This document shows positions 1 to 64,000 of a DNA stretch of 64,000 bases, one piece after another. The translations under genes and the position numbers were made by a program. Under the pieces are notes generated by a model that did not search any database, was not told the origin of the DNA, and worked only from the letters and a program-made list of their open reading frames with translations. Origin of the DNA: Lepisosteus oculatus (lineage: Eukaryota; Chordata; Actinopteri; Semionotiformes; Lepisosteidae); the NCBI RefSeq assembly GCF_040954835.1, contig NC_090699.1:14625817-14689816 (forward strand), read 5' to 3'. Each line of letters begins with the position of its first letter. Position 1 is the stretch's first letter.

Positions 1-632
1 TTCATCTTAAGCCCAGCCTCTGCTACGAGCGTGATTGGCCGAAATATGCGTCGTTTATGACAGAGAGTCTCCGTCTAGTCGCTCTATTTTTGAACCGGTC
101 TGCCCATGTCTGATTTTACACACATCTACCGGCATCAGAAAGCTGCTTATTCCTGAGTAAGGTTCGACCCGGGGACAGCCCGAACGGCTAGCGCTCAAGG
201 ACAGGGATGAGCTCAACAGGGCGCCAGTTCTAAGTAGCAAACCCCTCTACAGACACTGTTTAGAGACACCGGTGACCTTAACCTGTATGTCGTTGGGGAA
301 ACGGAAATACACAGCAGGGACACAGGGAACATGCAGACTCCACACAGAAGGAGCTAGTTAGGAATCGAACCCAGGACCCAAGAGCTGTTTTACTGGCGTG
401 GTTACTGGAGGGTCATTCATTTTATTTTATTAGACCTCTGTGGTCCCCGGCTCACCCCTGTCACCCAGCTATTCTCCTCAGGCACGACACTGACCTGGAG
501 GAGCAGCTGCAGAGCCCCCACTTCAGGTCCTGGAATGACGGCGCACACTGCTGAGGCTTGCCGCCCACACAGGATCACAAGTGCAGCACAGGGTGGGGAG
601 GACTCCCCGTCACAGGAGCCCTGCAGCTGCGT
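1..632. other. Intergenic, no gene seen
   Basis: No convincing exon is visible. Around 285-410 there is a degraded copy of a repeat that recurs at 14330-14450, 25520-25740 and 30195-30490, recognisable by 'gcagactccacacagaagga' and 'gaatcgaacccaggaccc'. The rest is unassigned. Confidence 0.5.

Positions 633-669
<37 letters not shown>
633..669. repeat. (AAT)n microsatellite
   Basis: About twelve ATA/AAT trinucleotides lie directly at the 3'-tail end of the adjacent 5S-type SINE. They are probably the simple-repeat tail of that retroposon rather than an independent microsatellite. Confidence 0.9.
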
Positions 670-672
<3 letters not shown>

Positions 673-1215
673 TTGCTTCCACTTATATAGCGCTTTTCTG
701 GACACTCCACTCAAAGCGCTTTACAGGTAATGGGGATCCCCTCCACCACCACCAGTGTGCAGCCCCACCCGGATGATGCGACGGCAGCCATAGTGCACCA
801 GAACGCTCCCCACACACCGGGTATCAGTGGGGAGGAGAGCAGAGTGATGAAGCCAATTCATATGGGGGGATTATTAGGAGGCCATGACTGGTAAAGGCCA
901 GGGGGGAATTTGGCCAGGACGCCGGGGTTACACCCCTACTCTTTTCAAGAAACGCCCTGGGATTTTTAATGACCACAGAGAGTCAGGACCTCGGTTTTAC
1001 ATCTCATCTGAAGGACAGCACCTGTTTACAGTACAGTGTCCCCGTCACTATACTGGAGCATTAGGACCCACACAGACCGCAGGGTGAGCACCCCCTGCTG
1101 GCCCCACTAACACCTCTTCCAGCAGCAGCCTTAGTTTGTCCCAGGAGGTCTCTCATCCAGGTACTGACCAGGCCCACACCTGCTGAGCTTCAGTGGGCTG
1201 ACAGTTGTGAGTGGC
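640..1215 (-). mobile_element. 5S rRNA-derived SINE (SINE3-like), copy 1
   Basis: Read on the minus strand, the element starts near 1215 with a 5S-rRNA-like head: GAAGCTCAGCAGG, then CTGGTCAGTACCTGGATG and AGAGACC, matching the internal promoter region (box A to box C) of 5S rRNA. It ends near 650 with 'gtaaagcgctttgagtgg...agcgctatataagtg' and an AAT tail. Sister copies are at 10953-11310 and 58046-58885. 5S-headed SINEs are known from fish as SINE3. The 3' tail resembles the end of the L2-type LINE at 47259-48712, suggesting that LINE class supplied the reverse transcriptase. Confidence 0.85.
1087..1101 (-). promoter_or_regulatory. CTCF-like motif inside 5S-type SINE
   Basis: The minus strand reads CCAGCAGGGGGTGCT, close to the vertebrate CTCF core. 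It lies within the body of the 5S-derived SINE. The same position is CCAGCAGGGGGCGCT in the other two SINE copies. Binding is not shown. Confidence 0.35.
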
Positions 1216-1304
1216 AACCCATTCGTATGAGAGAGAGCTTAAAGAGAGACAAAGAAGTTCTGCTGTACCCCGTTAAGTGACCTCTTCCCAGGTAAGGAAT
1301 CACT

Positions 1305-1560
1305 CAAGTTCAAGTTTATTGGCATTAGACTCACACACAGGTATATGTTGTAACGCAATGCTATTTAACTAGCTCTCAGACGGTAAGTAGAGCAAAAAAC
1401 AACATCACTATTGTGAAAGAAAAGAAAGACAGACAACAGGCAAAACAACAACAGGCAATGTGCAAAACAACACCCTGACTCAGAGTGAATACTTGACAAG
1501 GAGACCAAGGAGTTAAAAACGCCAGAAGACGTACAAATGAGAGGAAATCACTTGGCACCT
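1305..1560. repeat. Interspersed repeat, related to 58187-58462
   Basis: It starts with 'caagttcaagtttattggca' and contains 'gcaatgctatttaactagctc' followed by A-rich 'caaaacaacaacaggcaat' blocks. The same order of motifs is found at 58187-58462, where it clearly sits inside another SINE, so this is a mobile sequence. It may be a LINE 3' end in reverse orientation; family not recognised. Confidence 0.6.
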
Positions 1561-1888
1561 CACCTGTTTGGTAGTAGGAAGTTAAAAGGTCTCAGGATCC
1601 CACCCAGCTGTGTCTGGAGAGAAGCCAGGTATTGGCTTCAACAACATGGCTGGGTAGTGTTGGCCCTGGATGTGGTTCTGGCTGGTTCTGACTGGAACCA
1701 CTGACTGGTTCCACACTCCCACCACCCTTTGTGTGAAGTAGTGCTTCCTCTTCTCAGTGCTAAAGGCTCTTCCTCTTAGCAAGCTCTTGACAGGTGGCGA
1801 GACAGGACATGTGTGCTTCTGTTCTAGAGATCATTGGTTTGCTCTGGTACTGCATTCACCCAGGACTGTGTGGATTATTGACACTAGA

Positions 1889-2258
1889 AGATCAGATAAG
1901 ATAAGATCTCTTTATTGGTCCTATACAATTCTGACCGTCGCAGTTCCGCGCGGGCTCGTGCCCCCCGCCACCTGTTCCGTCCCGCAGCACCTGGGGCGCG
2001 AACCCAGAATTAGGGATTAGGAAATCATCTTTTCTCAGACCCCAGCTTGTTCTCCATGAGACACACAGACAGGGAGAGAGAAGCTGGGGGTCAGAGCACA
2101 GGGTCAGACATTTATATAGTACCCCTGGAGCAGCTGGGGTGAAGGGCCTCGCTCAGGGGCCCAACGGAGTAGGATTCCTCTGCCGGCCGCGGGATTCAAA
2201 CCGGCAACCTTCCAGCCACAGGCGCAGATCCTGAGCCACAGAGCCACCACTCCGCCCA
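1889..2258 (-). mobile_element. tRNA-derived SINE, copy 1
   Basis: The minus strand reads from about 2258: 'gcggagtggtggctctgtgg' (A-box-like), then 'ggttgccggtttgaatccc' (B-box-like), a body with 'ttgggcccctgagcgaggcc', and a tail ending in AATAAAGAGATCTTATCTTATC. Three more copies are at 12089, 21679 and 29358. This copy carries an extra GC-rich segment of about 75 bp near 1930-2005 in its tail, absent from the others. Confidence 0.8.
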
Positions 2259-2369
2259 GAGCAGACAATACTGAGCTCTGTTGGTTTTGCAGCTCAGGTC
2301 TTTATGATCTATGATTGTCGTGTCTTATGAGCGGGAGGTTCATTTCCGCAGCGATGTAAACAGTGTGCA

Positions 2370-3052
2370 TTTACTTGCGACTACAATATATTGGAATTCC
2401 GCATTTGGAAAGCGCATTGATTGGAGAAAAATTTGGATGATGCCCAATAAATATTGTATAACCAATAAAATTAAGGAGGTTTCATACAAAATAATTCATC
2501 GAATTTACCCAGTTAAAACTCTTGTTACCCAACGATTTAAAATTAATATAGATGACAAATGTGTTTTTTGTGACAATAGCCCTGAAATTATTCAGCATTT
2601 GTTTTGGTTATGTCCCAGGGTAAAAATGTTCTGGACTAAGTTGCAGAATTATATAAAAGAAGAGACAAATATTGATATTTGTTTTGTTAAAAAAGATATT
2701 CTGTTAAGTTTCAGCCCCAGTGAAAACAATATACAAATTTATTTTGTAATAAATTTAATTATTATATTGGCACGTTATCACATACATAAAATGAAGTGGT
2801 CTGGGAGGTACCCTGTGTTTGAGCATTTTAAAATGGAAGTAAAGGGGTATTTGCAGACTATTTCGAAATGCAAAAATATGAAAGCGGTGCGGGCAGTATT
2901 TTTATTTAATTTGTTTAATCTTTTTTCATAACATGAATTGATGTAGTAGTATGTACCCCTGACGATATTTCTGTTTGGAATTGTTATATGTACTCTTGTT
3001 TGTATTGTAATGTTTGTTCTTTTGTTAAGCATAAATAGAATTTTTTAAAAAA
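2370..3052 (+). mobile_element. 5'-truncated LINE ORF2 end (L1/Tx1-like) with 14-bp target duplication
   Basis: An open frame through to 2931 encodes the C-terminal part of a LINE ORF2 protein. It includes a zinc knuckle of the zf-RVT type, CVFCDNSPEIIQHLFWLC, and an aromatic tail typical of fish L1-clade elements. The element ends in a short A-rich tail at about 3052. It is flanked by perfect 14-bp direct repeats GTAAACAGTGTGCA at 2356-2369 and 3053-3066, the signature of target-primed reverse transcription. The 5' truncation leaves only about 0.68 kb. L1/Tx1 assignment is from protein resemblance; the insertion itself is directly seen. Confidence 0.85.
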
Positions 3053-3282
3053 GTAAACAGTGTGCAATCCGAGCGTCATTTGGTTTGTCACATCCAATCA
3101 CGTACATCTGGAAAGTTAACTTGAGGGTTTATTACCATAGCTGCCCAACATACCCGATGTTTACATCTCATGGGAGGTATAAAAATGTGTGTAACGTCCA
3201 GGGACAATATTCTCTGATGTTCCTACATCGCTAGCTCGGAGGTTCTCAATCATTAACCAGCAGAGGCCGAGAAACACGGGTG

Positions 3283-3302
3283 ACTACAAATCCCACAATG
3301 CA
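3283..3302 (+). promoter_or_regulatory. ZNF143/STAF-type promoter motif
   Basis: ACTACAAATCCCACAATGCA matches the long SBS motif (ACTACAnnTCCCAnnATGC) bound by ZNF143 in vertebrate housekeeping promoters. It lies about 290 bp upstream of the NGDN start codon, suggesting the NGDN core promoter is here. Confidence 0.7.
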
Positions 3303-3332
3303 ACACCCACGACACAATGGCCGCCCCGTTAC

Positions 3333-3343
3333 TGCGCATGCGC
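3333..3343 (+). promoter_or_regulatory. NRF1-type motif
   Basis: TGCGCATGCGC is a palindromic match to the NRF1 consensus, about 30 bp downstream of the ZNF143-type motif and 250 bp upstream of the NGDN start. Together they indicate a TATA-less housekeeping promoter. The NGDN start codon itself lies in CAATATGGCGGC, a YY1-like context. Confidence 0.65.
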
Positions 3344-3590
3344 TTAGCTGAGGACGCAGATTGATGAAACAGCGTTGGCGCGTAAACACATTGTTTTTGT
3401 TAGTGGGGGGTAAGAAAAACTCTTGAGCACACGTTTCTTTACGTTATTGTACTACTCTGAATAAAATAATCACGGTACCTTTAGAAGTATTTCTCCAGAC
3501 GCTTTCGTCGCCCTCTCCCATGTCTTCGAACAGCTATTAGTATCTGTTTCCGGGTCAAACCCGCCCCTCCTTCCGCCTTCAGGGTGCAAT

Positions 3591-6500
3591 ATGGCGGCGT
3601 CCGTGGTCGACTGCGTGAGTGAGCTTTTTTATAGTGTTCTTTTCAGAGGAAGCAGATCAGAGCTGAATAGGTGAATGTGTGTGCAGACTTTTGAATACAG
3701 GCTGTATTGTTTCACGATACAGAGACGTTCTTCGGGTACCTCGCTGCGTGCCCGGCGTCCTTACCTGGACAAGTATCCTTGTGTGAAATCGATGCCTTTA
3801 ACTTATTACTTGGAATTGGCGACGCGACCTTCTGAACAGAGTAGTTTGATGGGGCAGTGGTTTATCGCGGTGCTTCTTGCGATCCCACGTGTGGCGATAC
3901 CCTAGTGCCCACACGCGGTCACTTCTCGCTATGCAGACAGTGATACTGGAGTCTGTTTCCCGCTGGGAGAAGACTAGCTCATTATCCATGTGGCACATTA
4001 CCCGGCTGGGTTAACTCGTGAAGAGCTGAGCTGGAATGAGAAATTGCAGACTCAACCACTCTACAGGACTCAATACAGTGTCTCACTGTCCAGTCAGTGT
4101 GTCTGTATGAACCCCTCTCTCTCAGTGCAGTGTTAATGTACTGGAGTGTCCAGTCAGTGTGTCTGTATGAACCCCTCTCTCTCAGTGCAGTGTTAATGTA
4201 CTGGAGTGTCCAGTCAGTCAGTGTGTCTGTATGAACCCCTCTCTCTCAGTGCAGTGTTAATGTACTGGAGTGTCCAGTCAGTGTGTCTGTATGAACCCCT
4301 CTCTCTCAGCGCAGTGTTAATGTACTGGAGTGTCCAGTCAGTCAGTGTGTCTGTATGAACCCCTCTCTCTCAGCGCAGTGTTAATGTACTGGAGTGTCCA
4401 GTCAGTCAGTGTGTCTGTATGAACCCCTCTCTCTCAGTGCAGTGTTAATGTACTGGAGTGTCCAGTCAGTCAGTGTGTCTGTATGAACCCCTCTCTCTCA
4501 GTGCAGTGTTAATGTACTGGAGTGTCCAGTCAGTCAGTGTGTCTGTATGAACCCCTCTCTCTCAGTGCAGTGTTAATGTACTGGAGTGTCCAGTCAGTGT
4601 GTCTGTATTAACCCCTCTCTCTCTGACAGGATTTGGTGGACACAGACCTGCCCGGTGCAGTCACTCTGTTGAACACTCTGACTGAGCAGGTGAGTGCTGG
4701 TTGTATCAGTACCTGCTCTTCCTCTGTGCTGCCCCTTCTCTTGATCAGCGTCAAGTGTCCCTTAGCAATGATATCTTACTACACAAGAGCTGTGAAGCGA
4801 AAGTTTGCTTCCCATGGAGTTACAATAAACCTTGGGAGTAGAGAGGGAATTCGATGTGAGATATTGCAGGAATCCCTTCACTTCTGGTGTCTGGCTATGG
4901 GTAATCTGCCGCCCCTGCTCTGCTGAGCGTGATGGACTGTTCTCTGTTTGTATGCCAGGTTGCTGCGGTTACCAGCCACGTCCAGGGTTTGATAAAGAGG
5001 GTCCGGGATGGGATGTACCAAACAGACAAGGTAAGGAGGGGAGGGGGGTTAGAGGTGTGCTTTGGAGAAAATTGGGAAGAAAAACAGGTTTTAGGCATGT
5101 CCTCCCTATGGAAAGGAACAAGTAAAGGTTTATTCCACACAAGGTTTCGGCTGGGGAGTCTTCTTCAGGTGTCATGTTCTCACTATGTAGAGCGAAGGTA
5201 TATTTGAGATGTAACATGGGTTTAATCCTCACAAAAGAGCCCATTGTACCCAGTTCTACTGACACAGTGGGAAGAGTACACATGCAAGTGTGCAAATAAA
5301 AAATAATGTGCACATCATTTAGAGCGGACTAGAATGTACAGTCTGTGTGTCTGCATTAACCCCCCTCTCTGTCCCTCAGGGGCTCAGTTTCCTGGACCTC
5401 CGGTACCACCTCCTCCTGTTTTACCTGCAGGATGTGACCCACCTAATCAGCTCCAAGACAGAGGGCCGGAGTCTGAGGGATAACAGCGCCATCCACAGGC
5501 TGCTCGCTGTCAGGACGGTAAAGCGCCCTTTTCTCCCTCCTGCTGTTTCTCTTGTCTCCTCTTCCTGCTGGAGGTCCTGAGCTCAGGGGTCAGGAGGGTG
5601 GTGGGAAGGCTCCTGTTGAGTCCTGATCCAACAGAACCACAGGCTGGAGTGGGGAACGGGCCCTGTAGCCTGGAGGGGACTGACTGACTCCGTGAATGTC
5701 TCTCTCCGTGTCTCAGGTGCTGGAGAAGATGCGCCCGATTGATCAGAAGCTGAGGTATCAGATTGACAAGCTGGTTCGCACTGCGGTGACAGGCAGCCTG
5801 GGTGAGTGCTCTCTGTGGTTCTGCCTCTTTCTGTACCATGATCTTTCCTCTCTGCTTGCTCTCTACCCAGTGTGTCTCTCTGTCCCTGGATTTCTCCCTC
5901 TCCCCCTGCCCTGCTGTTCTCAGTAACAGGTCTGTTTGTTTGATCATCAGGAGAAAATGACCCTCTGCAGTTGCGTCCAAGACCAGAGAATCTCATCAGC
6001 AAGGTATTGACCTATATCTCAGTGTCCAGTCAGTGTGTCTGTATGAACCCCTCTCTCTCAGTGCAGTGTTAATGTACTGGAGTGTCCAGTCAATCAGAGT
6101 GTCTGTATTAACACCTTAATTCTCACAGCTGAGTGAGTCTGAGGTCTCTGAAGATGAAGAAGAGAGACCAGAGGGTTCTGCAGAGCGAGAGCTGTCAGGT
6201 GTTGGTAGGAAGTACATCCCTCCGAAGATCGCACCAGTCCATTATGGTAAGTGCGTCTTTATTCTAGTTCTGGACAAATGCTGCGGTAATATAAAAGAAG
6301 CCTATTCTGCCAAAGCCAAACCACCTCTGTCTAACTCTGGTCTCAATACGGTTCACCTCATCCCCACTTACTGGACAGTTCTCAAGAGCAGCAGACCTGT
6401 CACTAAAACTGTACATGTGTGGACTGATGGTAGTATTGAGATGCTGAGAGGGTGTTTCCTTTGCACAGACTGGGAGATATTTCATAGCCTGGAGGTTAAT

Positions 6501-8324
6501 GAAGCAACAGAGGCTGTTCCAGACTACATTAAGTTCTGTGCGGACAGTGTCATGCCCAAGAAAAGCATAACCGTGTACCCAAACAATAAACCATATATAA
6601 CTAAGGATGTGATAGACTGCATCAACCACAAAAGACTCGCTTTTAAAAACCGGGATCAAGTGCAACTGAAATTACTGCAAAAAGAGCTGAAACTAAAACT
6701 CAGGAATGCAAGGCATCACCACAAGGAGACAATGGAGAGGGACTTTGAAACTGAACTCCAGGAGGCTGTGGCAAACAATGACAACAGTCACAAACATGAA
6801 TTCCTCAAGAAACAGCTTCCATACAGTGGATGAGCTGGCTAAAGCAAACGAGCTGAACGACTTCTATCTGAGGTTTGAGACGCAGGAAGTCTCTGGTGCA
6901 TGTGACAGTATATTAGATACTATCACAGCTCACCGTAGTGCTGGTAGGCTTGTAATAAGTCCGTGGACGACCACACAGTCTTTCAGGCACATATGTGCGA
7001 AAAAGGCAACAGGGCCCGATGGCATCACTGCCTCTCTTCTAAAAAAACTGCACTGAGGAGTTAACACCAGCATGGTGCCCCATCTTTCAGAAGTCTGTTG
7101 ACAATAATCGTGCCAATACCCAAAAAGCCCTGTCCCTCAGATAACAGTGATTACAGGCCGGTAATACTGACGTCTGTTGTGATGAAATGCTTTGAGAGGA
7201 TTATGGTATCTATGCTATGCTCAGAAGTGAACACTGGAGTGTCCAGTCAGTCAGTGTGTCTGTATGAACCCCTCTCTCTCAGTGCAGTGTTAATGTACTG
7301 GAGTGTCCAGTCAGTCAGTGTGTCTGTATGAACCCCTCTCTCTCAGTGCAGTGTTAATGTACTGGAGTGTCCAGTCAGTCAGTGTGTCTGTATGAACCCC
7401 TCTCTCTCAGTGCAGTGTTAATGTACTGGAGTGTCCAGTCAGTCAGTGTGTCTGTATGAACCCCTCTCTCAGTGCAGTACTGGAGTGTCCAGTCAGTCAG
7501 TGTGTCTGTATTAACCCCCCTCTCTCTCTCTTAGATGGGGATCTGACAGAGGCAGATAAGCAGAAAGGAGCAGCTGAGCGGTTGAAGCGCGTGGCTCTTA
7601 GGAGTTCTGTGATCCAGGAGCTCCGGGAGCAGTATTCCAGTGCTCCTGAGGAAATCCGGGAACGAAGAGACTTCCAGACAGACAGACAGCTGAGGGAGGA
7701 GCAGCACAGGTATAATACTTTCGTGAGAATGTGCGAAATTCTAAGAGACACTTGGAGTTGCTGTTCATTCTTGTTCTAAACCTTTAAGTTCATCATTGGA
7801 CAATTTGATTTGGAAACTATATTACAAAAATTGTGCATCCCAATGTGGGATCTCTTCCAAAGCCAGTGTGTCTGTATGAACCCCTCTCTCTCAGTGCAGT
7901 GTTAATGTACTGGAGTGTCCAGTCAGTCAGTGTGTCTGTATGAACCCCTCTCTCTCAGTGCAGTGTTAATGTACTGGAGTGTTCAGTCAGTCAGTGTGTC
8001 TGTATGAACCCCTCTCTCTCTCAGGCGGGAGTATGAAGAGTCCATGATGGTGCGTCTGAACGTATCACGAAAGGACCGCGTCTCAAAGAAGAGGAGCATG
8101 ATGGGAATGTCAGCGCAGCTGAACTCGATCACTCATTTTGGTGACATCAGCGCACTGACCGGTGAAGCACAGGTGAGACACAAGCTGTTATACCTCAAAG
8201 TAGAATCTGGGGGTGTGCAGTCAGTGCGTCTGTCTAAACCCTGTCTTTCTTTCAGGGCCTGGGGAATCCTCGCCCAAAGAAGAAAAAGAGGCTGCTGAAG
8301 AAAAAGAACAATAGAGGTGACTAA
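3591..8324 (+). CDS. ngdn: Neuroguidin (Sas10/Utp3 family), 10 exons
   Basis: Exons: 3591-3614, 4630-4689, 4959-5030, 5380-5517, 5717-5801, 5951-6003, 6129-6246, 7535-7709, 8025-8172, 8256-8324; all introns are GT-AG and frames join, giving 313 aa (human NGDN 315). Residues ~9-125 form the Sas10/Utp3 helical domain (TLLNTLTEQ, IKRVRDGMYQTDKGLSFLDL, LEKMRPIDQKLRYQIDKL). An acidic stretch EDEEERPE follows, then RKYIPPKIAPVHY, then the conserved C-terminal block YEESMMVRLNVSRK and SLTHF-like SITHFGDISALTG, and a lysine-rich tail (PKKKKRLLKKKN). The family acts in the nucleolar SSU processome (yeast Lcp5) for 18S rRNA maturation, and NGDN is also described as an eIF4E-binding translational regulator. 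The start at 3591 is chosen because it begins the conserved MAAS-type N-terminus in exon 1. Oddities: four acceptors (exons 2, 7, 8, 9) lie at the end of arrays of a ~60-bp unit that contains an acceptor, and a LINE fragment lies in intron 7. Confidence 0.95.
4083..4629 (+). repeat. Acceptor-containing minisatellite, NGDN intron 1
   Basis: About nine ~60-64-bp units. Each contains 'cagtgtgtctgtatgaaccc', 'cctctctctcag' and a spacer 'tgcagtgttaatgtactgga'. The last unit, with TATTAAC, is the real acceptor of exon 2 (AG at 4628-4629). The other eight look like complete 3' splice sites: branch-like TATGAAC, pyrimidine tract, AG. Confidence 0.95.
6004..6128 (+). repeat. NGDN intron 6, built almost wholly from two repeat units
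   Basis: This 125-bp intron starts gtattgac after exon 6 and ends cacag before exon 7. From about 6020 it is one full unit of the acceptor minisatellite plus a second, diverged unit (TATTAAC, then 'ccttaattctcacag') that supplies the real acceptor. Confidence 0.9.
6285..7232 (+). mobile_element. Rex1-like LINE ORF2 fragment in NGDN intron 7
   Basis: Translated pieces match the stretch between the endonuclease and the first reverse-transcriptase motifs of Rex1/CR1-group LINEs: LRGCFLCTDWEIF, NNKPYITKDVIDCINHKRLA, then ATGPDGITASLLKKL and IPKKPCPSDNSDYRPVILTS. The frame is broken in at least two places (after about 6830 and about 7056) and the polymerase active site and 3' end are missing. It stops abruptly where the acceptor minisatellite starts at about 7233. 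Not functional. Confidence 0.85.
7233..7534 (+). repeat. Acceptor-containing minisatellite, NGDN intron 7
   Basis: Four units of the same ~64-bp sequence as in intron 1, followed by the real exon-8 acceptor (TATTAACCCCCCTCTCTCTC TTAG, AG at 7533-7534). Confidence 0.95.
7863..8024 (+). repeat. Acceptor-containing minisatellite, NGDN intron 8
   Basis: Two units of the ~60-bp repeat plus the real exon-9 acceptor (TATGAACCCCTCTCTCTCTC AG, AG at 8023-8024). Here the functional acceptor is almost identical to the decoys. Confidence 0.95.
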
Positions 8325-10952
8325 AATGTGACTGTTTGTCTCTGTATGTGCGCGCAGTCTCCAATGCGGGTGGACGTTCTGCCCCGTTTCCTCCAGCCAC
8401 TCTCACGAGCAGCTCCTCTGCCGTGAGCCGACCTGCTTTCCCATCTTCCTGAGCAGCTCGGGCCCCTACGGTAGTAACTAGGGGGTGTTAAGAAATTTGG
8501 CAAAACCCACTCGATCAGGGCCTTACACCTGCTTGTCTAGCTGTCAAGCTTCTTCATTTTCAAAGGCCGACTGACAAAAGACATGTTATTGTTTATCAAC
8601 AGCTGGTTAACCGTCTGTACCCGGGCTTTAGGCTTTTACTGACAAACAATACCTAACAATCAAAGTGATTCCCAAAGCGAACAGTCATGTCTTTAAATTC
8701 AAGTAGGTAGCTGGGTCAAGGAACAAGAAAAGTAGTGAGATTCAGCCACTGAAGTCTCTTGATGACCAGATATTGGTAGTGTTGTATTGAAAGACAATTT
8801 CGGCGATGGACAGAGAAATCTGTTCATAAGGACAGTCATGGGGAAGATTCAGCTCATCCAGTGTGTTTGGTCGTTAGTAGCTAATTAATCCAAGGGTCTC
8901 ATCCAGCTGTTTCTCGAGGTAATGCAGGGTATTGACTTCCACAGCGTGGCTGGACAGCTTGTTCCACTCTCCCGCCACCCTTTGTGTAAAGAAGCACCTA
9001 ATCGTTTGCAATGCACCATGAAGGCTGCTTTCTGAGCTAAATTGTAACCATTTGCAATGGGACTGGCGTCCGTCTAGCCTGCGTGCCTGACCGCTCTCTT
9101 GTGCCCCGCTGTCAGGTTTCCGACGGCACCGGTAGGACGGGGAAGCTGCCAGTCTGAAGAGCCTGTCCCGGGAGCGAGGCGGTGGGAATACTGGGCCATG
9201 CCCGAGCGTTTCTCGCGCCCCGTTTCTCGGGGGTTGAAGTTTCTTTGGGCGCTTGATCGAGGTTCCCCGTTAGTCTGAAGCTGGGGTTCGACGTTAAGAG
9301 ACCCCCCGTGACCGATGGACATCTCCAGCTTTGCTCTGAAAGGGAACTTCGTCGGGGCTCTTTGGAAATGGGGGTGTGGACCTCAAGTCCTTCTTTTGAC
9401 ACCTGTCTGTCACCCCAATATGTCATCGCTTAGATCACTTTTCCAGCACGAAAGGTGATGTAATTGATGGGAAGATTATTTGGAATACAGGGTGGGATGT
9501 GCAGGATGATCCTTCCCCGCTGTCCTGACAACAGCAGCATGGGATTTGTCGACACCTGGTCTGGGTGCTTTTCTCTCTGACGCCGTGTTTTGACTGCAGC
9601 TGTTGCAGGATCCGGTTGTTGAAAAGAAATGTTGGTTTCTGTGAAAGTGCTTTTTATTTAGAAACTCTAGCGTGCATCCTAGCTGTTGAGAGGCAGCGTT
9701 GGGTACAGATGTTTATCCCTCATGAACAGACAAGTGGACTGTGCAAGAATTGGCATTTTTAATAAATGAAATTGTGTACTTGGTTGTTTTTGTCTTGACT
9801 TGTAGGAGTGTGTCTGCCTGCTGTTGTGTGCTCGTTGGAACTGAAATTTTCAAATCAACGCCTCTCCGATATTTGAGTGGCTAGCAGGCACTGATTTAAC
9901 TACACTAGCGATGTGTTTGGAAGTTTAGAGAGTTTTTAGTTGTTATGATGCAGATATAACACAAGTATTAAACTGATTTTGAAATTAGTTCTCAACATAT
10001 ATTTATCAGTATAGGCATATACAGCAAATAGACTCATCAGTATATTTTCCAAATAGTGGGTACCTTCAAGAGCAGACCTGTGCTACCTCCATGTCGGTGA
10101 TTTTGCTATTTATGACTCATTACTCATTATGAGTTCCATCCATGAACACCAGGGTATATTTTCACCTCGTCCATCCGCCGTCAGTACCAGCCTTTTCCAA
10201 GGAGGGTCTGGAGTCTAACCTGGCAGACTCATGTGCGATTCCCTCCAGCAGGGGGCACTTCACTGAGAATCTGGACATCTCCAGACACCTGTGAGCCTGG
10301 TCAGTGCATCTTTGAACTGCCAAACTCCTTGGAGAAAAATCCACAGCCTGCAGACTCCACACAGAAGGACTGCCAGCCCAGTGTCAAAGCCTGGACCCTG
10401 GAGCTGGGTAAAGACAGAGATACCTGCTGTGTCTTTGTCCACGTTTTCTTTCTCTTCCCGCAAGTCTGCAGAATTTGGGATAAAAGCTGCGATTTTGGGT
10501 AATATTGTTTTAATTCTGATAAGGCACGAGACGTGTCAGCTGTTATGTTTAGTCTGGAGTAGCAGACTCAAACATTTTAATGTGACGCGAGAGCTGATGG
10601 GAATATCCCGTGAACACAGAACGCAACAAGAAGCGTGTTTGTAAGAGGACGTTTGGAAAAAGCATTTACAGTAAACGTATTAGTCATTATTAGTACATTT
10701 CATATTCGTAAATCAAAATGGTCCAGTAATACTCCCTTTTTTAGTACTTCTGAGATGGAGCTGAAACATTTAAATTCTATTAAAAATAGAAAAATGCTAA
10801 AGCAAGGAAAACAGTTGATATGTAAAAAATAGTCATGTAAATAATTTACCTCATTACTTCTGGCAGTTAATTGTTTTTTTCTCTTTTATCTGTTTCAGCT
10901 CCTCTAGTTGTATTTGTATTAGTAATTTTTTTATACATTTAATTGCCAGCAG
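8325..10952. other. NGDN 3' side and intergenic, no other gene seen
   Basis: No conserved protein segment was recognised. A possible distant poly(A) signal AATAAA is at 9761-9766. A repeat-like piece at about 8935-9000 ('ccactctcccgccacccttt') recurs at about 1710-1750 and, inverted, near 12480 and 24550. The open frames at 9074-9426 look like chance frames in GC-rich sequence. Confidence 0.4.
10245..10259 (+). promoter_or_regulatory. CTCF-like motif
   Basis: CCAGCAGGGGGCACT resembles the CTCF core consensus. It stands alone between NGDN and the TRIM gene and is outside a recognised SINE. Motif evidence only. Confidence 0.35.
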
Positions 10953-11310
10953 CCATATCACTCTGAAACTCACAACTGTCAGCCCACTGGAGCTCAGCAG
11001 GTTAGAGCCTGGTCAGTAACCTGGAGAGGAGACTCCTGGGAAAGCTAAGGCTGCTGCTGGAAGAGGTGTTAGTGGGGCCAGCAGGGGGCGCTCACCCTGT
11101 GGTGTGTGTGGGTCCTAATGCCCCAGTATAGTGACAGGGACACTGTACTGTAAACAGGTGCCGTCCATCGGGTGAGATGTAAAACTGAGGTCCTGACTCT
11201 CTGTGGTGGAGGAGGGGATCCCCAATACCTGTAAAGCGGTTTGAGTGGAGTGTACAGAAAAGCGCTATATAAGTGCAATCAATTATTAATTATTATTATT
11301 AATACAAGTT
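10953..11310 (+). mobile_element. 5S rRNA-derived SINE (SINE3-like), copy 2
   Basis: The plus strand starts with 'ccatatcactctgaaactca', continues with GAGCTCAGCAGG and CTGGTCAGTAACCTGGAGAG (5S-like), and ends with 'gtaaagcggtttgagtggag', 'agcgctatataagtg' and a TTATTA-rich tail at about 11300. Compared with copies 1 and 3 it lacks about 200 bp of the middle. Confidence 0.85.
11078..11092 (+). promoter_or_regulatory. CTCF-like motif inside 5S-type SINE, copy 2
   Basis: CCAGCAGGGGGCGCT is an almost ideal CTCF core and lies at the position homologous to 1087-1101 and 58756-58770 in the other SINE copies. Confidence 0.4.
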
Positions 11311-11774
11311 TTTAAAAAAAGAAAAAGCCCGTCGCGCTCTCGGCCGTGTTGCCGGAAGAACGCCGGAAACGCCCTTCTCCTGGTAGCGCAACATCCGGGC
11401 AGAGCGGGTCTGCTTCCGACGGACGCGGGTGCGAGCTGCACAGAAATGAGGGTTTTAGAACGATGAAATACATCAGACACGTCGACGTTTACTATACATG
11501 GAAGTACCGAATATCAAAATCAGGAAATCAGCCAAATATGTGAATGTCCCGAGGCCAAACATGTTAAAATATCACTATGAACTTATCCATCTTATCAAGC
11601 GTTCGTCTGTCTCATGTCGTGTCTCCATGTAAGTGCAGGTTCGGGACGTTTTGAGTTCATCTTCACCCCTTGGTCGTACTCGCTGGTGTAAGTCGGTTTC
11701 TAAAAAAAAAAAGGGGGTTTGTTATGCGGAAATGCCAGTGAAAGCTGAGAGCTTACGGTAGCTGGCGATAGGAA

Positions 11775-11955
11775 GCCGCGGAATGCAGCACAACTCGGCG
11801 GGCAGGACCGGGCGCTCCCCGGCCGGCTCCTCCAGGACCTGCGATCCCACGCCCAGCCCTAGGGATCCTAGCCCTGCCATGCCCGCCTCCGACCCCAGAG
11901 GGCAGCGCTGCAGGGGCCGAGTCCAAATGAAGCTCGGTACCAAACAAGCTGCAGA
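11775..11955 (-). repeat. Interspersed repeat, inverted partner of 18485-18668
   Basis: About 175 bp here ('gccgcggaatgcagcacaac' to 'gaagctcggtaccaaacaag') is the near-identical reverse complement of 18485-18668. Both are GC-rich. Family not recognised; two recent copies of a mobile sequence is the simplest explanation. Confidence 0.8.
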
Positions 11956-12088
11956 ATAACAAGACAGCACGCGAGGGAATTAGGTTCATTTAGTCATTAA
12001 TTGTTTAACGATGGGCATTGATTTACACCACAAGAAAAAGGTCTGTGCGGATACCATGTGGGGATCTGTATGTGATATATCTATATAT

Positions 12089-12375
12089 GGGGCGGAGCAG
12101 TGGCTCTGTGGCTCAGGATCTGTGTCTGTGGCTGGAAGGTTGCTGGTTCGTATCCCTCAGGCGGCAGAGGCATCCTAGTCCGTTGGGCCCCTGAGCGAGG
12201 CCCTTAACTCCAGCTGCTCCAGGGGCTGTACAATTGCTGACCCTGCGCGCTGACCCCCAGCTTCTCTCGCTGTCCGTTTCTCATGGAGAGCAAGCTGGGG
12301 TCTGAGAAAAGACAAATTCCTAATACATGCAATTGTATATGGCCAATAAAGTGATCTTATCTAATCTTATCTCTT
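12089..12375 (+). mobile_element. tRNA-derived SINE, copy 2
   Basis: It begins GGGGCGGAGCAGTGGCTCTG, has the B-box-like 'ggttgctggttcgtatccc', the body 'ttgggcccctgagcgaggcc' and 'atggagagcaagctggggtc', and ends 'ggccaataaagtgatcttat' plus a CTTATC-type tail. Confidence 0.85.
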
Positions 12376-12834
12376 ATAACCAAACAACTAAGGTATCAAT
12401 GTTATGGCAGGTAGCAAATGTCTGTTATTAGGCACCAAATAAAACAAGCTAGGAGGAAGAGCATTTAACACTGAGAATAGGCAGTTCTTTACGCAGAGAG
12501 CGGTAGGAGGGTGGAACAAGTCGTCCTACTGCGTTGCTGAAGCTGCTGCCCTAGCTTCTTCTAACAGAAGGCCAGTTGAGTTAGCTCCTCACTTCCAGGC
12601 AGGCCAATCCTCTGGCCTGTGACCTCCGTCGTGCTCGTAATCGAAGGGGGGTCTGGATCCAGCTGCAGGATTGGACTCCGGCCTCTCCGGGGGGCGCTCG
12701 TCTCCAGAGCCCCGCCCCCCGCTGCCTCGGGGAAGAGCCGCTTCCTCCTGGCCCTTGAGGAGCACAGGGCGGAGCCCAGCGCACAGATGAGTGAGCTCCT
12801 CCGCCACAGAGCCAGCAGAGAACACACTGCAGCT
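12376..12834. other. Unassigned intergenic
   Basis: A fragment near 12460-12550 ('gagagcggtaggagggtgga') resembles a recurring repeat also seen near 24550. The GC-rich block 12640-12800 shows no recognisable gene. Confidence 0.35.
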
Positions 12835-13067
12835 GCACTGCTGAACACCCTCACTGCTGACTACACTATACTGCTGAACACCCTCACTGCTGACTACGCT
12901 ATACTGCTGAACACCCTCAGTGCTGACCAGGCAGTACTGCTGAACACCCTCACTGCTGACTACACTATACTGCTGAACACCCTCACTGCTGACTACGCTA
13001 TACTGCTGAACACCCTCACTGCTGACTACACTATACTGCTGGACACCCTCACTGCTGACTGGAGCTG
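12835..13067. repeat. 33-bp minisatellite
   Basis: Seven units of a 33-bp sequence ('ctgctgaacaccctcactgc' + 'tgactacactata'). The unit length is a multiple of three, so frames stay open on both strands; this is not taken as coding. Confidence 0.95.
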
Positions 13068-13085
13068 TGTCAACATGGAGAGCCC

Positions 13086-13485
13086 AGGTGAGGAGACCCA
13101 CAGGGACAGTGGGAGCTCAGGGAGGGAGAGTTCTCAGGAGAGGAGACGGACAGGGACAATGGGAGCTCAGGGGGGGACAGGGCTCAGGAGAGACAGACAG
13201 GGACAGTGGGAGCTCAGGGAGGGACAGGGCTCAGGAGAGGAGACCGACAGGGACAGTGGGAGCTCAGGGAGGGACAGGGCTCAGGAGAGGAGACGGACAG
13301 GGACAGTGGGAGCTCAGGGGGGGACAGGGCTCAGGAGAGACAGACAGGGACAGTGGGAGCTCAGGGAGGGACAGGGCTCAGGAGAGGAGACCGACAGGGA
13401 CAGTGGGAGCTCAGGGAGGGACAGGGCTCAGGAGAGGAGACCCACAGGGACAGTGGGAGCTCAGGGAAGGACAGGGCTCACAGGC
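13086..13485. repeat. 44-50-bp minisatellite
   Basis: About eight G-rich units with the core 'gggacagtgggagctcaggg' + 'agggacagggctcaggagag', alternating between ~50- and ~44-bp forms. Confidence 0.95.
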
Positions 13486-14329
13486 TGTGCTGAGACAGAG
13501 CAGATCTCTAATATCTTTACATCTTCACAGCTCCTCTCTCAGCCCCTCCCAGCTGAAGAACTCTCAACAGCCCAAACACACTTTTACTTTCTGCTTCTCG
13601 GCGTCGAACTCTCTCACAGTGGCGCAAGAGACAGTCCTCCGCTCTGTTGCGCAAGCCGCTCTTAGGATAAAAACCGCGTGTCCCGGGACAGCCTGTCCTG
13701 CCGCATTCCTGCTCGGAAAGAGGGGGTGTCGCCTGAGGAGGACGCCCCCTTGTCGCGCGGTCCCGTAATTGGCCTGCAGCGGTATTGCGATCTGCGCCGC
13801 GGCCTGGGCTGTTTGGCGAGGCCATGTAGGGCCCTGGCCGGTCTCCCAGGGATTCTGGGATTAGAACGCGCTGTCGGGAAGAAGTATTGTTGGCCATTGT
13901 GCGGAAGGGACAAGCATTTCGAGCTCCTGAGTTGGCAAATGGACGACACTAACAGGCCAGGGCGTGGCCGTGGGCCGCCTCCGTCTCCATCAGCTTTCAT
14001 TAGCTGTTTTCTTAATTGTCACAACTCTTACAACCTTCAATTACACGGTTTTAAAAGCCTGTGGCCTTGCAGTCGTTAATTTCCTGCTCCTTGCCCGACG
14101 TCTGTCCTTCTTGAATGCCAGACCAGGCTGAAAGGAACCACAGGAGGGGTTAGGACGTCCTGCCAGGTTCATCCTGCACTTTGGGCAATGTGGTGAAAAT
14201 CCAGAGAGGGCACGCAGACTCCACACGGTGAGGCACTCCACGAATTACACCACCCCACTCTGAGCACTCACCCCTTATCTGTACCCTACCCGGCTGTCCA
14301 TTTTCTAACTGCTCCCTTCGCACACAGAC
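13486..14329. other. Unassigned region upstream of the TRIM gene
   Basis: GC-rich with no recognised exon or repeat of known family. It may hold the TRIM promoter and a non-coding first exon, because the start codon at 14622 lies 2 bp after an acceptor-like 'tgtcctctcag'. Confidence 0.3.
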
Positions 14330-14460
14330 ACACCGATTTTCTCACCAGCGTGTCTTTGGGCTGTGGGAGGAAACCCCACGCCAACGCAGGGAGAACGTGC
14401 AAACTCCACACAGACAGCACCCCAGGAACAGAACCCAGAGCCCCAGCGCTGCTCACCTCC
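14330..14460 (-). repeat. Common interspersed repeat fragment
   Basis: Contains 'tttgggctgtgggaggaaac', 'gcagggagaacgtgcaaact' and 'ccacacagacagcacc', the reverse complement of the motif order at 25520-25740 ('tggagtttgcgtgtcctccc', 'gggataggctccgccccggg'). This repeat is very widespread in fish genomes; I do not assign a class. Confidence 0.7.
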
Positions 14461-14621
14461 TTCCCCGAATCCCAAAAGCAGCCATTACTTAGCCTGCAGG
14501 TCCGGAATGTGCTCTTCCCCGCGTGTCCTGGGTTAGAGAGGACGTCTGTGGAGAGGGGGCTGCGGTGCTGGGGGGGGGGTGGTATCTCCCTGCTGTCTCA
14601 CCCCTCGCTGTCCTCTCAGCC

Positions 14622-17600
14622 ATGGCTGCCCTGCTGTCTGAAGAGGCGCTCCGATGTCTCATCTGCCTGGACCTGCTCGCCGATCCCGTGTCCACACCCT
14701 GCGGGCACAACTTCTGCGCCGCCTGCCTCGGCGGGCACTGGGGGGGCACGGCCGCGCCCCGGTGCCCGCAGTGCGGGGAGGCCTTCGCCGGCCCGCCCGA
14801 GCTGGCCGTGAACACCACCCTGAAGGAGATCGCCGAGCGGGTCCGCGGGGCCGGGGCGGGCGCGCCCTGCGACTTGTGCGCCGGGGGGCAGCTGCGGGCG
14901 GTGAGGTCCTGCCTCACCTGCCTGGCCTCGTACTGCAAGACGCACCTCCAGCCTCACCTCCGGGAGCCCGCTCTGAGGGAGCACAGCCTGGCCGACCCCG
15001 CCGACTTCCTGCGGAGGAGGAGGTGCGGGAGGCATCGCCAGCTCCTGGAGCTGTTCTGCAGGACCGACCAGGCCTGCATCTGCGCCCTGTGCGCCAACAC
15101 TGACCACAGGAGGCACAGCGTCATCCCCCTGGAGACAGAGTGCACAGCTAAGGAGGTGGGAGTGTGGGCTGTAGTGAAGTGCCCCACAGTTGTGAGTGGG
15201 CTGTAGTGAACTGCCCCACACAGTTGTGTGTGAGAATGAGGGCTGTAGTGAACTTTCCCACAGTTGTGTGTGAGAATGGGGGCTGCAGTGAACTGCCCCA
15301 CAGTTGTGTGTGAGAATGGGGGCTGTAGTGAACTGCCCCACAGTTGTGAGTAAGAATAAGGGCTGTAGTGAACTGCCTTATAGTTGTGAGTGGGTTGTAG
15401 TGAACTGCCTTACATTTGTGAGTGGGCTGTAGTGAACTGCCCCACAGTTGTGAGTAAGAATAAGGGCTGTAGTGAACTGCCTTATAGTTGTGAGTGGGTT
15501 GTAGTGAACTGTCTAACATTTGTGAGTGGGCTGTAGTGAACTGCCCCACAGTTGTGTGTGAGAATGAGGCTTTAGTGAACTGCCTCACAGTTGTGTATGA
15601 GGATGAGGGCTATAGTGAAATGCCCCACAGTTGTGAGTGTGTTGTAGTGAAGTTCTCTCCATTTGTGTGTGAGAATGAGGGTTATAGAGAACTGCCCCAC
15701 AGTTGTGAGTAAGAATTAGGGCTGCAGTGAACTGTCCCACAGTTGTGTGTGAGAATGAAGGCTGTAGTGGATTGTTCCACAGTTGTGTGTGAGAATGAGG
15801 GGTGTAATAAACTGCCCCAAAGTTGTGAGTGTGTTGTAGTGAACTGTTCTACAGTTGTGTGTGAGAATGAGGGCTGTAGTGAACTGTCCCACAGTTGTGT
15901 GTGAGAATGAGGGCTATAGTGAACTGCCCCACAGTTGTGTGTGAGAATGAGGGCTGTAGTGAACTGTTCCACAGTTGTGTGTGAGAATGAGGGCTGTAGT
16001 GAACTGCCCCACAGTTGTGTGAGAGAACGTTGTAGTGAATTGCTCCACAGTTGTGAGTGGATTGCAGTGAACTACCCCAGAGTTGTGGGTGGGTTTCGAT
16101 GAATTGCCCCTCAGTTGTGAGCAGGCTGTAGTGTGTAAGAATAAGAAGTGAACTGCCCTACTGTTGTGAGTGGGTTCCAGTGAATTGCCCCACAGTTGTG
16201 CATGAGAATGAGGGATGCAGTGAACTGAAATGCGATGTTCTGGAACATCCCACACATGAGCAATGAGGATCTGGAAACTCTAAACTATTGAGGCTGCCTG
16301 AATCGAAACATTAGCCAGGTCTTCTGCTGCTTTCATTTTTGATGTTGCTGACATCACTCTTCTTTCACGTTCATAACACAAAGACCACTTTCCAGTCCTT
16401 GGTGAGAATGGGACATTCCTTTTAAGTGTTACATATTCTTAATACTGTGACAGTTAAGTTTATCATGCTATATATTTCAGTATGTTCATTTTGTATTACT
16501 ACAAAGAAATAAGGTATTTGTAGATTTATTTTGCCACAGCTACAGTATACTATCATCACTTGCAAAAATACAACTGTTGCTCATTGATAGTTGTAGATCT
16601 TCTTCTACAAATACTGTGGAGGATTATTTATCTATAGAATTTTGTCTAGGTTTGTCACTGGGAAAAAACAGTGACCTGTTCCCCTGTTTTGTCAACAGAC
16701 TGAGCTGAGGAAGACTGAGGCAGAGGTACAACAGATGATCCAGGACAGACTGAAGAAGGTGGAGGAGATCAAACAGGCAGTGGAGCTCAGCAAAGTGAGT
16801 CCTGTCAATCCTTCTGAGTGGGGTACTGCAGGGCTCAGTACTGGGGTCACTGCTCTCTCTGAAACACAGTGAGTCCTGTCAGTCTTTGTGAGTGTCAGTC
16901 TTTCTGAGAGTGCTGGGGCCTCTGATCTTGTTTTACCAGTAAAATGGCATATACTGGTTCAGACATTTCTTTTTATTAAACACTTTAATCCAAATTGATT
17001 TAAATCTATCTTTGCTTTTTGTGATTTCATGTGAATCACATGTGAAGTGATCTGTGCTATCTACCAGAGCAATGTGAGTGAAGTGTTTAACTCTATGCCA
17101 GGATTTGAAACTACAACCTTCCAGGCAGGATCCCTGACCACTCTTCCACACTGCCGCAGAGATTGCTGCATCACATGCTAATTTCTCATTCATCCCATCT
17201 TCCTTGTCTCACTTCTTGTCCGGTCAGGCCTCCACACAGAGGGAGGCAGAGGACAGCCTGCAGGTCTTCTCCGCTCTGCTGCGCTCCATGGAGAGAACCC
17301 AGGCTCAGCTCATCGAGGTGTTCGAGCAGAAGCAAAAAATGGCAGAGAGAAGAGCTGAGGGGCTCATTAAGAAGCTGGAGCAGGAAATCGCTGCGCTACA
17401 GAGGAGAAGCACGGAGCTGGAGCAGCTCTCCCACACCGAGGACTACCTCCACTTCCTCCAGGTCAGCTGTCAGAGTGCCGAGAGGCAAAAAGCACTTTCA
17501 CTGAGAAACATCACCAGCTACACACTGCAACATAGGATGACAGTGAGATTTCCCACGGGCTTTTGACAGAGTCCCACAGGAAGCACAGATCCCCAGACCG

Positions 17601-20600
17601 AACTCATCTCTGCACAAGGGAGAGTGTGTACACAGAGTGGCTGATGTGTGGAAAGGCATGTCCCCAGCGTCGAAAATTGATGTGATGGGATGTTAGAGGA
17701 GCCTCAATGGGCCCCTTTCAGATCTCAGTCCGAGACGTGCTGTGACGCAGTCTGACCTTTCCCGTGGTCCTTCCACACGACGCTGTCACACCTGGGTAGC
17801 GCTCTCGCGGCCTCACAGTAACTGGTCGGGTCCCAACTCAATCAACTCAATCCATCCATCCCCCAACTGCGGTGAAGACATGATCGGTCAGGAGAGCGAT
17901 CCCACCTGCGCGTGGTTAACTCATCACTCGTGTTCAGCAGCAGGATGTTTCCGCTCACTCTCGGCAGTACCTCCCCGCTCAGTCTTACCGCTTTGGAACC
18001 AGTCCCGGCGTCCTCTTCTCCTGTGTCAGTGTGTCGAATTTCCCTGCTCTTTCTCAGGACGACCTCCCTAGATCCCCCCTGTCCTTTGTCACGGTGCCTC
18101 GACTTCCCGAAGGGGCCGTGGGAGCTCAGACGGCAAGGGCGTCTAGCTCCTGACCGGAAGGTCCCGGGTTCGATCCCAGGCAGGGGTGAGCGGTGAAGCT
18201 TGCTCTAATTCCTTCCCGATGGCTCTCAGGTCCGCCCAGCCTCCTTTCCAAACGAGTACCGGGTATTAATCCTTCCGGGGGTAACGGGCCACCCGGACTG
18301 CCTCTGCCTGACTCCGTCCCTTGATCTTCCTTTGTGCCCCTGCTGCCGGTTTCCCGGCTCTGAACTTTGCTCGTTGCTTGACTGCGGCCTTGGACTGTGC
18401 TTCTCTGACTGTGTGCTCAGCCTGTTCGTCTGACTCTGCCTGCGCTTGGGTTCACTCCACCGCCCTGGAACACTGTGCTCGGCCTGGTCAGCCGGTTGTT
18501 TGGTACCGAGCTTCATTTGGACCCGGCCCCTGCAGCGCTGCCCTCTGGGGTCGGAGGCGGGCGTGGCAGGGCTAGGATCCCTAGGGCTGGGCGTGGGATC
18601 GCAGCTCCTGGAGGAGCCGGCCGGGGAGCGCCCGGTCCTGCCCGCCGAGTTGTGCTGCATTCCGCGGCTTCCAACAGTCGCAAGGTTGGTATGTTATCCC
18701 TGGCAGGTTTCATGTCTCTCACTGCGAAGCCTGTGATCTCACCAGGGGGGGAAGAGCAGGAGGAGGAAGTGCGGACAGGCTTCCCCACTCTTCTCACCTC
18801 CCAGTCTCTCGGTTGCGGGTCGTAGGTCACAGGTCAAAGGTCACAGTTCACAGGTCACAGACAGTGGTGCCACTCCGGAGCACAGAATCAGTGGCGATCG
18901 GTGTCCCTCACTGCAGCAGCTGGAGGCCACAGGGGGTTCCCTGTCACCGAGAGAACCCACGACCACTTACTCCGCCCTGCCCCCAGGAGGGCGCTCACTC
19001 TCGGTGCGCCGCAGCTTGGGGAATCTCAGTCCCATGACCCCTCCCGCGATCATAGGCCAGTACAGCACAGTCCCCCGGCTCGGTTAGCCGTTGGTACCGC
19101 TTCTTAATGTAGACAACGGGGAAACAGCTCCATGACAAATCCCTCCTCTCTCCTTTTAGCGTTTCCCGTCCCTGTGCTGCCCCCCGCAGGCGAAAGACTG
19201 GACCGACACCACTGTTCACACTGACCACTTCCTGGGCACGACGAGGAGAGCGGTGTCCCACCTGGTGGACGTCTTCCAGGGGGAAGTGCAGAAGCTCTCA
19301 GAAATTGGTGTGTACGGCAGACTTGCAGCCTGTGAGCCTCTCGCCCTGTCTGCGTTTCCTAAATACATCGTTTTCCTCTGCCAGTTTCCTCTGCACTGAC
19401 TCGAACTGAGTTTTCAATGGCCTTTCCTGAAACATAGCAGGGTGTCTTTGTACCCCGAATCTACATGCGACCTGAGAATGTGCATGCCCTTTGGAAGTGC
19501 TCGGCTCAGGAAGTGTTGTTGTCGTTATTGGTGCTAATTGGTTTACCTCTTGGTCTTTTTCTTAGAGCTGAAGAGGATGCAGCGTTATGCGGGTGAGACA
19601 CACATGTTGTGCTCTTCTGTTGTTCACATGAGATCTGTTCTGTGTGGCTTAATTCTGGTTCATCTATTATTTTGCTCATGTCCACACTAGGTTCCCTCCA
19701 TGTCATTAATTGCTCAGATCTTATCTAGCATTCAGCAGGAGCCAGCACCACTGTCTCTGTGCTTGTTAAAAATTAACCTCATGAACATTATGTGTGCCAG
19801 TAGGTGGCGCTCTTCTATCAGGGCCAGAATTTCCAGTCCCCTGCTGGTCAGTCCACTGTCAGTAAGAGTAGGGGTGTCCTGACTGCTGGTCAGTACAGAT
19901 CCCAGGACACTGTCAGTAGGAGTAGGGGTGTCCTGACTGGTCAGTACAGATCCCAGGACACTGTCAGTAAGAGTAGGGGTGTCCTGACCGCTGGTCAAGC
20001 CAGACCCCAGGACACTGTCAGTAAGAGTAGGGGTGTCCTGACTGGTCAGTACAGATCCCAGGACACTGTCAGTAAGAGTAGGGGTGTCCTGACCGCTGGT
20101 CAGTCCAGATCCCAGGACACTGTCAGTAAGAGTAGGGGTGTCCTGACTGGTCAGTACAGATCCCAGGACACTGTCAGTAAGAGTAGGGGTGTCCTGACTG
20201 GTCAGTCCAGATCCCAGGACACTGTCAGTAAGAGTAGGGGTGTCCTGACTGGTCAGTCCAGATCCCAGGACACTGTCAGTAAGAGTAGGGGTGTCCTGAC
20301 TGGTCAGTACAGATCCCAGGACACTGTCAGTAAGAGTAGGGCTGTCCTGACTGGTCAGTACAGATCCCAGGACACTGTCAGTAAGAGTAGGGGTGTCCTG
20401 ACTGGTCAGTACAGATCCCAGGACACTGTCAGTAAGAGTAGGGCTGTCCTGACTGGTCAGTACAGATCCCAGGACACTGTCAGTAAGAGTAGGGGTGTCC
20501 TGACTGGTCAGTACAGATCCCAGGACACTGTCAGTAAGAGTAGGGGTGTCCTGACCGCTGGTCAGTCCAGATCCCAGGACACTGTCAGTAAGAGTAGGGC

Positions 20601-21544
20601 TGTCCTGACTGCTGGTCAGTCCAGATCCCAGGACACTGTCAGTAAGAGTAGGGGTGTCCTGGCTGCTGATCCCAGGATGGCGTCAGTAAGAGTAGAGGCT
20701 TTAACATTATTTGCAATGAAAAGGCTCCCCTTTGCATTTCAGTTGTAAGTGTGTAGTGCAGAGGACACATAACTGGTGAGTTAAAGCCTTACTGCCGAAA
20801 TCACCCTGAGTGTTCCAGCCCACCCAGTAATAAAGGGCACTGGTATCACTGGGGTGACCCTTTCCTATGCCTCCCCTTCTGGGGCGGAATGAGCCCTCGG
20901 CCCGATGAGTCGCTGGACTTGATCGTTTTGCGTTCAGCCCCCCCCCCCGGGAAGCCAGCGCCCCCTCTTGACAGAAGCGCCCCATTCCTGTCTCGGCAGC
21001 TGACGTGACTCTGGACCCCCACACCGCGCACCCCCGCCTGGCCCTGTCGGAGGACAGGAGACGGGCGTGGCTGGGCCCGGGGCGGCGGGAGGCCCCCGGG
21101 GGCCCGCAGAGCTTCGACCGTGCCGGCTGCGTGCTGGGCGCCGAGGGCTTCGCCTCGGGGAGGCGCTACTGGGAGGTGGAGGTGGGGGACAAGACCGACT
21201 GGGACCTGGGCGTGGCCGGCGAGTCCGCCGCCAGGAAGGGGAGGATCCAGGCCAGCCCGCCGAACGGGTACTGGTTCGTGAGTCTGAGGAGGCAGAACAT
21301 GTACGTCTTCCGCACCGACCCCGCCACGCCCCTCCGGCTGGCCCAGAAGCCCCGCAAGGTGGGGGTGTACGTGGATTACGAGGAGGGGCAGGTCTCCTTC
21401 TACAACGTGGAGGCCAGGTCCCACATGTTCACCTTTTACGACACCTTCAGGGAGAAGATCTACCCGTTCTTCAGCCCCTGTACCAATGATGGGGGTGAAA
21501 ACTCAGCCCCTCTGATCATCACTCCTGTCAGTCCCCCTGAGTGA
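14622..21544 (+). CDS. TRIM-type RING/B-box/PRY-SPRY E3 ubiquitin ligase, 6 coding exons
   Basis: Exons: 14622-15155, 16699-16794, 17228-17461, 19160-19307, 19566-19592, 21000-21544; joined they give 527 aa with all frames matching. The 96-bp and 234-bp coiled-coil exons have the sizes typical of this family. Residues 12-51 form a C3HC4 RING (C12, C15, C27, H29, C32, C35, C48, C51). Two B-box-type zinc motifs follow at ~84-125 (CDLCAGG..CLTC) and ~134-170 (CGRHRQLLELFCRTDQACIC). A coiled coil spans ~180-290, and a PRY-SPRY domain starts at ~348 with LDPHTAHPRL, YWEVEVGDKTDWDLGVA and KVGVYVDYEEGQVSFYN. Such proteins transfer ubiquitin to targets chosen by the SPRY domain, often in innate immunity. 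The architecture is like TRIM39/TRIM21/TRIM25-like fish genes; orthology cannot be fixed here. The RING and SPRY exons are strongly GC-rich. Introns 1 and 5 carry large minisatellites. Frames upstream of 14622 stay open to 14523, but the MAALLSEE start fits the family. Confidence 0.93.
15156..16225. repeat. ~40-bp minisatellite in TRIM intron 1
   Basis: About 26 units of 'gagggctgtagtgaactgcc' + 'ccacagttgtgtgtgagaat' with variants. The array starts immediately at the exon-1 donor: the first intronic bases, gtgggagtgtgggctgtag, are already part of a unit. Confidence 0.95.
16226..16698. other. Rest of TRIM intron 1
   Basis: AT-rich sequence with no recognised repeat; it ends in the exon-2 acceptor 'ctgttttgtcaacag'. 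Confidence 0.5.
18110..18200 (+). repeat. tRNA-like (SINE-derived) segment
   Basis: 'gtgggagctcagacggcaag' resembles a Pol III A box and 'ggtcccgggttcgatcccag' contains a near-perfect B box (GGTTCGATCC). The sequence does not fold obviously into a full tRNA, so a SINE head is more likely than a tRNA gene. Confidence 0.5.
18485..18668 (+). repeat. Interspersed repeat, inverted partner of 11775-11955
   Basis: The near-identical reverse complement of 11775-11955, from 'ttgtttggtaccgagcttca' to 'tgcattccgcggcttcc'. It lies in TRIM intron 3. Confidence 0.8.
19797..19811 (+). promoter_or_regulatory. CTCF-like motif
   Basis: CCAGTAGGTGGCGCT is a strong match to the CTCF core. It lies in TRIM intron 5, about 50 bp upstream of a 51-bp minisatellite. 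Confidence 0.45.
19845..20690. repeat. 51/54-bp minisatellite in TRIM intron 5
   Basis: About 16 units of 'ggtcagtacagatcccagga' + 'cactgtcagtaagagtaggg' + 'gtgtcctgact', with 54-bp variants holding an extra GCT. Units are multiples of three, so a frame of about 300 codons stays open. It lies inside an intron between two in-frame TRIM exons and encodes only the repeat. Confidence 0.95.
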
Positions 21545-21678
21545 CACACAACGTCTGTGGGAGGGGCAGCATGTATAATAACTGTTGTGTCTTTTGGCTT
21601 CACTGACTTTCTCAAAATTGGTTGTATTGTCATCACACTGAGCCCTGGGGACGGTTTCTGGACTGTGTGGCTGAGGGA

Positions 21679-21947
21679 TCAGATCAGATCACTTTATTGG
21701 CCCTGTGCGATCTCGTGCATTAGGAGTTTGTCTTTTCCCAGACCTCAGCTTGCTCTCCATGAGACACACAGACAGGGAGAGAGAAGCTGGGGGTCAGAGC
21801 GCAGGGTCAGCCATTTATACAGCACCCCGGGAGCAGCTGGGGTGAAGGGCCTCGCTCAGGGGCCCAATGGAGTAGGATTCCTCTGCCGGCTTTGGGATTC
21901 GAACCGGCAACCTCCAGCCACCAAGCCACCAAGCCACCGCTCCGGAT
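21679..21947 (-). mobile_element. tRNA-derived SINE, copy 3
   Basis: Minus-strand copy of the family at 12089: 'gagagaagctgggggtcaga' and 'gaagggcctcgctcaggggc' on the plus strand. The tail side is 'agatcagatcactttattgg'. It lies between the TRIM stop codon and the SPRY relic at 22000. Confidence 0.85.
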
Positions 21948-21999
21948 GGGACGTATGCAGCAAATTCAACTGTCCCTGTTGTCCTCCAGCTGCCCAAGG

Positions 22000-22130
22000 A
22001 GCCCCCGAAGGTGGGGGTGTATGTGGATTACGAGGAGGGGAAGAAGCTCTACCCGTTCTTCAGCCCCTGTACCAACGAGGGGGGCAGCAACTTAGCCCCT
22101 CTCACCATCTCCGCTCCCACTCTCACAGAG
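22000..22130 (+). pseudogene. Relic of a PRY-SPRY C-terminus
   Basis: The translation KVGVYVDYEEGKKLYPFFSP followed by CTNEGGSNLAPLTI repeats the end of the TRIM SPRY exon (KVGVYVDYEEG..., ...YPFFSPCTNDGGENSAPLII), but about 34 residues between them are missing. There is no upstream SPRY sequence. It is a truncated tandem duplicate of the last exon, separated from it by the SINE at 21679. Confidence 0.85.
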
Positions 22131-22619
22131 CAGCGCTCACACAGCCCCCGGGGGGGATCGGTCAAGTCAGACTTCATGTCGCAGGGCAGCCCCCCCAGCG
22201 CAGGAGCCCGGCATCCGGTTTCGTGTCAGGAACCTGCTGCAACCGGGACCAGACCAGAGATCGCACAAGCCCGTCTGCTGCTGGCTGGACGGGGCACGGG
22301 CCCGAACATGAGTGCACAGCTGTGGCCGCGGTGAACGAAGAGGGTACGTTTTTGTTGAGATACGCAGCGCAGTTCTCAGAGGACTGGAAGAATCAGACGT
22401 GTTGAGGACGTGCTTGTAGGATACTGGGCGTGTGAGTCTGATCCTGTGGGTTCTGGGTGTTTTAGGAGCTTTGGGGCTGAGCAGTAACCAGAAGGCTCAG
22501 GCTGAATCCAGATTCCGACTGAGCCTGCTACACATAGAAAACAAGTATTGTCTTTAGCTTGCAAGTGAAGCTTTTACTAGAGAGAAAATCAGAACTCAAA
22601 GATCCCCAGTGTTTAATGA

Positions 22620-23140
22620 CCTTCAGGAGGTCACAGCAGGCTCCTGAGTCTTCCAGGATCTTTGAGGTCACAGCAGGCTCCTGAGTCTTGCAGGACCTTC
22701 AGGAGGTCACAGCAGGCTCCTGAGTCTTGCAGGACCTTCAGGAGGTCACAGCAGACTCCTGAGTCTTTCAGGACCTTCAGGAGGTCACAGCAGGCTCCTG
22801 AGTCTTCCAGGACCTTCAGGAGGTCACAGCAGGCTCCTGAGTCTTGCAGGACCTTCAGGAGGTCACAGCAGGCTCCTGAGTCTTGCAGGACCTTCAGGAG
22901 GTCACAGCAGACTCCTGAGTCTTCCAGGACCTTCAGGAGGACAGCATGCTCCTGAGTCTTCCAGGACCTTCAGGAGGTCACAGCAGGCTCCTGAGTCTTG
23001 CAGGACCTTCAGGAGGTCACAGCAGACTCCTGCGTCTTCTAGGACCTTCAGGAGAAAACAACAGGCTCCTGAGTCTTCCAGGACCTTCATGACAAAACCA
23101 CAGGCTCCTGAGTCTTGCAGGATCTTCAGGAGGTCACAGC
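22620..23140. repeat. 39-bp minisatellite
   Basis: About 13 units of 'aggaccttcaggaggtcaca' + 'gcaggctcctgagtcttgc' with point variants, in the gap between TRIM and the CCDC42-like gene. Confidence 0.95.
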
Positions 23141-24127
23141 AGGGCAGATTGCATAGCCACAGAGCAGTTAGTCAATCAATCACTCGTACCTTTAAGAATG
23201 AGCAATACTCCTACAGCTGCTAATCTGCAGGCTAGCAGTTTATTTCATACTATTGCAAAGTGTACTCTTGTCAATGTCCAAACAATGTGGGATGGGAGTA
23301 AAAAGGTCCATATGATCTCAGTATATTGTACATAGAGAGCGGTGTAGCATTTAAACCGAAGGGAATTGCTATATGTTAAAATGCTAAACTTCTTTGGTAA
23401 GGGAAGATGTAAAAACATGTGCCTTTTGGGATTAGTTCAGAGAAGGCAAACAGTGAATTCCTGGTCTTAAAGGAATGTTGTGCACTGTGGGGTTGAAGGA
23501 ACTGAGTCTCCTTAGTCTGGACCAGCAGGGAATGTGAAGATCACAGCCCGGAGAACTATTTCAGCATCAGAGGAAAGCAGGACCTCTGCTGGAGGGCGTT
23601 CAGCACTGACTTGTAGAAGCACTGCTTTCTGTAAAGGGGTGTTGAGGTTGTCTTGAAAAAACTGCCCATCCATGTTGTTGAAACTCATTCAGTGATTATG
23701 GTTTAAATCAGTACAGTTTAATAAACTCTCACACACTGAATTTTTTCATGTTGTTTCAAATTCCAAATGGAGGACATGTAGTTTTCTCTGTAACTTTTGC
23801 ATAACTCTAGTCTGATCGTTGATTTTTCCAATGCGCTTTTGGTCACAAGACCTTCATCAGGCTGTTTAAAATGATCATTTTGAATCTATTAAAATATATT
23901 CCCCGCTGTTTCCTTCTAGATGTTTTGGAAACATTTATTCTGATTTGACAATTGTTAAACACATTACGCACTGTTATCACCGTGACAATACCAGGGAGGA
24001 AGCCTGCTTTTCTGGGGGTTAATTTCCAATCCTGGACTAGCCTTTACATGACAGCACATCGTGTATGGTTGTTTGGAATATCTAATAAACCTCTGGAGAT
24101 CAGACACTGTTGTGCAGGTGAAATACG
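23141..24127. other. Unassigned intergenic
   Basis: AT-rich with no recognised exon. The segment about 23460-23700 has wording common to fish dispersed repeats ('gaactgagtctccttagtct'), but its family is not certain. Confidence 0.4.
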
Positions 24128-24410
24128 TCAACTTGCAGATCACTCACAGCCAGAAGATCACAGATTCCAAACCAGGATGATCACTCACAGCCAGAAGGTC
24201 ACAGATTCCAAACCATGCTGATCACTCACAGCCAGAAGGTCACAGATTCCAAACCATGCTGATCACTCACAGCCAGAAGGTCACAGAAGGTCACAGATTT
24301 CCAAACCGTGATCACTCACAGCCAGAAGATCACAGATTCAAAAATAGGATGATCACTTACAGCCATAAGGTCACAGATTTCCAAACTGATGATCACTCAC
24401 AGCCAGGATC
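24128..24410. repeat. ~41-bp minisatellite
   Basis: Six to seven irregular units of 'gatcactcacagccagaagg' + 'tcacagattccaaaccatgct'. Confidence 0.9.
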
Positions 24411-24918
24411 AGAGATCCAAGTATTCAAAATCCACAGAGGCATCAACAAAGTCGACCGAGCTGCTGTCTTCAGAATCAACAGTGAAGCATAAACACAGGA
24501 CACAGGTAGAAGCTACAGGGTACGAAGTGAATTTAAACCTGAGAACGGGAGGCCCTCCTGTACACAGAGGGTGGTGGGAGTGTGGAACACGCTGCCCAGG
24601 AATGTAGTGGAAGCTGATACCCTGGTGTCTCTCAGGAAATGGCTGGATGAGATCCAGGGATGATTAGTAACGAACTTCCAAACTGACTTCTCATTTGTGA
24701 CTATTCCTGTGAGTACAGAACCCTTTCCGCTGGTGCTTATTTAAAACAAACCTCACGATTAAAACAACAGCCTCCTTCATGGCCGTGCAGCCAGGAGTCC
24801 CATGTAGTCCCTTATACTACGCCATTTTCCTCCCTCCCCACCAACCTAATTCAGTTGCTACTGAATTTATCCAGTTAATTAATTCAGTGCTGGAATCCTA
24901 GCTGGTGGATATTTGATG
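24411..24918. other. Unassigned, with a dispersed-repeat fragment
   Basis: Around 24535-24660 'gagggtggtgggagtgtgga' and 'gaaatggctggatgagatcc' match a repeat also seen inverted near 1700 and 8950. No exon seen. Confidence 0.4.
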
Positions 24919-24945
24919 CTGGTTGCCTAGCGCTGGTTGCTAGGA
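24919..24945 (+). promoter_or_regulatory. Paired RFX/X-box-like half-sites
   Basis: GGTTGCCTAG and GGTTGCTAGG lie in tandem about 100 bp upstream of the start codon of the CCDC42-like gene. GTTGCC(N)TAG-type half-sites are bound by RFX factors that drive ciliary genes, which fits the product. The two halves are direct rather than the usual inverted arrangement, so this is suggestive only. Confidence 0.5.
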
Positions 24946-25041
24946 GGCCGGGGGCATCTTCTGACTGCACATTCCGCGGTGTGGCTGTTGGAGCAGCTGA
25001 GGCGGACAGGACCCCAGGGCGGCGCCCCAGCTCAGCTCAAC

Positions 25042-28000
25042 ATGGCCGTCAACCTGCCCTGCCACTTCCAGACTTACTACAGGGAGAACCTGCGGGACCT
25101 CCTGGTGTGAGTGCTCCCTCTTCCTTTTGCCTCCGCTCCTCGGTTCGGTAACGGCGCCGCGCGGCGGCACCGGCCGCCCGTGCGCGATGCCTCCTCACCG
25201 GGCCGCGCGCGGGGGGGGGGGCGCTGTCTGTGTCGGCAGGAAGGTGCCCTCGGCGGGGGACGAGGCTCTGGCCCCGGCCACGCGCCTGCTGGAGAAGAGA
25301 CGGGAGGCTGCCGAGGTTCACCAGGCCATGGAGGCGCAGAGGGAGGTGAGGTGACCTCCATTCGCCCCTCTTTTCACGAATCGCGCCGATGAGCCCGCAG
25401 CAGGGTTACCGGCTCATCGGTCAGTCCCAGGACATTTCAGCCCCACAGAGCTTCTAGTTTCCAGCGGCTCGCAAATGTCTTCATTCGCCCCCGTTGACAA
25501 GGTGCAGCTGGCGAGCACTGCTGGGGCCCTGGGCTCGCCTCCTGGGGTGCTGTCCGTGTGGAGTTTGCGTGTCCTCCCCGTGGTCATGTGGGTGCATCCT
25601 CTGGCGGCTCCGGTTTCCTCCTGCAGACGGGAGACGTGCTGGCGGGTCAGTGTGTGTCCCGTGACGGACAGGTGTCCCCCTCCGGGGTGTGTCCTGCCTC
25701 GTGCCCAGTGCTTGCTGGGATAGGCTCCGCCCCGGGTTCGTTCAGGTCCGTCGGCCCTGCCTTCCTTCAGGCGCACGGGGGGGGCTGGGGCTGGACCAGG
25801 GGGACACCGGGGCGCCGACAGAAGTATCGGTGCAGAGAGGAGTCGGTGACGGGGCTGCCCTGCCTCTTCGTCACTGTCCTGCCAGCGCACGGGGTGTCCG
25901 CCCTCATCACGCGTCTCCCTGCTCAGGAGTTCGAGCTCTCTTTGCGGACCCTGCGCGTGCGCAGAGACGAGCTGAGGGAGAAGGAGGTCCGGATGAAGGA
26001 GTACCTGCGCAAGTTTGACAACTTTCTCAAGGTCAGAAGAACATAGATACAGTCTGTATTCACCCCTCTCTCTCAGTGCAGTGTTAATGTACTGGAGTGT
26101 CCAGTCAGTCAGTGTGTCTGTATGAACCCCTCTCTCTCAGTGCAGTGTTAATGTACTGGAGTGTCCAGTCAGTGTGTCTGTATGAACCCCTCTCTCTCAG
26201 TGCAGTGTTAATGTACTGGAGTGTCCAGTCAGTGTGTCTGTATGAACCCCTCTCTCTCAGTGCAGTGTTAATGTACTGGAGTGTCCAGTCAGTCAGTGTG
26301 TCTGTATGAACCCCTCTCTCTCAGTGCAGTGTTAATGTGCTGGAGTGTCCAGTCAGTCAGTGTGTCTGTATGAACCCCTCTCTCTCAGTGCAGTGTTAAT
26401 GTGCTGGAGTGTCCAGTCAGTCAGTGTGTCTGTATGAACCCCTCTCTCTCAGTGCAGTGTTAATGTACTGGAGTGTCCAGTCAGTCAGTGTGTCTGTATG
26501 AACCCCTCTCTCTCAGTGCAGTGTTAATGTACTGGAGTGTCCAGTCAGTCAGTGTGTCTGTATGAACCCCTCTCTCTCAGTGCAGTGTTAATGTACTGGA
26601 GTGTCCCGTCAGTCAGTGTGTCTGTATGAACCCCTCTCTCTCAGTGCAGTGTTCATGTACTGGAGTGTCCTGTCAGTGTGTCTGTATGAACCCCTCTCTC
26701 TCAGTGCAGTGTTAATGTACTGGAGTGTCCAGTCAGTCAGTGTGTCTGTCTGAACCCCTCTCTCTCAGTGCAGTGTTAATGTACTGGAGTGTCCAGTCAG
26801 TGTGTCTGTATGAACCCCTCTCTCTCAGTGCAGTGTTAATGTACTGGAGTGTCCAGTCAGTCAGTGTGTCTGTATGAACCCCTCTCTCTCAGTGCAGTGT
26901 TAATGTACTGGAGTGTCCCGTCAGTGTGTCTGTATGAACCCCTCTCTCTCAGTGCAGTGTTAATGTACTGGAGTGTCCAGTCTGTCAGTGTGTCTGTATG
27001 AACCCCTCTCTCTCAGTGCAGTGTTAATGAACTGGAGTGTCCAGTCAGTCAGTGTGTCTGTATGAACCCCTCTCTCTCAGTGCAGTGTTCATGTACTGGA
27101 GTGTCCAGTCAGTCAGTGTGTCTGTATGAACCCCTCTCTCTCAGTGCAGTGTTAATGTACTGGAGTGTCCAGTCAGTGTGTCTGTATGAACCTCTCTCTC
27201 TCAGTGCAGTGTTCATGTACTGGAGTGTCCCGTCAGTGTGTCTCTCTCAGGACAGTGAGATGAAACGCCTGCGGGCCGTGCGGAAGGCCGCGCAGGAGCG
27301 GGAGCTGGCGAGCCAGAAGCAGGCGGACCTGTGCGCGCTGCAGGAGGAGATGGCGGCCCTGCGGCGGGAGAGGGACAGGCTGCAGCGGCGGGTGCAGAGG
27401 AACGCCTGCTATCCGCAGTACCTGGAGAGGGTGGTGCAGGGCTCTGACCAGGTGCGCGGGGGGGCTGGGAGAGAGGCCGGTGTTCCTATTGTTTGGAGAG
27501 AGAGGGGTTCACAGGCCTGCTTGATTACAGTGTCTCAGGGCCACTTCAGCTCTCATGCCTGGCAACGCTGGCACTGTGGCTGTGTCCGGTCTGCTCCGAT
27601 TGTGGTGTGAAATGCCCTCAGCAGCGCTGAGATCAGACAGCCTTGCAGCTCCCCTCTGTCGCCGACGCCGGTGAGCAGCGGTGGCTCTCTCAGTTCCAGG
27701 AGGGACGCCAGGTCATGTCCCGCTACGACACGCTGGTGCTGACCCGCGAGGACCTGCTGCAGACGGCCCAGGAGAACCAGGAGAGCACCGAAAGGGCCCG
27801 GGCCCACCTGGCCCGGTTCACCGAGCAGAGTAACGACACCATCATGCAGTACAACAACATCCTGGCACTGCTGCAGAGCAAACTGGACCAAGCCAGGGCA
27901 GAGAGCCTGCTCTGGGTAAGACAGAGACACAGAGAGACAGAGAGACAGAGAGACAGAGAGACAGAGAGACAGAGAGCCTGCTCTGGGTAAGACAGAGACA

Positions 28001-29797
28001 CAGAGAGACAGAGAGACAGAGAGACAGAGAGACAGAGAGCCTGCTCTGGGTAAGACAGAGACACAGAGAGACAGAGAGACAGAGAGACAGAGAGCATGCT
28101 CTGGGTAAGACAGAGACACAGAGAGACAGAGAGAGACAGAGAGACAGAGAGCATGCTCTGGGTAAGACAGAGACACAGAGAGACAGAGAGAGACAGAGAG
28201 ACAGAGAGCATGCTCTGGGTAAGACAGAGACACAGAGAGACAGAGAGCCTGCTCTGGGTAAGACAGAGACACAGAGAGACAGAGAGACAGAGAGACAGAG
28301 AAACAGAGAGCATGCTCTGGGTAAGACAGAAACACAGAGAGACAGAGAGAGACAGAGAGACAGAGAGCATGCTCTGGGTAAGACAGAGACACAGAGAGAC
28401 AGAGAGACAGAGAGACAGAGAGCCTGCTCTGGGTAAGACAGAGAGAGAGACAGAGAGCCTGCTCTGGGTAAGACAGAGACAGAGAGAGACAGAGAGCATG
28501 CTCTGGGTAAGACAAAGACAGAGAGAGACAGAGAGCATGCTCTGGGTAAGACAGAGACACAGAGAGACAGAGAGCCTGCTCTGGGTAAGACAGAGACAGA
28601 GAGCCTGCTCTGGGTAAGACAGAGACAGAGAGAGACAGAGAGCATGCTCTGGGTAAGACAGAGACACAGAGAGACAGAGAGCCTGCTCTGGGTAAGACAG
28701 AGACAGAGAGCCTGCTCTGGGTAAGACAGAGACAGAGACACAGAGAGCATGTTCTTGGTAAGACAGAGATAGACAGAAAGAGGCAGAAAACAATGTCTGC
28801 ACACCGACTGGACACTAAAATACCTTCATACTGGGAGACAATGAGTGGACACTACAGTACACTGAAACTGGGAGACAGTGACTGGACAATATAGTACACT
28901 GGTCCCGAGAAGACAGAGGGTTGATACACTCTTCACTCCTTTTCCATCCACCTCCAGGAGTCCAGATGGGCTCACATCCAGAACACCGCAGCCAAGAAGA
29001 CCCTGCTGCTGGGGACAATAAAGATGGCCACCCTGAACCTGTACCAGATCGTGTGCAAGAGGGCCCGGGACACTGGGGAGGAGCCCATCGCCCTGGAGGA
29101 CACCCCCCGACAGCTGCAGAAGGTACTGAACCCCCCTCCCTCCTCTTCAACAGTCAGGGTACCAGCCGGTCTTCGTCTCTCAGTCCCTGTGGTAGTGATC
29201 AACTAAGACTGGACAAGATCGGACACTGGAGACAGGACAGGTCTGCGCTGCCTCTGAACTGCCATGGCTTGGGCTGTTTGGACAGCTGATCGGTTCTGGG
29301 ACAGGTGCGCGATTCGGCAGCTTGAACACAGCAGCCACAGGAAGGAGAGAGGTCAGTGGGGCGGAGCGGTGGCTCTGTGGCTCAGGATCTGTGTCTGTGA
29401 CTGGAAGGTTGCTGGTTCAAATCCCACAGCCGGCAGGGGAATTCTACCCTATTGGGCCCCTGAGCGAGGCCCTTCACCCCAGCTGCTCCAGGGGTGCTGT
29501 ATACATGGCTGACCCTGCGCTCTGACCCCCAGCTTCTCTCCCTGTCTGTGTGTCTCATGGAGAGCAAGCTGGGGTCTGTGAAAAGATGAATTCCTAATGC
29601 AGGAGATTGTAGATGGCCAATAAAGCAACATTATTATTATTATTATTATTATGAAACTGAGGCGCAGCTGCCTGCTGATTCCCTCTTCCCGTCCATTCCA
29701 GATCCAGACCTATCTGACGGATCTGATGTCCGTCTGGGAGGAACTAAGCAAACCTGACAGCCAGGCTGGGACCACAACGCACGGCTCACATAGATAG
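25042..29797 (+). CDS. CCDC42/CFAP73-family axonemal coiled-coil protein, 7 exons
   Basis: Exons: 25042-25106, 25240-25345, 25927-26031, 27251-27451, 27694-27915, 28958-29122, 29702-29797; all GT-AG, frames join, 319 aa (human CCDC42 316). N-terminus [20 protein letters not shown], then [40 protein letters not shown] and a long charged coiled coil (residues ~40-240). Last comes the signature [20 protein letters not shown] + [12 protein letters not shown], nearly identical to human CCDC42 and less like CFAP73, so CCDC42 or a fish paralogue is favoured. The family belongs to the modifier-of-inner-arms group (Chlamydomonas MIA2) of motile cilia and sperm flagella. Intron 3 is mostly an array with about 20 complete acceptor-like units. 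The real exon-4 acceptor (tgtgtctctctcag) lacks the TATGAACCCC part those units have. Exon 5 ends in a donor (CTCTGG/gtaag) that is repeated about 17 times downstream. Confidence 0.93.
25490..25745 (+). repeat. Common interspersed repeat in CCDC42-like intron 2
   Basis: Motif order 'tggagtttgcgtgtcctccc', 'ctccggtttcctcctgcaga', 'gctgggataggctccgcccc'. The opposite orientation is seen at 14330-14460 and 30195-30490. Confidence 0.7.
26056..27250 (+). repeat. Acceptor-containing minisatellite, CCDC42-like intron 3
   Basis: About 20 units of the same ~60-64-bp sequence as in NGDN introns 1, 6, 7 and 8, 18 kb away, ending exactly at the exon-4 acceptor (AG at 27249-27250). Nearly every unit has TATGAACCCCTCTCTCTCAG. 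The terminal, functional one is shortened to 'gtcagtgtgtctctctcag'. Confidence 0.95.
27916..28770 (+). repeat. Donor-containing minisatellite, CCDC42-like intron 5
   Basis: Units of variable length (about 30-70 bp): 'gagagcctgctctgggtaag' followed by CAGAGA-type simple repeat. The first occurrence is the true end of exon 5 (CTCTGG, 27910-27915, donor at 27916). About 17 later copies reproduce the last exon bases and the GTAAG donor. The last is altered ('gttcttggtaag'). Confidence 0.95.
29358..29652 (+). mobile_element. tRNA-derived SINE, copy 4, in CCDC42-like intron 6
   Basis: Starts GGGGCGGAGCGGTGGCTCTG, B-box-like 'ggttgctggttcaaatccc', body as in the other copies, tail 'ggccaataaagcaac' then (ATT)n. 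Confidence 0.85.
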
Positions 29798-29906
29798 GCT
29801 CTGGCTGCCCCTCGTGCGCCACAAACACACACCCGACAGTCTGCGCTGCCACCTGCTGTTGGGTCCATCACATTACAGCAGGGAAATATCCTCCCCCAAC
29901 ATGGCA

Positions 29907-29912
29907 AATAAA
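29907..29912 (+). promoter_or_regulatory. Poly(A) signal of the CCDC42-like gene
   Basis: AATAAA about 110 bp after the stop codon, followed by a GT-rich stretch ('gtttggataccaaggggtgg'). Confidence 0.7.
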
Positions 29913-29929
29913 GATTTACTGTTTGGATA

Positions 29930-30839
29930 CCAAGGGGTGGGATTTGTCTTTTATTTTTGTTCTCATGATTTCTTACACGCAGTACGCGACTGACGTGGTC
30001 GAGCGCTTTCTGAAAAATGCGTCAATTCAAATTAAAAACTTCATTTTGGGGAACAATACTGGTTTGGGAGGGTATATTCAGGGTCCTCAGAGTCCTGCCA
30101 CAGGGCTGAATTCCCAAATCAAAACAAGCTTTTAAGTAACTAAACACCTTTAGTTGTGTAAGATGTTTAAGCAGCTGTCCTAAAGTCAACTGTCTGTTCT
30201 CTAACTGGGAACCCAGAGCCTATACTGGCAAGTAACTGGCGCAGGGCACAACCTGGGTGGGGCACCAGTCCCCCGCAGGGCACACACAGACACACTCTCA
30301 CACCAGGGCCAGTTTTGTTCCAAAAGCCCATCAACCCACCAGCCTGTCTTTGGACTGTGGTCCACAGATCTAACCAGAGCATCTGGAGGAAACCCACACG
30401 AACACCGGGAGAATATCCCAGCTGCATGCAGATAACGCCACAGGACCTGAACCCAGGGCACCGGCACTGCTCCCCACCCTGCTTCACGCCCAGTGTCATC
30501 CCCCCCTGGCAGAGTGCACCGCTCTTGAATCAGGCCTCGCCGGGACTCCTGGAGTAGAGTTCTTATCCTGAGTCTCTTTTCACCCGCGACGGGGCAGGTG
30601 GTCAAGGGGCTGGAGGAAGGCTAGATCGTCCCCTCGCGGGAGGAGGAAGAGGCACAGCCGACACTCCTGCCTCCTGGGCTTCAGCCGCCAGTGTCGGCGA
30701 CAGGGAGGCGGTCGGATCTGTGTCTTCAACTTTCTGAACCACTCCTGCTCTTTTTTGAGCAAAGCACATTCGCCAACGTGAAAAGGAACCAGGATGTTTG
30801 TTTTTTTTAAAGGGGCACTATACTAAACTAATAATTTAT
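29930..30839. other. Intergenic with one dispersed-repeat fragment
   Basis: Around 30195-30490 lies another copy of the repeat at 25490 ('ggaggaaacccacacgaaca', 'gaacccagggcaccggcact'), minus orientation. No exon recognised in the rest. Confidence 0.5.
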
Positions 30840-31040
30840 TTTATTTTATATAGCGCCTTTAAGGGTGGCTTCTCTTACAGAATGAGAACAACAATAGATA
30901 AGAAGAATACACAAGATAAAACACAATTACAATACACAGAGGAGACGCTGGATGGTGGTACTAAGTATAGTAGGAGCAGAGGGGTGAAGAGTGGAACCAG
31001 TTCAGTAAAGGCTCTTGTGAAGAAGAAGGTTTTGAGTTTC
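30840..31040 (-). mobile_element. L2 LINE 3' end
   Basis: 'tatatagcgcctttaagggt' + 'ggcttctcttacag' on the plus strand is the reverse complement of the 3' tail of the L2 element at 47259-48712. Upstream parts also match ('gatggtggtactaagtatag' against 'ttagtaccaccatccatgg'). Strongly 5'-truncated. Confidence 0.8.
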
Positions 31041-31057
31041 AGGTTCAGAAAGGTTCA

Positions 31058-31160
31058 GAAAGTTCAGGTTCCTGCGGTTTGGTCACCCGCCTCAGGATCA
31101 AGCCCAGGCCTCCAGTGTCACTCAACAGGGGGTCTTGCCTACTGAGCTAGAGAAGACGTC
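31058..31160 (-). repeat. tRNA-like SINE segment
   Basis: The minus strand reads 'ttctctagctcagtaggcaa' (A box) and 'gggcttgatcctgaggcggg' (B box region), like the segments at 48985-49060 and 60610-60700. A SINE head rather than a tRNA gene, since no full cloverleaf is evident. Confidence 0.6.
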
Positions 31161-31197
31161 CTTCAGCACAGATCTGCGGCTCAGCTACTGCGACACG

Positions 31198-32090
31198 GTA
31201 AAACTTAACAAACACGCTGAAAAAGAAAGGAAACACAAACATAAACAAACAACTTGCAGACATTGAGGAGTCACCAAATCAGAACTGTTTCTGGGAGAAG
31301 TGGAACATTTTAAATAAATCAAAACCAGAAGAATTGGCCATCCAAAATGGAACAATCTGGCAAACATACTTTGAAAATCTCTATCAAAAGTACCCAAATA
31401 CAAACCAATCAGACCAAAATTTTGGATTGGCTATTAAAGACAACCAGAACCCCTTAGACTCCCCGATCGCTGAGCAGGAGCTACTGGACAAACTCCAGGC
31501 CCTCAGACCACGCAAAGCCTGTGGCCAAGATGGAGTCACCATTGAGATGCTGAGACACAGCAGCCCAAAGTTGCAACAAGCCCTGCTCAAACTCCTCAAT
31601 CTCATCATGACAGCCGGATGTTTCCCCGAGGCCTGGAACCAAGGACTGATCACGCCCATCTATAAGAGTGGAGATAAACTCGATCCCAACAACTACCGGG
31701 GCATCTGTGTGAACAGTAACCTGGGGAAGGTATTCTGCAGTATCCCGAACACACGAATACTGGCCTTCCTTACTGAACACAATGTCCTGAGCAAGAGTCA
31801 GATTGGCTTCTTGCCAGATCACCGCACATCTGATCACATTTACACCCTACACACACTGATAGACAAACACGACCACCAAAAACACAAAGGAAAATTTTTT
31901 GCCTGCTTTGTCAATTTCAAAAAAGCATTTGACTCAATTTGCCATGAAAGATTGTTTTACAAACTACTCCAAAGTGGCATAGGGGGCAAAGTGTACGACA
32001 TAAATAAACCAATATATTGAGCAAATGTGCAGCGAAAAGTGGAAACAAAAGGACCACATTCTTCACCCAAGGCCGTGGGGTGAGACAGGG
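31198..32090 (+). mobile_element. LINE reverse-transcriptase fragment (I/Nimb-like)
   Basis: The frame 31334-32020 encodes the first half of a reverse transcriptase: RPRKACGQDGVTIEMLRH, PEAWNQGLITPIYKSGDK, NYRGICVNSNLGKVF, SQIGFLPDHRTSDHIYTLH, CFVNFKKAFDSICHERLFYK. It breaks off at about 32090, after the GVRQG-equivalent, so the YADD active site is absent. The same family appears at 41859-43565, overlapping at RLFYKLLQSGIGGKVYDI. Clade assignment is from resemblance only. Confidence 0.85.
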
Positions 32091-32785
32091 CTTTCGGCTT
32101 CCTCCCTCCCATCTCCACAGATGTCTGAGGTAATAGTTCTCTCGGGTGACGAACAGGGCAAGGCTACCTGCTGCCTTGACTGGGGCACCTTGAGTTTAAT
32201 TCTATTGAAAACTGGGAGAAAACCCCATTAACACAGAGCAACACACTGGGGTCTATTCGGATAGCTACACCGGTATAGGGTGGCAGTTGAGCACAAGTAT
32301 AACAGGGGTACGAAACCAGGGAACTCTTGACACGAATCCGGGCGATCTCACCAGACTTTACGCCCGTTTTGCAGTGGGTCAGCCGCACTGGTCAGCGGCT
32401 CTCCTCGGCCCCGCCCTGACCACCACGACTCCCGCCCTGCCCCTCGCCGCGCTCCCCGGCCGCAGCGCCCGGCGAGGCCGCTACAATATTGTTCCCGGTG
32501 TCTCGAATCCAAACGAAGAAGTCCGTGTGATGGTAAACGTTCTTCTCTCGTGTGCGAAATTTGACGTACACACGCTGAGAGTAAAACAGAATCCGAAATC
32601 TTTAAAGAATTTTCTAACGCGTTTAAGCTGTACTGTAATTCACTGAAAATGTTAAAAAATAAGACTGGTGAGTTGGTCTACAAAAGTCTTTAAGCACAAA
32701 CGTATTGAATGTAACCTCTAACACCACATAACCTCTGTACTACGGACAAAGTGTTTTCTTCTCCGTTTCTTCCACTTGTTGCTAC

Positions 32786-33023
32786 TGTAACGCTTACGGC
32801 CGACAAGCACTGTGTGTAAGAGCCGGCGTACCAGAGCGGGTGACGTCACCGCCCTTCCCTGTGATAGCAGGACCACAGCTACTGGGCTGTAAAGAGATCT
32901 CTCTTTAGCTCACGGGGCTAGGTCGCTGCAGAGAGACGCGGAAGTCCCGGGTTCGAGCCTCCAGTCGGGATGGGGCCGACCAGATGCGGCAAGGGCGCCC
33001 GCCTGAGCCCCCGTTGCGTTACA
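32786..33023 (+). mobile_element. Short TGTAACG...CGTTACA element with tRNA-like core, 4-bp target duplication
   Basis: 238 bp, from TGTAACG to CGTTACA, flanked by CTAC on both sides (32782-32785 and 33024-33027). The right arm has the unoccupied site at about 57690 (reverse complement 'cacttgttgctccttgttgt'), so this inserted after duplication. The core has 'tttagctcacggggctaggt' and 'tcccgggttcgagcctcc', like Pol III A and B boxes. Related copies: 33781-33976, 46704-46901. Confidence 0.75.
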
Positions 33024-33105
33024 CTACCTTCTTGTATCGTGTTTAGACATCTGTACATTCGTACGGATGTGACCCAGTGCTGAATAGCTGTCTGTTATGC
33101 CAAAT

Positions 33106-33120
33106 CCACTAGATGGCGCT
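33106..33120 (+). promoter_or_regulatory. CTCF-like motif
   Basis: CCACTAGATGGCGCT fits the CTCF core well. It lies in left-arm sequence that has no partner in the right arm. Confidence 0.4.
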
Positions 33121-33780
33121 GCCTCTTAGATCGCGGTGTGTCTCAGTTCCTGCCCCTTAATTTCAGCGTTCTGCGCAGTGACTTACAGGTTAAAAAAAAC
33201 GACATTTCTGCAGAGTTGTAACGGTAAATACTGTGTTGTTTCCCTATTTACACCCTAAATGAGGTCTCAAATGAAAAGTATTGACGAGTATAAAGGGGTA
33301 TTTCATAGGATTGAGACAAGATTAGCAAAATGGATATTAGATTTTAACCGAGTGGACTGAGGCCGTAGCCAGTTTTTACTCGTCTACTCGGGCGAGGAAT
33401 AACTGTTAACTCATTTGTAAGTAGTGTGTTTCACACGTTCCTTGTGTTTTCTGTTCCTTTATTATTTACAGAGACTTATGTTTAGTTGTGAAGTGGGTAC
33501 CGCACCGTTTGTTAAGTGTATGCAATTGTAAGTCTCACACTAATTATCGTTGTAATGTAGTTCTCAGTGAGCGTAAAGCCGAGAGGTGACCTATTTCTGC
33601 ACAAGCTGCGTGGTGAGTTGTTTACATTTCAACTGTAATGTAATTTATTTTTTGTTCAGTGTTGATGCGATTTTGTAGCGGTTGTAGATGGAATGTCGAC
33701 ACCGTAAAACTAAAATCTGTTTCTAAAGTCTTCCCTCGTGGTGGAAAGAGCCACTACCGTAATTTGTGTAGCAAAAATAG

Positions 33781-33976
33781 TGTAACGCACACGGCCTCCA
33801 TTGCAGGTGGCGAGAGCCGCTTCCCAGCGCGGTGACGTCACCGCCCTTCCCTGTGGATGGCAGGGCCCGCAGCCGCCGGGCTGACGGGAGATTTCCCTTT
33901 GGCTCAAGAGGCTGGGTCCCTGTCGAGTCCCCGACGGTGGGGGCGAGGGCGCCCATGTGAACTCCGAAGAGTTACA
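33781..33976 (+). mobile_element. Second TGTAACG-type element
   Basis: 196 bp starting TGTAACGCACACGGCC and ending GAGTTACA. It shares 'gcggtgacgtcaccgccctt' and the segment 'ccctttggctcaagaggctg' with the copy at 32786. No clear target duplication. Confidence 0.65.
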
Positions 33977-35015
33977 ATATCATTATATGTCATTTCTTCT
34001 GTTTTTTTAAAAAAAATATTTTCCAAACTAACAAAACAGATCAGACACCATACTTGCCAGGAAATAAAGTACCCCCAAAATATATTTGTGTCCTGTGCTG
34101 GTTATTCTTTGCTAGACTACATGTATAAACCCCCGTTTGTTGCATTTTTTTATTTAAATAAAAAGTATTTTTTAAAAAACTCCTTCGTTTGCTCTGTGGC
34201 GCGGTAGTCATGCGCACATGAACACGCCCGGCGTCATCTCCGGCCGCGAGACCCAGACGTGACGGTGCTGACAGCCCGTGTCTTCATGTGATCAGCCGCT
34301 CGCTCACAGGCTGTCGCGCGCACTTCCAGACGTGGTCACGTGTGAACCTGGTTCGCCCGGAGCCCGGAGACCTGCTGGCGCCCAGGAGCTCTCTGTGCGC
34401 GCGGCCACCGTGACGCGAAGGGACCGGAGGAAAAGGCGAGCTTGTGCGCAGGGGTGAAAGACAGCGAGGGGACGATGGAGTTATGTCGTGCGCGGGAACT
34501 GTACATCGTGGGGACGAACTCGTTATCTCGTGGGCACAAGTTGTAACTCGTTCCCTCGATATAACGTTTCTGTCCTACTGATGGCCCCTCCCGGCCTGTA
34601 CTGTCTGCTGTTGACCCGGGCTGCGTTCTCAACCTCGCCTGTGCGCTTCTCCTGGGCTCGGTCCCCTGTTTTTGGTTGCACCTCAGGATGACCTCAGTGC
34701 TGCTTGTCTGTGCACCCGCGCACTCTTTCAGGCAGCAAAGCCAAGTTCCTCTGGCGGTTTCCTTCTCACTGAAGCTTTGTCTTCTCGCATTCTCACAGAG
34801 GTTTATGAACGATCAGTGTGGAAATAAGCAGACGTGTAAATATGTCAGTCTCAAGACATTCCCACGATCCCTGCTTCTCGTAACTTACAAAGTGATGCAC
34901 GGACATCACTGTCGAAGGGAATTACAGAAAACAGATGAAATTAAGTAAAAAAAAACAAATGCACTCAATAGCAAGGGAGGTGAGATGAGTCATTAATCAT
35001 CTCGATCAGTCATCT

Positions 35016-35041
35016 CAACACACACACACACACACACACAA
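35016..35041. repeat. (CA)n microsatellite
   Basis: About a dozen CA repeats just beyond the Ly6 poly(A) signal. Confidence 0.9.
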
Positions 35042-35078
35042 CAGAGGGAGTCAGAGTGTGATGTTGATTCCAATCCAG

Positions 35079-35084
35079 TTTATT
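35079..35084 (-). promoter_or_regulatory. Ly6 poly(A) signal
   Basis: The minus strand reads AATAAA (plus TTTATT), about 225 bp after the Ly6 stop codon at 35309-35311, followed by GT-rich sequence. Confidence 0.65.
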
Positions 35085-35308
35085 GCAGGAGAGTTTAACA
35101 TCAGAGGAGGGGCTGTCTGCTCCACACACAGCAGTCGGACACAGACACAGTGTCCAGGGACTGTGGGCTCCACACAGGCTCCACAGCACCACAGCCCTAC
35201 TCCCACTCATGCCACTCGCCAGAATCAGGTAAGAACGACCCCCTGGGACAACAAGAGACTCCCCGTGCCCGACCCAGAGGGGTCTCTCCCCCGCCCCCCC
35301 GCCACGGC

Positions 35309-37364
35309 TCAGTTACAGAGGTCAGTCTTGCAGCAGGAACCCCTGGCGGTCCATCCCATCTTCAGCATGGCGCATTCTGAGGACTTGCCACACCTCCGGA
35401 AGTAACCCGCTGCAGAGAGACACAGAGAGGGGTGGTTAGACTGCACTCTCGCTGGGCTGAGCCATTTCCCTGACCTTCAAGACAGCACACACAGCTGACA
35501 CGAGGAGTATCAAACAGATACACTGATATATTAAAGAGACATTCTGAAGATTAACTGTAAGAGACACACACTGTCTGTATTAACTGATAGAGACACACTA
35601 TATTAGCTGATAGAGACACACTGTTTGTATTAGCTGATAGACACACACTGTCTATATTAACTGATAGAGACACACTGTATTAACTGATGGAGACACACTG
35701 TATTAACTGATGGAGAAACACTGTGTGTATTAGCTGATAGTCACACAGTCTGTATTAACTGATGGAGACACTGTATTAGCTGATAGACACACACTGTATT
35801 GGCTGATAGAGACACACTGTATTAGCTGATAGAGACACACTGTCTGTATTAGCTGATAGTCACACTGTATTAACTGATAGAGACACACCGTCTGTATTAG
35901 GTGATAGAGATACACTGTCTGTATTAGGTGATAGAGACACACTGACCAAGCCAGCAGACAGACCCAGTATCTTGACTTACAGAAAGGAGGGCGGAAGATC
36001 CCAGACACACAGACGGTGTTACCACCCATGCACGTCTGCACTGTACAGCTCCCAGGGACCGCACCCTGTCCCTGACCCATGCAGTTGTTACACCTCAGGG
36101 CCTCTCCTGCAGGCCAGGGGGACAGAGTCAAGAGGAGAGAGTCTGGTGAGCAGGTATGGCCTCTCTCTCATCGCTCCACCTCATCACTGAATCGCTTCTT
36201 TCTACTTCATTTCTGCCAACACCTGGCACCCTAAAAGAGTATGCTTCATCTCTCTCCCTTCTTCCTTGTTTGTGAGGTTTTCTTCAGTACTCAGACACTG
36301 AATTGACTAATGGAATTTTAATTGTATCAAAAGATTCATGTGAGGCAAAAGTATGGAATTTCTGCTTTTACTTCTCGATAACTGCATGTGTACATGTTAA
36401 ACCATGGAAAAACTAACGTTTCTGTGTTCAATGCCCCCAATTTTCCCCCAGTGCTGTTCAAAGTTGTTTGAAACTCTTAATGACGGCCATTGATCCTGTC
36501 TGAAATGACCAGTCTGTCTGTGAGATCAGTGTTATTGATAGTCGGAGATGACCAGTCTGTCTGTCTGTGTGATCAGTGTTATTGATCCTGTCTGAAATGA
36601 CCAGTCTGTCTGTGAGATCAGTGTCATTGATCCTGTCTGAAATGACCAGTCTGTCTGTGAGATCAGTGTCCTCGATCCTGTCTGAAATGACCAGTCTGTC
36701 TGTGAGATCAGTGTCCTCGATCCTGTCTGAAATGACCAGTCTGTCTGTGAGATCAGTGTCATTGATCCTGTCTGAAATGACCAGTCTATCGGTGTGATCA
36801 ATGTTATTGATAGTCGGAGATGACCAGTCTGTCTGTCTGTGAGATCAGTGTCATTGATCCTGTCTGAAATGACCAGTCTGTCTGTGAGATCAGTGTCATT
36901 GATCCTGTCTGAAATTAACAGTCTGTCTGTGAGATCAGTGTCATTGATCCTGTTTGAAATGACCAGTCTAACGATGTGATCAATGTTATTGATAGTCGGA
37001 GATGACCAGTCTGTCTGTCTGTGAGATCAATGTCATTGATCCTGTCTGAAATGACCAGTCTGTCTGTCTGTGAGATCAATGTCATTGATCCTGTCTGAAA
37101 TGACCAGTCTGTCTGTGAGATCAGTGTTATTGATCCTGTCTGAAATGACCAGTCTGTCTGTGAGATCAGTGTCCTTGATCCTGTCTGAAATGACCAGTCT
37201 GTCTGTGCGAGGAGAACTGTTGTCAGTACCTGCTGTGTTGATAAAAGGGGCAGTGAGTGACCACTGTGAATAACACAGAGTCACATGAAGCTCGGAGACA
37301 GAGTGAACTCACCGCAGCTCAGAGACAGCAGCAGGACGGCAGCGAGGAACAGCAGCGACTTCAT
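35309..37364 (-). CDS. Secreted Ly6/uPAR three-finger protein, 3 coding exons
   Basis: Coding exons (minus): 37364-37313, 36106-35981, 35409-35309; a non-coding 5' exon ends at 37684 and the ATG exon starts at 37394. Frames join, giving 92 aa. Residues 1-18 are a signal peptide (MKSLLFLAAVLLLSLSCG). The mature part has ten cysteines in Ly6 order: LRCNNC, GSC, QTC, TVC, RRC, SEC, then GSCCKTDLCN ending at the stop. The terminal CCxxDLCN is the family hallmark. No hydrophobic GPI tail follows, so a soluble extracellular protein is expected, like SLURP-type members; receptor and role unknown. A TATA box precedes the 5' exon. Intron 1 holds a 45-bp minisatellite and intron 2 a ~27-bp one. Two further signal-peptide exons (52453, 63777) show recent duplication. 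Confidence 0.88.
35565..35945. repeat. ~25-30-bp minisatellite in Ly6 intron 2
   Basis: Irregular units of 'ctgatagagacacactgtct' + 'gtattag', about 13 copies, directly next to the exon-2 donor. Confidence 0.9.
36484..37205. repeat. 45-bp minisatellite in Ly6 intron 1
   Basis: About 16 units of 'tgatcctgtctgaaatgacc' + 'agtctgtctgtgagatcagt' + 'gtcat'. Unit length is a multiple of three, so open frames occur on both strands. Shorter versions lie at 52608-52870 and from 63937. Confidence 0.95.
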
Positions 37365-37738
37365 CTTGTTGGAGTACGACAGCAATATTGGGGTCTGTAC
37401 AGAGTGAAAATGTCAAAATCATACCCATAAGTATTTCATTTTCACTGAATACTTGCAGTTTCGTTTCAAAAGAGGAATGAGCTCATGCTACCGCTTCAAG
37501 AATAAGAATAAGAAACGCTTTCCACATCTGAGACAAATCGGCTCATCGGGCCAGAACGCAGCCCAATTTCCTTTGAGTTAATAATAATAATAAAATAATA
37601 AGAATCAGCCCTCGGAACGGCTCCTCTCAGGCTCCCAGAGGCCGGCGGCTCTGAAGCCAGGACCGCACACCGTGTTGACTCACCAGCTCAGCGCACACGG
37701 GGTGTCAGTCTGAGATGAGCGGCACACACGTCCCGTCT

Positions 37739-37747
37739 CTTTATATA
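37739..37747 (-). promoter_or_regulatory. TATA box of the Ly6 gene
   Basis: The minus strand reads TATATAAAG inside 'acagtatataaagagacggg', identical in the two other copies (52070, 63392). Transcription should start about 30 bp on, near 37712, in the short 5' exon ending GAGCTG/gtgagt at 37684. Confidence 0.75.
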
Positions 37748-37764
37748 CTGTAGCTTCTGCCCCC

Positions 37765-39370
37765 CCCAAAAAAAACTCTGCTGGTAAAGAAAAAAGGCAA
37801 CATAAAAACAAAACAGTCAAAACAGGATTACAGCCAAGGGGGCGCCCCTGGTGATGGAAACCACGCCCCTCCATCCACAGAAGATCCACTATGCCCGCCC
37901 CCCGCGGTGAGAACCACACCCCTTGTCACCGAGGAGGATTAAAAAAGGAATTTAATAATAATAATATTAAAAAGCCATTTGATTCAAATCGCTTTGGCAC
38001 AATCTATGGGTACTTTGCCCTTGAGTTGCGAAGCTTTTAAATTCTGTGGGTCCTTTATGCAGATCGCTCAACTGGAGGACTTCTGTAGGAGCACCATTAT
38101 TTAAAAGATTTCCAAAACTATAGCTTTCATAGAAAAAGTGAGAGTATCTTCACGCATTCCTCTTCATTATACTTCACACTTAGTTTAAACTACTGAGTGA
38201 AGTAGGTTTGAAACACAGAGGAAGGGGCAGCTCTTTAGCCGGTTGTGGGCCTGTGGGTCAAAGTCAACAACTGTCCAACTGTGTTCTTGATCATTATATT
38301 TGGGCTTCTTTAAAAACAACATGATTTAGTTTTAAAGAAGGATTTAAACCAGATTGATAGATTATTAACTACAGTAGCTAGACTGAGTGAATGGCCTCCT
38401 GTTGTTTGTAACCCTTTTAATGGTTTTAGATTTCAGGCACTATTGATAAGTTAACAGCCACCCCATACTGCACAGCACAGCATAATAGCTATGTCTGAAA
38501 ATCAAGAAAACAGGAAAGAAAAGTAAAAGTTAATCATCACATGTCACAGCCCCTTTCTAATGTGGCTGATCACACTGTGAGCATCACAGAAACAGTGAAA
38601 AATACTGTACAGTAACTCTGCAAAAAGTTTCACCCTGAGCTTAATGTTGATTCTCATAGAAAGAGGGTGCCTGGTGTTTCTTTTCCACATCTCAGAAACA
38701 CAGCTAATTCAGAATGTCCACTCCAGATTAGGAACGTTCAAAGAATTGAATTGTTCTAATGATCTGACTAGAACACAGAAGCACAATCACATCATCCACG
38801 TCCTGCCTTCACTGCACTGGCTTCTCATATGACACCACATACATCTCAAGGGTCTGTGCTCACATACGAAGACAGCTTAGCCACCTACGTGATCTTACGT
38901 TTCCGTAAGCATCACTAACACTGTTCCGGTCAAAGGATGCTGTGTATCTCAAAACCCGTCAAATGAACAGAAATGTGCAGGTGGCAGAGCTCTCAGTCAC
39001 ACAGCCCTTAAACTGGGGAATGACTTACCGAACCTTGTTGAGGATGCAAAATCTGTTTCAGCCTCTTTCTCGAACCTGAGACCATCCTGTATTCTCTCTC
39101 ACCACTGACCACCTGATCTCCACAGAGCTCGTATCTACAGCTTCTCTACCCATCCTGTATTCTCTCTCACCACTGACCATCTGATCTCCACAGAACTCAT
39201 ATCTACAGCTCCTTCATTCATCCTGTATTCTCTCTCACCACTGACCACCTGATCTCCACAGTCATTGGTGTAGAATACAGCGTGGGGCCCACCCTGCCCT
39301 CTGGAGACACAGATACGACAGATATGACAGTGAGCGCACCACCGGAGAAAATACAGCCCCTCGCCAGAGA
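37765..39370. other. Ly6 upstream duplicated sequence, no gene seen
   Basis: Shared in reverse with 50300-52060 and 61790-63380. It includes short tandem copies near 39060-39270 ('catcctgtattctctctcac', ~70-bp unit, three copies here). No protein recognised; the short frame at 38644-38832 (…ISETQLIQNVHSRLG…) is kept in all three copies only because they are recent duplicates. Confidence 0.5.
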
Positions 39371-39838
39371 GAGAGAGAGGGCTTCCCGTGGAGAATTCCT
39401 CAGCGGTGCGTCTGAGTCACACGGCGCCTTGAGAGTCTATTGTAATGAACGGCCGACATACAGGTTTTGTTATTTACACACCACACATACAAAAACGGAG
39501 ACAATATTAAGACAGATACAGGAATAGACACTTTACATCCAGGGGAATTCACAAGTATAAAAGCTGAAAATGATACTTTTTCCATACTGTATGTCCAATG
39601 TATGTCTTGCCTTTTGATTCTTTACATTTGTAGCAGGATTTAAATACAACAGAAACTGCTGGGCTGTATACAGGCTGTAGGAGCTGGTTTCTTTTTTTTC
39701 GGCATGTAATAAACCTATTACTTGTTCCATTACAGTAGTCAATTCGAGAGAATACAAATGTGTTGATCATTAAGTCATCATGTTTCTCCCAGGTGAAGTC
39801 GTGTCTTTTGCATTGCGCTCTGTAATGGCCCAGGACGA

Positions 39839-40247
39839 TGTTGTAACAGAAGAAATAAGGTTCTTGAACCCGAGATGAAGTGAAACAGATGAGTTTATTG
39901 CATGCAAGGAACAATAAAGCCGAAGTCTTGTTTCCCGCAAGAAACAACAAAACCGAAGTATTGTTCAACGTACTGTTACAAACTTTTGGGTTATATAGTG
40001 TTTTCTTCTCCGTTTCTGACGTCACTCGGTCTGATGGTAAAGAGGGGGGTTCATGGTATTTGGCCAGTTTACGATGTTCTGGGCAAATGGTCAGTTTAAC
40101 ATTACACCCAGGGGGGTTCCTAGCTGGCATCTGCAATCCTTATCAGTTAACCCCCTTTCCTGCCATAAACCCCTGCTTGTGACTTGGAAGTCTAAACCCC
40201 CTACAGAAAAGATTAAATTCAAACCCCCGTCTTCACATCTTTCTTCA
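39839..40247 (+). mobile_element. Solo LTR (fossil), 4-bp target duplication
   Basis: 409 bp starting TGTTGTAACAG and ending TTTCTTCA (TG...CA), flanked by ACGA at 39835-39838 and 40248-40251. The matching places in the right arm (about 49824) and in the third copy (about 61318) are unoccupied and carry a single ACGA. It contains AATAAA near 39910. No internal region is present, so it is a solo LTR, younger than the duplication. Retroviral or Gypsy-type origin not resolved. Confidence 0.85.
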
Positions 40248-41584
40248 ACGAGTTTGCATGTCAAGCTCCAGGCTGTCACCTCTCCAGCAAACAGCACAAA
40301 CGATGAAACTCACCGCAGCCCTGGTTGCTTTTCATGCTGGCAGGTGTGCTTTGAATAAAAAAGAGCAAAAGCGGTTCAGAAAGTTCAAGTCTTTTTAAAT
40401 ACGTGGCTCGACAGACAGGTAGGATTCCTGTGTTTATTTAAGAAGAAGACAATGCGATTACTTCTTCAGATATTTAAAAAGGACACAGCTCCGGGATACT
40501 GAGAGATGCTCGTTAAAGCCTCTTTGTAAGAACATGCAGTTGCTGGCTCATGTTCGCCTTTTAAGGCTACACCAGCAACTCTCCTGATTCGGGTATGATA
40601 TTGGAGACAAATGTAATTTTCCTGTTCACACAAACACACAGAAGATACTGCTATTAAATACAAAATCCACCGCCATCCCACACCCGGGCAAACAGAGGAA
40701 CAGAACTGCAGAACAGTTCCTCTCGCACCAGCGGCACAGCGCTTGAACTCGGCAGGCGGGGTCACTGGAGGTCAAAGTCACCGCGTGCAAGCAAGCTCAC
40801 CTCCCAAAACAGCACCCCCCCATCCCTGTGTATTGCCTGTCCAATGGTGCCGTATTGAAAGAATCATAAAACATTCCAGAAGAGATTCACATTCGAAGGC
40901 ATGACTGTGAGAGGTCAAGGGTCTCTGCCTAGTGTGTAAAACTTTTGGTTGCACCATTGTGAGGGTTGTGGTTTGAACACGACTGACTTGTGAACAGCCA
41001 CCCCTATCCCCGTGCACTGCCTGTCTAATGGTGCCATTTGAAACAAATCCACAAGACATCAAGTCTCACAACGCAAAGCTTTGAAAAGTCAGTCTTTTGT
41101 GTAAAACACTTGGTTTGTACATCATGGGTTCTGTTTTTTAAATAGCTGTTGAATACAGAAAAGATTTCCTGCTGTCAGCAGTATTGCATATATAGTTGAC
41201 CCTTATCTGAATGAAAACAGGACATAAAGAAAAGCTTTTTAGAAATAAAACAAAGCTTTATCCCTGTGCTTACAGTCTGGATAACTGGAGCCTGCTTTGA
41301 GATTTTTTCTGTGCTGTTCTGTGTTCCTATGGTCATATACGGGCTGTTCACATGAACCCGTATCGAGCAGTATTTCTCGCACTGTGAACGTGCGTACATA
41401 GCGGTCCCGCAGTGTTCCAGGTTGTGCGTAATTACGCATCAATCAGAAACCTGAGTTTCAGAAAAAGACAATTCGCTCACTGATATGATCATGTAAAGTT
41501 TGTGAAAATGTTCACAAGTCACGGTCTATAAACTTGTGTGTAGTTCAAAGGCTTCATGTGTTTCCCTTATAAAAGACACTGACA

Positions 41585-41858
41585 GCAGAAGATTCATGCG
41601 TCGTCAAGGAAATAATGGCGGACAAACGACAAAGTGAAGGCTGTGAACACATTCACAATGTACCTGACACACGAGGCACGTGTTTTCGTAGCTCTGGGGG
41701 GGGTGGGGTGGTGAAGACGCTGCTCACGGGCCAAGTGCGTATTCGAACCTCGAGCGAACTTCCCCGCGGTCCCGATTCCCGGGTGCTGGGTTCAACTGAA
41801 CAGCGAGCGGCACCAGAGAAAATACAGAAAATACAGCCCCTCGCCAGAGAGAGAGAGA
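41585..41858 (+). repeat. Repeat segment shared with 59645-59925
   Basis: Runs from 'tcaaggaaataatggcggac' through 'cacgaggcacgtgttttcgt' to 'ccctcgccagagagagagag'. The copy at 59645 is joined to a different LINE part (see 59926-60213), so the GA-rich end is a junction between units. Confidence 0.75.
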
Positions 41859-43565
41859 GATTGTTTTATAAACTACTCCAAAGTGGCATAGGGGGCAAAG
41901 TGTACGACATAATTAAATCAATGTATTCAGAGAGCAAATGTGCAGTGAAAATTGGAAACAAAAGGACTAAATTCTTCACCCAAGGCCGCGGGGTGAGACA
42001 GGGCTGCAGCCTGAGCCCAACACTGTTCAATATCTATATCAATGAATTAGCAGGAATGTTGGAGCAGTCTGCAGCTCCTGGTCTCACACTACACGACACA
42101 GAAATCAAGTTCCTGCTCTACGCAGATGACCTGGTCCTGCTGTCGCCCACAGAACAGGGGCTGCAGCAGAACCTGGCACTGCTGGAGCAGTACTGTCAGA
42201 CCTGGGCACTGACAGTCAATCTGGACAAGACCAGAGTTATGGTTTTCCAGAAGAAAGACAGACCTCAGGGAAACAGGTACAAATTCACACTGAACAACAA
42301 CACATTGGAGCACACATCCAGCTACACATATCTCGGTCTCACCATCAGCTCTTCCGGGAGTTTTGACCTGGCAGTGAAGGCACTGAGGGAGAAGGCACTC
42401 AGGGCTTTCTACGCAATAAGAAGGAGGCTCTTCAACATCAACCCACCAACAAGAATCTGGCTCCAAATATTTGAAAGTGTAATCCAACCCATTGCCCTAT
42501 ACGGCAGTGAAGTTTGGGGTCCCCTCACAGACCAGGATTACACCCAATGGGACAAACACCCCACAGAAACTCTGCACATGGAGATCTGTAGAATCATCCT
42601 CCGTGTGCAGAGAAAAACTCCTAACAACGGGTGCAGGGCCGAATTAGGCCAGTACCCACTATTGATAAACATACAGAAAAGAATATTAAAGTATTGGCTA
42701 CACCTAAAAAACAGTGACCAAAATTCCTACCACCACAAAGCCCTGCTGAGCCAAGAGCTGAGCCCAAAACAGAGCCCCCTGAGCCAGCTGGTCCTGAGGC
42801 TCACTGACCTGAGCCACACCAACACTAACCAGCCTCAGGACAGCACTGCTAGAGCACCACAACCCAGACTCAACCACATCACAGCACAGATCAAACAGCA
42901 ATATCTCACACACTGGGACACACACACACAAACACAACATAAACTGGAATGCTACAGAACCTTAAACAGACAATACACACTAGCTGAATATTTGACCAAA
43001 ATAAAAAATAACAAACAGAAACAGACCCTGACGAAGTACAGGCTCAGTGACCACAACCTGGCCATAGAAACTGGGTGACACAGGCAGACCTGGCTGCCCA
43101 GAGAGGACAGGCTGTGCTCCCACTGCCAGCAGGGAGAAATAGAGACAGAGGTGCACTTCCTACTGCACTGTGACAGATACTCTGGGATTAGAGAAACATT
43201 CTTCCCGAAATTCAGAAATCTAATCCCAGAGTTCCCACACCTGCCAAAACCACAACAGGTCCCAATCCTACTGGGAGAGGGAGGAGGGAACTCAGTTGAT
43301 CTGGCAGCCCAGTATGTGATCTCCTGTCACAGCCTAAGGAACAGTGAGTCCGTCTCCCAATAATGCTCCAGCCGCCTACAGTATATGTCGATATTATATA
43401 ATATGTCTTTGTTGTAAATGTCTGTAACATGTCTGTAGATTTTATTTTACTTCTATTTTTTGTTTTGTTCTATGTTAATTTTATTATTTTTATTTGCTTT
43501 GGCAACACTGATGTACCTATCGGTCATGCTAATAAAGCACCTTGAATTGAAATTGAATTGAATTG
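41859..43565 (+). mobile_element. 5'-truncated LINE (I/Nimb-like), second half of reverse transcriptase to tail
   Basis: A long frame to 43078 encodes RLFYKLLQSGIGGKVYDI, GVRQGCSLSPTLFNIYINEL, the active-site motif FLLYADDLVLLS, TVNLDKTRVMVFQK, SYTYLGLTISSSG and ALYGSEVWGPL. After one stop (43076-43078) the frame continues with CSHCQQGEIETEVHFLLHC, a CCHC-type zinc knuckle. The 3' UTR ends 'aataaagcaccttgaattga' with (GAATT)n at about 43565. The same family lies at 31198. Intact YADD but no N-terminal half, so it is dead. Confidence 0.88.
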
Positions 43566-43752
43566 AGAGAGATCCCAAGGGTCCCGATCCTACTGGGAGA
43601 GGGAGGAGGGAACTCAGTTGATCTGGCAGCCCAGTATGTGATCTCCTGTCACAGCCTGAGGAACAGTGAGTCTGTCTCCCAATAATGCTCCAGTCGCCTA
43701 CAGAATATGTCAATATTTAATAATATGTCTTTGTTGTAAATGTCTGTAATAT

Positions 43753-45977
43753 CCCAGTGGGCAAAAGACGTATAATATACGTCTATTAAACGCATACCTT
43801 AGACGTCTAAATGTGGTCTGCAATTCGTCTAGAATGAAATTCTAATATACGTCTAAAGTTATACGTCAATTATACGTCTATGTTTAGACGTTCATTATAC
43901 ATAAATGGTTGGAGTTCTATTATACGGATACATTTAGAGGACTATTATACATATATGGGTAGAGGTCTATTATACATCAAAGATAGGTTTTATAGGTGTA
44001 GAAACAAGTGAACCAAGCCAATGATTAGGTTTAGAAATTTATTCTGAAAATACACATTCACACCTGAAACATATGTATTTCAAATTATACATTGTATACA
44101 ATCAATCAACAATCAACATATGGGCAATAATCATAAAAAACACAACTAGTCTTAAACTACAGCTACAAATTCTGGTAACATGGCAATATACAGTATAGTA
44201 ATGACAAACACAAACTAATTACATTAACACACTAACTCAAAACCACATTTTGATTCTTATACAACTTCTATATTTCCAAGAAAAAAAAAATATTACAATG
44301 GAAGTTAAGACGATTTTTGTCCACTATTTGCAAACCCTGTCTAATTGTCCTAACAGTTAGAACCAAAAACCTATTATTTTCAGAGTCCAGATCTCCTGGC
44401 CCCCTGCCTTGCATATGCATTCTTCAAGTAACACATTGCGTGCTCCTTTATTTCTTTTTCTGTTGATGTAGGGTGGGACTTCAGCACCGCAGCTAGGAGA
44501 AAATTATATATTACTTCCCAAATAAATGATGATTAATATCTTCTTTAGTATAATCTAAAAAATGAACGGTTTACTAAGCTCAAAGCTGAAATAAATGTAT
44601 AAAATTTGGCTTGCATCATAGCAGTTGAGCAATAAAGTCTGTCCTAATTAAAGAGTACCCAGAGTTTGAAAGTACAACATAGAATAAGAATAGAGAAACG
44701 GCAAAACGATTTTGTGTCATCTTCCCCATTCACACTATTTTATGTGCCATTTTATGCTTATTCACGTACTATTTTAATCAAAATAATATTAAGAAAGATC
44801 TGTATGTATTCAGATAGTATTATTATTGTTCATACTTACTCGTCAAAAGAGGATTGCTGAGATATTTGCGGATATACTTCTACGTTTGAAAAACGTGTCC
44901 AAAATGGTGACCAACGAATACTAGCAATGCATCGTGGTACTTAATTTGCGCCCTAAAAAAATAGTTGTACTTTGTCAATGGTCAGACAACACTAAATGAC
45001 ACGAACAGTCACTCAGTCTGTTTGATGGGCAGGAGGGCTATATCCGTCCAGGAACTGCACATATCAGTGTCGTTATTGAGTGTCAACATTACGATCCTGT
45101 TTGCTCAGGTGGACCGATTCCTTGCAGTAGTTTATCATGATACTTAAAATCGTTATATAACTAGGACTAGTTATAGCAGTCTGTGCTTTCTGTTGGTTTT
45201 ACAACATTTTTTTCTTAACGATTCAGAACGTCCATGTAGCTGCAAAAATGAACGCTTATGGTACTTTTCGCTCCAGGCAATACAAACCGTGAGAGTGACG
45301 AAAAATGTGAAACTGAACTTCATCGCAAATACCAGATTGCTAGTCGTTATCTTCTATCATGAAGCACTAATCAATGGCATAGCTGCGAGATTTCATTTGG
45401 GTAGCTGCAGCATACAGCTCCGTTTCAACCGAAATATCACCCCCCTCAGAATTTCAGACGCCCCCTACAGATTTTTCCCCGGGCACCGCGCACTGATGGG
45501 GGACGGGGTGTCCAGGAAATGGTATCAACTTTTCTCAAGAAAATAAAAATAGAAACTCTATAGGCACTCAAACATTTTACTGTTTTTTTTTTCAGGCAGG
45601 TGGCAAGACCCCCTCAGCAAAACCCTTGTATGCCAAGCTGTGGGCATTGATTCGTCGAATATACGTATATTCACGGCGAAAATACGGCTATACGTATATA
45701 TACGTCGCCTCGACGTATAATCAACGTCGAATTGCAACCGTAAAATCGACGACATTAATAAACGCATATATAACGTCGAAAACACATCTAATACAGTGCC
45801 TGAGGCTTTTTACTGTATGTATCGTATGTGCCGCAACTAGGAGTATACGGCACTCTGCACAGTGTACGAAGTAAATTATTTTCGCAGTAATTAATTTACA
45901 CGTGTATAATATAGTAAATATAATAAATTAATTACGCCGTGAATATACGTATATTCGACGAATCAATGCCCACTGGG
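43753..45977. mobile_element. DNA transposon, AT target duplication (ISL2EU-like, non-autonomous)
   Basis: 2225 bp with ends CCCAGTGGGCA...TGCCCACTGGG flanked by AT (43751-43752, 45978-45979). The sister sequence at about 60092 has a single AT, which defines the insertion. A 2-bp AT duplication is known for ISL2EU-group elements, so that class is suggested. The left part is full of 'tatacgtct' motifs. No transposase frame recognised. Confidence 0.7.
45641..45972. repeat. Inner foldback with ~38-bp perfect inverted ends
   Basis: TGGGCATTGATTCGTCGAAT continuing to GGCG at 45678 is exactly mirrored at 45935-45972, the right end of the DNA element. Rich in palindromic 'atatacgtatat'. It may be a smaller MITE sharing the right end, or an internal copy of the right terminus. 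Confidence 0.75.
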
Positions 45978-46283
45978 ATGTCTGTTACTTCTATTTTTTG
46001 TTTTGTTTAATGTAAATATCATTACTTTCATTTGCTTTGGCAACACTGATTGTACCCATCGGTCATGCTAATAAAGCACCTTGAATTGAACTGAATTGTA
46101 TGGAAGCCCGTTTCCGCCAGGGAGTAAAAAAAACGCTTTATGGTATCTCAGAATTCCGACTTAGTATCTCAGAATTGCGACTTAGTATTTCAGAATTCCG
46201 ACTTAGCATCTCAGAATTCCGACTTTATATCTCACATTTGCGACTTCGAAATAGCCATATTTCATTGTCTGTCCTTTTGTTAT

Positions 46284-46400
46284 TGTAACGGATTCGGGTT
46301 CTAGGGCTTGTGCCCTCGCCGCTCCCACCCTAGTTCGTGCCTCACTGCACTGGCTCGAACCTGAGACTTGCCAGCTGAGCTAAAGAAGACCTTCTCTTTT
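46284..46400 (-). repeat. tRNA-like segment in MITE left arm
   Basis: The minus strand reads TTTAGCTCAGCTGGCAAG, a perfect Pol III A box (TAGCTCAGCTGG), then CAGGTTCGAGCC, a B box. It ends at the TGTAACGG-type terminus. The strongest tRNA-like signature in the window, but too short and rearranged for a tRNA gene. Confidence 0.6.
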
Positions 46401-46703
46401 AAGTAAAAAAAGGACATACAATGGAAATACGTAAAAAGTATGTTTCAGCTTTTATAATTGTGAATTCTTCTGGATGTGAAGTGCCTATTTCTGTATCTTA
46501 TTTCATATTCTGTCTCCGTAAATAAAAACTATTTTTAAAAAGCCCACCGTGCCCTATTACATCCGGGTACTATGGAAGCCTCACTGGCGGAAATGGGATT
46601 CTATAAAAATTAGTGTAATTAATTTGATTTTTATTAGGGCACTGTACAAGACAAGTCTTCAGGCTTATAGATCCTATGATCCTGTACGATTCATGAAAAT
46701 AGT

Positions 46704-46901
46704 GTAACGGAACGGCCGACATACAGGTTGTACGATCTGGTTGCAGTGTGGTGACGGCACCACCCTCCCCTGCGCATAACAGGGATGCTGGCCGCCGGGG
46801 TTAAAGAAAGTGATCTTAAAGAAAGTGAGCCAGTGCAGCGAGGCACGAACTAGGGTGGGAGCGGCGAGGGCACAAGCCCTAGAACCCGAATCCGTTACAA
46901 T
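46704..46901 (+). mobile_element. Third TGTAACG...CGTTACA element
   Basis: TGTAACGGAACGGCCGACAT to ATCCGTTACA, about 198 bp, inside the MITE. It shares 'gtggtgacggcaccaccctc' and the tRNA-like block with 32786-33023. Confidence 0.65.
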
Positions 46902-47128
46902 AACAAAAGGACAGACAATGAAATATGGCTATTTCGAAGTCGCAAATGTGAGATATAAAGTCGGAATTCTGAGTTACTAAGTCGGAATTCTGAGTTGCTA
47001 AGTCACAATTCTGAGATACTAAGTCGGAATTCTGAGATGCTAAGTCGCAATTCTGAGTTACTAAGTCGGAATTCTGAGATACCATAGCGCGTTTTTTTTT
47101 TACTCCCTGGCGGAAACGGGCTTCCATA

Positions 47129-47258
47129 GAATTGAGAGAGGGGGCTTCCCGTGGAGAATCCCTCAGCGGTGCGTCTGAGTCACACGGCGCCTTGAGAGTC
47201 TATTGTAACGAACGGCCGACATACAGGTTTTGTTATTTACACACCACACATACAAAAA
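47129..47258 (+). repeat. Arm of foldback unit, interrupted by the L2 element
   Basis: 'ggcttcccgtggagaatccc' to 'ccacacatacaaaaac' continues at 48713 after the L2 insertion. The same sequence is at 39385-39500 and 60226-60345, and inverted at 50180-50310 and 61670-61790. Confidence 0.8.
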
Positions 47259-48712
47259 CCTTAAAAAATTTTGCCCCATCTCCAACTTACCCTTTCTTGC
47301 AAAAATTCTGGAACGTGCTGTCACATTTCAGTTACATAACCACCTCATGACAAACAACCTTTTCGAACCCCTCCAATCTGGCTTCCGTCAACTTCACAGC
47401 ACAGAAACTGCCCTGGTCAAAGTCACTAACGATCTTCTAATAGCTTCTGATTCTGGTTCTCTTTCCATACTCATCCTTCTTGATCTCAGTGCTGCTTTTG
47501 ACACCGTTGACCATGACATCTTACTTTCTCATCTTGTGTTTGGAGTTTCTGACGCTGCTCTCAAATGGTTCAAGTCTTACCTTACTAATCGCTATCACTT
47601 TGACTCTCTTAATTGGTATACAGTAGGTCTGAAATTGGTCTTGTTAAGTCTGGTGTTCCTCAGGGCTCAATACTGGGCCCCTTGCTTTTCAGCACATGTT
47701 CCCACTTTGTCAGCTTTTAAGATCATATGGCCCCAGCTATCATTTCTACGCTGATGATATTCAAATATACATCCATAACAAACGTGACACAGAAGTGGCT
47801 GTCTCTTTGCTATCTAATTGCATCTTTGACATAAAAATTTGGATGACTCAAAACTTCCTTCATCTTAACTGCGACAAGACTGAAGTCTTGCTTATTGGCA
47901 CCCCCCATCGACTTCATTAAGCCAGTCCTGTAACCCTATCTGTAGATGGTTCTGTACTTGAGCTTCAATCTAAATTGAAAAACCTTGGGGTTATATTCGA
48001 TTCTGGCTTAACATTCGACCCACATGTGCAGCATACTGTCAAAACATCTTTTTTTTAACCTCAGAAATATCGCTAGACTACGCCCTATGCTATCACTAAC
48101 TGTGGCTGAAAAGCTGGTCAACACATTCGTGTTCTCTCGAATTGACTACTGTAATGCTCTACTCACTAGGGTCACTAAATCTACTTTGAACAAACTCCTG
48201 ACCAGGTCTAGTGCAAGTGATCACATTACTCCTATCCTGGAGTCCTTGCACTGGCTTCCGGTCAAATTCCGTGTAGACTTTAAAATCCTCATGCTCACCT
48301 ATAAGGCTCTGCATGGCTTGGCACCTCAGTACCTGTCTGAACTATTATCGCCCTACTTCCCACCTCGCAACCTTGCTCTTCTAATTCTGGTCTCCTTACT
48401 GACCCCCAAGCCCGTCTACATTGTATGGGTGACAGGGCCTTCTCCTGTGATGCCCCCAAGCTCTGGAACTCTCTGCCCAAGGATATCAGAAAGTCACCTT
48501 CTCTAAACTCCTTCAAATCCAGACTCAAAACCTTCTTCTTTAGAAAAGCCTTTACTTAGTACCACCATCCATGGTCTCCTCTGTATATTGAAATTGTGTT
48601 TTATCTTGTGTATTTCTTTTTATTTGTTGTTGTTGTCATCCTGTAAAGCGCTTTGAGAAGCCACCTTTAAAGGCGCTATATAAAAACAAGTTTATTGTTA
48701 TTATTATAAAAT
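47259..48712 (+). mobile_element. 5'-truncated L2-type LINE
   Basis: Protein pieces in order: FCPISNLPFLAKILERAV, SGFRQLHSTETALVKVTND, LLDLSAAFDTVDHDIL, active site FYADDIQIYIHNK, LNCDKTEVLLIGTP, FVFSRIDYCNALL, LESLHWLPVKFRVDFKILML, LTYKALHGLAPQYLSELL. Several frame changes make it non-functional. The 3' tail is 'ctgtaaagcgctttgagaag' and 'ggcgctatataaaaacaag' plus (TTA)n. It interrupts sequence contiguous at 39500 and 60345, so it came after the duplication. Confidence 0.9.
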
Positions 48713-48879
48713 AGGAGACAGAATATTAAGACAGATACAGGAATAGACACTTCACAGCCAGGGGAATTCATACGTATAAAAGCTGAAAATGATACTTTTT
48801 ACATACTGTATGTCCACTGTATGTCTTGCCTGTTGATTCTTTACATTTCTAGTAGGATTTAAATACAACAGGAACTGCC

Positions 48880-49072
48880 GGCATACGGGCTGTAGGAGCT
48901 GGTTACAGCGCGGTGACACCACCGCCCTCTGCTCCCCTGCGCGTAACAGGGATGCTGACGCCGGGGCGGACGGAGGTCTTCTCTAACTCAGCCGGCAGGA
49001 CCCCTGTCGAGAGACGCCGGGGACCCGGGCTCGATCCTGAGGCGGGGGACGGGACCGCAGGAACCCGAACTC
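48880..49072 (+). mobile_element. tRNA-like SINE-type element
   Basis: 'acagcgcggtgacaccaccg' then 'tctaactcagccggcaggac' (A-box-like) and 'acccgggctcgatcctgagg' (B-box-like). The direct copy at 60520-60712 is nearly identical. Confidence 0.65.
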
Positions 49073-49979
49073 GCTGCGCTCTGAAAACCTGCTGATCGCG
49101 AAGCACTGCGCTTCTCTGGGGGTTAATGGGAGAGCTGCGTGAAGGTGCCCCCCTACAGACAGCACAAACGATGAAGCCCACCTCATTCGTTAGTGCTGCG
49201 TTTGTGCCGTTGAAAGTAGCGTTTGTGCTGCTCTCGTTCCCGAGATATAGCGCCTTGTGTTTCCGGTGATCACGTGAACACAGGCGGTGACTTTGACCTC
49301 CAGTGACCCCGTCTGCCGAGTTCAAGCGCTGTGCCGCTGGTGCGAGAGGAACTGTTCTGCAGTTCTGTTCCTCTGTTTGCCCGGGTGTGGGATGGCGGTG
49401 GACTTTGTATTTAATAGCAGTATCTTCTGTGTGTTTGTGTGAACAGGAAAATTACATTTGTCTCCAATATCATACCCGAATCAGGAGAGTTGCTGGTGTA
49501 GCCTTAAAAGGCGAACATGACCCAGCAACTGCATGTTCTTACAAAGAGGCTTTAACGAGCATCTCTCAGTATCCCGGAGCTGTGTCCTTTTTAAATATCT
49601 GAAGAAGTAATCGGTTTCGCATTGTCTCCTTCTTAAATAAACACAGGAATCCTACCTGTCTGTCGAGCCACGTATTTAAAAAGACTTGAACTTTCTGAAC
49701 CGCTTTTGCTCTTTTTTATTCAAAGCACACCTGCCAGCATGAAAAGCAACCAGGGCTGCGGTGAGTTTCATCGTTTGTGCTGTTTGCTGGAGGGGTGACA
49801 GCCTGGAGGTTGACATGCAAACTCGTCCTGGGCCATTACAGTGCGCAATGCAAAAGACACGACTTCTCCTGGGAGAAACATGATGACTTAATGATCAACA
49901 CATTTGTATTCTCTCGAATTGACTACTGTAATGGAACAAGTAATAGGTTTATTACATGCCGAAAAAAAGAAGAAAGAAA

Positions 49980-50310
49980 AAAAAGAAACCAGCTCCTACA
50001 GCCTGTATACAGCCCAGCAGTTTCTGTTGTATTTAAATCCTGCTACAAATGTAAAGAATCAAAAGGCAAGACATACATTGGACATACAGTATGGAAAAAG
50101 TATCATTTTCAGCTTTTATACTTGTGAATTCCCCTGGATGTAAAGTGTCTATTCCTGTATCTGTCTTAATATTGTCTCCGTTTTTGTATGTGTGGTGTGT
50201 AAATAACAAAACCTGTATGTCGGCCGTTCATTACAATAGACTCTCAAGGCGCCGTGTGACTCAGACGCACCGCTGAGGAATTCTCCACGGGAAGCCCTCT
50301 CTCTCTCTCT
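49980..50310 (-). repeat. Opposite arm of the foldback unit in the right arm
   Basis: The reverse complement of 47129-47258 plus 48713-48905, so these form a hairpin pair around the loop 48905-49980. The equivalent pair in the third copy is 60226-60540 with 61465-61790. Confidence 0.75.
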
Positions 50311-52069
50311 GGCGAGGGGCTGTATTTTCTCCGGTGGTGCGCTCACTGTCATATCTGTCGTATCTGTGTCTCCAGAGGGCAGGGTGGGCCCCACGCTGTA
50401 TTCTACACCAATGACTGTGGAGATCAGGTGGTCAGTGGTGAGAGGGAATACAGGATGAATGAAGGAGCTGTAGATATGAGCTCTGTGGAGATCAGGGGGT
50501 CAGTGGTGAGAGAGAATACAGGATGAATGAAGGAGCTGTAGATATGAGTTCTGTGGAGATCAGATGGTCAGTGGTGAGAGAGAATACAGGATGGGTAGAG
50601 AAGCTGTAGATACGAGCTCTGTGGAGATCAGGTGGTCAGTGGTGAGAGAGAATACAGGATGGTCTCAGGTTCGAGAAAGAGGCTGAAACAGATTTTGCAT
50701 CCTCAACAAGGTTCGGTAAGTCATTCCCCAGTTTAAGGGCTGTGTGACTGAGAGCTCTGCCACCTGCACATTTCTGTTCATTTGACGGGTTTTGAGATAC
50801 ACAGCATCCTTTGACCGGAACAGTGTTAGTGATGCTTACGGAAACGTAAGATCACGTAGGTGGCTAAGCTGTCTTCGTATGTGAGCACAGACCCTTGAGA
50901 TGTATGTGGTGTCATATGAGAAGCCAGTGCAGTGAAGGCAGGACGTGGATGATGTGATTGTGCTTCTGTGTTCTAGTCAGCTCATTAGAACAATTCAAGT
51001 CTTTGAACGTTCCTAATCTGGAGAGGACATTCTGAATTAGCTGTGTTTCTGAGATGTGGAAAAGAAACACCAGGCACCCTCTTTCTATGAGAATCAACAT
51101 TAAGCTCAGGGTGAAACTTTTTGCCGAGTTACTGTATAGTATTTTTCACTGTTTCTGTGATGCTCACAGTGTGATCAGCCACATTAGAAAGGGGCTGTGA
51201 CATGTGATGATGAACTTTTATTGGCCCAATGATAAGGAGTTCTGTTTATCTGGCAATAGTTAATAAGTAATTCCAGTAATTTCTGGGTTTCCTGTGTTTC
51301 ATTTCAGCTTCACATTGGTTCTGAAAGTGAACACTTATCCAAGACGTACTGTTTATTGGGCATGTTGAAACTGGTTCTTAGCCTGAAATCTAAAACCATT
51401 AGAAGGGTTACAAACAACAGGAGGCCATTCACTCAGTCTAGCTACTGTAGTTAATAATATATCAATCTGGTTTAAATCCTTCTTTAAAACTAAATCCTGT
51501 TGTTTTTAAAGAAGCCCAAATATAATGATCAAGAACACAGTTGGACAGTTGTTGACTTTGACCCACAGGCCCACAACCGGCTAAAGAGCTGCCCCTTCCT
51601 CTGTGTTTCAAACCTACTTCACTCAGTAGTTTAAACTAAGTGTGAAGTATAATGAAGAGGAATGCGTGAAGATACTCTCACTTTTTCTACGAAAGCTATA
51701 GTTTTGGAAATCTTTTAAATAATGGTGCTCCTACAGAAGTCCTCCAGTTGAGCGATCTGCATAAAGGACCCACAGAATCTAAAAGCTTCGCAACTCAAGG
51801 TCAAAGTACCCATAGATTGTGCCAAAGCTATTTGAATCAAATGGCTTTTTATTATTATTATTATTAAATTCCTCTTTTAATCCTCCTCGGTGACAAGGGC
51901 TGTGGTTCTCACCGCGGGGGGCGGGCATAGTGGATCTTCTGTGGCTGGAGGGGCGTGGTTTCCATCACCAGGGGCGCCCCCTTGTCTGTAATCCTGTTTT
52001 GACTTTTTTGTTTTTATGTTGCCTTTTTTCTTTACCAGCAGAGTTTTTTTGGGGGGGCAGAAGCTACAG

Positions 52070-52078
52070 TATATAAAG
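52070..52078 (+). promoter_or_regulatory. TATA box of Ly6 copy 2
   Basis: TATATAAAG in the same context as copy 1. The downstream 5' exon ends GAGCTG/gtaagt at 52133. The promoter of this truncated copy looks intact. Confidence 0.7.
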
Positions 52079-52422
52079 AGACGGGACGTGTGTGCCGCTC
52101 ATCTCAGACTGACACCCCGTGTGCGCTGAGCTGGTAAGTCAACACGGTGTGCGGTCCTGGCTTCAGAGCCGCCGGCCTCTGGGCGCCTGAGAGGAGCCGT
52201 TCCGAGGGCTGATTCTTATTATTTTATTATTATTATTAACTCAAAGGAAATTGGGCTGCGTTCTGGCCCCATGAGCCGATTTGTCTCAGATGTGGAAATC
52301 GTTTCTTATTCTTATTCTTGAAGGGGTAGCATGAGCTCATTCCTCTTTTGAAACGAAACTGCAAGTATTCAGTGAAAATGAAATACTTATGGGTATGATT
52401 TTTACATTTTCAATCTGTACAG

Positions 52423-53131
52423 ACCCCAATATTGCTGTCGTACTCCAACAAGATGAAGTCGCTGCTGTTCCTCGCTGCCGTCCTGCTGCTGTCTCTGAGC
52501 TGCGGTGAGTTCACTCTGTCTCTGAGCTTCATGTGACTCTGTGTTATTCACAGTGGTCACTCACTGCCCCTTTTATCAACACAGGAGGTACTGACAACAG
52601 TTCTCCTCGCACAGACAGACTGGTCATTTCAGACAGGATCAAGGACACTGATCTCACAGACAGACTGGTCATTTCAGACAGGATCAATAACACTGATCTC
52701 ACAGACAGACTGGTCATTTCAGACAGGATCAATGACATTGATCTCACAGACAGACAGACTGGTCATCTCCGACTATCAATAACATTGATCACACCGATAG
52801 ACTGGTCATTTCAGACAGGATCAATAACACTGATCATGTAGACAGACTGGTCATTTCAGACAGGATCAATGGCCGTCATTATGAATTTCAAACAACTTTG
52901 AGCAACACTGGGGGAAAATTGGGGGCACTGAACACAGAAATGTTAGCTTTTCCATGGTTTAACATGTACACATGCAAGGAAGAAGGGAGAGAGATGAAGC
53001 ATACTCTTTTAGGGTGCCAGGTGTTGGCAGAAATGAAGTAGAAAGAAGCGATTCAGTGATGAGGTGGAGTGATGAGAGAGAGGCCATACCTGCTCACCAG
53101 ACTCTCTCCTCTTGACTCTGTCCCCCTGTCG
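52423..53131 (+). pseudogene. Ly6 copy 2, signal-peptide exon only
   Basis: The exon 52423-52504 with ATG at 52453 encodes MKSLLFLAAVLLLSLSCG, identical to copy 1, with donor at 52505. Intron 1 continues with the 45-bp minisatellite and ends abruptly at 'gactctgtccccctg' (53131), 14 bp before where exon 2 would start. Exons 2 and 3 are absent; unrelated TIR-flanked DNA follows. It can still be transcribed in principle but cannot encode a three-finger domain from sequence seen here. Confidence 0.85.
52608..52870. repeat. 45-bp minisatellite, Ly6 copy 2 intron 1
   Basis: About six units, reverse complement of those at 36484-37205, where there are about 16; copy number has changed since duplication. 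Confidence 0.9.
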
Positions 53132-53142
53132 TAGAAAGATTT

Positions 53143-55855
53143 ACAGTAAACGTCTTTACTGTGTCCATTGTAGTATTTAATATTTATATGGAATTTTACC
53201 TCTGAAGGGAAATCTTAGTGCCTGAACATAAAAAGAATAGGAGCATACTGCAACGCGTGTGAAGTCCATAAACGATATTAATTTTGGAACTTAAACATAC
53301 AGTATATGGCTGGTCTCGGTACTTTAAAGAAAAAATACACACCAGTATTCCATTTCTCCCTAAACATTTTAAGCATCGAAGTTTTTAACGTGATACCGGA
53401 GTCAACAAGCATACTTTTAGAATTTGATTAAAAGGGAATATAATATGGAATCGCGTATCTCAAGAAATTAATAACGATATAATTATATTCATGTTGCAAA
53501 AAAACTGCAACGGACATTAAAACTCCCTTGCTTTTAACAGAGCGTTCCATAATTTCTAACTACGAAAATGATTTAAACTGCGACACTTATCATTCACCAA
53601 GAGCTCGAAATATCACAAGGATCCTCTAGAGCACAGCAAAGACTGTATTAAAAGAATCGCGTATCTCAAGAAATTAATAAGATATAATTATATTCGTGTA
53701 ATTCGTATAATTATATAATGCCAGCGAACTCTTGTTTTTATGTCCACTATAACTACGCTGGGCAAACGTTCCGAGGTCAAATTCTTCCAGCACGGGGGTA
53801 CCTTTAAAGCAGAGACGACGGCACCGAAATTTTTTGGCGTGTCTTCTCTTTAAAGCCCTGGCCAAATATGAAGACAGTACGTACAGTTATAATTCAAACA
53901 GAATTAAAAACTACACATCCCAGTTACCATGGTGGTGCTTGTGATCATTGCGTTTAACTAACGAAACAGGGCGAAAAATCAGTCACATGACTTTGGGGCA
54001 GAGTTTCGAAAGCTTAACCTATCAGCAACAAAGCGAAATTTACACGATAGGCTACCTCCAACTGTCAGTTACACGACTGTGTATGTCGACATTATGAAAA
54101 AAATGTTTCAGGCATTGATGTGAAGGACAACAGAGCTTTCACTGGCCGATTATCATTATTATCATTATAATCATTATTATTAATAATGATATTAATTTAA
54201 GGGTCTAAATATCTAAACATATGTATCTGTATAGCAGGTAGTATCACTGTATTCCACTTTCTTTGTAAACACGGAAAAACAGATTCACAATGCAAAGCTG
54301 TATCGCTGTGTAAAAAAACCCGGTTTGTAATGAGCTGCTGAGCTAAGAATAGGAATGTTCCTGCTGGCAGAGGGGGTGGAAAGTGCTTGCGGTCATTTAA
54401 TTAGTATGCTTTCAGAGAAAATGTTTCAGGTGTGAAGAACATAGATCTCCAATGCAATTTCAACCAAACCTGTTCCCACACACCCTGCCCCCACTACCAT
54501 TAGAATATACACAAAGCACTCAAATCTTTCGAGCTAATGATCAGGTGACCCGAGAGAGAGCGAGAGAAACACCAAAGGGTGCGGAACCAGGGAACTATTT
54601 ACATGGAAAACGGGCGATCTCCCCAGACTGTCCGCCCGTTTCACTGTTACCTGGATACCTCTTTATTTAGAACTCACTAACACTGATTTTTAATTTAGAA
54701 GGATTCAAGTAGGGTTTTAGATGAAAGGCAGCGATCTTAATCTCTGACCAAGCGAAACGTTTCATTTTTTCAAAGAAATGTTTGTTAAAAAATAAAGTCA
54801 TAGTTCCATGGGATTCAATCACAGACCATGTGACATGGGAGTCAGGAAACTAACACACAGCGCCACCGGATTTAATAATGCCATAAAAACGCTATAAAAT
54901 AATGTGACTAGGCACAGAACAAGTTTACAGCACAGTACAATAATGAATGCTGACCATGACTTTAGAAGCATAAATTGCCTTACACTCAATTTAAACACAA
55001 GCTGTCTTTAGCCCTTTAAGCTGGTTCATACAGAAATGTAGAGATCCAGGCTCAGAACACACAGCTTCATTAGCGAATACATATGCAGGACAACTAGAGA
55101 AGACGTTTTACAGAGGATGGATTTTTAGAAACATCCCATCAGTGACATCACTGAAGTCAACTCCTAGGTACTGTAACTGTCGTGTGGATAGTTTCACAAG
55201 AATCAGACAAAGGTTTAAGCATCACTTGTTCTACATAAAACTGAAAAAAAAAACAACAACCCATAATGTACTTCTTTGCGGCTCTGTTTGCCCAAATCAT
55301 ATATTCACAACGTGAAATCTAGAAAATAATATTACGTAACCAAAATCCGCAATATGGAAACAGAACCTGTGTAATTGTTGATAGATGATGTACTCATAAC
55401 ATTTTTACAAGAGGAACTACAATGACTTGTATGTACTTGATATCTCTAATCAATCCTAAAACGCATACCGTTTCGCGCTTCTTATTAGTTGCTCAAAAGT
55501 AATTTGACCGTATGAAATGCATAATATAAACCTAGAAACATATACGTGAGCAGTACTTAAGCACTGTAGTATCGGTGTTAAGACATACCTCTCAAATACT
55601 GTAAATCAAGTTAAAATATCTCAAGACCGATTCTGGTCATAATGAAACCATGTTTCGTGTATGTTTTCTTTAAAGTACCGAGACCAGCCATATACTGTAT
55701 GTTTATGTTCCAAAATTAATATCGTTTATGGCCTTCACACGCGTTGCAGTATGCTCCTATTCTTTTTATGCTCAGCTACTAAGATTTCCCTTCAGTGGTA
55801 AAATTAGATATGAATATTCAATACTTAAACGGGCACAGTTAAGACATTAAATATA
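53143..55855. mobile_element. TIR-flanked element, ~190-bp inverted ends
   Basis: 53143-53340 ('tgaagggaaatcttagtgcc', 'gaataggagcatactgcaac', 'cagtatatggctggtctcgg') is mirrored at 55655-55855. The interior is AT-rich with no recognised protein. Two near-identical direct pieces 'gaatcgcgtatctcaagaaa' occur at 53449 and 53654. The left end starts about 12 bp after the Ly6 copy breakpoint, so its arrival may explain the loss of exons 2-3. Class not recognised. Confidence 0.7.
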
Positions 55856-56436
55856 CATATGCAGTACAGTTTTCATACGGTAATATGTTTATGTTCCTAA
55901 ATCAATCTCTTTTATGAGCATGTGAAAGGCATGGTGAATCGATTCTCAAAAATTACTGTACTTTGCATGATTGGAAACAAATGCGTGATTGCGAAATGCT
56001 GTGGTGTTACTTTTACAAAGACGGTCAATGAAAAAAAGAATGTTGACCAGGGCAATACTTTGAGTTTACACTTACAGCTTGTCCAAGGTCATTCATTATT
56101 AATACTATTAGTAATATCTTCGTTAAAGACTTTGATGGCCACAGCTCAAACATGAGAGGTTGAGCTTTATTAGCTGCACCTTGCGGAAATTCCGGATACT
56201 ATTATTTTGCTTGTCGTATTATAGGAGAATTTACGGTAACTCGCGGTATTTACCGGTAACTTGCGGTAGACTGCGTACAGCGTACCGGAAAATAATACGG
56301 TATCGCCCGCGCATTTTGAATGGCTGCATCTGTAAATGTATTGCACAGGTCCCTGGCATATATTGCACAAAAGTGTTTGTAAACGGGAAAAAGAAAAAGA
56401 AAAAGAAAGAGAACAGATGTAGCAGTCGATGTGTAG
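55856..56436. other. Unassigned, AT-rich
   Basis: No gene recognised. Several related short blocks 'ggtaactcgcggta' (about 56230-56270) form a small imperfect repeat. Confidence 0.4.
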
Positions 56437-57006
56437 ATGTGTTTAGTCCAGAAACAGGTCACTGTCGATGTTGCCTCTGCCAAGACGCAAGGTGGATGCG
56501 TTGTACAGTCTTATGGCAGACGGCAAGAACGACCTCCTGTAGCGCTCCCTGTCGCACCGTGGATGAATCAGTCTATTGCTGAACGTGCTCTTCATTCCTG
56601 CAAGCCTGTCATAGAGGGGATGGGAGAAGTTGTCCATGATGGCCTCTAGTTTGGACACCATTCTCCTCTCAGCCACTACCTCCAAGGGGTCCAGGTCAGA
56701 CCCAATGACAGAGCTTGCTCTCCTGATGAGCTTGTTCAGCCTTTTGGAATCTACTGCTCTAATCCCAGAGCCCCAGCACACCACTGCGTAGAAAATGACG
56801 CTCCCCACCACCGACTGATAAAACATGTGCAGCATCTTACTACACACATTGAAGGATCTGAGCCTCCTCAAGAAGTAAAGTCGGCTCTGTCCCTTCTTAT
56901 AGATGGCCTCGATGTTCTTAGACCATTCCAGTCTATCGTCGATGTGCACTCCCAGGTACTTGTACGAGTCCACCATCTCCACGCCACTCCCATGGATGTA
57001 GAATGC
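56437..57006 (-). mobile_element. Rex1-type LINE ORF2 C-terminus
   Basis: The minus strand encodes VDSYKYLGVHIDDRLEWSKN, YKKGQSRLYFLRRLRSFNVC, FYQSVVGSVIFYAVVCWGSG, LNKLIRRASSVIGSDLDPLE, FSNRLIHPRCDRERYRRSFL and AIRLYNAS, the conserved end of fish Rex1. Strongly 5'-truncated. Its upstream (5') end joins the duplicated arm at 57007 ('ctcgcattct'), so it marks the outer border of the Ly6 exon 2-3 loss. Confidence 0.9.
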
Positions 57007-58186
57007 GAGAAGACAAAGCTTCAGTGAGAAGGAAACCGCCAGAGGAACTTGGCTTTGCTGCCTGATAGAGTGTGCGGGTGCACAGACAAGCAGCACTGAG
57101 GTCATCCTGAGGTGCAACCAAAAACAGGGGACCGAGCCCAGGAGAAGCGCACAGGCGAGGTTGAGAACGCAGCCCGGGTCAACAGCAGACAGTACAGGCC
57201 GGGAGGGGCCATCAGTAGGACAGAAACGTTACATCGAGGGAACGAGTTACAACTTGTGCCCACGAGATAACGAGTTCGTCCCCACGATGTACAGTTCCCG
57301 CGCACGACATAACTCCATCGTCCCCACGCTGTCTTTCGCCCCTGCGCACGAGCTCGCCTTTTCCTCCGGTCCCTTCGCGTCACGGTGGCCGCGCGCACAG
57401 AGAGCTCCTGGGCGCCAGCAGGTCTCCGGGCTCCGGGCGAACCAGGTTCACACGTGACCACGTCTGGATGTGCGCGCGACAGCCTGTGAGCGAGCGGCTG
57501 TCAGCACCGTCACGTCTGGGTCTCGCGGCCGGAGATGACGCCGGGTGTGTTCATGTGCGCACGACTACCGCGCCACAGAGAAAAACGTAAAGAGGTTTTT
57601 TTTAAAAGATTTTTTATTTAAATACGAAAAGGGAAAATGCAACAAACGGGGGTTTATACATACAAATATACAGATGTCTCAACACGACACAACAAGGAGC
57701 AACAAGTGGATGAAACGGGGGAAAAACACTTTGTCCGTAGTACAGAGGTTATGTGGTGATAGAGGTTACATTCAATAAGTTTGTGCTTAAAGACGTTTGT
57801 AGACCAACTCACCAGTCTTATTTTTAAATATTTTCAGTGAATCAGAGTACAGCTTGAATGCGTTAGAAAATTCTTTAAAGCTTTCGGATTCTGTTTTACT
57901 CTAAGCGTAAGTATGTAAAATTTCGCACACGAGAGAAGAACATTTACCATCACACGGACTTCGTTTGGATTCGAGACACCGGGAACAATATTGTAGCGCC
58001 CTCGCCGGGCGCTGCGGCCGAAGAGCAGCGAGGGGCAGGGCTGGAGTAATAATATTAATAATAACTGCTTACACTTCTATAGCGCTTTTCTGGACACTCC
58101 ACTCAAAGCGCTTTACAGGTAATGGGGATCCCCTCCACCACCACCAATGTGCAGCATCCACCTGGATGATGCGACGGCAGCCATAG

Positions 58187-58462
58187 TTCAAGTTCATGTT
58201 CAAGTTCAAGTTTCAAGTTTATTGTCATTACACTCATATACATGGTATATGGTATAACGAAATGCTATTTAGCTAGCTCTCGGACATACGTAGTACAAAG
58301 AGAAAAACAACAATACAATTGTGTAGCAAAAGAAAGAGAGACAACAGGCAGTGTGCAAAAAACAACAACAGACGATGTGCAAAAAAAACAACAACAGGTT
58401 ATGTGCAAAAATATGCATCAACAGAATAAAATAAAGTTAAAAAAGTTAAGAATAAAATTAAG
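58187..58462. mobile_element. Insertion inside 5S-type SINE
   Basis: 'caagttcatgttcaagttca' to 'aagttaagaataaaatta' interrupts 'gccatagt/gcaccagaacgctc', which is continuous in copy 1 at about 790. Same family as 1305-1560. Possible short AGT target duplication. Confidence 0.75.
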
Positions 58463-58755
58463 TGCACCAGAACGCTCCCCACACTCCAGCTCTCAGTGGG
58501 GAGGAGAGCAGAGTGATGAAGCCAGTTCAGAGAGGGGGGTTATTAGGAGGCCATGATTGGTAAAGGACAGGGGGAAATTTGGCCAGGACACCAGGGTTAC
58601 ACCCCTACTCTTTTTGAGAAACACCCTGGGATTTTTAATGATCACAGAGAGTCAGGACCTCGGTTTTACGTCTCATCCGAAGGACGGCGCCTGTTTACAG
58701 TACAGTGTCCCCTTCACTATACTGGAGCATTGGGACCCACACAGACCACAGGGTG

Positions 58756-58770
58756 AGCGCCCCCTGCTGG
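58756..58770 (-). promoter_or_regulatory. CTCF-like motif inside 5S-type SINE, copy 3
   Basis: The minus strand reads CCAGCAGGGGGCGCT, identical to copy 2. Confidence 0.4.
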
Positions 58771-59302
58771 CCCCACTGACCAGCAGCAACCTTAGTTTTT
58801 CCCAGGAGGTCTCCCATCCAGGTACTGACCAGACTCACACCTGCTGAGCTTCAGTGGGCTGCCAGTTGTGGGTTTCAGGGTGATATGGCTGCTGGCTATA
58901 CGAAGATATGTATAATGATGGACTTTTAAGACCTTAGATATATGTTTGATTATTTTAAATGAAACAAAAATTGAAAATAAAAATATTTTCCAATATTCCT
59001 ACATCAGTCTGCATCTGCGAGATGGTAGAGTTCCCAATGTTTTGCAGTTGAGTTATGAACTACCTGGGTCAAACGATTACTTCTTCAGATTTCTAAAAAG
59101 GACACTTCTCTGGGATACTGAGAGATGCTCGTTAAAGCCTCTTTGTAAGAACATGCAGTTGCTGGGTCATGTTCGCCTTTTAAGGCTACACCAGCAACTC
59201 TCCTGATTCGGGTATGATATTGGAGACAAATGTAATTTTCCTGTTCACACAAACACACAGAAGATACTGCTATTAAATACAGAAATCACCACCATCCCAC
59301 AC

Positions 59303-59481
59303 TTGATTACATGTTATTTATGTTATGTTATTACATGTTACTGTTATTGCTATTGTGTAACTGTCTATTGTCTCATCTTCTGTCCTATTTATATACTGCA
59401 CCTGAGTGACTAATGAGAAACACTTTTCATTATACTATGCACCTGTGTAAGTTTAATGACAATAAAGTTGAATTGAATTGA
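59303..59481 (+). mobile_element. Short LINE 3'-end insertion with unusually long target duplication
   Basis: 179 bp from 'ttgattacatgttatttatg' to 'gacaataaagttgaattgaa', a LINE-like tail. It is flanked by near-identical 41-bp direct repeats starting AGATACTG at 59262 and 59482. The left-arm equivalent (about 40640-40680) has one copy. Confidence 0.75.
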
Positions 59482-59925
59482 AGATACTGATATTAAATAC
59501 AGAATCCACCGCCATCCCACACCCGGGCAAACAGAGGAACAAAACTGCAGAATAGTTCCTCTCGCACCAGCTTGAAGTGGGCTGACCGGGATTAAACTTG
59601 CGTTTAGTTTGAAGGCTTCATGTGTTTCTCTTACAATATCTTAAAGATATTGACAGCAGAAGATTTGTGCGAGCTCAAGGAAAAAATGGCGGACAAACGA
59701 CAAAGTGAAGGCTGTGAACACATTCACAATGTACCTGACACACGAGGCACGTGTTTTCGTAGCTCTGGGGTGGTGAAGACGCTGCTCACGGGCCAAGTGC
59801 GTATTCGAACCTCGAGCGAACTTGCCCGCGGTCCCGGGTCCCGGGTCCCGGGTGTTGGGTTCAACAGAACAGCGAGCGGCACCGGAGAAAATACAGCCCC
59901 TCGCGAGAGAGAGAGAGAGAGAGAT

Positions 59926-60213
59926 CCCAAGGCTCCCGATCCTACTGGAGAGGGAGGAGGGAACTCAGTTGATCTGGCAGCCCAGTATGTGATCTCTGTC
60001 ACAGCCTGAGGAACAGTGAGTCTGTCTCCCAATAATGCTCCAGCCGCCTACAGAATATGTCAATATTTAATAATATGTCTTTGTTGTAAATGTCTGTAAT
60101 ATGTCTGTTACTTCTATTTTTTGTTTTGTTTAATGTAGATATCATTACTTTCATTTGCTTTGGCAACGCTGATTGTACCCATCGGTCATTCTAATAAAGC
60201 ACCTTGAATTGAA
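59926..60213 (+). mobile_element. LINE 3' UTR, uninterrupted copy
   Basis: Equals 43566-43752 + 45978-46098; ends 'aataaagcaccttgaattga'. It serves as the empty site for the ISL2EU-like element. Confidence 0.85.
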
Positions 60214-60225
60214 TTGAATTGAGAG

Positions 60226-61790
60226 AGAGGGCTTCCCGTGGAGAATCCCTCAGCGGTGCGTCTGAGTCACACGGCGCCTTGAGAGTCTATTGTAATGAAC
60301 GGCCGACATACAGGTTTTGTTATTTACACACCACACATACAAAAACGAAAACAGAATATTAAGACAGATACAGGAATAGACACTTCACAGCCAGGGGAAT
60401 TCATACGTATAAAAGCTGAAAATGATACTTTTTACATACTGTATGTCCACTGCATGTCTTGCCTGTTGATTCTTTACATTTCTAGTAGGATTTAAATACA
60501 ACAGGAACTGCCGGCATACGGGCTGTAGGAGCTGGTTACAGCGCGGTGACGCCACCGCCCTCTGCTCCCCTGCGCGTAACAAGGATGCTGACGCCGGGGC
60601 GGACGGAGGTCTTCTCTAACTCAGCCGGCAGGACCCCTGTCGAGAGACGCCGGGGACCCGGGCTCGATCCTGAGGCGGGGGACGGGACCGCAGGAGCCCG
60701 AACTCGCTGCTGATCGCGAAGCACTGCGCTTCTCTGGGGGTTAATGGGAGAGCTGCGTGAAGGTGCCCCCCTACAGAGAGCACAAACGATGAAGCCCACC
60801 TCATTCGTTAGTGCTGCGTTTGTGCCGTTGAAAGTAGCGTTTGTGCTGCTCTCGTTCCAGAGATATAGCGCCTTGTGTTTCCGGTGATCACGTGAACACA
60901 GGCGGTGACTTTGACCTCCAGTGACCCCGTGTGCCGAGTTCAAGCGCTGTGCCGCTGGTGCGAGAGGAACTGTTCTGCAGTTTTGTTCCTCTGTTTGCCC
61001 GGTGTGGGATGACGGTGGATTTTCTAAGAGGCTTTAAGGAGCAAGTCTTTATGCCTCGTAGCGGTGTCCTTTTTGAATATCTGAAGAAGAAATCAGTTAC
61101 GCATTGTCTCCGTTTTAAATAAACAGAGGAATCTTACCTGTCTGTCGAGGCATCCGGAAGATCCGACCTGTCTAAATGCCACGTATTTAAAAAGACTTTT
61201 AAAGCTCTTTTTATGCAAAGCACACCTGCCAACATGAAAAGCAACCAGGACTGCGGTGAGTTTCATCGTTTGTGCTGTTTGCTGGAGGGGTGACAGCCTG
61301 GAGCTTGACATGCAAACTCGTCCTGGGCCATTACAGTGCGCAATGCAAAAGACACGACTTCTCCTGGGAGAAACATGATGACTTAATGATCAACACATTT
61401 GTATTCTCTCGAATTGACTACTGTAATGGAACTGTAATGCTGAAAAAAAGAAGAAAGAAAAAAAAGAAACCAGCTCCTACAGCCTGTATACAGACCAGCA
61501 GTTTCTGTTGTATTTAAATCCTGCTACAAATGTAAAGAATCAAAAGACAAGACATACATTGGACATACAGTATGTAAAAAGTATCATTTTCAGCTTTTAT
61601 ACTTGTGAATTCCCCTGGATGTAAAGCGTCTATTCCTGTATCTGTCTTAATATTATGTTTTCGTTTTTTGTATGTGTGGTGTGTAAATAACAAAACCTGT
61701 ATGTCGGCCGTTCATTACAATAGACTCTCAAGGCGCCGTGTGACTCAGACGCACCGCTGAGGAATTCTCCACGGGAAGCCCCTCTCTCTC
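60226..61790. repeat. Foldback unit, third copy
   Basis: Arms 60226-60540 and 61465-61790 are inverted copies ('ggcttcccgtggagaatccc' / 'ggaattctccacgggaagcc'); the loop is ~0.9 kb. GA or CT dinucleotide runs lie outside each arm. Confidence 0.75.
60520..60712 (+). mobile_element. tRNA-like SINE-type element, third-unit copy
   Basis: Near-identical to 48880-49072, with A-box-like 'tctaactcagccggcaggac' and B-box-like 'gggctcgatcctgaggcg'. It sits in the hairpin loop. Confidence 0.65.
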
Positions 61791-63391
61791 TCTCTCTCTC
61801 TCTCTCTGGCGAGGGGCTGTATTTTCTCCGGTGGTGCGCTCACTGTCATATCTGTCGTATCTGTGTCTTCAGAGGGCAGGGTGGGCCCCACGCTGTATTC
61901 TACACCAATGACTGTGGAGATCAGGTGGTCAGTGGTGAGAGAGAATACAGGATGAATGAAGGAGCTGTAGATATGAGCTCTGTGGAGATCAGGTGGTCAG
62001 TGGTGAGACAGAATACAGGATGGTCTCAGGTTCGAGAAAGAAGCTGAAACAGATTTTGCATCCTTAACAAGGTTCGGTAAGTCATTCCCCAGTTTAAGGG
62101 CTGTGTGACTGAGAGCTCTGCCACCTGCACATTTCTGTTCATCTGACGGGTTTTGAGATACCCAGCATCCTTTGACTGGAACAGTCTTAGTGATGCTTAC
62201 GGAAACGTAAGATCACTTAGGTGGCTAAGCTGTCTTCGTATGTGAGCACAGACCCTTGAGATGTATGTGGTGTCATATGAGAAGCCAGTGCAGTGAAGGC
62301 AGGATGTGGATGATGTGATTGTGCTTCTGTGTTCTAGTCAGATCATTAGAACAATTCATGTCTTTGAACGTTCCTAATCTGGAGTGGACATTCTGAATTA
62401 GCTGTGTTTCTGAGATGTGGAAAAGAAACACCAGGCACCCTCTTTCTATGAGAATCAACATTAAGCTCAGGGTGAAACTTTTTGCCGAGTTACTGTATAG
62501 TATTTTTCACTGTTTCTGTGATGCTCACAGTGTGATCAGCCACATTAGAAAGGGGCTGTGACATGTGATGATGAACTTTTATTGGCCCAATGATAAGGAC
62601 TTCAGTTCTGTTTATCCGGCAATAGTTAATAAGTGGCTTCCAGTAATTTCTCTGTTTCCTGTGTTTCATTTCAGCTTCACATTGGTTCTGAAAGTTGACA
62701 CTTATCCAAGACGTACTGTTTATTGGGCATGTTGAAACTGGTTCTTAGCCTGAAATCTAAAACCATTAGAAGGGTTACAAACAACAGGAGGCCATTCACT
62801 CAGTCTAGCTACTGTAGTTAATAATCTATCAATCTGGTTTAAATCCTTCTTTAAAACTAAATCCTGTTGTTTTTAAAGAAGCCCAAATATAATGATCAAG
62901 AACACAGTTGGACAGTTGTTGACGTTGACCCACAGGCCCACAACCGGCTAAAGAGCTGCCCCTTCCTCTGTGTTTCAAACCTACTTCACTCAGTAGTTTA
63001 AACTAAGTGTGAAGTATAATGAAGAGGAATGCGTGAAGATACTCTCACTTTTTCTACGAAAGCTATAGTTTTGGAAATCTTTTAAATAATGGTGCTCCTA
63101 CAGAAGTCCTCCAGTTGAGCGATCTGCATAAAGGACCCACAGAATCTAAAAGCTTCGCAACTCAAGGGCAAAGTACCCATAGATTGTGCCAAAGCGATTT
63201 GAATCAAATGGCTTTTTTTATTCCTTTTATTTTCATCCTCCTCGGCGACGAGGGTGTGGTTTCCATCCCCAGGGGCGACTGCTTGGCTGTAATCCTCCGA
63301 TTTTACTGTTTTGTTTTTATGTTGCCTTTTTTCTTTGCTGGCAGAGTTTATTTTTGTCGTCATTCCGTAAGAATAGGGGCAGAAGCTACAG

Positions 63392-63400
63392 TATATAAAG
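63392..63400 (+). promoter_or_regulatory. TATA box of Ly6 copy 3
   Basis: TATATAAAG in 'acagtatataaagagacggg', as in the other copies. The 5' exon ends at about 63457 (GAGCTG/gtgagt). Confidence 0.7.
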
Positions 63401-63776
63401 AGACGGGACGTGTGTGCCGCTCATCTCAGACTGACACCCCGTGTGCGCTGTGAGCTGGTGAGTCAACACGGTGTGCGGTCCTGGCTTCAGAGCCGCCGGC
63501 CTCTGGGAGCCTGAGAGGAGCCGTTCCGAGGGCTGATTCTTATTATTTTATTATTATTATTAACTCAAAGGAAATTGGGCTGCGTTCTGGCCCGATGAGC
63601 CGATTTGTCTCAGATGTGGAAAGCGTTTCTTATTCTTATTCTTGAAGCGGTAGCATGAGCTCATTCCTCTTTTGAAACGAAACTGCAAGTATTCAGTGAA
63701 AATGAAATACTTATGGGTATGATTTTGACATTTTCACTCTGTACAGACCCCAATATTGCTGTCGTACTCCAACAAG

Positions 63777-63828
63777 ATGAAGTCGCTGCTGTTCCTCGCT
63801 GCCGTCCTGCTGCTGTCTCTGAGCTGGG
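63777..63828 (+). CDS. Ly6 copy 3, signal-peptide exon (gene continues past window)
   Basis: ATG at 63777, donor at 63829. It encodes MKSLLFLAAVLLLSLSWG; the only coding change against copy 1 is Cys17 to Trp (TGC to TGG), next to the predicted signal cleavage and outside the ten three-finger cysteines. Promoter and splice sites are intact. Whether exons 2-3 exist lies beyond 64000. Confidence 0.75.
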
Positions 63829-63936
63829 GTGAGTTCGCTCTGTCTCCGAGCTTCATGTGACTCTGTGTTATTCACAGTGGTCACTCACTGCCCCTTTTAT
63901 CAATACAGCAGGTACTGACAACAGTTCTCCTCGCAC

Positions 63937-64000
63937 AGACAGACTGGTCATTTCAGACAGGATCAAGGACACTGATCTCACAGACAGACTGGTCATTTCA
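63937..64000. repeat. 45-bp minisatellite, Ly6 copy 3 intron 1 (cut by window end)
   Basis: The first one and a half units, same sequence as at 52608. Confidence 0.85.

Follow-up and report, generated by a model that had tools for sequence, protein, structure and literature searches.

Tandem repeats lying across intron-exon boundaries, known as mirages, have been described in amphioxus in Adh3, in the globin genes BflGb6 and BflGb9, and in PGBD5; in the published accounts the edges of the clusters escape homogenisation and the reported mRNAs are regularly spliced (PMC3087553, PMC3902484). A donor-side arrangement was reported for the human VNTRs of ABCA7 intron 18 (25 bp) and F7 intron 7 (37 bp), where the real donor lies in the first unit and copies of it lie in the further units; for F7, the report describes use of the most upstream site alone, by oriented scanning (PMC5954066, PMC6627357). 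Similar sequence is also found across many introns in the case of introners, and a survey located these, among animals and land plants, in two groups only and describes no gain pattern in vertebrates (PMC9860276).

We analysed a stretch of 64,000 nucleotides from Lepisosteus oculatus (contig NC_090699.1, positions 14,625,817 to 14,689,816; hereafter the window) and found that seven introns belonging to two genes, NGDN and CFAP73, terminate in a splice-acceptor module. The module is arrayed in five of these introns, with tandem copies lying upstream of the working acceptor copy, and is single in the other two. Like the amphioxus mirages as reported, the arrays are built of tandem units with a splice signal, have the authentic boundary at their edge (5/5 acceptor arrays), and possess an edge, or terminal, unit that escapes homogenisation. 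Unlike the acceptor arrays examined here, the amphioxus mirages as described include exon sequence, and they were described locus by locus, whereas the present acceptor unit is common to five arrays and two single copies in two genes of a vertebrate. The ABCA7 and F7 VNTRs, in their published descriptions, are donor-side and belong to one gene each; the acceptor unit mirrors them at the opposite end of the intron and occurs in both NGDN and CFAP73. Among the literature matches listed there was no acceptor minisatellite shared between genes, which is not proof of absence.

Acceptor arrays in NGDN and CFAP73

The NGDN coding region was modelled as an unbroken 313-aa translation with GT-AG introns. 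The product matched human neuroguidin (7mq8_NC, E 1.8e-96) over residues 10-309 and the Pfam family Sas10_Utp3 (E 1.8e-15). CFAP73 lies on the same strand, its array being approximately 18 kb downstream of NGDN, and was identified by a match to 8j07_j3 CFAP73 (E 1.1e-49; 312 residues as query, the last 7 omitted) and to Pfam DUF4200 (E 6.5e-25). The features of both genes are as follows.

3591..8324, plus strand: NGDN coding region, 10 coding exons
3591-3614, 4630-4689, 4959-5030, 5380-5517, 5717-5801, plus strand: NGDN exons 1-5
5951-6003, 6129-6246, 7535-7709, 8025-8172, 8256-8324, plus strand: NGDN exons 6-10
4087..4629, plus strand: NGDN intron 1 acceptor minisatellite, 8 inner units and a terminal unit that is the acceptor
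5330..5379, plus strand: single diverged module at the end of NGDN intron 3
6021..6128, plus strand: NGDN intron 6 array, 1 inner unit and a diverged terminal unit
7233..7534, plus strand: NGDN intron 7 acceptor minisatellite, 4 inner units and a terminal unit
7864..8024, plus strand: NGDN intron 8 acceptor minisatellite, 2 inner units and a terminal unit
8207..8255, plus strand: single diverged module at the end of NGDN intron 9
25042..29797, plus strand: coding region of CFAP73, in which 7 coding exons were positioned by eye (end of exon 6, 29122)
26051..27250, plus strand: CFAP73 intron 3 acceptor minisatellite with the unit of NGDN, 19 inner units and a shortened terminal unit

A preceding sequence-only reading had reported arrays of an approximately 60-bp unit at the acceptors of NGDN introns 1, 6, 7 and 8, each stopping exactly at the real acceptor as its last unit. 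We recovered all four, with a unit length of 60/64 bp, and the last unit was the acceptor in each. The single diverged versions that it described before exons 4 and 10 proved to be real homologues, scoring 50 and 44 against a control maximum of 31; neither score was reached in 5000 shuffles, and both copies were recovered by blastn against the window (5339-5370, 87.5%, E 3e-6 for intron 3; 8218-8258, 78%, E 0.002 for intron 9). By AG-anchored alignment against controls, the acceptors of introns 2, 4 and 5 were without a module above background. The candidate at intron 4 was rejected, its score of 18 being reached by 1094/5000 shuffles. The proposal that one acceptor sequence serves most introns of a single gene thus held for 6/9 NGDN introns, but not as a property of one gene, since CFAP73 intron 3 carries it as well. 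This fifth array, absent from the earlier reading, has inner units at 26051-27236 and stops at the acceptor 27250|27251.

The module spans approximately 50 nt, reads ACTGGAG...GTGTCTGTAT[T/G]AACCCCTCTCTCTCAG, and comprises a branch-like site, a pyrimidine tract and an AG. Neighbouring modules within arrays are separated by a 14-nt linker, TGCAGTGTTAATGT; the unit stops at the AG, is followed by the linker and is without exon sequence. We scored 20 modelled acceptors, which come from three genes only (NGDN, CFAP73 and a TRIM gene), by AG-anchored alignment: seven carry the module, with scores of 37-91, and the remaining 13 score at most 20. The controls were 545 sites with a pyrimidine tract and YAG. 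Genes were sought by Pfam searches of 69 + 63 ORFs, taken from 216 ORFs of at least 70 aa plus a few others, so that short-exon genes may have been overlooked.

Searches by blastn of the 64-kb window returned seven places at E <= 0.002, all on one strand and each ending at a modelled acceptor; no match at that threshold fell away from acceptors or on the minus strand. This result bears on the reading that the unit is a dispersed minisatellite or transposon-derived repeat, common genome-wide, that landed in introns and whose built-in AG took over as acceptor. The presence of identical copies in two genes and the wealth of other minisatellites in the window agree with such a repeat, as does NGDN intron 7, whose exon start gives 2 residues beyond human neuroguidin and may record a takeover. 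However, the absence of matches off acceptors or on the minus strand, within this one 64-kb window, argues against it. A takeover after random insertion would also usually shift exon starts, whereas the junctions of NGDN introns 3, 6, 8 and 9 are gap-free in the alignment to human neuroguidin and the CFAP73 intron 3 acceptor is backed by an ungapped protein alignment (FLK|DSE). We consider this reading unlikely, while giving it some weight. Pattern searches for the unit in collections of viral contigs and genome contigs gave 0 matches each, and the unit letters (two core versions and one linker stretch, with their reverse complements) had no match in the literature searched.

Units shared between genes and the fate of terminal copies

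The inner units are near-identical, both inside one array and across arrays, and their cores are identical in 30/34 units. One 64-mer is unchanged across NGDN introns 1, 7 and 8 and CFAP73 intron 3, and the linker is identical between the arrays of NGDN and CFAP73. All five terminal units deviate from the common core, that of intron 8 just by one extra CT. The suggestion that acceptors were duplicated and homogenised fits these observations: the last unit is the acceptor, the inner units are near-identical, and both single and arrayed states occur.

These data leave very little room for a purely local process, in which each intron duplicated its own acceptor independently and the likeness reflects the constraints shared by all acceptors. 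The published mirages and donor VNTRs, as described locus by locus, and the private donor arrays of the TRIM gene and CFAP73 (below) offer precedent for it. However, the shared linker, identical across two genes, contradicts it unless a common source is admitted; the 64-mer is shared exactly, and the 13 other acceptors in the window are unlike the module.

Changes were rarer in the core than in the linker (3/924 vs 16/1122, p 0.01), in counts made by hand that omit the 4-nt length variants and the CFAP73 edge unit and that are not independent. Because inner units copy one sequence, counts over them amount to about one observation. The lower variation of the pyrimidine core is what would be expected if the arrays acted as a functional splicing regulator, for example by controlling splicing kinetics or by coordinating the splicing of the two genes, with pyrimidine tracts binding U2AF or PTB-like proteins. 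The number of extra units, however, spans 0 to 19 across the seven module-bearing introns, and we regard a regulatory role as improbable.

Donor-side minisatellites and array placement

Two further arrays were found at donor sites.

27892..28773, plus strand: CFAP73 intron 5 donor-side minisatellite, each of its 19 copies joining the end of exon 5 to the GTAAG donor
15156..16210, plus strand: TRIM intron 1 donor-side minisatellite, 3' limit placed by eye

The CFAP73 donor array starts across the exon 5/intron 5 boundary (27915|27916; TRF limits 27919-28773) and includes exon sequence, so that it qualifies as a mirage under the strict definition. The TRIM gene was recognised by its RING, B-box and SPRY exons (Pfam), and its array opens with the initial nucleotide of intron 1: when the donor is locally aligned with an inner unit, the alignment (score 64) runs from the GT at 15156 onwards. 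With this start it closely matches the donor-VNTR type of ABCA7 and F7 as reported. Each of the two donor arrays is private to its own locus. The window was also noted to be rich in further minisatellites.

We assessed placement among intronic arrays with free room, a set that omits the unit-filled introns (NGDN 6, CFAP73 3). Five of six touched a splice site, where 0.34 was expected, and 0/200,000 random placements reached five, with array limits fixed after inspection, the TRIM donor taken as 15157 and the intron 7 array taken from 7232.

Possible silencing of the inner units

Each inner unit is a potential decoy: 29/30 inner CAGs tested in NGDN would produce a premature stop. From the protein homology bracketing NGDN introns 3, 6, 8 and 9 and CFAP73 intron 3, we infer that the last unit is the one used in splicing. 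At the intron 7 acceptor the protein has 2 residues that human neuroguidin does not have, and the alignment stops just short of the intron 1 junction (residues 8/9).

The branch-like heptamer had been given as TATGAAC or TATTAAC. Both occur, but in different places: inner units carry TATGAAC, and TATTAAC is nearly confined to terminal units. The position of the branch-site U is G in 33/34 inner units, and T occurs there in 3/4 scorable terminal units vs 1/34 inner units (Fisher p 0.002, the units not being independent). The lone inner unit with this T opens the CFAP73 array at its 5' edge, and the CFAP73 terminal unit is without a branch-like heptamer. The intron 8 acceptor itself uses TATGAAC, and therefore the heptamer is not dead.

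Folding predictions paired the inner AG in 34/34 units (at least 0.74, mean 0.97), compared with a mean of 0.58 for 239 control YAGs, and 8/500 linker shuffles paired it equally well. The terminal AGs of introns 1 and 7 were likewise predicted to be paired (0.97 and 0.91), and the predicted fold at the CFAP73 array end was not unusual (z -0.96). Hairpin masking of the inner AGs is weakly supported, because two of the five terminal AGs also pair and 29/500 shuffled linkers separated inner from terminal AGs as well as the real linker did; the same two results weaken clean masking as the sole discriminator. Taken as predictions, a branch-site change and a paired AG may together mute the inner units.

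Origin of the module-bearing introns

The earlier reading had offered an introner-like origin as its second explanation, in which an inserted element carrying the acceptor created the introns. Two introns consist almost wholly of units, NGDN intron 6 having 17 nt of donor side, one inner unit and the terminal unit, and CFAP73 intron 3 having 19 nt of donor side and then the array up to the acceptor. The module also resembles introners in placing similar sequence in many introns, and some introners in the survey carry the 3' splice site alone (PMC9860276). Unlike introners, however, the module-bearing introns are without a shared 5' end or a visible target-site duplication. Comparison of the seven intron 5' parts (21 pairs) gave no detectable homology, with low power for NGDN intron 6 (17 nt) and CFAP73 intron 3 (19 nt); the best pair, introns 7/8, was reached by 7/200 shuffles. 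No duplicated target site was seen by eye at the module-bearing introns. Introner origin is not supported because the 5' parts show no detectable homology, the survey as described is also against it in finding no gain pattern in vertebrates, and we hold it to be most improbable. The introns were probably pre-existing, and their positions are presumably old in vertebrates.

Discussion

With moderate confidence, we interpret the locus as a mirage-like splice-acceptor minisatellite that was carried from acceptor to acceptor in NGDN and CFAP73 through conversion-like exchange. The module would have arrived at acceptors of already existing introns by acceptor-to-acceptor copying, through ectopic gene conversion or template switching, without creating the introns. 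Arrays would then have grown by slippage or unequal exchange, with units traded between genes. Splicing would pick the last unit and leave the inner units muted, since the inner branch site would be weaker (TATGAAC, with the U at -2 lost) and the linker, absent from the terminal unit, can fold with the inner AG. Selection would purge arrays whose inner AGs come into use, because nearly all of these would introduce stop codons.

A broader version, which we advance only tentatively and think rather unlikely, is a self-spreading acceptor: a minisatellite holding a complete 3' splice site would move genome-wide among existing introns and overwrite their acceptors, its inner copies silenced by the branch-site change and a self-masking hairpin. 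The 3' end of an array is always the last intron nucleotide and the 5' end is variable, which fits the ends of excised-intron RNA as template.

Under the conversion-like exchange favoured here, the array organisation looks like a spreading form of the rare splice-site minisatellites of lancelets. This suggests that genes can exchange splice acceptors in the manner of repeats while gaining no introns, and that intron ends would evolve in this way by a route distinct from both introners and locus-bound mirages. A further prediction is that NGDN exons 7 and 8 can be deleted when introns 6, 7 and 8 undergo unequal exchange with one another. The arrays also provide a natural setting in which to study how the spliceosome recognises the right AG when as many as 19 near-perfect decoys precede it.

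An acceptor module shared by NGDN and CFAP73

The NGDN gene was modelled with 10 coding exons and GT-AG introns, yielding a 313-aa protein without a frame break that matched human neuroguidin in 7mq8 (E 1.8e-96, residues 10-309). Tandem Repeats Finder and direct division of the repeats into units gave copies of 60 or 64 bp in introns 1, 7 and 8, while intron 6 held one unit plus the terminal unit, the last copy, whose AG is the modelled acceptor. The last unit of every NGDN array was cut at the AG preceding the exon, and this division confirmed the sequence-only reading that the arrays end at the acceptors of introns 1, 6, 7 and 8. The unit consists of a module, ACTGGAGTGTCCAGTCAGTCAGTGTGTCTGTAT[T/G]AACCCCTCTCTCTCAG, with a branch-like site, pyrimidine tract and AG, and a linker, TGCAGTGTTAATGT, which joins each inner unit's module to the next.

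When two units were compared with the whole window by blastn, matches at E <= 0.002 fell in 7 places only: NGDN introns 1, 3, 6, 7, 8 and 9 and CFAP73 intron 3. When aligned to the 50-nt module with the AG as anchor, the NGDN introns scored 74, 50, 68, 76, 91 and 44, respectively, and CFAP73 intron 3 scored 37, compared to a maximum of 31 among 545 control sites with a pyrimidine tract and YAG (both strands, module places excluded); 4489 YAG controls likewise scored at most 31. The other 13 modelled acceptors (3 in NGDN, 5 in CFAP73, 5 in TRIM) scored at most 20, with no module resemblance above controls. The scores of NGDN introns 3 and 9 bear out the single diverged versions noticed earlier before exons 4 and 10; when the sequence preceding the pyrimidine tract was shuffled 5000 times for each, none of the shuffles attained the score.

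The acceptor sequence had been assigned to one gene; its presence in NGDN stood, but it is not private there, since CFAP73 intron 3 also carries the unit. This second gene was identified through matches to 8j07_j3 (E 1.1e-49) and DUF4200 (E 6.5e-25). Its intron 3 comprises 19 nt of donor side, the units and the acceptor between 27250 and 27251, so that the array, with 19 inner units from 26051 in the same unit and strand as in NGDN, fills the intron. The CFAP73 protein was ungapped against known CFAP73 at this junction (FLK/DSE). About 18 kb separates the NGDN and CFAP73 arrays, an interval that holds a TRIM gene recognised by its Pfam RING, B-box and SPRY domains. The CFAP73 and TRIM exons were set by eye and backed by protein and Pfam matches, with a short TRIM exon possibly missed; outside these genes the gene search covered part of the window, and the modelled acceptors are those of NGDN, CFAP73 and TRIM.

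Unit variation and silencing of inner copies

There were 39 units in total (34 inner, 5 terminal), and 30 of the 34 inner units had an identical core. One exact 64-mer was common to NGDN introns 1, 7 and 8 and CFAP73 intron 3, and one 60-mer to NGDN intron 1 and CFAP73 intron 3. Branch sites follow the rule yUnAy. The base 2 before the presumed branch A was G in 33/34 inner units, the one exception lying at the 5' edge of the CFAP73 array. The terminal units of NGDN introns 1, 6 and 7 and the intron 3 single copy had T at this position; the intron 8 terminal unit had G, and the CFAP73 terminal unit had no branch site. Because G fills the inner units and T occurs mostly in terminal units and the intron 3 single copy, the older state is most probably T, with G as a variant that later spread through the inner units of the arrays in both genes.

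Among the 30 inner CAGs of NGDN (2 per inner unit), 29 would lead to a premature stop (26 inside the added stretch, 3 beyond) and one to an in-frame extension. Inner copies may be muted by the T-to-G change at the branch site and by a predicted hairpin pairing the linker with the unit's own AG. The single-unit fold had a z of -2.5 (2/200 shuffles equally stable), the last two intron 1 units -2.1, the CFAP73 array end -0.96, and the single copies of introns 3 and 9 0.4 and -0.7. With a 120-nt pairing span, predicted AG pairing was at least 0.74 in 34/34 inner units (mean 0.97), compared to averages of 0.62 for ten other real acceptors of NGDN and CFAP73 and 0.58 for 239 control YAGs. For the terminal AGs of NGDN introns 1, 6, 7 and 8 it was 0.97, 0.09, 0.91 and 0.16, and for CFAP73 intron 3 0.47. 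Across 500 linker shuffles, the inner AG was paired equally well in 8, and inner and terminal AGs were separated equally well in 29. Hairpin masking is suggestive only, because the inner units are one sequence repeated and introns 1 and 7 speak against it.

Origin of the module

A shared introner-like origin, as formerly proposed, was not upheld. The 5' parts of the seven module introns had no detectable relation (21 pairs, first <=100 nt), the score of the best pair, introns 7 and 8, being reached by 7/200 shuffles, and no target-site duplication was visible at the seven introns; whole introns were therefore probably not inserted as copies. These introns have their last ~50 nt in common. Most simply, the module would have been copied between acceptors of pre-existing introns, after which the arrays grew in tandem and exchanged units. 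The previously suggested duplication and homogenisation of acceptors agrees with the position of the last unit at the modelled acceptor, with the near-identity of inner units both inside an array and from one array to another, and with the occurrence of single as well as arrayed modules. The array 3' end is constant at the AG and the 5' ends differ among arrays; DNA exchange halted by the unrelated exon would yield such a fixed end, and a bolder alternative would be an intron-RNA template.

In the human neuroguidin alignment, the NGDN junctions of introns 3, 6, 8 and 9 were ungapped and that of intron 1 lay outside the aligned range. At the intron 7 acceptor (between 7534 and 7535), exon 8 has exactly there a 2-residue insertion, making this the sole junction where an array may have shifted the exon start. 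This insertion lends some weight to a rival in which a dispersed repeat, common genome-wide, landed in introns and its AG became the acceptor. It raised that rival slightly, although we still consider it unlikely, and it slightly lowered our confidence in an acceptor minisatellite spread among existing introns, which we continue to hold somewhat probable.

Donor-side minisatellites and other repeats

Two further minisatellites in the window lie on splice donors, each private to its gene.

Donor-side minisatellites of the window
15156-16210: TRIM intron 1 donor minisatellite, ~32/40-bp units; the repeat aligns from the donor GT at 15156
27892-28773: CFAP73 intron 5 mirage-type donor minisatellite, 19 copies with the exon-5 end and GTAAG donor, starting across the boundary

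Inside the TRIM array are 16 hexamers resembling strong donors (GTGAGT or GTAAGA), and in CFAP73 intron 5 use of any of the 18 downstream donors would meet a stop, either in the stretch then retained or in exon 6. In PDB 9fqr, the CFAP73 chain is 6 residues longer at the same exon boundary (between 27915 and 27916), as would result from splicing at a donor 18 nt further on. A splice site was touched by 5/6 intronic arrays with room elsewhere, compared to an expected 0.34 (array limits drawn after inspection); the sixth, in the last TRIM intron, had no such contact.

Two other minisatellite families each occur twice (36488-37207 and 52610-52870; 39082-39261 and 50415-50661) with units that by eye are apparently reverse complements, as in an inverted duplication. 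A 5S rRNA-like element at 58778-58896 (minus strand; Rfam 53.6 bits), possibly a 5S-derived SINE, overlaps a repeat that recurs near 792-1212 and 10968-11207. A 361-aa open frame at 12580-13662, built in part from repeats of 33 bp and ~50 bp, gave only a PIP5K match that was weak and below threshold.

Comparison with known systems

VNTRs of ABCA7 and F7 are described as beginning on the donor (PMC5954066, PMC6627357). Among animals and land plants, a survey of introners in 3,325 genomes places them in just two groups, and it describes no gain pattern in vertebrates (PMC9860276). Lancelet mirages are described as minisatellites across intron-exon boundaries, whose cluster edges escape homogenisation and whose splicing is regular (PMC3087553, PMC3902484). 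On its sequence, the acceptor array of NGDN and CFAP73 is mirage-like in behaviour; yet by published description mirage units include exon sequence and are private to one locus, whereas the acceptor unit contains none and is common to both genes.
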